From a virus: 40,518 bases of DNA. The notes beneath the pieces are model-generated. The model was not told where the DNA came from, did not search any database, and saw only the letters and a program-made list of their open reading frames with translations. The stretch lies in the IMG/VR virus record IMGVR_UViG_3300025133_000263, positions 1 through 40,518 of that record; one strand, given 5' to 3'. Below are positions 1-40,518 of this stretch, piece after piece; position 1 is the stretch's first letter, and each line of letters begins with the position of its first letter. A program made the translations under genes and the position numbers.

Positions 1-2784
1 CTCGTCTGTGAACTCGCGCAAGCGAGGCTTGTCTTGCGTGCCCCCTTCCTTATAAGGAATCGTGTGCTTCGCGTCTGCCCACTTCCCTCCGCGTGGACCG
101 ATGAAGGGACCGCCGCCCTTAACCATTGACTTCTTTAAAGTCGGAGGAGAGGATCCCTGGACAATGGCTTTCAGCTCAGCAGCCGTCAGTTCGTCGTTTC
201 GTAAGATCTCCTGAACTCGCTTCCCGACGAGAGCGACAAAGGCTTCCAGGTACTTTTTATCGCTCATCTCTTCGCTTTTGAAGTAGCTTAATATCTCCAA
301 AGCGTCATTTAGGATCAGGAGCTTGTCAGTCGGGTCAAGCGTGGTCCGAATAACACTGATGACAGCCTTTGAAACGACGTGAAGAGCAAAGTTCCCAGCC
401 AGCGTTGACACGACTGCGAGTGGCCCCATTGGAGCCGCCAGTATTCCGACAAGTGAGTTCAAAGACACTTTGAACATCGCCTGTTTCTCTCGAGAAGTCG
501 GAGGTGGTGGCTTAGAGAAGAAATGCCTCGCTCCCCTTGCGGCATCCTGCCACTCCTTCTTTTCGTCCGCAAAGGCATGAGCTAACCGGCGAGCTACCGA
601 CTGAGGCTGAATTTCCATCGCAGCCGCCTCATATATCTCCCGCCTCCTCTTTTTGTTCAAAAGAAGAAACACCTCTTCGTTAGATGGGTTCTTCCCCGAC
701 CTCCAAGCTTCTACGGAAGCCTCGTGGTCCTTATCTCTTTTTGAGACACCGTATCGGTATTCCCACTTTCCATTCCTAGCCCTTCTCCGCTGTCCGCCCT
801 TCTTCCCGCCTGGAATCGATGCCCAGCCAGCCTTGGACACTGTCTCATTATGCTTCTCCACCAGCTTCTTCCCAGACTCCCCAAGAACATGGTGAATGGC
901 AGAACCCCAATCACCAGTCTCTCTCTTCTTCGCCGCGATAGAACCCCATTTCCCCCCGTGACCAGCATCGTGTGTCAACGCCACAGCCTGAGAGGTGGTC
1001 ATCCCTGGAGACTTTAAGTGCTTTGCCTTTTTAGGCTCGGGAGGCTTTACCTTTTTAGATGCGGCTTCGTGGTGAGCGGAAACCTCAGCGTGGTGTTTGG
1101 CTCTCTCTCGAAGCTCCCTCCTCCGAGATATCGCAGACCGGGCTGACCCCCCGCTCGCCATTCTCCTAAGCTGTTCAGCGCTATCTCGATGGTGTTCAGC
1201 AGCCTCGGCGTGGTCCTTCGCAGTAAAGCCCGTATGACCGCTCGGCTTTCCGCCAGAACTGGCATAAACTGGCTTCCCGCTTGAAGTGTGGCCAATAATC
1301 TTGCCGCCTCTGGAGCCCTCTCCGCCCTTGGTAAGCACTAAGCGATCAGTTGAAAGGTCGAGGTAGAGGCTCTTTTTAGCCTTCGGCTTCGCCACCTTCG
1401 CCTTAGCCTCAGCCACCTTCGCCTTATCTTTATCGGTCTTAGCCTCGTCTTTATCCACTGTCGCTTCAGCTTCATCGACTTTAGCCTTCTCCTTCGCAGT
1501 CTTGGCCTCTTTCACAGCCTTCCCAAGCTCTTTTAGCTGCGCCGTTTCGGTCATAGCCTTTTTGGACCCAACCTGGAGCCCCCTTAGTCCCCCCTGAGCG
1601 CCTCCAGTGAGAGTTCCGATGGTCATAGCGATAACGATGTGCCTGAGCGCCCAGAGAGCGTTCTTAATACGCTCTCTGGGTGTTAAATCCTCTCTCTCCT
1701 CGCCTTCGTCCGAAGAAGTGCCCTTCTTGCCCTTCTTCTGAGCCTTCTGAGCCTCCTCAATCTGAGACCGCAAATCGAGAATCTGCTTAGAGAACCCTTC
1801 AAACTTCGCAGTATCCTCCTTTGAGAGCCCAGAAGTGTCTACGTCATTAAGGATATTCTCCATCTCATCGAGCTGAGCCGAGAAGTCGGCTAATTCCTCC
1901 TCTTCAGACAACTCGCCGTCCTGTATTTGAGCGCTCTGGAGTGTCTCAGCCTTGGCTTTCTTAGTCGCGATGTGATGCTCAAGATCCTTCTCGATCTTAT
2001 CCATCTCTTCGATTGTCGTCCCACCATGAGGGTGCTTACCCGTGATCTCGATACCAGACTCACGAGCCCGCTCCTTCATCTCCATGTACTTCTTATGAAC
2101 TTCTGGAGAGGGCTTCAGCTTCGCTTTGGCCTGATCCGCTCTCCCCTGTAGGTCTTTGGCGTGAGTATGGTGAACGTCACCGTGGTCCTCAGCGTGTGGC
2201 TCATGGGACAGCCCCTGCCCCGGATACCAGTAAGTGTACCCGTGACCTTCCATTTTGCGATAGCCTCCCTTTGAACTCTTCGGGACCGGAGAGAATCCTG
2301 AAGGTGGCTTGTTACCTCCGCCTGCTCCTGCTCCTGCTCCCGCCTTTTTCGCGGCCTTTCTCCGCTGCCGCCGATTAGCCTTTATCAACTGGTCGTCGTC
2401 TAACGACTTATTGAATCGAGGAGTCATAACTGGCCTCTGGGTAGCTTGGGCTTCGATCCGCATCCGAGTGCCTCTTCGTAGAAGCTCTCCAATAAGTCTC
2501 TGCTCGAAGCCAGCCCCTCGTGCCTCTTTCGCAACCTCCATCATCGACTTGCCGTCAACCAGAGAAGTAATCAGAGAAGTCGCGATCTTCTCATTGTCCC
2601 CATAAAGACCCAGCGATGTCGATGCATCCTTAGCCGAGACGTAACTCTGCTCCGCTGGTCCGTGTGGAGGAGGAGAATAGACCTCTAACTGTCGGATCTC
2701 CCTCGCAGACTCACGCATCTGAGCCGCTCGGTCTTTTATGTACTCGCTAGAAAGCCGATTCCCAAATTCTTCACCATAAGCCAT
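1..2784 (-). CDS. Giant virion-associated or polyvalent-like protein, C-terminus beyond left edge
   Basis: The frame is open from ATG at 2784 to the window edge, giving 928 residues with no stop, so the gene is partial. The start overlaps the terminase stop as TGATG. The protein is Lys/Ala/Glu/His-rich and modular. It has a Gly-Ala run near residue 155, a long Lys-Ala-Glu heptad-like stretch (roughly residues 395-470), then segments resembling short modules I recall from phage proteins: GKIIGHTSSGKPVYA, GKWEYRYG, and GGPFIGPRGGKWADA near the visible end. A hydrophobic segment sits around residues 375-395. The place just downstream of terL is where a portal or head gene is usual, but I see no portal signature in this part. 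Gene confidence is high. Function is unknown; a virion-associated or internal capsid protein is inference. Confidence 0.8.
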   Translation of the reverse strand, partial: MAYGEEFGNRLSSEYIKDRAAQMRESAREIRQLEVYSPPPHGPAEQSYVSAKDASTSLGLYGDNEKIATSLITSLVDGKSMMEVAKEARGAGFEQRLIGELLRRGTRMRIEAQATQRPVMTPRFNKSLDDDQLIKANRRQRRKAAKKAGAGAGAGGGNKPPSGFSPVPKSSKGGYRKMEGHGYTYWYPGQGLSHEPHAEDHGDVHHTHAKDLQGRADQAKAKLKPSPEVHKKYMEMKERARESGIEITGKHPHGGTTIEEMDKIEKDLEHHIATKKAKAETLQSAQIQDGELSEEEELADFSAQLDEMENILNDVDTSGLSKEDTAKFEGFSKQILDLRSQIEEAQKAQKKGKKGTSSDEGEEREDLTPRERIKNALWALRHIVIAMTIGTLTGGAQGGLRGLQVGSKKAMTETAQLKELGKAVKEAKTAKEKAKVDEAEATVDKDEAKTDKDKAKVAEAKAKVAKPKAKKSLYLDLSTDRLVLTKGGEGSRGGKIIGHTSSGKPVYASSGGKPSGHTGFTAKDHAEAAEHHRDSAEQLRRMASGGSARSAISRRRELRERAKHHAEVSAHHEAASKKVKPPEPKKAKHLKSPGMTTSQAVALTHDAGHGGKWGSIAAKKRETGDWGSAIHHVLGESGKKLVEKHNETVSKAGWASIPGGKKGGQRRRARNGKWEYRYGVSKRDKDHEASVEAWRSGKNPSNEEVFLLLNKKRRREIYEAAAMEIQPQSVARRLAHAFADEKKEWQDAARGARHFFSKPPPPTSREKQAMFKVSLNSLVGILAAPMGPLAVVSTLAGNFALHVVSKAVISVIRTTLDPTDKLLILNDALEILSYFKSEEMSDKKYLEAFVALVGKRVQEILRNDELTAAELKAIVQGSSPPTLKKSMVKGGGPFIGPRGGKWADAKHTIPYKEGGTQDKPRLREFTDE

Positions 2785-4448
2785 CAGTTCCAGTCTCCAG
2801 ATTTGCTACGCTCATACAGCGCCATCGGATTACTAGGGGACAGGTCCGCCGAGATTCCCCCTCCAAACCAGTCAACAGCCTCTTCCTCGCCAGAGGTCGG
2901 CTTTTGACCCAGCCAGTCCGGGCCAGTTCCAGCGGTGTCCGATCCAAAATCCATCGACACTGACCCTCCGACGTGCGCTGCCCTATCAGCCATCCAGAGA
3001 GCCATAACCGTATCGTCGTGAGATCCGACTCCTTGGAGCTTTCCATTCTGAAAGCCGAAGGCTTGCATCTCGCGGACCCAAACCTCGACCCTCTCCTGGG
3101 AAGACTCCTCCCACGGAATCTTCAGCTTACCGTTCTCGAGAAGCATCCTGAGTCCAGGCACTCCCCGATCTAGCGCATTCTTATTGGAAGAGTACGTCCC
3201 GCTCATCCCTCTACGCTCAGTAGTTGCCTGTTTCTTAGCTCGACCAGTCGTGTAGAAAGCTTTGATTGGAACATCCGACTGACGAACCACCATATCGGAG
3301 ATCACGCGCTGATATTGGTTGGCTTCGCAAAATACAAAGTTGCAATCGTACCTCTGCGACAATCCGACAATCGTGTCCACCTGCTGCTGGTAGCCCATCC
3401 CCTTCTTGCGAACGATGTCTACAATCCATCTATCCTGAGTTCCTGGTTCAATTGCGATGACAAAAGCGCAGAAATAGTCTGCCCCGGAGTTAGCCGACAA
3501 TGCGAGGTCAACGCCCATATACGTTTGAAACCCCTGACCCTGCCAATACTTTGCCTCCATTCCAAGCTCATAAGGCTGCTTGATTCCGGGCTGCTCGAAC
3601 AGGTGTGAAGGGAACAAGGAGGCTTCATCAGTGATTGGCTGGCAGAGATACTCTCTCGCCCAGCGCATTGAAGACCCGAGCACTCTCTTACGAACGCTCA
3701 AAGCCTCGGCGTCATATCTCTCAGGCCATAAGGGTTCTCCTTTGACCGGGTCGACTGCCGGATGGTGCATCACATTATAGACGCCTCCGTCCCGAAGAAC
3801 TCTGTACAAGTCCTGAGCGTGGAATGGAGTTCCAACGACAACGATCTGCCCCCCAGGGACACACATCGGCTCAATCGCCGACAGGTAGTAGTCGACTCCC
3901 TTCTCGCGCACCGTTTCAGACCAAATATGGTCGTCGTTGAGAATGTCGTCGCAAACAATCCAAAAAGGATGACCACCTCGAACTCGAGCCCCGAATCCTC
4001 GAGCCCGAATCTCAGAGCCATTGGCAAACCGGAGTGTCCTTGCAGCGTCCTTTCTGAGCGGTAGGAGATCGGCTAAAGCAGGATTTGCTCCTCCATGTTC
4101 TCCCCCTCCAAGAACCTCTTTCCGAATCTTATCAAGGTGCTCGATAGCCTGTTGGTCAGTCGCGCTGAATATGTAGCCAATCCGCCCAGGAGCCCGAACT
4201 TGAGCCATCCAGAGTGGGTATCCAAGACAGAAGAAGTGACTCTTCCCGTGGTCACGAGCAGCGAGTGCTAACACTCGCGGACTATTGAGGATGGTGTCAC
4301 CCCATTCCAGGTGATGTCGTCCGAGCAGAAACTTGTATCCGTACTCGGCTGGGCCTCTGAGGATCTCAGAAGCATAAGCAGGGAGGTAAGCCGCTCGCAT
4401 CCGAATCTTCAAAGCCGAGAGCTGCGCTGGTGTCAGGTGAACCGTCAT
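2784..4448 (-). CDS. terL: Terminase large subunit (ATPase-nuclease)
   Basis: Motor that cuts and pumps phage DNA into the prohead. The 554 residues carry an N-terminal ATPase with a deviant Walker A (ARDHGKS, residues 64-70), as in many terminases, and Walker B WIVCDDIL (163-170). The C-terminal RNase H-fold nuclease begins at MGVDLALS (Asp near 314) and has a late acidic motif GSHDDTVMAL. Length is normal for the family. I chose ATG 4448 over the in-frame TTG three codons upstream; its SD is weak (GGA). It lies 40 nt after the clamp gene and overlaps the giant gene by one base, so the three are probably co-transcribed. No obvious small terminase is adjacent. Confidence 0.93.
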   Translation of the reverse strand: MTVHLTPAQLSALKIRMRAAYLPAYASEILRGPAEYGYKFLLGRHHLEWGDTILNSPRVLALAARDHGKSHFFCLGYPLWMAQVRAPGRIGYIFSATDQQAIEHLDKIRKEVLGGGEHGGANPALADLLPLRKDAARTLRFANGSEIRARGFGARVRGGHPFWIVCDDILNDDHIWSETVREKGVDYYLSAIEPMCVPGGQIVVVGTPFHAQDLYRVLRDGGVYNVMHHPAVDPVKGEPLWPERYDAEALSVRKRVLGSSMRWAREYLCQPITDEASLFPSHLFEQPGIKQPYELGMEAKYWQGQGFQTYMGVDLALSANSGADYFCAFVIAIEPGTQDRWIVDIVRKKGMGYQQQVDTIVGLSQRYDCNFVFCEANQYQRVISDMVVRQSDVPIKAFYTTGRAKKQATTERRGMSGTYSSNKNALDRGVPGLRMLLENGKLKIPWEESSQERVEVWVREMQAFGFQNGKLQGVGSHDDTVMALWMADRAAHVGGSVSMDFGSDTAGTGPDWLGQKPTSGEEEAVDWFGGGISADLSPSNPMALYERSKSGDWN

Positions 4449-4488
4449 TTCGTCCAAACAGTAGCACGAATCGATGTCGCTGACGACA

Positions 4489-5550
4489 TCAGGGAAGGAC
4501 GACAGGCATTAAAAGCGCCTCTGTCCCCCCAGCGGTAAGGACCATCGGTTGTGGTCCACCATCATTCGCCCCAAACGAAAGTTGGGCATTGTCGTCCAAA
4601 CCCTCTGCGAGGGTAGTTGTGGAGAGCGCATCGAGTATCACTCCGAGTAAAGTTGGACTCACTCCAACTCCTTCGACGTCGTCGTCTGACTTTATATCGA
4701 TCACCCCGTTGAACGCTCCCCTCGTAAAAGAGCCAGCGATTGAGAGCTTCGAGCCGTCAACGCAGAGTTTCCCGTACTCGTCTCCGCCCATCAGAATCTT
4801 TGATCGATCAGAAAGCTCCTTCAGCTTATCGAGCGACACTTGAGTTCCAATCCTCCCCTCCGCGTTCTTGGTATCTGGAAGAAGGGTGTCCACCGTCGAG
4901 TCGGGCCAAGGGATCGCCAAACTCTGCGCCCAACGAACCTGTTTGGTAGCCTCATCCTTGATCCATAACTTACTGTCCGGTCCCACAGCGATAGCCCCTC
5001 CGTCCTCGGACCCGACCAAGCCCCCAAGAGCCTGGGGTGATACCGATATGGCCTCCTCAAGCCCCAAAGAGACTCGATGAACGACTAGCATGGCCTGAGT
5101 CGCGCTCGCCGCCCAAGTCGCTGTGAGCCTTAGAGCGCTCATCGGACTCATAAGTGCATTCTCATCAGCGACCTCAGCCAGCGCAGCCATGCTGGTCATA
5201 CTGCTGCCCTCAATCTTAGACCAGAGATCGGCCTCTGGCTCGTCTGGGTACGGGTAAAGCATCTTGGCTGGGAAGCACTTCAGCTTAAACTCAGACCCTC
5301 CTCCGACAACGTGGAGCGTCGAACGCTTCAACGAAAGGACCGGATCTGGTATAGCCCCGACGACCTGTCTCAGATCCCTGAGCGGTACGTTCGCAGTAAC
5401 AGTCACACTCTCGACCGGAATCCGGCAACCGCTTATCCGGTTCGTGGCACAAATCGATCCAGGCTCAAGTCTAACTGTATGTTCCCCTGCCGCGTCAATC
5501 TTCTGACTCGCAAACCGTTGAATCACCGCTAAAGCACTCTTCAAGTCCAT
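4489..5550 (-). CDS. DnaN-like DNA sliding clamp (probable)
   Basis: 353 residues. The length and overall pattern fit a bacterial-type beta clamp: three similar beta-rich segments, a third segment with VSPTLLGVILDAL, and a C-terminal strand ending TEALLMPVVLP that resembles the typical DnaN ending. Clamps tether polymerases and other DNA-tracking proteins. The start is ATG 5550 with a perfect AGGAGGTG SD; a TTG one codon upstream is ignored. The gene lies between the lysis-type genes and terL rather than with the polymerase 26 kb away. That could mean a role in late transcription or packaging, as T4 gp45 has in late transcription, but this is inference. The fold call rests on weak sequence resemblance; a structural prediction would settle it. 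Confidence 0.6.
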   Translation of the reverse strand: MDLKSALAVIQRFASQKIDAAGEHTVRLEPGSICATNRISGCRIPVESVTVTANVPLRDLRQVVGAIPDPVLSLKRSTLHVVGGGSEFKLKCFPAKMLYPYPDEPEADLWSKIEGSSMTSMAALAEVADENALMSPMSALRLTATWAASATQAMLVVHRVSLGLEEAISVSPQALGGLVGSEDGGAIAVGPDSKLWIKDEATKQVRWAQSLAIPWPDSTVDTLLPDTKNAEGRIGTQVSLDKLKELSDRSKILMGGDEYGKLCVDGSKLSIAGSFTRGAFNGVIDIKSDDDVEGVGVSPTLLGVILDALSTTTLAEGLDDNAQLSFGANDGGPQPMVLTAGGTEALLMPVVLP

Positions 5551-5604
5551 CAATCACCTCCTACTATGTATATGACTCGAAACCTTCAAACGTCGGATTG
5601 TCGT

Positions 5605-5919
5605 CTACTCAGAAGACTCGACAGGAGCCGTCTGCTCGTCTGAGGGATCCTGAGTTTGCATCGTCTGAATACGTTTCTGTAGATCGTCAATTCCGTTCAT
5701 GTATACATCATCCTCAGCTGGCTTCGGGCGAAGACACGCCTCCAAAGCCTCCTGACACACTGCTAACTCAGCCCTCACGTCAGCGGTTGGGGCCTCGGCT
5801 GGAGTCTGCCCGTTAGCCACAGTGAGGTAAAAGAACAGCGCTACAACCCCAAAAAGAGCAGCTGTTAGTGCCACAAACTTACAGTCCGGTCGAGCCACAG
5901 TCTCAGTTGTATTATACAT
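5605..5919 (-). CDS. Small bitopic membrane protein, inner-membrane spanin-like
   Basis: 104 residues. One N-terminal transmembrane segment (about residues 16-34, rich in Phe, Val, Leu and Ala) is followed by a likely periplasmic region with an Ala/Glu/Gln-rich helix and a second short helix. This topology fits an i-spanin or holin accessory, but no family signature is visible. ATG 5919 is chosen over an ATG 48 nt upstream because GGAGGATTG precedes it. The start overlaps the preceding stop as TGATG. Position in a cluster of transpeptidase-fold protein plus two small membrane proteins supports a lysis role (inference). Confidence 0.75.
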   Translation of the reverse strand: MYNTTETVARPDCKFVALTAALFGVVALFFYLTVANGQTPAEAPTADVRAELAVCQEALEACLRPKPAEDDVYMNGIDDLQKRIQTMQTQDPSDEQTAPVESSE

Positions 5920-6146
5920 CAATCCTCCATCGCTCGAGCGCGAGCCTCTTTCATAAGCTTGGAGCAATCCTGTGCGATCTCCTCTAGAAGTTCGACTCGA
6001 ACCTCAAGAGCCGCGTTCTTAACCCGAAGATCCGTTACGCTTTGAGGTTCAATCGTAAGCCCGATGAGACTCCCCCCGGCACCTAAAGCCGCAAGGCTCA
6101 CGGCACCCAGAAGAATATTCTTCGGGTCTTTAAGGTCGATCTTCAT
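5919..6146 (-). CDS. Small membrane protein with C-terminal coiled coil (lysis cassette candidate)
   Basis: 75 residues. An N-terminal hydrophobic segment rich in Leu, Ala and Gly (about residues 11-32) is followed by a heptad-like helix (VTDLRVKNAALEVRVELLEE). The single-membrane-pass plus coiled-coil design resembles holins or i-spanins. The start ATG 6146 shares ATGA with the stop of the upstream gene and has a GGGAGA SD, so translation is coupled to it. Family not recognised; lysis role inferred from context. Confidence 0.7.
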   Translation of the reverse strand: MKIDLKDPKNILLGAVSLAALGAGGSLIGLTIEPQSVTDLRVKNAALEVRVELLEEIAQDCSKLMKEARARAMED

Positions 6147-6769
6147 TCGTTCTCCCACCATTGCTCCAAAAGTGTATACGTCAAAAAGGGCTTCCAGTCA
6201 GGGTGCATCGCAAATTGCATCTGCGCCAGTGCCATCATCTCTCTAAATCCGGTCGTGGTAGCATGGACCTGGCATCCCGCGCTCCATTTTCCAACCTCAG
6301 AGGTCTCAGGATCTCGGTCCCGGTCGCTCGTGTAAGGAGTGGAGGAGGAAGCGTGGATATTGATTCCAAAGTAGCCTTCAGCCTCATCTACGTTGTAATC
6401 CAGCTCCCCGTCTTTATCTGCGTCCCTCCAGACGCGAACTGGGCCTCCCCTCTGGCAGAGAGCGTCATACTTACCAGCGTGCTTATCAATCGCGTACACT
6501 CCTGGGTACTGTCCCGGCTGCAAAATCGCGGTTCCACGTACATTCATCGGGTTCTCCCGGTAGTACGTTCCAGGATCGCAGGTTGCTGCCCAGTAGCGTA
6601 CGTACCACTGGTCCTGGATCCTATAGGCGCATCCGAGAAGGTCGTTGTAGACTCCACTCTGGATATCGGCTGAGCGGATCCCAAACAGATTCAGATTGTA
6701 GTCCCCGTTCACAAAGACTTTAAAGCCTAGAGCTTTCATCCTGGCCAAGACTGGAGGTAAGAGCGACAT
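6143..6769 (-). CDS. L,D-transpeptidase/YkuD-fold phage protein, probable cell-wall enzyme
   Basis: 208 residues. The C-terminal half has GINIHAS (His139) and VGKWSAGCQVH (Ser163, Cys166), the His...SxGC pattern of YkuD-type L,D-transpeptidase catalytic sites. Phages carry such domains in endolysin-like or wall-modifying proteins. Between the halves is a DADKDGELDYNVDE-like stretch (residues 116-129) that matches an EF-hand calcium loop. No signal peptide is seen, so export would need a holin. The start ATG 6769 has AGGAAA upstream. This is the first gene of the late operon, after a 277-bp control region. Whether it cuts or cross-links peptidoglycan cannot be told from sequence. Confidence 0.72.
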   Translation of the reverse strand: MSLLPPVLARMKALGFKVFVNGDYNLNLFGIRSADIQSGVYNDLLGCAYRIQDQWYVRYWAATCDPGTYYRENPMNVRGTAILQPGQYPGVYAIDKHAGKYDALCQRGGPVRVWRDADKDGELDYNVDEAEGYFGINIHASSSTPYTSDRDRDPETSEVGKWSAGCQVHATTTGFREMMALAQMQFAMHPDWKPFLTYTLLEQWWENE

Positions 6770-6797
6770 TGCGTTTCCTATTCGATGGGTGCGTTGC

Positions 6798-6825
6798 AGT
6801 CTTATCCACTTTAGTGGATAAGACT
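6798..6825. repeat. Perfect 13-bp inverted repeat
   Basis: Arms AGTCTTATCCACT and AGTGGATAAGACT (6798-6810 and 6813-6825) are separated by TT. There is no T run after it on either strand, so an operator is more likely than a terminator. It lies 29 nt upstream of the late operon start codon. Confidence 0.8.
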
Positions 6826-6856
6826 AGTGTGTTCAAAGCTGGTGTGTTCATTGGGA

Positions 6857-6896
6857 CTGACACCTGTGTCAGTGACCCCCCTGACACACGTGTCAG
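6857..6896. repeat. Tandem palindromic operator-like sites
   Basis: Two copies of CTGACAC-N2-GTGTCAG (6857-6872 and 6881-6896) have perfect 7-bp arms and differ only in the 2-bp centre. Centres are 24 bp apart, a little over two helical turns. This is typical of paired sites for a dimeric DNA-binding protein. Confidence 0.75.
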
Positions 6897-6941
6897 GTAG
6901 GGTAGCTCGATTGTCGCCAAAATGTCCATACCCCAGCGACG

Positions 6942-6977
6942 AAAAAACCCTCATCCGGCTGACACCGAATGAGGGTT
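6942..6977 (-). terminator. Rho-independent terminator
   Basis: On the minus strand a 13-bp stem (arms 6946-6958 and 6965-6977, one G-T pair) with a 6-nt loop is followed by six T. It ends the operon of the 7047-8071 genes. Confidence 0.88.
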
Positions 6978-6983
6978 CCCTCA

Positions 6984-7042
6984 ATAAAAAGCTCCCCTCG
7001 GTCCCAGAAAACTCGTGAATACAAGCTTCAGAGGGGAGCTTT
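6984..7042 (-). terminator. Second terminator, upstream of the first
   Basis: A perfect 12-bp stem (AAAGCTCCCCTC pairing with its complement, 6988-6999 and 7031-7042) encloses a 31-nt loop and is followed by TTTTTA-like bases on the minus strand. It starts 5 nt after the stop of the 7047 gene, giving tandem terminators. Confidence 0.75.
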
Positions 7043-7046
7043 AAGT

Positions 7047-7484
7047 CTAACCGCGCTCGTCAAGCGTCCGCTGTAATAGCTCCTCCAGCTCCTTTGCGTC
7101 AATATCCTGGAAGCAGGAGAGCTGGCGCATTGCCCCCAGACCTTCCAGTAGGATCTCAAGGTCAGTCTCACTCAGCTGAACCGTGCTAGGCATTGCCTCA
7201 GCCCGCGCTTCAAGCTGCTTCTCTGTGAGCGCCTCAAGATGATTCTGAGGTGGGTCATCGTCAATGCAGATATCCACTCCCCACGCTCCATCGTCTAAAA
7301 CCTTCCAGCAAGAGCCGTCGACTCGGTGCCAGCTTATCTCTCCGGTTTTGACGAGGTCGACAATGTACTCAGCATCCTGGATTTTGATGCGATCTCCTAA
7401 CTTCCTCCGGTGTGGAGCCCACACTTTGATAGTGTGAAGAAGGACGCCCCCTTCAATTTCTTCTACCGTTAGTTTGCGTTGCAT
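7047..7484 (-). CDS. Hypothetical protein, 145 aa
   Basis: The N-terminal half is beta-rich, with Trp and charged residues (around KVWAPHRRKLGDRI and SWHRVDGS). The C-terminal part is an acidic helical tail (about residues 85-145). No known motif. The start has a strong GGAGGGG SD and overlaps the previous stop as TAATG. It is the last gene before tandem terminators. Confidence 0.75.
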   Translation of the reverse strand: MQRKLTVEEIEGGVLLHTIKVWAPHRRKLGDRIKIQDAEYIVDLVKTGEISWHRVDGSCWKVLDDGAWGVDICIDDDPPQNHLEALTEKQLEARAEAMPSTVQLSETDLEILLEGLGAMRQLSCFQDIDAKELEELLQRTLDERG

Positions 7485-8071
7485 TACCGTGCCCCTCCCG
7501 ACATTGCCTTGTCCTGCCAGTACGGAACCGATATCGCTAACTGAGCCTCGAGCTGCTCAGCTGTCATCCCCGTGGGAGTGCCTCCATCGAGCCCGAAGTG
7601 ATTTGCCAGCAGAGTGTCTGGATGGATAGGCTCTCCTCCCTCCAATGGGCTTGCGTTAATCGAAACCACCTCCCAGTGGTTTTCGGTCACGTCGAACTTC
7701 ATTTCCGCGTCCTTACCCAGAACCTTGCTTTGAAACATCACAATGTGAACCGCCTTCGCCTCCATCTTTGAGCCGCCCTTCGCCCGAACTGCCTTCCGAG
7801 GAGCCTCTGGAGTTCCGCACGGGAGATCGCGTCGGGATTCAAATACTCCCCCAAGCTCATCTCCAGCCTTCAGAATCACAACCCCGCTGAAGAAGTTCTC
7901 GGGAGGCACGTCAACGGTAACGACTCCGTCCCTGAATCCAGGCTTTCGGTTTTCCCAGTTCTCTCGAACTAGATCCAAGATGCTGGTTGAGCTTCCGGTA
8001 TAGTGGCTCAGTGAGCCTTGCGGTGTGTGGCGCTTTTCCGCGTATCTGGTCATTGCTAATATCAGTTCCAT
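7484..8071 (-). CDS. Hypothetical protein, 195 aa
   Basis: Soluble mixed alpha/beta protein with a basic segment (APRKAVRAKGGSKMEAK) in the middle. No family recognised. An ATG four codons upstream (MEIEM...) is in frame, but GGAG placed 6 nt before the second ATG and the parallel case at 9869 favour ATG 8071. The leader is a GGA-loop hairpin like the one of the 9869 gene. Translation continues into the next gene through a TAATG overlap. Confidence 0.75.
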   Translation of the reverse strand: MELILAMTRYAEKRHTPQGSLSHYTGSSTSILDLVRENWENRKPGFRDGVVTVDVPPENFFSGVVILKAGDELGGVFESRRDLPCGTPEAPRKAVRAKGGSKMEAKAVHIVMFQSKVLGKDAEMKFDVTENHWEVVSINASPLEGGEPIHPDTLLANHFGLDGGTPTGMTAEQLEAQLAISVPYWQDKAMSGGAR

Positions 8072-8355
8072 CTCAATCTCCATTGTCGTCTACTTTCTAG
8101 GTTGTCTCCCCAACGAACTCACCGGCTAATCCCGGATACGAAAGTTGAAGAAAGTTTGAATTAAATTGTGTGAGGGCTCCCAACTCCCCTCACGTGGGTA
8201 CGACCTACAGCAGAGTTGGTGGTCTGACTCTGCTACGCTTACGCAACGACGTCCAAGGGCAAACCCCTCAGAACTCTCGCTCGTACCCCCCACATCCCTC
8301 CAAGTGCCGCCATCCCGGTCTGACTCGGGATGACGGCAGGGCTTGGAGGCACCCT
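8072..8355 (-). other. 284-bp intergenic region with three hairpins
   Basis: No ORF is convincing. Minus-strand RNA could form: an imperfect long hairpin at 8297-8349 (outer CCTCCAAG and inner CCATCCCG helices), beginning 6 nt after the stop of the upstream gene; an 8-bp perfect hairpin at 8209-8234 (AGCAGAGT arms); and a 7-bp hairpin at 8170-8193 (GTGAGGG arms). None has a good U tract. It may hold a terminator, a processed leader and a promoter for the 8071 gene. I cannot place a -10/-35 pair. Confidence 0.55.
8074..8085 (-). promoter_or_regulatory. GGA-loop hairpin over SD of the 8071 gene
   Basis: The minus strand reads CAAT-GGAG-ATTG: a 4-bp stem with the SD GGAG as loop, ending 2 nt before ATG 8071. 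The sister site at 9872 reads CGAT-GGAG-ATTG, where a G-U pair keeps the stem, so pairing is conserved despite a base change. Confidence 0.5.
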
Positions 8356-9099
8356 CTAAGAAGCAGATTTGAACTTAGCCTCAGCCTCAGCTCGTTTTTT
8401 AGCCTTATCAGCCAGCTCATCTTGAATACGCTTAACCGCACTTGAGGGAATCGGCGGTACTTTACCTCCCTTGAACATTTTATTGAACTCGGTAGGAGTC
8501 GGTACTTTGAAGATCCCCTTATCGCAAATGTAGCTCCGTCCTGGGAAGGCGAGCACGAGCACCCGCATGAGAAGCGGACTCGTTGACACCTCGAAGTCCC
8601 AGTGGAATTTCCCATGCTCAGTGACCTCTTTGCAGGGTCGTCCCTTCAGCCAGTTGCTTCTTCGCAGGGTAGTGAACTCGAGAGAATAGGGAGTCCACAG
8701 TCGGACAAAGTCGGCTCGTTCACCCGTTTTGAATTCCCGACGACGCTCGCGATCCCATCCCCAGACAGGTAGATCCTTCACAATCGTCATACGAATTCCC
8801 AGAAATCGGTCGCGTACCCTTTTGGCGACCGTGTCGAAGCCCAGCTTTTCAATCTCGTCAGCGAGTCTCAGAACTTCTGAGTAATCGTCAAATTCGCAAG
8901 CGAATCCAGCTTCGTGGATCATACCGCTGACATCAGCTCGTTCCTTAGCGTTAAGCGCCTTGAATCGGCCCGAGAAGCCGTACTTCTTCGAGCAGGTAGG
9001 TCCAATCCCGGTTTCGACGCTCTGGGCCTCCACGAGGAGCCTCCCGCAGCAACAGCACTTAGTCGCGAGGCGATACCTATTTCGTTTTCTTAATGTCAT
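8356..9099 (-). CDS. Zinc-knuckle phage protein (DUF6011-like N-terminus), 247 aa
   Basis: The N-terminus has CCCCGRLL followed by GIGPTCSKKYG. This Cys-x2-Cys...GIGPxC pattern is shared by phage proteins with a DUF6011-type zinc ribbon. The middle has WGWDRERRREFK and WLKGRPCKEV segments, and the last 25 residues are a Lys/Ala/Glu helix. Function unknown; nucleic-acid binding is plausible. ATG 9099 overlaps the preceding stop as TGATG, with AAGG upstream. Confidence 0.8.
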   Translation of the reverse strand: MTLRKRNRYRLATKCCCCGRLLVEAQSVETGIGPTCSKKYGFSGRFKALNAKERADVSGMIHEAGFACEFDDYSEVLRLADEIEKLGFDTVAKRVRDRFLGIRMTIVKDLPVWGWDRERRREFKTGERADFVRLWTPYSLEFTTLRRSNWLKGRPCKEVTEHGKFHWDFEVSTSPLLMRVLVLAFPGRSYICDKGIFKVPTPTEFNKMFKGGKVPPIPSSAVKRIQDELADKAKKRAEAEAKFKSAS

Positions 9100-9371
9100 C
9101 AGACCTTCCCCTTCAGTAGTTTGTTTCGCTTATCAAAAACCTGGATCTCTTTTACGACCCAGCCGAACGTCTTCCATCGATCAATCGTGACCTGACGCTC
9201 GGTCGCTGTTTGCCGAGGTTGGCAAAGTTTGACTTCACGCTCGTAAGGCTTCTCAGCTGGACTTCCGATCCCGACGACTGCCTTAAAGTCAGACGGGAAA
9301 CATGCGTCATAGCGCAGCATATCTATGGGGAACATTCCTTTCCCCTCTACGATGAAAATGACTCGATACAT
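9099..9371 (-). CDS. Hypothetical protein, 90 aa, with GGA-hairpin leader
   Basis: Begins MYRVIFIVEGKG; compact, alpha/beta and basic at the C-terminus (FDKRNKLLKGKV). No family recognised. The in-frame upstream ATG would add MEAL, but that ATG lies inside the conserved leader hairpin, and GGAGG is correctly spaced only for ATG 9371. It is preceded by a terminator and two hairpins, so it is separately controlled. It overlaps the 9099 gene. Confidence 0.75.
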   Translation of the reverse strand: MYRVIFIVEGKGMFPIDMLRYDACFPSDFKAVVGIGSPAEKPYEREVKLCQPRQTATERQVTIDRWKTFGWVVKEIQVFDKRNKLLKGKV

Positions 9372-9373
9372 AA

Positions 9374-9387
9374 GTGCCTCCATGCAC
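9374..9387 (-). promoter_or_regulatory. CsrA-type GGA hairpin leader, copy 1
   Basis: The minus strand reads GTGC-ATGGAG-GCAC, a 4-bp stem with an ANGGAN hexaloop. The GGAGG SD spans loop and 3' arm. The start codon follows 2 nt later. A second stem-loop (5-bp GAGGC/GCCTC, 9391-9405) sits just upstream. Confidence 0.65.
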
Positions 9388-9412
9388 GTTGAGGCTGCAT
9401 GCCTCTACCACC

Positions 9413-9443
9413 AAAACCCCGTCCCTTGCGGGTACGGGGTTTT
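9413..9443 (-). terminator. Terminator between the 9462 and 9371 genes
   Basis: AAAACCCCGT pairs with ACGGGGTTTT, with an inner CCC/GGG and one bulged base. The minus-strand 3' arm ends in TTTT. Confidence 0.8.
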
Positions 9444-9461
9444 GACGCTTTACTTGTCGTT

Positions 9462-9869
9462 CTAAAGTAGTGAATCCCAGCTGGATGGATACCCGGCAAC
9501 TTGTAAACTGCGACCGGCTTTCCTCCAGTACCAGCGGCCCCCTGAGAAGACGTAGGCATAACTGAGCCCGCCGATGATCTTATCCCATGTCGTTTGTATT
9601 CCTGGTCGGAGGTTCTCCCCGCGATCTCGATGATACGAAACCGTGGTTCCTGTTTCCGGTTCGCGCCATGAGTGGTCCCCCGTAGGATCGACGCGCTCGC
9701 CCAGCGAGCTGATATCGCCCAGCTTGATAAGCCTTTGAACCTTCTCAACGTCCGTGTAGTGTGTAGCTAAAACACCTCCTACAGCTTTGCGAGACCCGTC
9801 ATTGTGGCAGTAAATTGCGGTGATAGTTCCATCCGCGTTCTCGATACCGATGTGGCAGCGTGTACTCAT
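9462..9869 (-). CDS. Conserved phage protein (MSTR...GIENxDG family), 135 aa
   Basis: The N-terminus MSTRCHIGIENADGTITAIY, then CHNDG, VLATHY, LGDISSLGE and a C-terminal YAYVFSGGRWYW match a small family I recall from many phages, with no established function. The start is ATG 9869, because the family begins MSTR and GGAG is spaced 6 nt before it; the upstream in-frame ATG would add MEIE. The gene is driven by a recognised promoter (9922-9950) and its leader has a GGA-loop hairpin. Confidence 0.85.
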   Translation of the reverse strand: MSTRCHIGIENADGTITAIYCHNDGSRKAVGGVLATHYTDVEKVQRLIKLGDISSLGERVDPTGDHSWREPETGTTVSYHRDRGENLRPGIQTTWDKIIGGLSYAYVFSGGRWYWRKAGRSLQVAGYPSSWDSLL

Positions 9870-9871
9870 TT

Positions 9872-9883
9872 CAATCTCCATCG
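9872..9883 (-). promoter_or_regulatory. GGA-loop hairpin over SD of the 9869 gene
   Basis: CGAT-GGAG-ATTG on the minus strand, 2 nt before the start codon; related to the site at 8074. A second GGA sits upstream in the loop of a mRNA 5' hairpin (GG-ATGGAC-CC). Confidence 0.5.
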
Positions 9884-9921
9884 TCGTCTAGTTTCTACTG
9901 AGTGGGTCCATCCCTCTCACA

Positions 9922-9950
9922 ATTGTAATGAAAACGACATCAGGGTTAAG
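9922..9950 (-). promoter_or_regulatory. Promoter P1 of a repeated phage promoter family
   Basis: Minus strand: CTTAAC (9945-9950), 17 bp, TACAAT (9922-9927). The spacer carries the GTCGTTTTCAT block shared with other copies. The expected mRNA begins in an imperfect hairpin with a GGA loop. Confidence 0.7.
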
Positions 9951-9961
9951 CGTCAATGTCG

Positions 9962-10387
9962 TCAAACTTTATTTGATAGCGATAAGATCCCGTTCATGGC
10001 TTCAACCTTGCTCCTGGTCGAGTAGAGAAGATTGAGACAGTCGTGAAGATCCTTCATCCGCTCACAGCAGTTCAATTTGTTGAACTCGACCTGCTGTCTC
10101 TGATCTCCGACAACCATCGGGTTCCACGGCACCTCCTCCATTTGGAGAGTCTGGTACCACAGGTTTATCTCACCCTGCAATTCCGACTCGAGGCGCTCGA
10201 GCCCCTGGATGGTCCCGTCGAGATCCTTCAAAGTGAAATGATGGCCTCCGCTTAGCTTATTCAGACCCTTATGGAGCCCCGGAGGAGCCCGGTTACATAA
10301 CCGCTTGAGAGACTTTGAGGATTGTCGTCCCTCCACCGTCTTCACCTCAAACTTAAAATACAGATCGTATGCCATTCCGTGTTGCAT
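9962..10387 (-). CDS. Hypothetical protein, 141 aa, helical
   Basis: Begins MQHGMAYDLYFKFEV. The remainder is largely helical, with regions such as LDGTIQGLERLESELQGEI suggesting a coiled-coil bundle and a Cys pair (NCCERMKDLHDC). No family recognised. I start at ATG 10387, after AGGGGGACGGAA. A longer frame to 10501 overlaps a better small gene, so it is rejected. It follows the 41-residue membrane protein by 10 nt. Confidence 0.75.
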   Translation of the reverse strand: MQHGMAYDLYFKFEVKTVEGRQSSKSLKRLCNRAPPGLHKGLNKLSGGHHFTLKDLDGTIQGLERLESELQGEINLWYQTLQMEEVPWNPMVVGDQRQQVEFNKLNCCERMKDLHDCLNLLYSTRSKVEAMNGILSLSNKV

Positions 10388-10397
10388 TTCCGTCCCC

Positions 10398-10523
10398 CTA
10401 ATAGTGAGTCGATGTCCGTTCCCATACCAGCAGCATGAGATGGACGTAGATGGCGATTGGAATGACGACTCCGTAGAAGAGCCAGATGAATGCTTTGTCA
10501 TACTTAGAAAGGGGCTTACTCAT
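10398..10523 (-). CDS. 41-residue single-pass membrane protein
   Basis: Begins MSKPLSKYDK and ends ERTSTHY. The centre (AFIWLFYGVVIPIAIYVHLM plus LLVW) is one continuous hydrophobic segment; positive residues before it predict an N-in topology. SD GAGG lies 7-8 nt upstream of ATG 10523. The gene ends 10 nt before the next start, consistent with coupling. It could be a small inner-membrane regulator, a superinfection factor or a holin-like peptide; function unknown. Confidence 0.65.
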   Translation of the reverse strand: MSKPLSKYDKAFIWLFYGVVIPIAIYVHLMLLVWERTSTHY

Positions 10524-10565
10524 TATCGTACCTCGTTTGTGGGAAGCTCGGAAACCGACGTTTTA

Positions 10566-10590
10566 GATAAGCGTCAATCCTGCCCCCCTA
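10566..10590 (-). promoter_or_regulatory. Degenerate copy of the promoter family
   Basis: Minus strand TTGACGCTTATC, then GTCGGTTTC further on, matches the upstream half of the P1-P3 promoters. At the expected -10 place (10543-10548) there is AGCTTC, so the promoter may be dead or need another factor. It is upstream of the 41-residue gene. Confidence 0.4.
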
Positions 10591-10752
10591 TATGTTGGGG
10601 GAGAAGCCCTCCCCCCAGCGGTAAAGTGCTGAGGGGAGAGCTAGGAGAAGCAGCTTGCGCTGCTCGGGGATGGTGCGAACGGTCGACGCACCAGAAACCC
10701 GTTCAGGTACTGTACGCCTCCACACTGGAGGCATCCAGTCTATATGTTGGGG
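10588..10752 (-). ncRNA. Structured intergenic element flanked by 13-bp direct repeats
   Basis: Between two copies of CTATATGTTGGGG (10588-10600 and 10740-10752) are four consecutive stem-loops: 10609-10638 (11 bp, one mismatch), 10649-10664 (AGCAGC/GCTGCT, perfect), 10672-10692 (GGTGCG/CGCACC, perfect) and 10716-10732 (GCCTCC/GGAGGC, perfect). No ORF fits. It follows the stop of the 10753 gene directly. It could be a 3' UTR, a processed small RNA or an inserted element; strand is assigned from gene direction only. Confidence 0.5.
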
Positions 10753-11145
10753 TTAGCTACTGAAGTGGGCCTCGGTCCAGTCATAACCATCGCTCACTGT
10801 CTCACTGACGTCCTCTATCGCGGACAGAACCTCGGAGGTAAATCGCTCTGATTGATAAGAATCTGCGGGTACGAGAATGTCGAACGGATAGCACACGCGG
10901 ATAACGTGACTCGACTTTCCGTTCTGGACTATGACCCATTCGTCATTCTCATCGTGGAGCTGATCGAACCCTGGAAGCTCGGAAGTGTAATAAGCAGCTC
11001 CCGCTCCCCACGTCACGATCTTCAGTGGAGTGTCTACGGGAGTCGACGGGTCCATCGGGTTTGGAGCAGACAGGATGATGTATCGCCCAAGTTGAACTCC
11101 GTTGTGGTCGGAGAATAAGTTTGTAATCCATTCTACTGCGTTCAT
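10753..11145 (-). CDS. Hypothetical protein, 130 aa
   Basis: Acidic protein with beta-rich middle (QLGRYIILSAPNP, DEWVIVQNGKSSHVIRV) and an acidic C-terminal helix. No family recognised. The start overlaps the upstream stop as ATGA and has a G-rich SD. It is probably co-translated with the 11459 gene, both under the GGA hairpin leader. Confidence 0.75.
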   Translation of the reverse strand: MNAVEWITNLFSDHNGVQLGRYIILSAPNPMDPSTPVDTPLKIVTWGAGAAYYTSELPGFDQLHDENDEWVIVQNGKSSHVIRVCYPFDILVPADSYQSERFTSEVLSAIEDVSETVSDGYDWTEAHFSS

Positions 11146-11459
11146 TCTGCACCCCCCTCTGGTCCCTTCCAGTCGGGAAACCGCTCGCGGATGTATGCCT
11201 CTTGCTCCTTGCCAGTTAGCTTAGTCGTCCGCCAGAACTCAGTTCTGGTCTGGGCAGGGACCAGAAGATTGAAGATCTCCAGGGTCAGAGCTTTTGGCGA
11301 CATTGCCTCAATCTCCTCTTCTGGGATATCGCGTCCTCTCAAGTTGAAGAGAGCCGCGATCAGCTGATTGTTCCGCGTCTCAGGGTCGGATACAGCATCC
11401 TCAAGAGCATCCATCAGAGCCTTACGAAACTGAGTGTGGTGTGTTTTTGGTGTAGTCAT
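11142..11459 (-). CDS. Hypothetical protein, 105 aa, with GGA-hairpin leader
   Basis: Begins MTTPKTHHTQFRKALMDALEDA. Mostly helical, acidic, ends in a Gly/Glu tail (WKGPEGGAE). No motif. ATG 11459 is chosen; an in-frame ATG five codons earlier lies inside the conserved hairpin and would add MEALI. GGAGG is 8 nt from ATG 11459. First of a two-gene unit with the 10753 gene. Confidence 0.75.
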   Translation of the reverse strand: MTTPKTHHTQFRKALMDALEDAVSDPETRNNQLIAALFNLRGRDIPEEEIEAMSPKALTLEIFNLLVPAQTRTEFWRTTKLTGKEQEAYIRERFPDWKGPEGGAE

Positions 11460-11464
11460 AATAA

Positions 11465-11478
11465 GTGCCTCCATGCAC
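11465..11478 (-). promoter_or_regulatory. CsrA-type GGA hairpin leader, copy 2
   Basis: GTGC-ATGGAG-GCAC, identical to copy 1. A second stem-loop (GGGAG/CTCCC, 11483-11497) precedes it and a strong 13-bp hairpin (11507-11535) comes before that. Confidence 0.65.
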
Positions 11479-11506
11479 GCTGGGGAGTGAATCTCCCACC
11501 TGAGAA

Positions 11507-11535
11507 GCCCCGCTCCCGCACAGCGGAAACGGGGC
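11507..11535 (-). terminator. Strong hairpin, probable terminator
   Basis: A 13-bp helix including two G-U pairs (GCCCCGTTTCCGC with its partner), loop TGT, followed by TTCTC on the minus strand. The U tract is poor, so it may instead be a mRNA boundary or stabiliser. It is 16 nt past the stop of the 11552 gene. Confidence 0.6.
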
Positions 11536-11551
11536 AGTCGTCGTCTAAGGT

Positions 11552-12541
11552 TTACCAGTCTTTGAGTATCTCGCTCACTTTACGCATCGCTTCTAACTGC
11601 TCGGGTGTGTGCTCTCCGAGCGGAGTGTTTATGACCTCACCCCACTTCGCCTTCTCCGCTTCGTACTCGGCATTCGTAAGTGGCTCACCTATCGCAGCCT
11701 CCGCCGCCCAGTCGCGCTTCCACTCTTCGATTGTATCTTCGATGTCCAGCGTTGACTTGAAGTCAGACGTTTGGAGGAGTAGGCGAGCCGGTTCTTCGAA
11801 TCCGTATTTCGCCATCCAGCGCATCATATCCAGCAGTGCCGACTCATCGTCATCGAGCATTCCGTAGTAGTGGATAGCGGCATAAGCGTATTGGTCCACA
11901 ACGTAGTTGCCAAAGCCTTCTGCGGAGAAACGCCCAATGTCAGGCTCTTCGTCGTCCTCCATCATCTCAGCCATCTTATCGGACGGGATAGCGCGAATCG
12001 CCTCCCGAGCCTTGTGCGCCAGATCGAGGTCGGCTCGCACAGTTTCCACAGCATCGGCAAAGTCGGGGATATACTTTCCAGCCAGCTTGAGCTTGGCGAG
12101 CACCACTTCCCCGTCTGGAGACACCCAGCAGTGTATCGCGTAGCGATACTGCTTAAAGCGCACTCCGAGTTCAGCGCACTCCTCTTTGCTTTTTAACTGG
12201 ATTGCCGTGTGCCACATCTTCCATCCCGCCTCAACCATCGAAGTGGTCAGAGGGTAGTTGGTTTTCTTCAGTGAAAACGAGTAGCAGTCGGGAGATTTAT
12301 GCGTAGGTCCATCCTTCGAGAGATTGAAACGGAGATGCTCGCGCCCCTGTTTGATTAGGTAATTCGCCCATCGTTGGAACTCGCGGTCCCATCCCAAAGT
12401 TCCGGGCTTAGTCAACGCTGGTGGAGTGTCTCCTCCTTGGTTGTAAAAAAGATCCGGTCCAGTCGGTAAAAACTCGTTTGGGTAATGACCTGCCTTGAGC
12501 CAGGATTTTGCTTTATCAATATTCATTGCTACGTTGAGCAT
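11552..12541 (-). CDS. Hypothetical protein, 329 aa, with GGA-hairpin leader
   Basis: Largest protein of the accessory region. It has a lysine/aromatic-rich N-terminal half (CYSFSLKKTNYPL, MVEAGWKMWHTAIQ), a VSPDGEVVLAKLKL strand segment, then acidic helical repeats (MEDDEEPDIGRF, MLDDDESALLDMMRWM). No family recognised. ATG 12541 is used; upstream in-frame ATGs lie in or before the hairpin. It has its own promoter P2 and a 5' hairpin. Confidence 0.8.
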   Translation of the reverse strand: MLNVAMNIDKAKSWLKAGHYPNEFLPTGPDLFYNQGGDTPPALTKPGTLGWDREFQRWANYLIKQGREHLRFNLSKDGPTHKSPDCYSFSLKKTNYPLTTSMVEAGWKMWHTAIQLKSKEECAELGVRFKQYRYAIHCWVSPDGEVVLAKLKLAGKYIPDFADAVETVRADLDLAHKAREAIRAIPSDKMAEMMEDDEEPDIGRFSAEGFGNYVVDQYAYAAIHYYGMLDDDESALLDMMRWMAKYGFEEPARLLLQTSDFKSTLDIEDTIEEWKRDWAAEAAIGEPLTNAEYEAEKAKWGEVINTPLGEHTPEQLEAMRKVSEILKDW

Positions 12542-12543
12542 AA

Positions 12544-12557
12544 GTGCCTCCATGCAC
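12544..12557 (-). promoter_or_regulatory. CsrA-type GGA hairpin leader, copy 3
   Basis: GTGC-ATGGAG-GCAC ending 2 nt before the start codon. Preceded by a 6-bp hairpin GTGGGA/TCCCAC (12563-12580). Confidence 0.65.
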
Positions 12558-12588
12558 ATTGTGTGGGAATAGGCTCCCACCAGCTAAA

Positions 12589-12616
12589 GCCCGCCCCAGC
12601 CGAAGCCAGGACGGGC
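12589..12616 (-). terminator. 12-bp hairpin with TTCG loop at the P2 mRNA 5' end
   Basis: GCCCGTCCTGGC pairs with its partner over 12 pairs (three G-U) around a TTCG tetraloop, then TTT. By position it could terminate transcripts from the 12666 gene. It also falls about 2-4 nt after the expected start of the P2 transcript, so it may be an attenuator or a 5' stabilising stem-loop. Confidence 0.65.
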
Positions 12617-12624
12617 GATTCACA

Positions 12625-12653
12625 ATTGTAATGAAACCGACCTTCCAGTTAAG
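12625..12653 (-). promoter_or_regulatory. Promoter P2 of the repeated family
   Basis: Minus strand: CTTAAC (12648-12653), 17 bp, TACAAT (12625-12630), with GTCGGTTTCAT in the spacer. A copy of the ATTGTCG motif abuts its upstream side (12658-12664). Confidence 0.7.
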
Positions 12654-12665
12654 CGTCATTGTCGC

Positions 12666-12881
12666 CTAAGACACGGAAGGCTCCCCAATGCCAGCGAAAC
12701 TGAAGTCTCCAGCCAAACACGCAGCCGTCTCAGCGTCAGTCGCTTTGCGATAATCAGGTCTCCTCTGCTCCGACTTCTTACAGTCGAAGCAGACGAGCCT
12801 CAGCGAATACATACTCATGATGTGCGAGCCCGTTGCCTTTCCACAACGCTGACAGTGGCCGTCCCAGGGTATCAGTTCCAT
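12666..12881 (-). CDS. Small zinc-binding protein, 71 aa
   Basis: CQRCGKATG and CFDCKKSEQR form two Cys-x2-Cys knuckles about 20 residues apart, a zinc-ribbon layout. An acidic/Ala tail follows. Likely a DNA- or protein-binding accessory; no specific family. GGTGAGGAA SD before ATG 12881. It lies 4 nt from the preceding gene. Confidence 0.78.
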   Translation of the reverse strand: MELIPWDGHCQRCGKATGSHIMSMYSLRLVCFDCKKSEQRRPDYRKATDAETAACLAGDFSFAGIGEPSVS

Positions 12882-12885
12882 TTCC

Positions 12886-13326
12886 TCACCTTCCTATATC
12901 GTCCAGACTCCATTGTCGCTCTGAGCCAAGGTTGTAGCAGCCGTAACACTGTCCCGTCTGGTCCTCAGCGTCGTCCCAGGTAACGTCCACCTCTTTGCAT
13001 TCCGAGCATTTCCCGCCCAGTTCAGTCCAATCAGCCTTGAGTTTGCGGAGATACTCCTCGTCCTCTTCATGGACGACGATGCGGACGGGCTCGGTCTCGG
13101 GCTCAGGCTCGGCGTCGTACTCCGGGTCCATCCCATACTGAGTCTCCTCAAAAACTGGGGTGTCGTCTAACTCCTTCAAAAGCAGCTCATGCATCTGATT
13201 AAGGGCTTCCCAGCAGTATCCAAGCTCCGCAGCCTGCTGGTCTTTGGTTAAAGAGGGTGACCTAAATCCGGCTAAGTTGCGAAGTGCTCGCTGGGTCAGG
13301 TCGTAGAATTGTTGTGTTAACTTCAT
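12886..13326 (-). CDS. Zinc-knuckle protein, 146 aa, with GGA-hairpin leader
   Basis: The N-terminal half is helical (KLTQQFYDLTQRALRNLAGF). A Glu/Pro-rich acidic linker follows (around residues 65-85), then a C-terminal knuckle CSEC...CYGC. No family recognised. ATG 13326 has GGAGG 6 nt upstream inside the hairpin, so the longer frame to 13437 is rejected. It probably forms a unit with the 12666 zinc protein. Confidence 0.78.
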   Translation of the reverse strand: MKLTQQFYDLTQRALRNLAGFRSPSLTKDQQAAELGYCWEALNQMHELLLKELDDTPVFEETQYGMDPEYDAEPEPETEPVRIVVHEEDEEYLRKLKADWTELGGKCSECKEVDVTWDDAEDQTGQCYGCYNLGSERQWSLDDIGR

Positions 13327-13329
13327 GAT

Positions 13330-13343
13330 GTGCCTCCGTGCAC
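13330..13343 (-). promoter_or_regulatory. CsrA-type GGA hairpin leader, copy 4 (ACGGAG variant)
   Basis: GTGC-ACGGAG-GCAC; the loop base that CsrA tolerates as N is C here. No second hairpin precedes it, because the 13352 gene ends 8 nt upstream. Confidence 0.65.
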
Positions 13344-13351
13344 TTAGGGTT

Positions 13352-13588
13352 TCAGTTGTTTTTGTGGATAAGATTTTTGGTTGCGATGCTGAGTACCCGG
13401 AGCCGACTCCTGAGATTGGGTTCAACCCACACCTCAAGAGAAGGCACCCAGTAGCGGACGTAGCCCCGAAGAAGTCGGTTGTTCTTCTTTCGTGATTCCG
13501 CGTCAGTTTCCGAGCTGAGTAGTGGATCCTCTAGGAGCCAACCCACCACTTCGGTTATCATCGCCGCTGGCATTTGTATCTTCGCCAT
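13352..13588 (-). CDS. Hypothetical protein, 78 aa
   Basis: Begins MAKIQMPAAMITEVVGWLL; basic, Arg-rich C-terminal half (RGYVRYWVPSLEVWVEPNLRSR). No family recognised. AAGGAGG SD; the start overlaps the preceding stop as TAATG. Confidence 0.72.
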   Translation of the reverse strand: MAKIQMPAAMITEVVGWLLEDPLLSSETDAESRKKNNRLLRGYVRYWVPSLEVWVEPNLRSRLRVLSIATKNLIHKNN

Positions 13589-13911
13589 TAGAAACCTCCT
13601 TGCCGGGTTTTGTGCTCTGCCACAATCGCACCGTCAGACTGACGAACCAAACGGGTCGTGAGCAGTCGCACAGTTTTGTCGGGGTAAACGTGGTCGTTCG
13701 CGCCACCAGGGGCGAAACTTGCTTCAAACGCGGTGACGTGCCGCTCCAAGTCAGTCAGCGCAGCGGGACCGCGTATGGCACCGCCGCCAAACTTTCGGTC
13801 GCGTGACCATGCCGCGTCCGTGAAGCGCGGGGTTGTCCAATCGCCATCGCTGTCGATTGCGATGACTACGGTGTATTCGACCCGGTGGGTCGGTGTGAAT
13901 GATCTTCCCAT
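13588..13911 (-). CDS. Hypothetical protein, 107 aa, with GGA-hairpin leader
   Basis: Begins MGRSFTPTHRVEYTVVIAIDSDGDW; Arg/Asp-rich with a likely beta core. No family recognised. Under promoter P3 and leader copy 5. Coupled to the 13352 gene by TAATG. Confidence 0.75.
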   Translation of the reverse strand: MGRSFTPTHRVEYTVVIAIDSDGDWTTPRFTDAAWSRDRKFGGGAIRGPAALTDLERHVTAFEASFAPGGANDHVYPDKTVRLLTTRLVRQSDGAIVAEHKTRQGGF

Positions 13912-13914
13912 GAT

Positions 13915-13928
13915 GTGCCTCCGTGCAC
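13915..13928 (-). promoter_or_regulatory. CsrA-type GGA hairpin leader, copy 5 (ACGGAG variant)
   Basis: GTGC-ACGGAG-GCAC, 3 nt before ATG 13911. A 6-bp hairpin (GAGGGG/CCCCTC, 13931-13948) lies directly upstream at the expected mRNA 5' end. Confidence 0.65.
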
Positions 13929-13953
13929 TGGAGGGGAGCGTCCCCCTCTCACA

Positions 13954-13982
13954 ATTGTAATGAAAACGACATCAGAGTTAAG
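13954..13982 (-). promoter_or_regulatory. Promoter P3 of the repeated family
   Basis: CTTAAC (13977-13982), 17 bp, TACAAT (13954-13959) on the minus strand. The spacer is nearly identical to that of P1, including GTCGTTTTCAT. Confidence 0.7.
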
Positions 13983-14061
13983 CGACACTCTTTTGAAAAA
14001 AGTTTATTGTCGCTTATTTAGCCAGAACCGAGAGTTTGTAATCTCGCAGCTCCGATTTGGA

Positions 14062-14256
14062 TCACTCTTTCAAGATCCTTTTGATTCGGTAGTCCCGTGG
14101 TGCTCGGACGTTAAGTGAACACCGACCGGACTGGGAGTCCGCGCAGTACACGACTACCGGCTCCCTGCCAGGAATGGTGATGACAATCTCGTCTCCACGC
14201 TTCAGAGTCAGCGTAAGCGAGCCAGTCGTGTTTCTGGCTTTTCGAGCTTGTTTCAT
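14062..14256 (-). CDS. CsrA-like RNA-binding translational regulator (probable)
   Basis: 64 residues. GDEIVITIPG aligns with CsrA strand 2 (GDEVTVTVLG). Near the C-terminus CSLNVRAPRDYRIKR aligns with the strand 4-5 signature VRIGVNAPKEVSVHR, keeping the Ala-Pro pair and the last Arg, which corresponds to the RNA-contacting Arg44. The N-terminal LILTR strand is only loosely matched by SLTLTLK, and a short insertion separates the two blocks. CsrA binds GGA in hairpin loops and blocks translation. It starts 3 nt after the upstream stop with no clear SD, so it is probably coupled. Promoter P3 and several GGA-hairpin leaders lie just downstream. The family call is moderately sure. Confidence 0.55.
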   Translation of the reverse strand: MKQARKARNTTGSLTLTLKRGDEIVITIPGREPVVVYCADSQSGRCSLNVRAPRDYRIKRILKE

Positions 14257-14259
14257 AGA

Positions 14260-14658
14260 CTACTTTAAGGCCAGAACCGCTGCCTTCACCACGACAGTAC
14301 CGACGTCCTTCAGAGCGATAGAAAGCGCTCGTGTCATCCGAGTTGCTCGAGCCTTCCGAGCCGACTCCGCTCCCTGGAGAGCGTCGACTAAGTCACTCAT
14401 ATACACTCCGCTTTCCTTCAGCTTATAAATCGCCATTGGATCCGAGCCGTCGATCAGAGACTGGAGATGACCAGCAACGTCCTCGATGGCGTCCGTGCCA
14501 TTCTCCTTCACAAAATCGGCGACAATCCCAAGGACTCCACTTACGAGTGGGTCGTCCTCTTTATTAGCCAAAGACTGAACTGCTTCCGAGACTGCCCCCG
14601 GAACTGCCTTCGTAAGGGATTTGGTGACCGCATCTAAGATTGATTCTTTTTCACTCAT
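14260..14658 (-). CDS. Hypothetical helical protein, 132 aa
   Basis: Ala/Val/Lys-rich and predicted almost all helical (SILDAVTKSLTKAVPGAVSEAV, GVLGIVADFVKEN). There is no membrane segment, though the C-terminal helix is hydrophobic (GTVVVKAAVLALK). Family unknown; a structural role is possible. Good SD AGGAGGCGAAG. It overlaps the stop of the lipoprotein gene and leads directly into the CsrA-like gene. Confidence 0.75.
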   Translation of the reverse strand: MSEKESILDAVTKSLTKAVPGAVSEAVQSLANKEDDPLVSGVLGIVADFVKENGTDAIEDVAGHLQSLIDGSDPMAIYKLKESGVYMSDLVDALQGAESARKARATRMTRALSIALKDVGTVVVKAAVLALK

Positions 14659-15091
14659 CTTCGCCTCCTACTTCAAGCCCAGCCGGATCTGCCTCTGGGT
14701 CGGCTGGTGAGATACAGTAACCAGCCGCCGCCTGCTCCCCCACCGCTGGGCCTGGACCGGGATCAGGCTGGGTAGCCTTCGGATCGGGCAGCGAGCCGTC
14801 AGGGAGGGGATAGGGAAGGCCAGCGAGGTAGAGAGCCCGGTAAGCCTGTGCCTTAGCCTTAGCCTGGATAAGGATCGCTGGTTTGGCGTACTCCCGACAC
14901 GACTCCTCCTCTCCAGCCGCCATCGCCTTATCAGCTGCGGCAAAGAGCGCAGTCGCTGCCTCCTGTTCCCGTTGAAGTCCCGCGAGGATCTCAGCCGTGT
15001 AGGTATTAGTATCGCGGATCACCCGCTTTGGGATGGTCGCACAAGATGCGAACAAAAGAGTTCCAATAAAATAGACTACAAACCTCTTCAT
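14651..15091 (-). CDS. Phage lipoprotein, 146 aa
   Basis: MKRFVVYFIGTLLFASC is a short type II signal peptide with lipobox FASC (Cys17). The mature part is helical and Ala-rich, then Pro/Gly-rich (PDPGPGP). Such lipoproteins can be outer-membrane spanin subunits or superinfection-exclusion factors; nothing here decides. ATG 15091 follows GGAGGGCTC, so the longer frame to 15136 is rejected. Its end overlaps the next gene. Confidence 0.8.
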   Translation of the reverse strand: MKRFVVYFIGTLLFASCATIPKRVIRDTNTYTAEILAGLQREQEAATALFAAADKAMAAGEEESCREYAKPAILIQAKAKAQAYRALYLAGLPYPLPDGSLPDPKATQPDPGPGPAVGEQAAAGYCISPADPEADPAGLEVGGEDE

Positions 15092-15099
15092 GAGCCCTC

Positions 15100-15312
15100 C
15101 TAGCTCTCCCCGATACTGGGGTTCCAGGGAAACCAAACAGTCTCCCTATCATCTTCCTTTAACACCTCGACGCAAGAGGGAACCACAGCGAGTGCAGATA
15201 GTGGGATCTCGCCGTAGACGCGCTCAATCGCGTCTATAATCGAGTCCACAGCCTCCCAAGACCCCTGAGTGTGAGCAATTTTGAGCGCTAGAGCAACTTC
15301 AACTGGACTCAC
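15100..15312 (-). CDS. Hypothetical protein, 70 aa, GTG start
   Basis: Begins MSPVEVALALKIAHTQGSW; a small helical protein with a Trp-rich end (ETVWFPWNPS). The GTG at 15312 has GGAGGG 4 nt upstream. It overlaps the preceding gene by 14 nt. Family unknown. Confidence 0.7.
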   Translation of the reverse strand: MSPVEVALALKIAHTQGSWEAVDSIIDAIERVYGEIPLSALAVVPSCVEVLKEDDRETVWFPWNPSIGES

Positions 15313-16069
15313 TGGACCCTCCTACCTCAGCACCGAGACCCGTGAGTTCAGTGAACTCACTAAGTAGTTCCTCTAGCTTAGCAGGATTGTCTGTTAAATC
15401 GTCGGAGAGCTTTTCATTAAGCCCGTATGGGCGCTGACGAGAACCGTTCCTCGGATCGTCGTCCCCACCCAGTGCCTTACTCGTAACGAGCCGAGCTTTA
15501 TCTCCGAACGGCATCATTATTCCTGGGGGAAGTGCGTAGATCCGATACTGGTTTGCGCTATCCATCACTCTGGACGCTGCTGGGTAGAGCATCGCACCAT
15601 CCGCGTTTATACCCAGAAGCTCATTCTTAATCCGCTGGAGGGTTCTCCAATGGTTGTAGTCGATAGCCAGCTTGTCTCGGCGCTTCACCGACAGCTCAGC
15701 GATTGGAGGGTTGTCGTCGTCGTCTAACATTTTGTGGATAGTGACCCAGACCTCAAAGATATTGTTTCTGAATATCTTGTCAGGGGTTCCCCCTCTCAGC
15801 TCCATCGCTTTTTTCATCTTTGGAGGAAGATCGCTCGACATATGCTCCCAGTCTCCCCACTTATCCCACTCAGAGCCTCCCAACGCGCTCTGAGCTGTCT
15901 CCATTGCCTGTCTAAGCCCCGTCGCCGCTAGTTCCAGCTCCATGTAGTCCTCGGTTTCTTCGCCTCCGAGCATCCGACCAACTGCCGTGACGAGCCCCTC
16001 CAGCGCAGTTCGCACTTCAGAGACTCTGTCCAAAGCCTTTGTTAGTTTCATATCAGTCACCTTTCCCAT
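15299..16069 (-). CDS. Hypothetical protein, 256 aa
   Basis: The N-terminal helical region (LTKALDRVSEVRTALEGLVTAV) is followed by an acidic/Trp segment (WDKWGDWEHMSSDLPP), a central region with DDDDNPPIAELSVKRRDK, and a short Ser-rich tail. No catalytic motif is seen. SD AAGGAGG; the start codon is embedded in a copy of the ATTGTCG motif (CGACAATG). Confidence 0.78.
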   Translation of the reverse strand: MGKVTDMKLTKALDRVSEVRTALEGLVTAVGRMLGGEETEDYMELELAATGLRQAMETAQSALGGSEWDKWGDWEHMSSDLPPKMKKAMELRGGTPDKIFRNNIFEVWVTIHKMLDDDDNPPIAELSVKRRDKLAIDYNHWRTLQRIKNELLGINADGAMLYPAASRVMDSANQYRIYALPPGIMMPFGDKARLVTSKALGGDDDPRNGSRQRPYGLNEKLSDDLTDNPAKLEELLSEFTELTGLGAEVGGSSESS

Positions 16070-16085
16070 TGTCGCCTCCTTGCGG

Positions 16086-16325
16086 CTATTCAGTTTTCCA
16101 AACGTTTCTCATCTCTTCTAAATCACTTTCAATAAGCTCAATCGATTTGCTGAGCCAGCCACAAGATGGACAGCGTCGACGCCTAACCACCCAGTCTTGG
16201 GTATACCAACCAGCAACCTCATCCGCCCAGCGCAGTAGTTTCGCATTTCGACCATCATCGCTTTTTGAGTCCACCGTTCGAGAGTTTAAGACTCTCGATT
16301 TGGTTCCGCAGTCTGGGCAATTCAT
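16086..16325 (-). CDS. NrdR-type zinc-ribbon protein, 79 aa
   Basis: MNCPDCGTKSRVLNSR ... VVRRRRCPSCGW closely follows the NrdR N-terminal ribbon (CPxC, VxxSR, RRRRxCxxC). The NrdR ATP-cone is absent, so it is not a nucleotide-sensing repressor of the normal kind. It may be a stand-alone DNA-binding ribbon that targets host or phage promoters (inference). ATGA overlap with the upstream stop; weak SD. Confidence 0.68.
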   Translation of the reverse strand: MNCPDCGTKSRVLNSRTVDSKSDDGRNAKLLRWADEVAGWYTQDWVVRRRRCPSCGWLSKSIELIESDLEEMRNVWKTE

Positions 16326-16669
16326 TCACTGTCCAGATCCAGTAAAGCGTAACCCGCGATCTGGTAGAGTGCCTTCTCAACCGTCAAGGTGCCCTTCTCA
16401 ACCTTCTGAGCCAGTGAGAGTACCCACCCAGGCACTTTGTCTATGGTTTCAACAACGGTCCCGCTTGAGCAGTCCTCAGTTATTCGATTTGTCCATTCTC
16501 TCAGCTGAGCACATAGCTCAGGGTCGGGAGTCGCAGAAGCGTACGCTCTTAGAGCGACAATAGCAGCTGGGTCGCGTTCTGGGACCAGAACGAACGCTTC
16601 GCCGTCGAGGATATCGCCACGCCGATAGTGCTTGACGATGAATTTCCCTGTGGTCCAGCCTCCACTCAT
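16322..16669 (-). CDS. Hypothetical protein, 115 aa
   Basis: Begins MSGGWTTGKFIVKHYRRGD; mixed alpha/beta, acidic C-terminus (LLDLDSE). No family recognised. AGAGG SD. Linked to both neighbours by 4-nt overlaps, so part of one translational block from 17902 to 16086. Confidence 0.74.
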   Translation of the reverse strand: MSGGWTTGKFIVKHYRRGDILDGEAFVLVPERDPAAIVALRAYASATPDPELCAQLREWTNRITEDCSSGTVVETIDKVPGWVLSLAQKVEKGTLTVEKALYQIAGYALLDLDSE

Positions 16670-17058
16670 TCCATACCTCTTTGAGTTAGCTCGGTCCTCA
16701 GAGTCTCGTAACGACGAAGTCTCTTGTAATAGGTGTCGGTCGGTTGCTCTTCATTGAGGAGCCACCAGACCAGAGTGGCTTCCCGCTCTAAGTCTGAGTC
16801 GCTCATATGAGCAGGATCTCCGTCTTCATTGTACTTCTTGAGGTATCGCTTAGCCCCTCGCTGTGCCGCAGCTTCTGTTTTGTAGGTCCGTGTCAGGACT
16901 GGTTTCCCCCTCCACGGACCACTGTCCTTTTCGTCATAGCCCTTCGGAGGGAACCTCTTGGTTCCCTTCAGGCATATATCGAGCGTCCAGAACTTATTTG
17001 AAACGTCAAATAGGCTCATTGTCTCGTTAATCCGTGCATCATATTCAAGTACGCTCAT
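16666..17058 (-). CDS. Hypothetical protein, 130 aa
   Basis: MSVLEYDARINETMSLFDV, then a Lys/Gly-rich middle and a Tyr/Arg-rich end (YYKRLRRYETLRTELTQRGME). No family recognised. ATG 17058 is preferred, with GGAGA 7 nt upstream. Earlier in-frame GTG/ATG codons lie in the preceding gene. Confidence 0.73.
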   Translation of the reverse strand: MSVLEYDARINETMSLFDVSNKFWTLDICLKGTKRFPPKGYDEKDSGPWRGKPVLTRTYKTEAAAQRGAKRYLKKYNEDGDPAHMSDSDLEREATLVWWLLNEEQPTDTYYKRLRRYETLRTELTQRGME

Positions 17059-17284
17059 AACGGTCTCCATTGTTATCACTCACAAAGAGCCGCATCTTTT
17101 TCGCGTCCCAGTCCACGTACCCCTTACGCGAAGCCTTGATCCGCCGAACGCAGGTTTGAACTTCCCTCTTTGTGGAGAAAGGCCCGAATCCAATGCTCAG
17201 CCAATCTCCACCGGACTCTGTCTGCCCGTCGAATCTGTTCTCTACCGTAACCATGTACAAAATTTGTTTTTCATCGACGCTCAT
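17045..17284 (-). CDS. Hypothetical protein, 79 aa
   Basis: Begins MSVDEKQILYMVTVENRFDG; beta-rich, with WLSIGFGPFSTKREVQTCVRR. No family recognised. AAGGAGG is 7 nt before ATG 17284; the longer frame to 17326 would overlap the upstream gene heavily and is rejected. Overlaps of 14 nt exist on both sides. Confidence 0.73.
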   Translation of the reverse strand: MSVDEKQILYMVTVENRFDGQTESGGDWLSIGFGPFSTKREVQTCVRRIKASRKGYVDWDAKKMRLFVSDNNGDRYERT

Positions 17285-17504
17285 CACGCTTCCTCCTTCG
17301 CTCTTTGTTTCGAGCTTGGGTTTCATTGTCGTCCTTTTTCTTGAGCCAAGTGTCGATCTGGCCCCTTTCGTAGGCTTTAACCAGCCCCTCGGTCACGACT
17401 TGAATCGGAGACATTGTTGTATCCCCAGTCTTGCAGCGAGCGAGCTTGGTCACAACGTCCTCAGCGATTTTAACGAGTCTCTGGTCGTCTACTGGCTGTT
17501 TCAT
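17271..17504 (-). CDS. Hypothetical protein, 77 aa
   Basis: Helical N-terminus (MKQPVDDQRLVKIAEDVVTKL), then a strongly basic end (NKERRRKRDERR) that may bind nucleic acid. No family recognised. TAATG junction with the upstream gene; SD GAGGA. Confidence 0.72.
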   Translation of the reverse strand: MKQPVDDQRLVKIAEDVVTKLARCKTGDTTMSPIQVVTEGLVKAYERGQIDTWLKKKDDNETQARNKERRRKRDERR

Positions 17505-17902
17505 TATTCCTCATCCTTTAAGTCTGCAACGGCTGACTCGTATCCGTTCGCGGCCCCGCGAGAGTAGCCCTGCCTGAAGCCATCGTCGAAGGCTTCCTGC
17601 GGAGACTCGATCCCAGTCGCTGGAACCTTCTCTCGCTCGTCAGAAAGGGCACTCCATACAACGTCAGACGACGACTGACGAAGTTCTGGGTCGCAGAGAT
17701 CGGGCAGGGAGGCAATTAGCTCAGCGAGCGCCTTCCCAACGACTTGAACGATCACCGTTCCACTCGCGTCAACCACGTTCCATTCGGCCAGACCAGAGTC
17801 CGCATCGTGGCAATGAACCACGCTCCATACTCCGTAGACGAGCCCGCTATCTCTCCGACTCTTCTCGTACAAACGCTCAATAGCAGCAGACCAGTCACTC
17901 AT
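17504..17902 (-). CDS. Hypothetical protein, 132 aa
   Basis: MSDWSAAIERLYEKSRRDSG, a beta-rich middle (GLVYGVWSVVHCHDADSGLA) and an acidic C-terminus containing a GYSRGAANGYESAVADL segment, typical of small phage proteins. Function unknown. SD GGGAG. First gene of the block, right after the large 552-bp gap, so a promoter should lie there. Confidence 0.76.
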   Translation of the reverse strand: MSDWSAAIERLYEKSRRDSGLVYGVWSVVHCHDADSGLAEWNVVDASGTVIVQVVGKALAELIASLPDLCDPELRQSSSDVVWSALSDEREKVPATGIESPQEAFDDGFRQGYSRGAANGYESAVADLKDEE

Positions 17903-18454
17903 TCGTCACTCCCATTCATAACCACCTCCACACTTACTTATGCCCGGAGACGCGTGAACGTCACGTTTGTCGCCAAAGTTGGCCCCAACAGCAAAATTGG
18001 AAAATGTGCGAGTCGGGTTGCTTCAAACAGCGCCCCTCACGAAGCTCGCACTCTCCGTCGTGTTTCTCAGGCTCCCAGATCGTTATGGAATTGAACACCC
18101 CTTCCTAGAGCTTAGGGACTCCACGCAAGTTGCAGAAGTAGAAAGGGCACTGCACCTTATGACTGGAGACTGAAATACGTCAACGGATAAAAGGGCTGCT
18201 TTGGGCCTTATTCGCGGGTTTGGGGCACTCTAGCCTCGCGATCTCGCGGCTTTCACGGGAGTTTGTCGGGTACAGGTACCTTCTGCGGTAAATCTCAGAA
18301 GCATCTTTTTTAAGAAAGTTTGGCACTTACCGTCAGATGAAAAAGCATAGCGGGTGGAGCCAATATCGAGGATAAAGCGACAATGACTGAACCATTGTCG
18401 CTTACAGCTTATGGTAGTCAAAGCCAAATTCTATCAAATTCGATAGATGCCCGA
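17903..18454. other. 552-bp gap without a gene; candidate control or origin region
   Basis: I find no credible ORF or tRNA on either strand. It holds a perfect 11-bp-arm inverted repeat at 18375-18403, a smaller one at 18433-18450 (TCTATC/GATAGA), a CGCGA/TCGCG palindrome near 18238 and two ATTGTCG motif copies in inverted orientation. A promoter for the 17902 gene is expected, but no -35/-10 pair is convincing. Confidence 0.55.
18375..18403. repeat. Inverted repeat built from two ATTGTCG motifs
   Basis: Arms AAGCGACAATG and CATTGTCGCTT are perfect complements (11 bp) around a 7-nt loop. There is no T tract, so an operator or protein-binding site is more likely than a terminator. Each arm contains one copy of the over-represented motif. 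Confidence 0.75.
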
Positions 18455-19126
18455 TCAGCCGCCCAGCGGCCAGAGTTCGCAGTCGACTGAAACACACGCT
18501 TTCGCAGCTTGCTGGAGCCCGAAGGCAACAGAGGCACCTGTTAGCTTGAGAGCGTCAGAATCGATAAACAGGGTGACGTCTTTGACCTCGCCATCTAGCG
18601 AGTCTCCCTCATCCAATGTCTTGTAAGCCATCGCGTCCAGTTGTATCGTCACCGCTTCGTTGACTAACGAGAAGCCAGTCACCTCGGTCACTCCGATCCG
18701 AGCCCGCGAATCCTCCACAACAGCGTTCGGTGGGTCTTCAGCGAAGCTATCCGACCCAGCCTCCCAGATGGTCGCAAGCTGTTCCACAGTCAGGCTAAAT
18801 GCGTGCCGTTCCGGTCGGTCAGTGAACGCCATTATAGAGGAAATCTTATCAGTCGTGAACGTCAGCTCCCTCCGACCTTCAGCCACCTTAGTAATGTCTC
18901 CGAGTTTGACGCTTAGCGCAAACAGCAGCTTCACTGGGGTGTCGTCTGGGAGTCCTTCAAGCTGAGAAGCTAAACCACTCAATGTCTTGGGAGTCTCAGC
19001 AACCGCAGCTGGTGCTGCTTCGGTAGCAGCTGTCTTCTCGGCACACCCGACGCAAAGAGCGACAATCGCAGCGAAGACACTCGGTCCCCAAACTATCACT
19101 TTATACGGCTTAACCCGACTTGGCAT
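18455..19126 (-). CDS. Phage lipoprotein, 223 aa
   Basis: MPSRVKPYKVIVWGPSVFAA and the following IVALCVGC form a type II signal peptide with lipobox VGC (Cys28). An Ala/Glu/Thr-rich linker follows, then a beta-rich domain (KLLFALSVKLGDITK, DVTLFIDSDALKLTG) with two Cys near the end that may form a disulfide. It probably sits in the periplasm or outer membrane; a receptor-masking or exclusion role is a guess. AAGGAGG SD. Confidence 0.8.
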   Translation of the reverse strand: MPSRVKPYKVIVWGPSVFAAIVALCVGCAEKTAATEAAPAAVAETPKTLSGLASQLEGLPDDTPVKLLFALSVKLGDITKVAEGRRELTFTTDKISSIMAFTDRPERHAFSLTVEQLATIWEAGSDSFAEDPPNAVVEDSRARIGVTEVTGFSLVNEAVTIQLDAMAYKTLDEGDSLDGEVKDVTLFIDSDALKLTGASVAFGLQQAAKACVSVDCELWPLGG

Positions 19127-19229
19127 ACTGCCTCCTTTTTAAGTCGAGACACCATACTACGTCTCAGCGCTCTACGCAGGGACCAACGGGTAAACCGTGG
19201 TCGCCATATCAGTCTCCAGTGCCACTCGC

Positions 19230-19532
19230 TCACGTCAGAAACTTCAAAAGCAGTCCCAGGATTGACAGAACCAGCCCGATATAAGCCAGTCTCTTCGCCC
19301 GCGTTGCCTGTCTATATGCATCTCCAAGGTTATCTCGCTTCACCTTATAGGCGAAGTGCTCCATCGGCTCCACGCCCGGTATACGCTCGCAGAAGTCGGG
19401 ACATCTACGTGGCTCGTAGACAGCGTGTTCCGGCAGTCTCGTCTGATACCAGAGGCACACACCCGCATACACCTTCTCAGTGTGGTCGTCTGGGTACTTA
19501 CTCCACAACCCGCACCTTCCGCAGCGTGCCAT
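19230..19532 (-). CDS. Zinc-knuckle protein with C-terminal membrane anchor, 100 aa
   Basis: The N-terminal CGRCG and a CPDFC pair about 40 residues later could bind zinc. The last 20 residues (LAYIGLVLSILGLLLKFL) are one membrane helix, giving a tail-anchored protein with a cytoplasmic knuckle domain. Function unknown. GGAGG SD; the leader has a hairpin and promoter P6. Confidence 0.78.
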   Translation of the reverse strand: MARCGRCGLWSKYPDDHTEKVYAGVCLWYQTRLPEHAVYEPRRCPDFCERIPGVEPMEHFAYKVKRDNLGDAYRQATRAKRLAYIGLVLSILGLLLKFLT

Positions 19533-19555
19533 TACACCTCCCGATTGTCGCCTAT

Positions 19556-19578
19556 TCTCAGTTTAACTTGGACTGAGA
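19556..19578 (-). promoter_or_regulatory. Leader hairpin of the 19532 gene
   Basis: TCTCAGT pairs with ACTGAGA (7 bp, 9-nt loop), about 8 nt after the expected start of P6 transcripts. Confidence 0.55.
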
Positions 19579-19592
19579 TTTAAGAGGGCCAC

Positions 19593-19621
19593 TACATATA
19601 TGGAATCGACTTTCCGGTAAG
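19593..19621 (-). promoter_or_regulatory. Promoter P6, diverged member of the family
   Basis: CTTACC (19616-19621), 17 bp, TATGTA (19593-19598) on the minus strand. The spacer GGAAAGTCGATTCCATA parallels TGGAAGGTCGGTTTCAT of P2. Confidence 0.5.
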
Positions 19622-19701
19622 TCCGCCCTGCCCCCCCTCGGTAAGCGATAATGGACTCGGAGCCGCTCGGCTAGAGACTCGGACGCAGCCCCTCGAAGCC
19701 T

Positions 19702-20241
19702 CTAGCGTTTCTGATTACGCTTGGCCCGCAGCGTACGCACTCGCCGCAGTCTGAACTCCTCATCGGTTTCGGCAGGAAGGGTGTATACCGGACCCCCGGT
19801 CCCCCCTCCCCCTATCAGCTCGAGCGCCCACGTGGGACAGCGCACTTGGAGTGTGTAAGGGTCGTCATCCTCCCAGCGCTGTATGGTACTCGAGTGTTCA
19901 ATCACTACTGAAGCCAGCCCGCTCTCTACAACGGTCCACGTCCATGCTGGAGATAGGCGAGCCCTTGGATTGGTATGCCGCCAGATTGTATCCCGCAGCT
20001 TCCAGGCTTCCCTCAGTACGTCATTGCGTAGCCGCACCCGCTCCCCGCGCAGGATCGGCTGCTCCTCAGTGTCCGCTAAGCCTAACAGCGTGGTGGCGTC
20101 GATTGTCGGCTTAGCGCAGTCGGTCCCAGCTCGCGTAGCCCAAATTTCGGCGCTCTGCTCCCCGCACCCGGATGCGGTCCTTGGTTCGCCTTGGCTTTCG
20201 CAGGCTGCTATCCGCTTGGGCGACTTCAGATTGAGCGACAA
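19702..20241 (-). CDS. Hypothetical protein, 179 aa, TTG start
   Basis: Arg/Thr/Glu-rich, with a Trp-containing beta region (WTWTVVESGLASVVIEHSS) and an Arg/Lys-rich tail (RLRRVRTLRAKRNQKR) that may bind nucleic acid. No family recognised. The TTG at 20241 has AGGGAGG 5 nt upstream and lies inside an ATTGTCG motif copy. Gene reality is fairly sure from length and SD. Confidence 0.7.
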   Translation of the reverse strand: MSLNLKSPKRIAACESQGEPRTASGCGEQSAEIWATRAGTDCAKPTIDATTLLGLADTEEQPILRGERVRLRNDVLREAWKLRDTIWRHTNPRARLSPAWTWTVVESGLASVVIEHSSTIQRWEDDDPYTLQVRCPTWALELIGGGGTGGPVYTLPAETDEEFRLRRVRTLRAKRNQKR

Positions 20242-20280
20242 TCCAGCCTCCCTATATGCCGCCCTGTGAGCCTATCCGCT

Positions 20281-20315
20281 AAAAGCGAGCCGAAGGCGAC
20301 AATGCGCCCTCGGCT
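20281..20315 (-). terminator. Rho-independent terminator
   Basis: An 11-bp stem (20288-20298 and 20305-20315) with loop CATTGT is followed by CGCTTTT on the minus strand. It lies between the 20408 and 20241 genes and ends the replication operon; its loop overlaps an ATTGTCG motif. Confidence 0.78.
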
Positions 20316-20382
20316 TAATGACACTGGCTCAGTCTGGAAACAACGACAATCCATATCCATATTAGGGCTCCCTCTGTCCCCT

Positions 20383-20388
20383 ATTATA
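20383..20388 (-). promoter_or_regulatory. Candidate -10 box TATAAT
   Basis: A perfect TATAAT on the minus strand in the 166-bp gap upstream of the 20241 gene. The hexamer at 17 bp upstream is TTAGAG, a weak -35. It lies upstream of the terminator, so it would be read through or attenuated. Confidence 0.35.
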
Positions 20389-20407
20389 CATCCTCTCTTT
20401 GAACTCT

Positions 20408-20707
20408 CTAAGCGCTCAGAGCCTGGATGACCGATAGGGGTGAACCGACTACCGTCAATGTCGAGTAGTTATGGGCAAGCCAGATCGTTGTGAACTCAGC
20501 CTTCGGGCCAACTCCCTTCGGGAGCTTGCCGCCCTTCCACCGCTTAGGATCCGCCGCAAAGCCAGCTAGCCCAATCTGAGTCTCAGCTCTGAGTGTCAAT
20601 ACCTTATCTGGATTCACCGCTACTAGCCCCACGCTATAGATAGTCCTCTCACTGTCTGGGCCTGATGGCTTCTCCTCTTCTGAAATAATCTCGTTGAATG
20701 TGACCAT
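20408..20707 (-). CDS. Hypothetical protein, 99 aa
   Basis: Begins MVTFNEIISEEEKPSG; beta-rich core (IYSVGLVAVNPDKVLTL, TIWLAHNYSTLTVVGS). Last gene of the replication operon before the terminator. AAAAGGAGG SD. No family recognised. Confidence 0.74.
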   Translation of the reverse strand: MVTFNEIISEEEKPSGPDSERTIYSVGLVAVNPDKVLTLRAETQIGLAGFAADPKRWKGGKLPKGVGPKAEFTTIWLAHNYSTLTVVGSPLSVIQALSA

Positions 20708-20719
20708 AGTGGCCTCCTT

Positions 20720-22594
20720 TTATAGTTTCTTAACGGTTGCCTCGAATCGGGTGACGTCGAAGATTGTCGCTTGTCTGGGTGCGCCTAAACGTCGCTTAAT
20801 GATCTCTACATATTCCGGGTTCATTTCGATCCCGATGAACTTAAAGCCCTCTGCTATCGCTGCGACTCCGGTTGACCCTGAGCCGCAAAACGGATCCATA
20901 ACCAGCCCTCCTGGTGGGGTGACTAATCTGCATAAATGCTTCATGAGCGGAGTCGGCTTTACCGTTGGATGGATATTACCCTTGCCCCTATCACGCCGAC
21001 TCGCCTTCGGTGAGTATATGAATGGCTCGTCATAGCCAAACTGCTCGAAATAACGACTCGCTCCGCCCTCATCATCATAGCTATTGAGCTGACTCCGTGG
21101 GACTCGGGCGCCTCCCTCAGCTGGCTCCCCTCCTACATACTCGGTCTGATGGCCTCCCCACCCTCCCATTCTGCTCTGGGATTTACCGCTCTGAGCGTCA
21201 AGCCCTGCAACCGGACAGCCCTCGGCACACTCCCAGTCGTCCACTACCTCAGCCCCGAAGCTCGCTACCGTACCTCCCTTGCGAGATTTGTATTCTCCAT
21301 AGCACCGCTCCGTCACTTCAGTTTGCTCGATCTCAGCTGGGGTTTGGATTTTGCGCTCCCCGGAGCCAACTGTGCGCTTCCCTATTACACGACAATCGGG
21401 TAGATGGCTCAACATGACGTTCGCTGGCCATCTACCCCTCTGAGCCGCGTACTCTGAACTCGCGTTCTGGCCCGGTCGATATTTGCCTGACACTCCCCGG
21501 AAGAACGCCTCATTCGTCTCCCCTTCGGCTACCGGAGACAGAGCCGGGAAGAAGGCATTGTCCGATCCCGTCTGAGCCTCTAGCGCAGCAACCGGACACC
21601 CCTCCTCGCACTCCCACTCATCCACTACCTCTGAGCCATAGCTCGATATCTGACCTGCTGGCCTGTCTCCGACTGGGCAACCTAAGCTCCGCTTATCGGC
21701 TCCCCCTCCGGTGACTTCATTGACTCCCTCACCGAGTTTATAGCGCTCGCCGTCGTGATCGGAGCCCACTCGCTTGGTATCACCCCTCCCGATTTCCTTA
21801 GTTCTGCCCGTTTTAACGCAGCCAGGTCCATGCTGGAGGATGATATTTGGTGGCCAGCGCCCAGTGCAGGGTCGCCCCGCTGACTCTGGTGGACCCTCGT
21901 CCTCGTATCCGCCGAAGAATCCGCTCGGAGAGGAACTCCCGTTCCAGCGCTCTGAAGCGCCGACTCTGCATCCGTCAATGTTCATTGCGCCTGTGCCGTG
22001 CTTCATTACGTTCTTATGGATTGATCCCTTAAACGGCTTCCTCCCTAAAACCATCGGCTCATGGGACGGCTTCAGCTGCGTTGAGAAGCCCTCGTATTTC
22101 TGAGCCAGTTCAGAAACCGGCCTCGTCAGCTCATAGGACTCGTGCTTAGTCTCCCCAGACGACACCCCTCCATAGTAGCCAGGAGACGCCTTCGTTATTG
22201 TTTCATACGCCTCCCGCTCATGGCCCAGCTCTTTGTCTATAGCGCGAGCGATATCACGCCCCTTCGGGAAGCCACTTCCGTAGATCCACATCATTTGGTC
22301 TCTGATTTCGAACCCAGCGTCCTCAATCGCAACCGCGACTCGGTGATACGTTCGAGAGCCCCCAAAGCAGATGATATGGCCTCCAGGCTTCAGAACTCGG
22401 AGCGCCTCCTTAGCCCATTTCAAGTGCCACGCTTGCTGCGCTGGACCATCGCCCAGCTTATCGAACTCCTTATTCATAAAAGCGAGCCCATAAGGAGGAT
22501 CAGTCACAATCGCGTCGACGCTATTCTCCTCCATCTTACTCATAACCGTGCAGCAGTCACCGCACTTTATCTCCCAATCAGCTTTCAGACTCAT
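20720..22594 (-). CDS. DNA methyltransferase, beta-class amino-MTase, with duplicated insert
   Basis: 624 residues. Motif IV DPPYGL (residues 32-37) is near the N-terminus and motif I DPFCGSGSTG near residue 566, with HPTVKP before it. This is the beta order of N6-adenine or N4-cytosine MTases; DPPY favours adenine. The SAM-binding half is C-terminal. Between them is a long target-recognition region with two similar halves: RWPPNIILQH...EVVDEWECEEGCPVA and RWPANVMLSH...EVVDDWECAEGCPVA. These contain repeated His/Cys and may bind zinc. It is about twice the usual phage size, from the internal duplication. It may protect phage DNA; no cognate nuclease is seen. SD GGAGG. Confidence 0.9.
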   Translation of the reverse strand: MSLKADWEIKCGDCCTVMSKMEENSVDAIVTDPPYGLAFMNKEFDKLGDGPAQQAWHLKWAKEALRVLKPGGHIICFGGSRTYHRVAVAIEDAGFEIRDQMMWIYGSGFPKGRDIARAIDKELGHEREAYETITKASPGYYGGVSSGETKHESYELTRPVSELAQKYEGFSTQLKPSHEPMVLGRKPFKGSIHKNVMKHGTGAMNIDGCRVGASERWNGSSSPSGFFGGYEDEGPPESAGRPCTGRWPPNIILQHGPGCVKTGRTKEIGRGDTKRVGSDHDGERYKLGEGVNEVTGGGADKRSLGCPVGDRPAGQISSYGSEVVDEWECEEGCPVAALEAQTGSDNAFFPALSPVAEGETNEAFFRGVSGKYRPGQNASSEYAAQRGRWPANVMLSHLPDCRVIGKRTVGSGERKIQTPAEIEQTEVTERCYGEYKSRKGGTVASFGAEVVDDWECAEGCPVAGLDAQSGKSQSRMGGWGGHQTEYVGGEPAEGGARVPRSQLNSYDDEGGASRYFEQFGYDEPFIYSPKASRRDRGKGNIHPTVKPTPLMKHLCRLVTPPGGLVMDPFCGSGSTGVAAIAEGFKFIGIEMNPEYVEIIKRRLGAPRQATIFDVTRFEATVKKL

Positions 22595-22606
22595 CTCTCC
22601 TCCAAG

Positions 22607-23329
22607 TTAAAAAGGTATTCCATCGATAAAATAGGTGGCTGGGGTGCTGCGGTCCTTCGTCATCGAGCCGACTTCTTGATCGGTCATAATGAACCAGCGT
22701 CCGACTGGTGGCCTTTTGGAGAGCATCACTCCCGCGTCAACCAGATGAGGCACCGATAACTCAACTGAAACTGGGCGAGGAGTTCCTCCTTCCTCGCACC
22801 CGACCAGACAGACGACAATGAACCCGAATGAAGTCACCGTGTCTGGATGGCCCTCCAAGCGCTCGAGAGAGCTATGAAGCCGCTTAATCGTCTCAGTCCA
22901 TCTCCGGTCGTTGTAGCCGTCTGGATCTCCCACTGCGTCAGGCTCCCCCACGTCATTTCTCAGATCGACGTGCCACACTAGTTTCTGGGGATTCCCCGTT
23001 AATGCCTCTCGAGCCCATAGAGCCAAAGCCGCTCCTTGCTCGATTGTCGCTCTTGGCTCATGGCTCACTTCAACAACTTCGATTTTCTGCGCCACGGACT
23101 CAATGATCTCCTGGATTCTCCCTCGCCAGTGAGACGGGTAGATCGCCTTCAGATGGGAGGCTGTGGAACTCCCATCTAGCGTCTTGGGCCTCATTGCATA
23201 ATCTGGCGCTTCTCCGTGTTCCCTGCGCCACGCCTTACTGACTTCACGCCCCGCTCCCCACGCAAGCTTCTTCGAGTAAGCGTACCCACTCGCCTGTATG
23301 ACCTCGACCACGCTGATTGAGTCGCTCAT
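22607..23329 (-). CDS. Hypothetical protein, 240 aa
   Basis: Soluble alpha/beta protein with HWRGRIQEII near the first third and a VTSFGFIVVCLVGCEEGG segment later. No catalytic motif recognised. ATGA overlap with the upstream gene; AGGAGG SD. Its place between a basic HTH-like protein and the methyltransferase suggests DNA metabolism (inference). Confidence 0.76.
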   Translation of the reverse strand: MSDSISVVEVIQASGYAYSKKLAWGAGREVSKAWRREHGEAPDYAMRPKTLDGSSTASHLKAIYPSHWRGRIQEIIESVAQKIEVVEVSHEPRATIEQGAALALWAREALTGNPQKLVWHVDLRNDVGEPDAVGDPDGYNDRRWTETIKRLHSSLERLEGHPDTVTSFGFIVVCLVGCEEGGTPRPVSVELSVPHLVDAGVMLSKRPPVGRWFIMTDQEVGSMTKDRSTPATYFIDGIPF

Positions 23330-24057
23330 GACTCCTCCTCTGGCGTTAGAATTGACGGGATAGGGGACTCGACTTCTTCCTCTGGAAGAAGACCAGCCCG
23401 GTGCTCTGCGAGCGTTCGAGCCATTGCAACGATCTCCTCATCCGTTAGTGGATTGTCGTCTACCGAGATGAGCATAGGCGCTGGCCCGCCAGCTATTCCT
23501 GGTCTGCGTCCATCATCCCGAGCCGCAGCCGCAGCCGTCTGCTCAACAACCACGTCCCGCTTCAGCGCGATTCGCTTATCGAGCTGAACGAAAGCTCCGA
23601 CCGCTCCCTCTAGAGACTTTGGTATCGCTGGGGCTATCCCCGCATCCGCATTGCCTGTGATCCGGTCCAGAACCAGAGATCGAACAGCCTCCAGCTGACC
23701 TATCTCATTCAACTCTGCTTGGACTGCCTCAGTCTGAGCGTGCTCGAGCACTTTGCGCTTGACCTCCACCCAGTGCTCATCCCTCCGAATCCGCCACTGC
23801 CCTGTAGACGCTGACCGGCTAAACGCCGACCAGCTAATCACGTCTCGGATATAGGGGCTGGTGTCATCATCTGCGATGCGCTCGCTATCCCATATCTGAC
23901 GGAGACTGGAGCCGTGCCGCTGGATATACCGAAGAAAGCCCCGGAAGCACGCTCGGCGCTGTTGCTCAGCCTTTGAGCTAAGCTCAGCCTCGTTCTTCTT
24001 CGCCCGTCCCTTCTTGCGTCGTTTAGGTTTTGGTGGTGCGACTTTCTTATCAGCCAT
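23326..24057 (-). CDS. Basic DNA-binding-like protein, 243 aa
   Basis: A very basic N-terminus (PKPKRRKKGRAKK), then a region with YIRDVISWSAFSRSASTGQW and RDEHWVEVKRKV that has the helix-rich look of small terminase or HTH proteins, and an acidic C-terminus. A terminase small subunit is possible, but the position far from terL argues against it. TGATG overlap with the RuvC-like gene. Confidence 0.72.
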   Translation of the reverse strand: MADKKVAPPKPKRRKKGRAKKNEAELSSKAEQQRRACFRGFLRYIQRHGSSLRQIWDSERIADDDTSPYIRDVISWSAFSRSASTGQWRIRRDEHWVEVKRKVLEHAQTEAVQAELNEIGQLEAVRSLVLDRITGNADAGIAPAIPKSLEGAVGAFVQLDKRIALKRDVVVEQTAAAAARDDGRRPGIAGGPAPMLISVDDNPLTDEEIVAMARTLAEHRAGLLPEEEVESPIPSILTPEEES

Positions 24058-24581
24058 CAGACTCCCCCTCGGATCTCAAGAGCGTGCAACGCCATACACG
24101 CAGCGTCCGCTACCCCATCCATCGGCTTCCTCTTCCTGCCTGGGGTAAGGTCGATAGTAGGGAATTCGCGCTGACATTTCAAGACGCTCTTCGCCTTTGT
24201 GTCAGCTCCTTCTACTCCACTCAAAACAGCCTTCTGCCAAGCCCTCGGACGCACAATCGAGTAAGGAATACTGAGCGCCACCAGAGCCATTTCGAGAGCC
24301 CCGTAGCCCCTCCCGGCAGTGAACGCCGTGGAACGACCCTCACCCGGAAACACCTGAGCGTACTCCAGCACAGCGTAACAGTCTCCCTCAGCCGCGTTCT
24401 TGGCTGCGAGAAACACCTCCAGGCAGCTCCTCATATCGAGCAGCCTCTTCGTTCCGCGTTTCCCCTTTCGAGTCACGCCCACATTGATAGTCGGCATCGG
24501 AACTACCGCTGTTGGATTACGCTTCCCGTCAATAACGACAATCGCCCCGTTTGCCCCGTTGTCAATACCGATCCGCCTCAT
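24057..24581 (-). CDS. RuvC-like Holliday junction resolvase, 174 aa
   Basis: RNase H-fold enzyme of the phage/poxvirus RuvC-like group. RIGIDNGANGAIVV gives the first catalytic Asp (residue 7), YAVLEYAQVF the Glu, and DGVADAACMALHALE near the C-terminus the last acidic residues. It resolves four-way junctions and debranches DNA before packaging. ATG 24581 is chosen (GGGAG upstream); the longer frame to 24710 overlaps the HTH gene. It works with RecA and SbcCD encoded upstream. Confidence 0.85.
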   Translation of the reverse strand: MRRIGIDNGANGAIVVIDGKRNPTAVVPMPTINVGVTRKGKRGTKRLLDMRSCLEVFLAAKNAAEGDCYAVLEYAQVFPGEGRSTAFTAGRGYGALEMALVALSIPYSIVRPRAWQKAVLSGVEGADTKAKSVLKCQREFPTIDLTPGRKRKPMDGVADAACMALHALEIRGGV

Positions 24582-24898
24582 TGTGGCTCTCCCGCGAGTT
24601 TGTAAAGAAGCCGACTCGCTACATCGCTCAAGTGCCAGTCGGAGTCTGGGCTCGTGAACTTCTCGAGCCAGCCCATCATGGTGTGTCGATTGACCGAGAG
24701 CATTTCGCAAACATCCATCAGCGTTCCCCCTCTGGCCTCCACCATTTCGAGCACCTTGATAGTATTCTGCCTGTCCTTTTCGGTGTAAGCGATCCGCTTA
24801 GCTCTCCCCTTGTGAGCCCTCCGAGCCTTCCGCTTCATCACACAGATAAAGTCGCACAGCTCGCTATCCGTCATCTCCTCTCGTATACCCTCACCCAT
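24578..24898 (-). CDS. Small HTH protein, 106 aa
   Basis: A basic region (MKRKARRAHKGRAKRIAY) is followed by a helix-turn-helix resembling transposase_8-type domains (TLMDVCEMLSVNRHTMMGWLEKF). It probably binds DNA; a terminase small subunit or regulator are both possible. ATG 24898 with GGAG 7 nt upstream; an upstream TTG is ignored. It overlaps SbcC by 8 nt. Confidence 0.74.
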   Translation of the reverse strand: MGEGIREEMTDSELCDFICVMKRKARRAHKGRAKRIAYTEKDRQNTIKVLEMVEARGGTLMDVCEMLSVNRHTMMGWLEKFTSPDSDWHLSDVASRLLYKLAGEPQ

Positions 24899-26738
24899 GT
24901 TCAATCTCCTCTAGTGTGCTGTGCCCCTTAGAATCCCGAGACACCGTGATAGTTCTTGGTAGCGCCGACGATAAACGAGGATCGTGATCGATCATCACAA
25001 CGTCAGCCACTCCCGCATTGTGCAGAGCCGATACGACTGCTGCCTTTCCTGATTCGTCCATACCCGAGAACACTTCTTCGTCGAGTACCAGTAATGAAAG
25101 CGACAATCCGCTCCCCCCACAGGCTGAGGCTACTCCGAGATCGACCGCGAGGTTGACTCGCTTCCGTTCGCCTCCGCTGAACGTGAGTAGATCCCGCTGC
25201 TGAGAAACCCCATTGTCGTCAATGTGAACAATCGTCTTGATCTCCTCCCGCAGTTTCCCTTTCACCTCTCTCGTAGCTGGGAACTCGACGGCCATCCCTC
25301 GGTCAGACAAAACCGCTAACCAGCGATTCGCGGACACTTCAATCGAAGCCAACGCAGCCTCCGCCATATGAGCCCTCGCTCCCTTCGGTCCCAGAGCCTC
25401 CAGCCATGATTGAGCCGCGTTCAGTGTCCATTTAGCGTGCTGGGCCACTGCCTGGGTCACCCCTAACTCGTGCTTGAGTTTCCCGATTGACTCAATCTCA
25501 GCCTCAAATCGAGACTGAAACGGGTTCTCCGTCTTTACAAGATCCTTCAAACGCCGCACAGCCTGATTCAACTCGCGCTGAACAGCTGGAGCCTCCTCGC
25601 TTCCAGTGGGGAGTGCACTGAGGTCGTCCTTCCACTCAAGCCTCGCGTTAACCAACCACTCATCGGCGTCCCTCATAATCTTCTGACAGTTCCGCGTCTC
25701 GGCCTCAGCTTTTTTAGCCTCGGACTCTAAGATGTTTCTTTTCGATGTAGCCGCTCCAAGCTTTTTAACGACAATCGGTCCAATCGCCTGATCGCAGGTG
25801 GGGCACGGATCTCCTAGCGTCAACCCGCTCAGCTTAGTGGCTTCCTCAGAAGCCGCTCGAAGCTGGGCATAGGACTCACGGTAGAACTTCTCCGCTGCAA
25901 CGACTGCGTCCTGATACGGCTTCCGATCCAGCTCAGGCTCTGCTGCCTCTAGCGCTGCTCGCTTTTTAAGGCTCCCGCTCAGAAGAGCGTCCGAGTCGAT
26001 CTTCGCGCTGTGCAGCTCATGGAGCCCCTTGACCTCAGCCTCGATTTCAGCGAGCTTGACCCCTTTCTCGGTCGTCCATTCCTTCAATTTGCGCTCAGTC
26101 GCGCTCACATCAATCCGGGCTAACCGCGACTTAATGTCGTCAACCCGTCTCTCCGCTATCTCGTGAGCCTTGATAGCGCTGGAACGCTGCACCTTGGCTC
26201 GGTCGAAAGCTTCTTCCAGCTCTGCCGCTCCACTGATCGCGTCCAGAATAGCCCGTTTTCGAGAGTCGGTAGCCTCCGCAAAGCTCCAGGGATCTCCCTG
26301 CCCTCGGACTACCGTGCGGCACCACGTCTCATAGTCTGCGCCCACAATCCCATCAATCATCGTCTGAGTCGCGTCTGCCAGCGGAGTTCCGTGGTCGTAC
26401 ACCGTGATCGAATCCGCTCCAGTCAGCTTCCGCTCCCTCACTATCGTCCAATCGAGAGACTCGTTATCAGGATCAATGATCCTAATCTCAACGATTGCTT
26501 CGTGCTGGTCGCTCCCGACGACCGCCTTACCGCTGATCGCTCGAGTCCCGCTCCCCATCCTCTCTGGGGGACATTTCCCATACAGGCACCACGTCAGAGC
26601 CTTGCTCACCAGCGTGCTTTTCCCGGCTCCATTGTCACCGATAATAGCGACTGGGCCTTGACCGTTGAGGGTGAGTGTCTGGCTTTTGGACCCGTAGGAA
26701 CCGAACCCGGAGACACTAATGTACTCTAAGACTGCCAT
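24891..26738 (-). CDS. sbcC: SbcC/Rad50-like ATPase (T4 gp46 type)
   Basis: 615 residues. Walker A GDNGAGKST (about 34-42), a long coiled coil with zinc hook CPTCDQ near residues 311-316, ABC signature FSGGERKR near 518, and Walker B LLVLDEE near 551. It partners with the SbcD nuclease to process DNA ends and feed recombination-dependent replication. It is shorter than bacterial SbcC because of shorter coils, as in phages. The start is MAVLEYISV (26738); an ATG 21 nt upstream has no SD. Confidence 0.92.
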   Translation of the reverse strand: MAVLEYISVSGFGSYGSKSQTLTLNGQGPVAIIGDNGAGKSTLVSKALTWCLYGKCPPERMGSGTRAISGKAVVGSDQHEAIVEIRIIDPDNESLDWTIVRERKLTGADSITVYDHGTPLADATQTMIDGIVGADYETWCRTVVRGQGDPWSFAEATDSRKRAILDAISGAAELEEAFDRAKVQRSSAIKAHEIAERRVDDIKSRLARIDVSATERKLKEWTTEKGVKLAEIEAEVKGLHELHSAKIDSDALLSGSLKKRAALEAAEPELDRKPYQDAVVAAEKFYRESYAQLRAASEEATKLSGLTLGDPCPTCDQAIGPIVVKKLGAATSKRNILESEAKKAEAETRNCQKIMRDADEWLVNARLEWKDDLSALPTGSEEAPAVQRELNQAVRRLKDLVKTENPFQSRFEAEIESIGKLKHELGVTQAVAQHAKWTLNAAQSWLEALGPKGARAHMAEAALASIEVSANRWLAVLSDRGMAVEFPATREVKGKLREEIKTIVHIDDNGVSQQRDLLTFSGGERKRVNLAVDLGVASACGGSGLSLSLLVLDEEVFSGMDESGKAAVVSALHNAGVADVVMIDHDPRLSSALPRTITVSRDSKGHSTLEEIEHG

Positions 26739-27787
26739 AAACCGACCTCGTCTGCCCATGCAAGGAGGTTGGCTGGCTGCATTCGTTCGCCATCTGGTCC
26801 GTAGACCCGATTGACATACTGAAGAACCGCCTCCTGCGGATTGGAATTCTTATCCACGATCTTGCGCTGACTGGCCCCAGACTCAGCGATAATCGAAGCG
26901 CCCTCTAGCCCAGCGTCCTTCAGAACCCTGGATTTCTGTTTGACCGCTTCTCGAGTGCCGTTCACGACGACCCTCACTCGGTCTCCAGCCCTCATCTCTG
27001 ACGGAGCCTTCGGGTCAGCCCCTCCCAGATCCCAAAGCACCGTGTAGTGCTTAGGAGCGGAGAGGTTGTAGGCTATGCGCTCAGGAACGTCTGGTTCGCC
27101 ACACGGCCAGCCAATCGGGAACTTCTCCCAGCGCAGCCAGCCCTTCTTCTGCCCCTCCTCCGCGAAGGAAGTCTCGTAGGGTGAGCCACAATAGATAATG
27201 GAGCCAAGATTCTGAGGCATATGGTAGTGCCCTGAGATCACCATTTCAGCCGTCACTTTATTACAGGAGAGCCCGTCCATATCGCGTCTCATGCTGTTGA
27301 CGTAAGAGCCCTTCCAGCCCTGGTGAACCCACCAGCATTTAGCGGTCCCGTTCTCACCCTTCTTCAGAGCGCCGACTGCGCTCCAGAACTCCTCTGCGGA
27401 GTACTGGTATGGGACCATCAGCCCCACATTAGTGACCTCCGGGTGAGTGAAGACTCGAACATTCGACCTGTTTGCGAAGTTCGCTAACCGATCAAGGCTT
27501 TCCAGAGCGTTTCTGGCACGGGTGTACTGGTCGTGATTTCCGACGACAATGTACACCTCCCCTCTGAACCGTTGCAGTGTATCTCTAAATCGGTTGAAGG
27601 TAGGCATATGCACCGTGTCTGCCTGATCGAGGATATCCCCGACTAAAACCGTAGTGCCTCCACACTCCTGGTCGTCGGCCAGAAGAGCCTCCAAAGCCTC
27701 AAACACCCACTGAGCTGTCCGCTGCGATAGATGGAGATCGCTGGTCGCTCGGACTACCGCTTCTCCCTGAGACTGAATCGGACTCAT
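26726..27787 (-). CDS. sbcD: SbcD/Mre11-like nuclease (T4 gp47 type)
   Basis: 353 residues. Calcineurin-like phosphoesterase motifs in order: SDLH (16-19), GDILDQ (50-55), GNHD (83-86), a later VHQG, and GHYH (186-189), which coordinate two metals. The C-terminal part is the capping and SbcC-binding region. It overlaps SbcC and shares ATGA with RecA, so SbcD, SbcC and RecA are translated together. Confidence 0.92.
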   Translation of the reverse strand: MSPIQSQGEAVVRATSDLHLSQRTAQWVFEALEALLADDQECGGTTVLVGDILDQADTVHMPTFNRFRDTLQRFRGEVYIVVGNHDQYTRARNALESLDRLANFANRSNVRVFTHPEVTNVGLMVPYQYSAEEFWSAVGALKKGENGTAKCWWVHQGWKGSYVNSMRRDMDGLSCNKVTAEMVISGHYHMPQNLGSIIYCGSPYETSFAEEGQKKGWLRWEKFPIGWPCGEPDVPERIAYNLSAPKHYTVLWDLGGADPKAPSEMRAGDRVRVVVNGTREAVKQKSRVLKDAGLEGASIIAESGASQRKIVDKNSNPQEAVLQYVNRVYGPDGERMQPANLLAWADEVGLWQS

Positions 27788-29199
27788 CGTCCCTCCATGT
27801 AGATTTCAGTCAGAACCTCTTTGAGCTTTTCATTGCCGCTCAACATCTCAGCCAGCTCTGACCAGCCTCTGAAACTCCGGTCGTCGTCTCCCAGTAGCTC
27901 TGGATCGGTAAACCGGCTCCAGCCTCCACCCACACGGATAATCCCTCGCTCTTTCAAATCTTCAAACAACGCCCACGCGTCATTGGCTCCCTTCCCGAAA
28001 AGTAGCCCAAACCGCTCCACCCTGTACGGGTCGTTCAGCTTATTCTTGGGTACTTTAATCTTGACCTCCTGCCCGATAGGAGGGTGCCCCTGCGCTCGGC
28101 TCTTGCCTGGAGCAAATATATCGCCGCACCGATCAACCTCAACTCGGATTGTCGTGTGGTATTTGATCCCCCCTCCGCCATACGTCTCGCTCGTGGGACC
28201 GTACATATTCCGACCCATTGCGATTTTCTCGTAGCGCTGGTTCACCAGAATCATCCCGATTGCTTCATCATCAATCAGTTGGACCAGTCTCCTCAAATTG
28301 CGCCTAATCACCCGTGCTGCGGTAGCAGGATGCACATCGCGAGCAGATCCATCCAACTCAGCCTCCGTAGCCGTTCCTGCCACGCTGTCCCATCCGATCA
28401 CGACTGGTCGATCTGCCTCTTGGATCAGCTCATTAGGTACACCTTTGGCCCAGTCGGTGAGAGCCTTCTTCCGCTCGGCTGAGTCCTCAGTATGGATAAC
28501 GACTGGACCCAGGAGCTTACGACTGGCTGTGTCTCGGATCCCGCTCGGCCTTAGACCGACCGACTTCTGCCAATCGAGTAGTGCTGCCGCCTGAGCCCGA
28601 CCCCACTGCACAAAGTCATAACTCGCGATTGGCTTTGCGTTTTTCGGTCCCTGTGGGTCGAATACCACATAACGATAGGTGTTCAGCTTCTGCATTTTGC
28701 AGCCAGCCCTCGCCAGAGCGTCCACCCAGGCTGTGGCGTTAAGATGAGCCACAGTACGGACCAGGGTTTCAATCTCGTCGAACATGCCCTCCACTGTTTT
28801 CCCGTCAATCCAAACCAGCGACTCGGGCTTTACACCGAGCGAAGCCATGTAAGCTCTATTACGGCTTCGCTCGGTGTCGGCTAGAACGCCAATCCCGCCC
28901 TTCGCTTGGGTAGCTGCAAATATCTGATCCAGCATTGTCGACTTACCTGCGCCAGCCCACCCGCTGATCTCGGTAATTCGCCCCAACGGGATTCCTGTAG
29001 TTCCTAACGCACGCTCCAGAGCGATATTCAAAGTCGGAACGTACCCTCTGGGTGCGCCCATTTCCTCTGAGATGTCCAGCGTCTGAGCGCTTCCCTGTCC
29101 GTGGGCTCGCCTTACATGGCTCGCCAACGTCCGAGCGAGAAGATCTCTCTTTGGACCTGGGGCTGTCTTGGGTTTCGGAGGCTTTGGGCCTTTGCTCAT
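27784..29199 (-). CDS. RecA/UvsX-like recombinase
   Basis: 471 residues. Walker A GWAGAGKST (80-88) after GIPLGRITEISG, a Walker B-like VVIGWDSVAG, and a later GMILVNQRYEKI...GGGGIKYHTTIRVEV that matches the RecA L2 and core-strand region. The N-terminal 35 residues are Pro/Lys-rich and the C-terminus is extended compared with RecA. It catalyses strand exchange during replication and repair. A long insertion lies between Walker A and Walker B (about residues 125-245). ATGA overlap with the 47-residue Cys protein. Confidence 0.9.
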   Translation of the reverse strand: MSKGPKPPKPKTAPGPKRDLLARTLASHVRRAHGQGSAQTLDISEEMGAPRGYVPTLNIALERALGTTGIPLGRITEISGWAGAGKSTMLDQIFAATQAKGGIGVLADTERSRNRAYMASLGVKPESLVWIDGKTVEGMFDEIETLVRTVAHLNATAWVDALARAGCKMQKLNTYRYVVFDPQGPKNAKPIASYDFVQWGRAQAAALLDWQKSVGLRPSGIRDTASRKLLGPVVIHTEDSAERKKALTDWAKGVPNELIQEADRPVVIGWDSVAGTATEAELDGSARDVHPATAARVIRRNLRRLVQLIDDEAIGMILVNQRYEKIAMGRNMYGPTSETYGGGGIKYHTTIRVEVDRCGDIFAPGKSRAQGHPPIGQEVKIKVPKNKLNDPYRVERFGLLFGKGANDAWALFEDLKERGIIRVGGGWSRFTDPELLGDDDRSFRGWSELAEMLSGNEKLKEVLTEIYMEGR

Positions 29200-29339
29200 C
29201 CCATCACCTCACTCTTCGCTGACTCAAAGGAAAGTCCTTCGGTTGTCGTACCCAATGTCGCTGAGCGACATTGAACCATCAATTCACACTCCACGCAGCC
29301 TCGGTCATCTGGCCAGTACTGGAGGAAGCACGCTTTCAA
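29196..29339 (-). CDS. 47-residue Cys-knuckle protein between SSB and RecA genes
   Basis: A TTG start at 29339 overlaps the SSB stop (TTGA) and has GGGAG 6 nt upstream. The stop shares ATGA with the RecA start. The N-terminal half has four Cys in the pattern C-x10-C-x2-C-x5-C (CFLQYW...RGCVEC...QC), close to the C-x11-C-x2-C-x5-C of the 34157 protein. It likely binds zinc or an iron-sulfur cluster. A 21-bp palindrome is embedded in the gene. Not recognised; perhaps a recombination accessory. Confidence 0.6.
   Translation of the reverse strand: MKACFLQYWPDDRGCVECELMVQCRSATLGTTTEGLSFESAKSEVMG
29253..29273. repeat. 21-bp perfect palindrome
   Basis: CAATGTCGCT-G-AGCGACATTG has 10-bp arms around one base. 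It is a near relative of the ATTGTCG motif (AATGTCG). It lies inside the coding part of the 47-residue gene, so codon choice is constrained there. Confidence 0.7.
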
Positions 29340-30421
29340 AACGCACTCCCTTCCCGTGGAGTAGGAGGGGCTGGTGGTCCCTTCTTGCCCTTTTTTGGTG
29401 GAGGTGGAGCGCTCCTTTTCTTAGGAGCGAGGAGTGTAGCAACTTCGGGAACCTCAGCCGCATCTGCCCAGTCACTCATTCCGTCCTTCCATACCGAATG
29501 AGTAGCTGAAGGTGACCGCTTAACGAGTTTGGCGACCGCTTCTGCGGTTAGTCCCTCCTCCTGTCCATCCGCACCGCTGTAATGCCAGGGTCCAGCCTCC
29601 GCCGCTTCCAGAGCAGGTGGGGCTGGGGTGACCGAAGCTTCCGCCTTCGGCTCTACGGACGGAGTCACTGGGTCGGGTGTGTAGGTCACTCGCTTTGACC
29701 CAGTTCTTGGGTCCGTTGAAGCCGCAATTTCGTGCAACTCGTCTAAGGTGGCTGGCTTAGCGAGCCCCTCGAGGTCGTGAGCCGCCTTTGCCGTCTCGAT
29801 AAACTCCTCCTGCAAGGCAGAAGTGTCCATGTCAGTGATGGCATAACGGATATCAAAGCGCTTGGGTCCGATTCTCCGCGTCGTCAAAATCAGGTCTCGT
29901 CCTTCTTCGAGATCCTCAATGAAAGAGCGCTTCGCCATACAGATATCGAGGATCTGTTGCTGGATTGTTCTCGAGAAGCCCCAGACCTTCGGCTCGCCCG
30001 GATGTTGGTCGTCGTCTAAGTCTATGACGTTCGCAAACACCCGCAGTCGGGTGCTTAGCTCCTTAGCGGTCCCCAGGTACTCGGGGTTCCTGGATGCGTA
30101 TAGCTCTCGAGACATCTTACATAAGGGACACGCCTTCTGGCTCTTCGGATCGTCATGGTTGTCTGGACACACCAGCGCCCTGGTTCTGCCATCCACGGTG
30201 ACCATATGCTGGTCAATCGTCATCCAGAACTCCTCGTGGTTCCCTCCGTTACCGTCTGGCCTCGGAACAATCCTGAGTCGCTTCTTGGTCTGATCTCCTT
30301 TGCGGGAAGGCTTGTCTGTACTGAGCCAGACGTAATCTGACCCTCCTCCCTGTGATCGCCGAGAATCCCTCGCCTTTGCCTTATCCATTTCACGCTCGTA
30401 AGCGCTAAAATCCCTCGCCAT
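29336..30421 (-). CDS. gp32-like ssDNA-binding protein with C-terminal GYF_2-like domain
   Basis: 361 residues. The N-terminal OB-type core has a zinc site formed by CPDNHDD and CPLC residues, as in T4 gp32-like proteins. It coats ssDNA for the polymerase and RecA. Residues about 280-330 (PWHYSGADGQEEGLTAEAV ... VWKDGMSDWADAAEV) match a GYF_2 domain, usually a protein-protein module. The end is Pro/Lys-rich. Fusion of GYF_2 to a phage SSB is unusual to my knowledge. SD GGAGG; the stop overlaps the 47-residue gene. Confidence 0.82.
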   Translation of the reverse strand: MARDFSAYEREMDKAKARDSRRSQGGGSDYVWLSTDKPSRKGDQTKKRLRIVPRPDGNGGNHEEFWMTIDQHMVTVDGRTRALVCPDNHDDPKSQKACPLCKMSRELYASRNPEYLGTAKELSTRLRVFANVIDLDDDQHPGEPKVWGFSRTIQQQILDICMAKRSFIEDLEEGRDLILTTRRIGPKRFDIRYAITDMDTSALQEEFIETAKAAHDLEGLAKPATLDELHEIAASTDPRTGSKRVTYTPDPVTPSVEPKAEASVTPAPPALEAAEAGPWHYSGADGQEEGLTAEAVAKLVKRSPSATHSVWKDGMSDWADAAEVPEVATLLAPKKRSAPPPPKKGKKGPPAPPTPREGSAF

Positions 30422-30423
30422 AC

Positions 30424-31056
30424 TTACCTCCGAATCTGTGGTGGTGGTGGTGGTCTACGCGACCCTCCGACATCTGTACTTATGCCCAGAGGAGCTGAAA
30501 CGTCAGTGCCTCTGTGATTGTCGTCAAAGTCTCCAGGGAGCGCAGCTCCAGAGGTCTCCGCGAACGCCCTGACTACCCAAGTCCGCTGCTTCGCAGCTTC
30601 GAGAGCAGACTGAAGAACTATCCACGCCTCCTCCCGCTCAGCGATAATCGCGTAGTGCCTTTTGTACTCGTCCTTAGTCCGCATATACATTTCAGCCGCT
30701 GAGTTAGAAGGCAGCTTTGCTGGCTTAGGATTGCCCTTCGCGTCCTTCCCAGGACTCACCGCGCAAGCAAACTCCGCGTCCGTAGCGAATCCAATATCGT
30801 TAGTAACTCGATGAATGAGAGTGTCTCTCCAGCATCGGTACTCCATCTCAGCCATCTGTTTGTCTCGATAGGCTAACGCCACGAGCCTTCCCAGTTCGCA
30901 GATGAGTTGAGGCGTCTGAGCCGCTTCTTCTCCAGGCATGTTTGGGTTCATTGCCACAATCATGGCAAGGTAGGAGCCCTTATAGCTCTCTCCCCCGACC
31001 GCTATCTCTGGGCACGCTGAAAGCCCGTTCACCAGTTCTGTGTATCCTCGTTTCAT
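30424..31056 (-). CDS. Hypothetical replication-operon protein, 210 aa
   Basis: Helical protein with LICELGRLVALAYRDKQMAEMEYRCWRD in the middle and a Pro-rich end (RRPPPPPQIRR). No catalytic motif recognised; the position between polymerase and SSB suggests a replication accessory such as a loader (inference). ATG 31056 shares ATGA with the polymerase stop, with AAGGA 6 nt upstream. Confidence 0.76.
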   Translation of the reverse strand: MKRGYTELVNGLSACPEIAVGGESYKGSYLAMIVAMNPNMPGEEAAQTPQLICELGRLVALAYRDKQMAEMEYRCWRDTLIHRVTNDIGFATDAEFACAVSPGKDAKGNPKPAKLPSNSAAEMYMRTKDEYKRHYAIIAEREEAWIVLQSALEAAKQRTWVVRAFAETSGAALPGDFDDNHRGTDVSAPLGISTDVGGSRRPPPPPQIRR

Positions 31057-33062
31057 TTCCATTCCTTCTTATCGGCCCAGTTTGTCATTGTCGTCTCCAA
31101 GTCAGCGATCACAGGAACCGGGCCGAATAAGCCCGTGAACGCTTCCATTTCACGCTGAACAATCAGCGCAACCTCTCTCAAATCAGATTGAGCGCAGTCT
31201 ACTTGGATCTCATCGTGGACTGTGCTGGTCGTTACCGCTGGAAGAAGACCGTGCTGCTCCAGCAGCCATAGCTTTACGAGACTGAACCTAGTCAGTTCAG
31301 CCGCGCTCCCCTGTACGAGGCACGCAAACATGGAGCGCTCCTCCTCCGCCACAGCCGACTCATTATCCCAGAGGAGTCGCTTCCCGTGACACTCACGGCT
31401 CGTCCAATTCATAAAGGAGAGGCTACCCTTCCTCATTTTGCGGAGGAGCGCCTTCTTCGTCCGATCAATCTCCGGGTTTCGCTGGTGGTAGGCTCGGTGA
31501 TAAGACTTCGCCTGTTTCTCCTCCATCATCAAATCGGGGTTAGTCATCAGAAGAGTTGGGCCTCCTCCATACGGCACTCCGAAGTTAATGACCTTCGCAG
31601 CCCCTCGTTGCCGCTTCCAGTCGGAACTGGCAGGGTCAGCCCCGAAAATCTCCTGCGCCACAATCCCGTGAACGTCTGAAGACTCCTCGTTCTCCCGTGC
31701 TAAGCGATAATCCTCGTAGTCTATCAGCTGATCGCATAGCCGAGCATAAGACTCCGACTGATACGCTCCCAGAAGCGTCTCGTTCTGCGTAATCCACGCC
31801 AGCATTCTCAGCTCAATCTGCGAGTAGTCGCAATAAACGCGTGCCCTCCCAGGCTCAACGACGAAGGCTCGCCTCACCATCTTCGATAAGACTGGGTGTC
31901 GATTGGGGATATTCTGGAAATTAGGCTTACTCGAAGAGAGTCTGCCACTAGCGGCTCCATGCTGATTGAAGCTCGGATGGACGTACCCGGCTGAGTCAGC
32001 CTTCATAATCAGGCTGTCCGTGTAGGTACTCAGCACCTTGTATCGAGCCCTCCACTCCATCAATGGGTCAATGCCCTCGTGTAGAGGCTTCAGATTAGTG
32101 AGTGCAGCTCGGTCCACGGCAGGCTCATTTCCGCTCTCGGTCATCTTAGTGACCGGCAGTCCCAAGTCTTGGTAGAGAAGAGTCCGAACCGCTCGGTCGT
32201 TATTCCAAGCCAAGTCTACCCCAAACAGATTCTGTAGCTCCCGTCCTCCGGTATCCAGCTCATTATTGAGCTGGACCTTCACCCGTTCGAGGTAGTCGGT
32301 ATCGATCAGCTGCCCTCGGTACTCCATGTCGGCAATGGCTCGAACGAGGAGCATTTCATTCTCGTACAAAGATCGTCGTCTAACCTCCCACGGCTTACCC
32401 AGTCCCATAGCTTTTGACCTCTGCACTCGGTCGAGTGCAAGCGTGTGTCCAACGTCCCTGCAAGCGTACTCAGCCTCTAGAGGAACCGGCACCTCTTGGT
32501 GCCCGTTCTTATCGAGGTAGGCAGTCCGAGAGATCCTCAACGACTTAGCCCGAGCCCGAATCCAATGCTCCACTGCGTCCTTCATCTCAATCGCATCTTC
32601 ATAGGGAGAAGCGCCGATTTGCATAACGACCTTCTCCAGTTGCATAGCCCTCGCCTCGTCTATGAGGTAAGCCTGGATCATTGTGTCGTGAATCGGAGTC
32701 CACGGAGGCACGGCCCAGTCGTCGGCCCGAGCCATATTAATGTCGAACTTGAGATTATGCCCCACCAGCTCTGGGGCCTTCTTGAGCACGTCCGAGAAAG
32801 CTGCCTTCGCGTGGTCCACATTGGCTTGCCGATCAGTCGTCCTGTGCGCGACCGGGACGTACCACGCCCTCGGGCCATCTCCTCTCCAGTACCCGACTGA
32901 ATAGCCTATAGGCTTCTGCCCGTCCCAATATCTCAATCCGCTCGTTTCAAAGTCGAAGCCCACTACAGACGCAGACGACAGCTCATTTACCATTGTCGTC
33001 AAATCCTCAGAGGTCGTTACGAGTTTATGCCCAGCTGTCATCTTCGTCGGTACCAACATCAT
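31053..33062 (-). CDS. Family A DNA polymerase with 3'-5' exonuclease
   Basis: 669 residues. The exonuclease motif FDFETSG (Asp37, Glu39) lies at the N-terminus. Polymerase motif A CDYSQIELRM (about 411-420), motif B RGAAKVINFGVPYG (about 485-498) and motif C TVHDEIQVD (around 616) are all present. No 5'-3' exonuclease domain, as usual in phages. It replicates the phage genome. ATG 33062 is chosen because it shares ATGA with the upstream stop and has AGGAG 8 nt away. It probably works with the SSB and, possibly, the distant clamp. Confidence 0.95.
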   Translation of the reverse strand: MMLVPTKMTAGHKLVTTSEDLTTMVNELSSASVVGFDFETSGLRYWDGQKPIGYSVGYWRGDGPRAWYVPVAHRTTDRQANVDHAKAAFSDVLKKAPELVGHNLKFDINMARADDWAVPPWTPIHDTMIQAYLIDEARAMQLEKVVMQIGASPYEDAIEMKDAVEHWIRARAKSLRISRTAYLDKNGHQEVPVPLEAEYACRDVGHTLALDRVQRSKAMGLGKPWEVRRRSLYENEMLLVRAIADMEYRGQLIDTDYLERVKVQLNNELDTGGRELQNLFGVDLAWNNDRAVRTLLYQDLGLPVTKMTESGNEPAVDRAALTNLKPLHEGIDPLMEWRARYKVLSTYTDSLIMKADSAGYVHPSFNQHGAASGRLSSSKPNFQNIPNRHPVLSKMVRRAFVVEPGRARVYCDYSQIELRMLAWITQNETLLGAYQSESYARLCDQLIDYEDYRLARENEESSDVHGIVAQEIFGADPASSDWKRQRGAAKVINFGVPYGGGPTLLMTNPDLMMEEKQAKSYHRAYHQRNPEIDRTKKALLRKMRKGSLSFMNWTSRECHGKRLLWDNESAVAEEERSMFACLVQGSAAELTRFSLVKLWLLEQHGLLPAVTTSTVHDEIQVDCAQSDLREVALIVQREMEAFTGLFGPVPVIADLETTMTNWADKKEWK

Positions 33063-33403
33063 AGGGCTTGCTCCTCTCCAATCCACGTCACCAGGGAACT
33101 CCGGTAGCCTGAGTCGTCCATCGCTGCTACTAAGTGCTCTGGCGTGATCTCAACGACGCCCTCTCTAGCAGTCGGGTGCCCGACTATGGATAGCTCTCCG
33201 CCACGCCACATAATCCTGATCTCGCCTATCGGAGTCTCGCCCTTCTCAAAGGAGCACACCGATAGGAGAAACAGCCCTGGGTCGCACAGCCGCGTTTCAT
33301 CAGGCTCCGAGCCGCCAGTCACGTCTCTAAGATCGAGCGACCAGCACGCTACTTTCCTAATGTCAGAGCGACTGATATCGATTGATCCATATGAAGTTTT
33401 CAT
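33059..33403 (-). CDS. Hypothetical protein, 114 aa
   Basis: Begins MKTSYGSIDISRSDIRKV; beta-rich, with an IGEIRIMWRGGELSIVG hairpin and an acidic end. No family recognised. Coupled on both sides by ATGA overlaps; GGAGG SD. Confidence 0.75.
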   Translation of the reverse strand: MKTSYGSIDISRSDIRKVACWSLDLRDVTGGSEPDETRLCDPGLFLLSVCSFEKGETPIGEIRIMWRGGELSIVGHPTAREGVVEITPEHLVAAMDDSGYRSSLVTWIGEEQAL

Positions 33404-33741
33404 TTCCTCCTCCTCCGTAACTTAAAGAATCTGTGTCCAGACAACGTCCTGTCGCCTGTAATGACCCGAGCAACGGCAGAGAGCGTTTTATATCGCTCAG
33501 CCTCTGGGCCATATGGAGAGTGGGGCTGGGACTCGTCATAGACGTATCGCCAGTGCCCCTTTGGATTGTCAGGAACCGGAGGCACCACAGCCACAGTGTG
33601 GCGCACTCCGAGATAGTGAACGCTGAGAGCGTTGCCTACCTTTAGATCGCGTGAGTTGAAGTCTACGTCCCCCTCCCTCATGACCTCCTGGATCAGCCCG
33701 GTGACATCGTGGAACGACCCTCTGTACCCCCAGCGCTTCAT
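33400..33741 (-). CDS. Hypothetical protein with DUF2924-like end, 113 aa
   Basis: The C-terminal YKTLSAVARVITGDRTLSGHRFFKL follows the pattern of DUF2924 ends (Y-x-LSA-x-A-x-x-ITG...FF-x-L), found in proteins near recombinases. The middle contains ALSVHYLGVRHTVAVV. It may bind DNA. ATGA coupling on both sides. Confidence 0.74.
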   Translation of the reverse strand: MKRWGYRGSFHDVTGLIQEVMREGDVDFNSRDLKVGNALSVHYLGVRHTVAVVPPVPDNPKGHWRYVYDESQPHSPYGPEAERYKTLSAVARVITGDRTLSGHRFFKLRRRRK

Positions 33742-34157
33742 TTCCTGACCTTGGGAGGTGGTACTCGCCTCTTTAAGGCTCGCAATACGCGCTGGACCAC
33801 GCTTTGAGGCACGTGGTTAGGTGGTGGCTCCTCTTCGAGCCTAAGTCGGCCTAAGTACCCTTTGTCGCCCTGCCAGCAGGACGCAGCAAACACGCACCCA
33901 GCGCATAGGCCCCGAGTCGGTGAGTATTTCTTCCGAAAGCACGTAGGAGCGTACTCCGCCTCAGAGGAAGCAATGGCTAATAAAGCCAGTGCCTCTCCCT
34001 CCGTCCCTGAGAACGAAGAAAGCCCCGCACCGACGAGAGCCGCCTGAGTATCCTCAGTGACCTTCGCCGATGCGAGGCTAGATATCGGAGCCAGCACCCT
34101 CCCAGAAGTGTTACTCCGATCTCCCCAACTTTTTCCAGACTTTTTCCCACGCGGCAT
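33738..34157 (-). CDS. Cys-cluster protein, 139 aa
   Basis: Lys-rich N-terminus and a Cys cluster, CFRKKYSPTRGLCAGCVFAASC, in the pattern C-x11-C-x2-C-x5-C. It is followed by a basic end (LKRRVPPPKVRK). This cluster resembles Fe-S or zinc sites of small phage proteins. Starts at ATG 34157 (GAGGG upstream); overlaps the sigma-like gene by about 47 nt, a longer overlap than usual here. Confidence 0.72.
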   Translation of the reverse strand: MPRGKKSGKSWGDRSNTSGRVLAPISSLASAKVTEDTQAALVGAGLSSFSGTEGEALALLAIASSEAEYAPTCFRKKYSPTRGLCAGCVFAASCWQGDKGYLGRLRLEEEPPPNHVPQSVVQRVLRALKRRVPPPKVRK

Positions 34158-34782
34158 CTTTTTCCCTCGGAGTCGCTGACATAGCGTCCTCCACACTCTC
34201 TATGCCCACAGATCGTAAAAAGTCAGCAGCCTTCTTCTTAATCGCCCAATAACGCTGCCGAACGACCCGACCGTCGCCGCTGTGTAGTCCGGTAATCGCT
34301 CCGATTTCGCTAGAGGTCCAGCCATCCGCCCTCATCCTGATTAGAGCGTACTCGGCTGGCGTAAACCTGTGCTTTAGTAGCTCCTCCCAGAACTGAGCGT
34401 CGGATTGTCGCTCAACTGCGTAGACCGCGTCTTCAGGACTATCACCACTCTCCACGGTTCTAAGAACTCCGAGCATTCGGTCCTCGCTAAGGTTGGACGA
34501 CTTCCATCCGCCGCCTCGATCAGCCGACTTCTTAATGTCAGTCCAAAGTCGGAGCTTTTTGCGCCTAAGAGCGCAATTCAGATAGGCTGGGGGAGGCTTG
34601 CCCTCATTTCCTATAGCCCATTGTCGACAAGCTCCGACGACAGCGAGCGATAACTGTTGCTCCGCGTCTTGTATCGTCATCCCGAGCCATTCTAGTCCTC
34701 TGATCCCGGAAGCGATTTGCCTACACCGCTTCCGAGTTTCGCTGACACACTGCGCTTCCCACGCTGAGGCTGTGGGTTTCAT
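34111..34782 (-). CDS. Sigma-factor-like protein, 223 aa
   Basis: An N-terminal helical block with GMTIQDAEQQLSLAVVGACRQW resembles sigma region 2. The C-terminal TPAEYALIRMRADGWTSSEIGAITGL...RQRYWAIKKKAADFL resembles region 4, with a helix-turn-helix. The layout fits an ECF-like or phage sigma. It may direct host RNA polymerase to phage promoters, for instance the CTTAAC/TACAAT family in this window (inference). ATGA overlap with the von Willebrand A gene. Confidence 0.62.
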   Translation of the reverse strand: MKPTASAWEAQCVSETRKRCRQIASGIRGLEWLGMTIQDAEQQLSLAVVGACRQWAIGNEGKPPPAYLNCALRRKKLRLWTDIKKSADRGGGWKSSNLSEDRMLGVLRTVESGDSPEDAVYAVERQSDAQFWEELLKHRFTPAEYALIRMRADGWTSSEIGAITGLHSGDGRVVRQRYWAIKKKAADFLRSVGIESVEDAMSATPREKDAAWEKVWKKLGRSE

Positions 34783-37244
34783 CGGCGACCCCCGCTGGAC
34801 TGGATCAGAAGATCACTGAGCTGCCGCATAACCGCATTGCTAAGCCCCACGCCGCTCTCAATCAAAACATGACCAGTCGCCGCTCGATGTCCCCGTCTCT
34901 CTTGGTTGGGGTAGAAGCTCGCGTACTTCTCCTCATGACCGCGTCCGTAGTAGCCAGCGCCGATCCCAACGCCGATCCCGTATACCTCGATTCCAGCCTG
35001 AGCCACGGTCTCCACGCAGTCCCTCAGATGGCGATCTTCAATCCCGTGGTCGTTTGCTCCAGCTGGGAGTCCGTCCGCGATAACAATCATCACTAGTCGG
35101 TCGCAGTCCCCAGCGTTCTTCACCGCGTATTTTGCAGACTCAATCACCGATTCCCCGTCAAGGTTCGCAGCGTACCCAGTCACATATGGGATTGCTCCTC
35201 CGTCATCTGATAGCCCAGGAGCCGATACAAACTCATGCATCCAGAGCGCTGAACTCCAACGCGACCATCGGCAATGCTGTTCCGAGTTCCCGGCAGAATC
35301 AGTGTAGGTGACCATATCCCTAGAAGCTCCGCTGCACTTAGCCGCATAGGAGTTGGTGTACCCCACAACAGAATGAGGCACTCCGCAGAGTCTAAGAGCG
35401 TCGTGAAGAACCATTGCCGTCATCGCTGCGTACCCAGCCTTAGACGTGACTCTGTAGGCCAGAGGCTTCCCGCAGCGGACCTGCTTACCTCGGTCGTCGT
35501 CCCACCGCTTCCGACTACAGGATTCCCCTTTCTGGTTGACCTCTCCGTGGATTGGACACGTCTGCTGTGGAGCGCTGTCTCCCATGCTACCAGAGCAGTC
35601 GACTACGATCTGGACGTAAGTGTTTTCCGCCAGCTGGTTGAAGTTATCGGAGAAGATATGAACACTGTCAAACCCCATCGCCAGCCCCGGCAAAGCGTCA
35701 GGGTCAAGGCTGTCGCCCTCCTCTAAGCCACCCACTCGCAAGTTCTGCTTTTGGGCCTTGATCGCGCATCTGAGGTGATTGGCCATAACCGTAGCCGCTG
35801 GCCCAGCCGCCTGACGGAGCCCCTTCGCTGCCTTAGTCGCTTCCTTCCTCTTTGAGCGGTTATACTGCTCCCATTTATCCTGACTCGCCGCTCCAGGATA
35901 GACTAAGTACGGTCGGTTATTAGCGTCAGTCTGGTGAATCCCCGCGATAATCTCGCTGGATGTTTTCAGTTCACCGTAATCGCCTCCGCAGCACGCATCT
36001 GCCGCGTCTATGACCTCTGACGGAGCCTTCATATCCACTTCGCCGACTCCATTTTCGTTGGTCTTACCGTCCTCACTTTTGCCCTTTTCAGGCTCAGAAT
36101 CCGGGGAGTCTCCTTCCCCTTCATTGTCGCCTTCGCTGGACCCGTCCTCTCCGTCGTCACCTCCTGCGTTATCACCTTCTTCGGAGCCTTCTTCGGAGCC
36201 CTCACCCTCAGAGTCATCAGAGTCGTCAGACCCGTTGCCTGACTCATTGTCGTCTCCATCCCCGTCCTCATCCGAGTCCTCATCTCCGTGGTCGATATCG
36301 TTGGAGTCCTCGTCCGAGTCCTCGTCCGAGTCCTCAGAGTCGCTATCCGAAGATCCGCCTGACTCCTCCTCAGTGTCAGACTCAGTGTCCGAGTCCTCCT
36401 TGCCCTGGGGAGAGCCGCTACCTTCCTCAGACTCCTCAGACGACGACTCACCTTCTTCTTCTGACTCACCCGGCTTCCCGAGATCTCCGATATCAGTCCC
36501 GTCCGCATCGTCAGTAGCCATATCCTGGAGCGCCTTCAGCTTATGCCAAACAGCCTCGGCTGCGTCACACACCTCGTCACTTGATTCGGCGAGAAGTCCT
36601 AAGTGGCACTCATCCTGAAGGTAATCGAGGAGCAGCGAAGTGGTTGGGTTAATATCCTCCTGCTTCACGTGCCCTCCGTGAACACGCAGCATGGCTTGAA
36701 TAAGAGCCATAAACTGACCGACCGGCTGCTCAGACCCTTCAGGGACGTACTCAGGGTCACACGCCTTCGCGCCTCCCGTTTCTCGGATAACTACCTCGTG
36801 GGTCGCTTTAAGATGTCGCCGACTTCCAGGGTTAATCGCTTGCCACTTTCGCTCAATGTAAAAGTCCTCAAAGACGTTAGCGAGGAGCATTACCCGTCCT
36901 CGCTGGAATACCAGTTCGCCATCTGCATCCAGCTCGGAGCCCCATTTCTCGAGTCGACTCTCGTATACCACACCGTCCGAGTACTCAACATGAGCACACT
37001 CGTGGTCCAGAAGACCTCGCCAAGCCCACTGATGCTCCTCAGTCGCGTCCTCCCGAGCCGCATAGTTCGGTACGGTCAGCGTTCTAGTTTTCCAGTTCCA
37101 GCTGGCTCCTACGCCACGAGACTGAACTACGATGTCCGGCGCTCGTACCAGAGCCCGAGCCGTCCGCTCTGCTGCGGATTGCAGCGCTTCCATCGCTGCT
37201 TGTGGACTAAATAGTCCTTTTGGTTTGAATGGTGGTGGTGTCAT
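34779..37244 (-). CDS. CobT-like protein with von Willebrand A domain
   Basis: 821 residues. The N-terminal part has DHECAH (residues 80-85), an HExxH-type zinc motif seen in CobT-like phage proteins. A very acidic Ser/Glu/Asp linker of about 150 residues (about 245-400) follows. A von Willebrand A domain begins near residue 548 with the MIDAS sequence DCSGSMG. A Cys group (TCPIHG ... CSRKRWDD ... RCGK) is inserted directly after it. Its AAA+ partner is at 37881. In bacteria CobT and CobS load cobalt into cobyrinate; a phage pair without CobN more likely remodels another complex (inference). SD AAGGAGG. Confidence 0.87.
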   Translation of the reverse strand: MTPPPFKPKGLFSPQAAMEALQSAAERTARALVRAPDIVVQSRGVGASWNWKTRTLTVPNYAAREDATEEHQWAWRGLLDHECAHVEYSDGVVYESRLEKWGSELDADGELVFQRGRVMLLANVFEDFYIERKWQAINPGSRRHLKATHEVVIRETGGAKACDPEYVPEGSEQPVGQFMALIQAMLRVHGGHVKQEDINPTTSLLLDYLQDECHLGLLAESSDEVCDAAEAVWHKLKALQDMATDDADGTDIGDLGKPGESEEEGESSSEESEEGSGSPQGKEDSDTESDTEEESGGSSDSDSEDSDEDSDEDSNDIDHGDEDSDEDGDGDDNESGNGSDDSDDSEGEGSEEGSEEGDNAGGDDGEDGSSEGDNEGEGDSPDSEPEKGKSEDGKTNENGVGEVDMKAPSEVIDAADACCGGDYGELKTSSEIIAGIHQTDANNRPYLVYPGAASQDKWEQYNRSKRKEATKAAKGLRQAAGPAATVMANHLRCAIKAQKQNLRVGGLEEGDSLDPDALPGLAMGFDSVHIFSDNFNQLAENTYVQIVVDCSGSMGDSAPQQTCPIHGEVNQKGESCSRKRWDDDRGKQVRCGKPLAYRVTSKAGYAAMTAMVLHDALRLCGVPHSVVGYTNSYAAKCSGASRDMVTYTDSAGNSEQHCRWSRWSSALWMHEFVSAPGLSDDGGAIPYVTGYAANLDGESVIESAKYAVKNAGDCDRLVMIVIADGLPAGANDHGIEDRHLRDCVETVAQAGIEVYGIGVGIGAGYYGRGHEEKYASFYPNQERRGHRAATGHVLIESGVGLSNAVMRQLSDLLIQSSGGRR

Positions 37245-37879
37245 TATCTCGCCTCCTTGCGGTTTTCCATTTCCTTGAGTTTTCGTTTAAGCTGGATTTT
37301 GGCCAGCCGCCTCGCCCGATAATCTTCATCGGACTCAGCAAAGTCAGACTTCGGCTCCATATCTGCGATCCTCTGTTTCAGATCCTCGATGTCGGCTTCG
37401 ACCTTTCGCCACTTCGCATTCGCATCATACGAAGTGAACGACAATCTCCCTTTGTAGGCTAGATCCCACCCAGGTATAGGCTCCCATCCGTCCGCAGTCT
37501 CAGCCGCTCGGGACTTCTTCCCGAGAAGTCTCCGAGCAGTCTTCAGAGCTGCTTTCTCCATCGCGAACTCTGGTCGATGAGCGTGTAGTCCCATCGCCTC
37601 GAGTCCCTTTCGACTTCGGAAGTAATCATTGGGGTCGTCTTGTGTCTCCTGGGCCAGGAGCCACGCCTCGACCGCTTTGACGTCCATCGGCTTCTTCTTA
37701 TACGTCTTATTGAGCCCGGTAAAGATCTCTGCGTCCATATCGATCATTCCGATCCAGACGGTATAAGTCCCCACATCAGCTCTTGTGACAATAACAGCGT
37801 AAGCGTCGTCTCCAACGTACACCCCGCTCGAAATGGTTGGCCCTTTCCACAGCTCAGCTGCGATTGGTACTAGAGACAT
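37244..37879 (-). CDS. Hypothetical protein between CobS-like and CobT-like genes, 211 aa
   Basis: Beta-rich N-terminus (AYAVIVTRADVGTYTVWIGMID), then a basic/helical C-terminal half with a coiled coil (KVEADIEDLKQRIADME, AKIQLKRKLKEMENRK). Not recognised. Its place between the two partner genes suggests a third subunit or client. GGAGAG SD. Confidence 0.76.
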   Translation of the reverse strand: MSLVPIAAELWKGPTISSGVYVGDDAYAVIVTRADVGTYTVWIGMIDMDAEIFTGLNKTYKKKPMDVKAVEAWLLAQETQDDPNDYFRSRKGLEAMGLHAHRPEFAMEKAALKTARRLLGKKSRAAETADGWEPIPGWDLAYKGRLSFTSYDANAKWRKVEADIEDLKQRIADMEPKSDFAESDEDYRARRLAKIQLKRKLKEMENRKEAR

Positions 37880-37880
37880 T

Positions 37881-38957
37881 TTAACTCTCCTCTGATATGA
37901 CGAACATTCTGCGAATGATCTCGACTAGGGTGTCACGCTCAATTGACGACTTCTGCCGTCTGAGAAACGCTCCGTAAGCAGCCTGGAGTACATAGGAGTC
38001 GTCGTCTCCCGCCTCAATCGGCTTACCTTTCGCATTGACCTGACCCGCTGCGATTCGACGCGCCCAGTCGAGAAGCATCCGAGTGCTGAAGCCCCCGCTG
38101 ACCTCTCGGGATTGTCGTACTCCCTCAGCGACTCGCAGAATCCCCCGCAGGTGATCGTGATCGAGGTTGGGTACTTTGCTCGATATGCAGAGCTTCTCGG
38201 TATCCTGATCCATGTACGGACAGTCGATGAAACTGCCAAATCGGTCGAGGAGAGCCTCGTTCATATCGGAGTTCGTTCCTGCGTATGAGAATCGAGTCGA
38301 CTCCTGAGAAGCGCCCAGAGCGTTATCCGTTGCGAAGATCCGAAACTCCTCGTGCCTCCGTACATAGCGAGGAGGCTGTGCGTCCTCTAGGAGTACCGCT
38401 CCTTCAGGCTCCAGTATCGGGAAGAGTGCCATAGCAACTGGCGGACTGATCGCCGCAAACTCGTCAAGGAGCAGCCATCCCCCAGACTCAGCCGCAGCCG
38501 TAGCGATACCTGGGACGAACACTGTCCGTCCAGCCTCAGCGCCGATCCGACCCTTCAGATGTCGAACCGATGTTCCGATGTTCATGTTCACCCGCCAGAC
38601 AGGGATATTGCAGCGTGCTGCAATTTGCATCACAAGGCTCGTCTTGCCCGAGCCCTTCGGACCCGTAATCAGACAGGGTGTCCAGCTATTGCAAGCCCAG
38701 GGTTTTGGATTGTCGTGCGGCCAAACAGCCCACGCGAGTTCCCTCACCAGATCCTCTCGGAATACGTAGTTAGGGTCAATTGGCGGAACTCCGTGTGGTA
38801 TACACTCGTCTCCATCTTCGTCATAGTTGACCGCTTGAAACAGCTGAACATCGATCCCAGGTAGGACTAGCGGTTTCCATACTCTCGGCTTTCGGGGAGG
38901 CTTTGCTCCCGCAGTCGGCTTCTTCGATTTAGTGGTTGGTGGTTTGACTTTTGCCAT
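37881..38957 (-). CDS. CobS/MoxR-like AAA+ ATPase
   Basis: 358 residues. Walker A GPKGSGKTS (about 96-104), Walker B GGWLLLDEFA, sensor 1 FRIFATDN and the LLDRFG arginine-finger region mark a MoxR/CobS ATPase. The basic N-terminus is rich in Lys/Pro. It pairs with the CobT-like protein as an ATP-driven remodelling unit. Promoter P4 and a divergent GGA leader precede it. Confidence 0.9.
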   Translation of the reverse strand: MAKVKPPTTKSKKPTAGAKPPRKPRVWKPLVLPGIDVQLFQAVNYDEDGDECIPHGVPPIDPNYVFREDLVRELAWAVWPHDNPKPWACNSWTPCLITGPKGSGKTSLVMQIAARCNIPVWRVNMNIGTSVRHLKGRIGAEAGRTVFVPGIATAAAESGGWLLLDEFAAISPPVAMALFPILEPEGAVLLEDAQPPRYVRRHEEFRIFATDNALGASQESTRFSYAGTNSDMNEALLDRFGSFIDCPYMDQDTEKLCISSKVPNLDHDHLRGILRVAEGVRQSREVSGGFSTRMLLDWARRIAAGQVNAKGKPIEAGDDDSYVLQAAYGAFLRRQKSSIERDTLVEIIRRMFVISEES

Positions 38958-38960
38958 AAT

Positions 38961-38974
38961 GTGCCTCCAGGCTC
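38961..38974 (-). promoter_or_regulatory. Divergent GGA leader of the CobS-like gene
   Basis: The minus strand reads GAGCCTGGAGGCAC. The 3' half is identical to the other leaders, but pairing is only GCC/GGC around TGGA. It is 3 nt before the start codon. Weaker support than the perfect copies. Confidence 0.4.
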
Positions 38975-39020
38975 TTCTACTCTATCAAGGGGTTAGGCCA
39001 ATAACTGACCGTGGTAAGGA

Positions 39021-39034
39021 CGGGATAATCCCCG
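39021..39034 (-). promoter_or_regulatory. 5' hairpin of P4 transcripts
   Basis: CGGG-N6-CCCG hairpin beginning about 7 nt after the -10 box, so at the expected mRNA 5' end. Confidence 0.5.
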
Positions 39035-39040
39035 CTCATA

Positions 39041-39069
39041 CCTATAATGAAACTAACAATTCGATTGAA
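39041..39069 (-). promoter_or_regulatory. Promoter P4, diverged member of the family
   Basis: TTCAAT (39064-39069), 17 bp, TATAGG (39041-39046), with GTTTCAT ending the spacer as in P2. An ATTGTCG motif copy (39074-39080) abuts the upstream end. Confidence 0.5.
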
Positions 39070-39124
39070 CGTCATTGTCGTCTTAGCGGCAGGATCCGGT
39101 AGAGCCCGCCGCTCTGACGGGGAC

Positions 39125-40210
39125 TTACACCCAAGGACACTTCGCAGCTTCGGAAGACGCCTCCTTAGACGCCTTCTCCTCTTCTGCCTTCACCTCGGCC
39201 TTTGGTCGGTGAGCCTCCTCAATCCTCCGCAGCATCTCGCGGTTGTACCCATAGAGGTCGTCCTCTGTGTATCCGTAAGATTTGAACTGGCAGATTCGGT
39301 ATCTCTCGCTGTCAGACATGTTCGGGTGATCGGCAATAAACTTATCCCAATGGACATGAACCCCCTTGAGTCCAGACGACTCGTAAGCTCGATCCCACTC
39401 CTTCTGAAGCCAGATCGCAGTTCGCCACATCTGTCCTGGGCGACACTCACTGGTGTCCCCGTCGAAGTCTGCCTCAAAGAGTTGCTCAGTTCGCTGAGTG
39501 GTAAGGTACTCCTTCTTGTCGTAGAACTTCACAGCAGCCTTGGCCCATATCGCAAAGCCCTTCCGCCGCTTATTGTATTCGTTCGGGAGGTGACTCCGCA
39601 CTCGACGGTCCAGGTACTTCCGACCAGCAAGTCGAGCCATCTTCCGCACAACGTCCATCGCCTCGTCCGCGCTAGGGTGAGCCTCTCGCCATTCATGACG
39701 AGTCTGAGCTGCCTTAGACTTACCCTTCATTTTGTTCAGAAGTTTGAGCGCATTCTCAGAACACGCGTCCCCATCGACAGTGACTCCGTATTTGACGATA
39801 CAGGTAGACCCGGTCCAGATCTCCTTACCGTTCTTCTCATTCAGAATAGGGAACTCGTAGCGATTGTTTTTATGTCCGCAGAGTTTGCAGTCCACCTTTC
39901 GGCACTCTCCATCCCACCAGTCGAGGTGGTCATCGCGCCAGAATGGGTAGCCCCAGTCTCTCATACGATGCGATTCAACGTTCCACTCTGAGAGCGCCTC
40001 GGCGATCAGTCCGCTATCAAGGTGAGCGTAAAGCGACTCAAGTTGAATCGCTGGGATTGTCGACTGATCCCAGTCGTTCTCCATCAGCGCCTCGATAATC
40101 GCTTCGAGATCATCTGGACAATTGGTTGATGAGAAGAGAAGCCTCAGCGTCACGCGAAATGCGTGAGCGCTTGCAGCGACTCCGTTAAGGTTAGTTAGTG
40201 GATATGACAT
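39125..40210 (-). CDS. Zinc-knuckle phage protein, 361 aa
   Basis: The middle has CKLCGHKNNRYEFPILN followed by EIWTGSTCIVKYG. This C-x2-C...GSxC layout is shared by several phage proteins of unknown function. A Trp-rich segment (WGYPFWRDDHLDWWDGEC) lies before it and the C-terminus is an acidic Lys/Glu/Ala helix. ATG 40210 is used; an upstream ATG in the hairpin would add MEAR. First gene after leader copy 6. Confidence 0.78.
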   Translation of the reverse strand: MSYPLTNLNGVAASAHAFRVTLRLLFSSTNCPDDLEAIIEALMENDWDQSTIPAIQLESLYAHLDSGLIAEALSEWNVESHRMRDWGYPFWRDDHLDWWDGECRKVDCKLCGHKNNRYEFPILNEKNGKEIWTGSTCIVKYGVTVDGDACSENALKLLNKMKGKSKAAQTRHEWREAHPSADEAMDVVRKMARLAGRKYLDRRVRSHLPNEYNKRRKGFAIWAKAAVKFYDKKEYLTTQRTEQLFEADFDGDTSECRPGQMWRTAIWLQKEWDRAYESSGLKGVHVHWDKFIADHPNMSDSERYRICQFKSYGYTEDDLYGYNREMLRRIEEAHRPKAEVKAEEEKASKEASSEAAKCPWV

Positions 40211-40212
40211 CC

Positions 40213-40226
40213 GTGCCTCCATGCAC
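40213..40226 (-). promoter_or_regulatory. CsrA-type GGA hairpin leader, copy 6
   Basis: GTGC-ATGGAG-GCAC, 2 nt before ATG 40210. Preceded by an 8-bp hairpin (40229-40236 with 40247-40254). Confidence 0.65.
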
Positions 40227-40276
40227 AACAGCCCCCAGTGAATCCCGGAGGCTGATAAGTTGGTTAGTTGGTTGAT

Positions 40277-40518
40277 ACTACAGGTTGAAAAAGCGCTTCA
40301 AGGTCATTCGATGATGGCGAGTCCCTGGAGGGAGGGCCAGCAGAGCGAAGAACATCTTACTGACAGTGGGCCAGCTCGTCCCCTTCTTGAGATCATCACG
40401 GTTGCCCGCGAAGTACTCCAGGGTGTAGGATCCGTCTGGATTGCAGCGCACTCGGTATTCACACCGACCCCACGACTTCGGTCCAGAAGCCCTGTGGTTC
40501 TTAGTGATACAAAGAAGC
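40277..40518 (-). CDS. Hypothetical protein, C-terminal part only
   Basis: An open frame ends at TAG 40277 and runs off the right edge, with 79 residues visible. It has a beta-rich Cys pair (WGRCEYRVRC), SYTLEYFAGN, a helix KMFFALLALPPGTR and a basic end (MTLKRFFNL). Not recognised. It is followed by the hairpins of the 40210 leader. Confidence 0.6.

Follow-up and report, generated by a model that had tools for sequence, protein, structure and literature searches.

On balance, our analysis favours the view that an uncultured family of tailed phages runs a Csr circuit of its own, in which a divergent CsrA would act on near-identical hairpins at ribosome-binding sites (RBS; six or more genes in the phage described here, ten in the relative L041, and csrA itself in L013), with a block of genes switched at translation and with multi-hairpin spacers like the one at 10588-10752 setting message ends. 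The window, that is, the whole stretch of DNA that was analysed, is the 40,518-base virus record IMGVR_UViG_3300025133_000263, which represents a tailed phage and holds nearly all of its genes on the minus strand (Table 1). No close named phage was found, the best terminase matches being about 30% identical. When single proteins were used as queries, the products of genes 11552 and 10753 gave no relatives, whereas the terminase did. In one of the loci examined, L003, a 1216-aa protein is encoded past the terminase (11692-15342), and its C-terminal part resembles a type IB DNA topoisomerase when the translation is read by eye.

Table 1. Coordinates of genes, predicted hairpins and repeats in the window.
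Feature	Position	Strand	Remarks
Terminase large subunit	2784-4457		PHROG match
Sliding-clamp-like protein	4489-5553		PHROG match
DNA polymerase I-like protein	31053-33086
AAA+ ATPase gene	37881-38957	minus
CsrA-like protein, 64 aa	14062-14256	minus	predicted RNA-binding
130-aa gene, upstream neighbour of the four-hairpin element	10753-11145	minus	stop codon TAA at 10753-10755
41-aa ORF past the four-hairpin element	10398-10523	minus	GAGG 7 nt ahead of ATG; a single hydrophobic stretch
Untranslated spacer containing the four-hairpin element	10524-10752	minus	between gene 10753-11145 and ORF 10398-10523
13-bp direct repeat, copy 1	10740-10752	minus	immediately 3' of the TAA stop codon
13-bp direct repeat, copy 2, CCCCAACATATAG	10588-10600	minus	inside the fifth hairpin, 10584-10601
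Hairpin 1	10739-10709	minus	inner 10732-10716 perfect; alternative 6-pair hairpin 10724-10739 mutually exclusive with it
Hairpin 2	10693-10671	minus	7-pair stem, perfect
Hairpin 3	10664-10649	minus	6-pair stem, perfect; GCAA loop
Hairpin 4	10642-10605	minus	15 pairs, not perfect, -30.7 kcal/mol; TCTCCCCC comes next, with 2 T in 8
RBS hairpin GUGC-AUGGAG-GCAC	9374-9387	minus	before start at 9371
RBS hairpin GUGC-AUGGAG-GCAC	11465-11478	minus	before gene 11142-11459
RBS hairpin GUGC-AUGGAG-GCAC	12544-12557	minus	before gene 11552-12541
RBS hairpin GUGC-ACGGAG-GCAC	13330-13343	minus	before gene 12886-13326
RBS hairpin GUGC-ACGGAG-GCAC	13915-13928	minus	before gene 13588-13911
RBS hairpin GUGC-AUGGAG-GCAC	40213-40226	minus	before start at 40210
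Imperfect RBS hairpin GAGC-CUGGAG-GCAC	38961-38974	minus	one broken pair; before AAA+ ATPase gene 37881-38957

The minus strand has six exact copies of GTGCNNGGAGGCAC, each of them ahead of a start codon. With up to two mismatches allowed and both strands counted, this sequence has 13 matches where 4.3 were expected, a number that was reached in none of 100 shuffles. Read as RNA, it folds into a hairpin of four pairs that covers the Shine-Dalgarno sequence and has the hexaloop A-N-GGA-G, the arrangement of a textbook CsrA site, and it is because of this likeness that a CsrA was searched for in the phage. The window's minus strand has 6 hexaloop hairpins with an ATG 3-15 nt past the GGA and L041 has 10, against 0.35 expected in either case. 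Further csrA-carrying loci have one (L012 and L014) or two (L013) such hairpins, and a single one is present in each of the control loci L008 and L016, where the loop is not of the A-N-GGAG type. In L013, the RBS hairpin at 2851-2864 lies just before the start of the csrA-like gene at 2869, which suggests autoregulation in that phage. The stem still pairs in the variants GUGC, GCGC, GAGC, UCGC, ACGC and CAGC, and its outer pair occurs as GC, CG, AU and UA; among 11 distinct stem rows, most of which had been pre-chosen for the stem, 97.7% of the cells are paired and 11 cells are changed on both sides. Since the second loop letter varies (U, C or A), what is kept is the Shine-Dalgarno sequence and not the AUG that is found inside some of the loops.

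The phage also seems to encode its own CsrA-type RNA-binding protein. The product of gene 14062-14256 matches PF02599 at 14077-14217 with an E-value of 1.4e-5 and with 21.1-22.2 bits against a cut-off of 27; because this score is under the curated cut-off, we call the protein CsrA-like. Homologues were found in L041 and L006 and, by profile, in 7 of the 13 terminase relatives searched. CsrA is the best Pfam match for all seven distinct homologues (the window's protein included, and the copies in L010 and L011 counted as one), each of them scoring below 27 bits (16.7-26.7). M1, L14, A52, P53 and R60 are invariant in these seven proteins, and the last four of these residues are aligned with L4, A36, P37 and R44 of CsrA, of which L4 and R44 are conserved RNA-contact residues. 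In L012, the csrA-like frame (5699-5884) is closed by a TGA that still falls within the very last part of the profile match, so that protein may be slightly shortened.

The AlphaFold model of the 64-aa protein has a pLDDT of 87. With this model, Foldseek returned CsrA-family chains at all of ranks 1-13 (probability 0.96-1.00, TM by query 0.49-0.61, E-values of 0.07 or worse), and VIA-align returned them at ranks 1-7, with Z-scores of 4.2-6.2 over 50-51 residues and the next row at 3.3. A Z-score below 8 would be weak alone; we nevertheless assign a CsrA fold to the predicted structure because of the drop in score after rank 7 and because all seven top entries are CsrA. With the protein as query, phmmer retrieved no CsrA from among the PDB sequences and a tblastn search against named phages found no real homologue, so that the kinship with CsrA is drawn from profiles and fold only.

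Whether the hairpins go with csrA was assessed without selection for pairing, by taking all A-N-GGAG sites before a start codon or ORF and scoring them for at least four Watson-Crick pairs. In the eight csrA-carrying loci, 21 of 108 such sites are paired, compared with 3 of 250 sites in which the loop starts with another letter. The paired sites are distributed as 6/35 in the window, 10/22 in L041, 1/11 in L006, 1/15 in L012, 2/8 in L013 and 1/3 in L014, with 0/7 in both L010 and L011, which carry a csrA-like gene and have no RBS hexaloop hairpin; these two are nearly copies of each other, which means that 7 unpaired sites among the 108 are counted twice. In 31 terminase relatives in which no csrA-like gene was detected, many of them fragments and most of them distant, none of 108 A-type sites and 1 of 269 sites with other first letters is paired. 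Absence of csrA was called with profile A4 in 25 of these relatives and with profile A3 in 6, and in 18 also with PF02599. Two phages contribute 16 of the 21 paired sites, many of which are identical, so the paired sites may be copies of one leader. Because copies enter the Fisher values (2e-9; 3e-7; 0.003 when the window and L041 are left out) as if they were independent, these values are too optimistic. Moreover, six named phages that carry csrA gave 4 of 79 paired A-type sites versus 2 of 212 for other first letters, hence few RBS hexaloop sites, which indicates that the RBS-hairpin habit is not general to phages with csrA.

Genes of this phage are thus probably under RNA-level control by its own CsrA-like protein. 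Judging from the sequence, we infer that the protein would bind the A-N-GGAG hexaloop hairpins over the Shine-Dalgarno sequence of at least six genes and that binding would be repressive, the bound CsrA blocking ribosome entry until it is titrated or diluted. The predicted arrangement resembles the RBS repression exerted by CsrA, RsmA and RsmE (for example RsmE on the hcnA Shine-Dalgarno sequence, PDB 2jpp) in the A-N-GGA hexaloop, the short stem over the Shine-Dalgarno sequence, the CsrA-like fold and the key residues. It differs from it in that protein and sites are found in one phage, that the protein scores under the Pfam cut-off and that one genome has many near-identical sites. Many phages carry csrA genes, and homologues in tailed phages are known. 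One survey reported csrA in 30 of 2517 phages (PMC7366521), the csrA of phage JC1 was called a moron and one peptide of it was recovered from virions (PMC9144972), and in a 2025 study knock-down of the csrA homologue of PTXU04 led to substantially fewer plaques (PMC11879866). In that last report, the role of phage csrA in the phage life cycle is described as not tested before, and the protein is proposed to act on the host. Known phage csrA genes are thus treated, in the portions of these papers that were seen, as morons or as host-acting, in contrast to the present case, in which the putative targets are the phage's own mRNAs. Those portions of the three papers give no indication of phage mRNAs as CsrA targets, and no report of a phage-encoded CsrA acting on phage mRNAs was found in searches of the open-licence literature.

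As for the four-hairpin stretch itself, the likeliest reading is that of an unremarkable structured spacer separating two genes of the phage. The initial annotation had described four consecutive stem-loops, three of them perfect, between identical 13-bp repeats. Indeed, CTATATGTTGGGG occurs exactly at 10588-10600 and 10740-10752, 152 bp from start to start, the four stem-loops were found on the minus strand with hairpin 4 as the imperfect one, and the GGAGG noted in an arm of the hairpin at 10716-10732 is present. A fifth hairpin that had not been described (10601-10584, minus strand) has the second repeat copy as its left arm and loop. Gene 10753-11145 has its stop codon 13 nt ahead of hairpin 1, and the last hairpin lies before the 41-codon ORF, which starts 60 nt beyond it and is preceded by GAGG. 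For the product of this ORF, membership of the antenna-complex family was considered (Pfam E-value 0.003, sub-threshold) and the match was taken for a chance similarity between membrane helices. The statement that the element contains no ORF is correct for the minus strand but not for the plus strand, where a mechanical ORF (10305-10763, 152 aa, TTG) is open throughout; it is antisense to the genes and is not thought to be coding. In L010 and L011, gene 10753-11145 has a homologue (34%) whose stop is overlapped by the following gene, so that these loci have no comparable spacer.

A 55-nt sequence occurs in four minus-strand copies before genes (9912-9966, 12615-12669, 13944-13998 and 39031-39085; 67-87% to the first). 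Three of these copies carry TTAACY-16-TACAAT and are likely phage promoters. A partial copy of this promoter-like sequence, without the -10, lies past the element at about 10540-10580.

On the minus strand, 10588-10752 folds at -76.9 kcal/mol (z -6.1; none of 200 shuffles as low), compared with a z of -2.95 on the plus strand (2 of 200 shuffles as low), which suggests that an RNA would derive from the minus strand, like the genes. This strand bias also argues against a double-stranded DNA feature, either a replication origin or an operator cluster, whose protein-binding sites would be the repeats and whose dyads would be the hairpins. Direct repeats and dyads do lie together here in a non-coding gap, and another gap of this phage has a conserved dyad pair; nevertheless, with a repeat in two copies only and with a GC skew that, computed in 2-kb windows, does not switch near 10.6 kb (it is at its weakest around 10-15 kb, however), we regard such a feature as improbable.

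The density of hairpins had been thought much higher than in other gaps, which is not what we observed. Of 18 gaps, one was too long to be folded; among the other 17, 6770-7046 has a z of -7.2 and 9369-9461 one of -5.9, equal to that of the element's own gap, 10524-10752 (-5.9), and gap 11460-11551 gave -3.6 on the minus strand. In L041, 11 gaps have z values from -2.5 to -10.0; 30 random 165-nt coding pieces had a mean z of -0.35 and a lowest value of -4.84. Single hairpins of -10 kcal/mol or lower occur at 12.2 per kb in gaps and at 14.0 per kb in the remaining sequence, so that gaps are not enriched in them. A common plan is seen on the coding strand of the gaps, also between the genes of L041, with a strong hairpin that often has a short T run at its end, a second small hairpin and then the ribosome-binding site. 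Hairpin 4 and the fifth hairpin fit this plan, to which hairpins 1-3 are extra. Two other gap hairpins on the minus strand, at 18375-18403 (GCGACAAT/ATTGTCGC) and 29251-29275 (AATGTCGC/GCGACATT), are perfect or near-perfect.

A conserved multi-hairpin module was observed at 6797-6916 on the minus strand, upstream of gene 6143-6769, and also at L041:11377-11493, L005:657-774 and L004:270-379. It is made up of CGACAAT, dyads of the form TGACAC-NN-GTG(T/G)CA, GAACA repeats and a long hairpin. The dyads are exactly 24 nt apart in the window, L041 and L005, with a single copy in L004, and the long hairpin differs in sequence while its pairing is kept in each phage (z -10.0 for the L041 gap). The module could be an operator pair or a structured leader and, unlike the four-hairpin element, it has relatives. 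CGACAAT is frequent, with 31 minus-strand and 18 plus-strand occurrences in the window, and often stands directly before start codons or hairpins (GACAATG, GGAGACAATC-ATG), an observation that covers the window, L041, L010 and L011.

Relatives of the four-hairpin element were sought in several ways. Queried as DNA against phages and plasmids, the element or its surroundings yielded either no match or chance-level ones, no exact 20-mer of the element was found in viral contigs, blastn against the 63 fetched loci (1.06 Mb) gave one match with an E-value of 0.22, and the window holds no second copy. With no relative in the material searched, the pairing in the element may be unselected. Eight viral contigs with the pattern CCAACATATAG N125-155 CCAACATATAG were set aside as unrelated to the element, being repetitive, apparently protein-coding and weakly folding. 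These results bear on the suggestion that the element might be an inserted cassette of about 139 bp, with a 13-bp target duplicated on entry. The exact direct repeat at both ends could be such a target-site duplication, and when the insert is removed on paper the flanks form one simple hairpin past the stop codon. However, the repeat list contains no terminal inverted repeats, there is no transposase ORF inside, and no empty site was seen in the fetched loci; 8 of the 63 do contain the 10-base core CAACATATAG, but all of these are unrelated and were brought into the set through that very pattern. Shuffling of the element's gap alone gave an exact 13-mer pair within 170 bp in 3 of 20000 trials, but dinucleotide shuffling of the whole window gave one in 20 of 200, so the repeat is close to what chance would yield when the full window is taken into account. 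An insertion, which is not borne out by inverted repeats, a second copy or an empty site, thus appears unlikely.

It had also been proposed that the element is a small RNA, perhaps a sponge for an RNA-binding protein. A discrete RNA that titrates the phage CsrA-like protein, in the manner of CsrB or RsmZ, would make biological sense in a phage with such a protein, and the minus-strand fold is strong. Like CsrB/CsrC and RsmX/Y/Z, the element combines several hairpins in a short non-coding stretch with a csrA-like gene in the genome, but it has no GGA in a loop and hence no recognisable CsrA site. None of the four minus-strand GGA of 10521-10760 sits in a hairpin loop, their paired probabilities being 0.67-1.0 save for one bulged G at 0.09, and the sponge idea therefore fails by motif. 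Furthermore, the window has no Rfam match at gathering score (10480-10800 gave only chance-level matches, best E-value 1.4), and a scan for sigma-70-like promoters found no such site on the minus strand from 12625 to the element. We consider a discrete small RNA of this kind very improbable.

A third suggestion, that of a processed 3' UTR, fits best as regards placement, given that the element starts 13 nt past a stop codon and ends before the 41-codon ORF; the processing itself is only putative. The element would be the structured untranslated end of a minus-strand gene unit running from 11459 down to 10753, and its hairpins, at the 3' end of the mRNA, may bring about a partial transcription stop, form a barrier to exonucleases that protects the upstream message, or do both. 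Hairpin 4 would be the main 3'-end hairpin, the second repeat copy being merely part of the next one. The element shares with intrinsic terminators and 3'-stabilising hairpins of phage and bacterial mRNAs a strong GC-rich stem past the stop codon on the coding strand; it differs from them in its weak U tract, in three further hairpins without a tail and in the 13-bp repeat. With its 15-pair stem of -30.7 kcal/mol, yet only 2 T in the next 8 nt, hairpin 4 resembles the other gap hairpins and not a textbook terminator. A terminator role, which we infer for hairpin 4, is weakly supported, because there is no proper U tract and the hairpin was not listed in a terminator scan of 8000-15000. Taken jointly, a structured 3' spacer within a wider setting of CsrA-type RNA-level control by the phage is the best explanation of the element, and one that we hold to be fairly probable.

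To conclude, the four-hairpin element alone is probably an ordinary structured spacer, and what matters is the predicted Csr circuit to which it led. This circuit, if real, would supply a function for a sort of phage protein that so far has none assigned. Since the protein and its candidate targets lie within one phage, with stems that covary between relatives, the question of what a phage wants with CsrA becomes directly testable.
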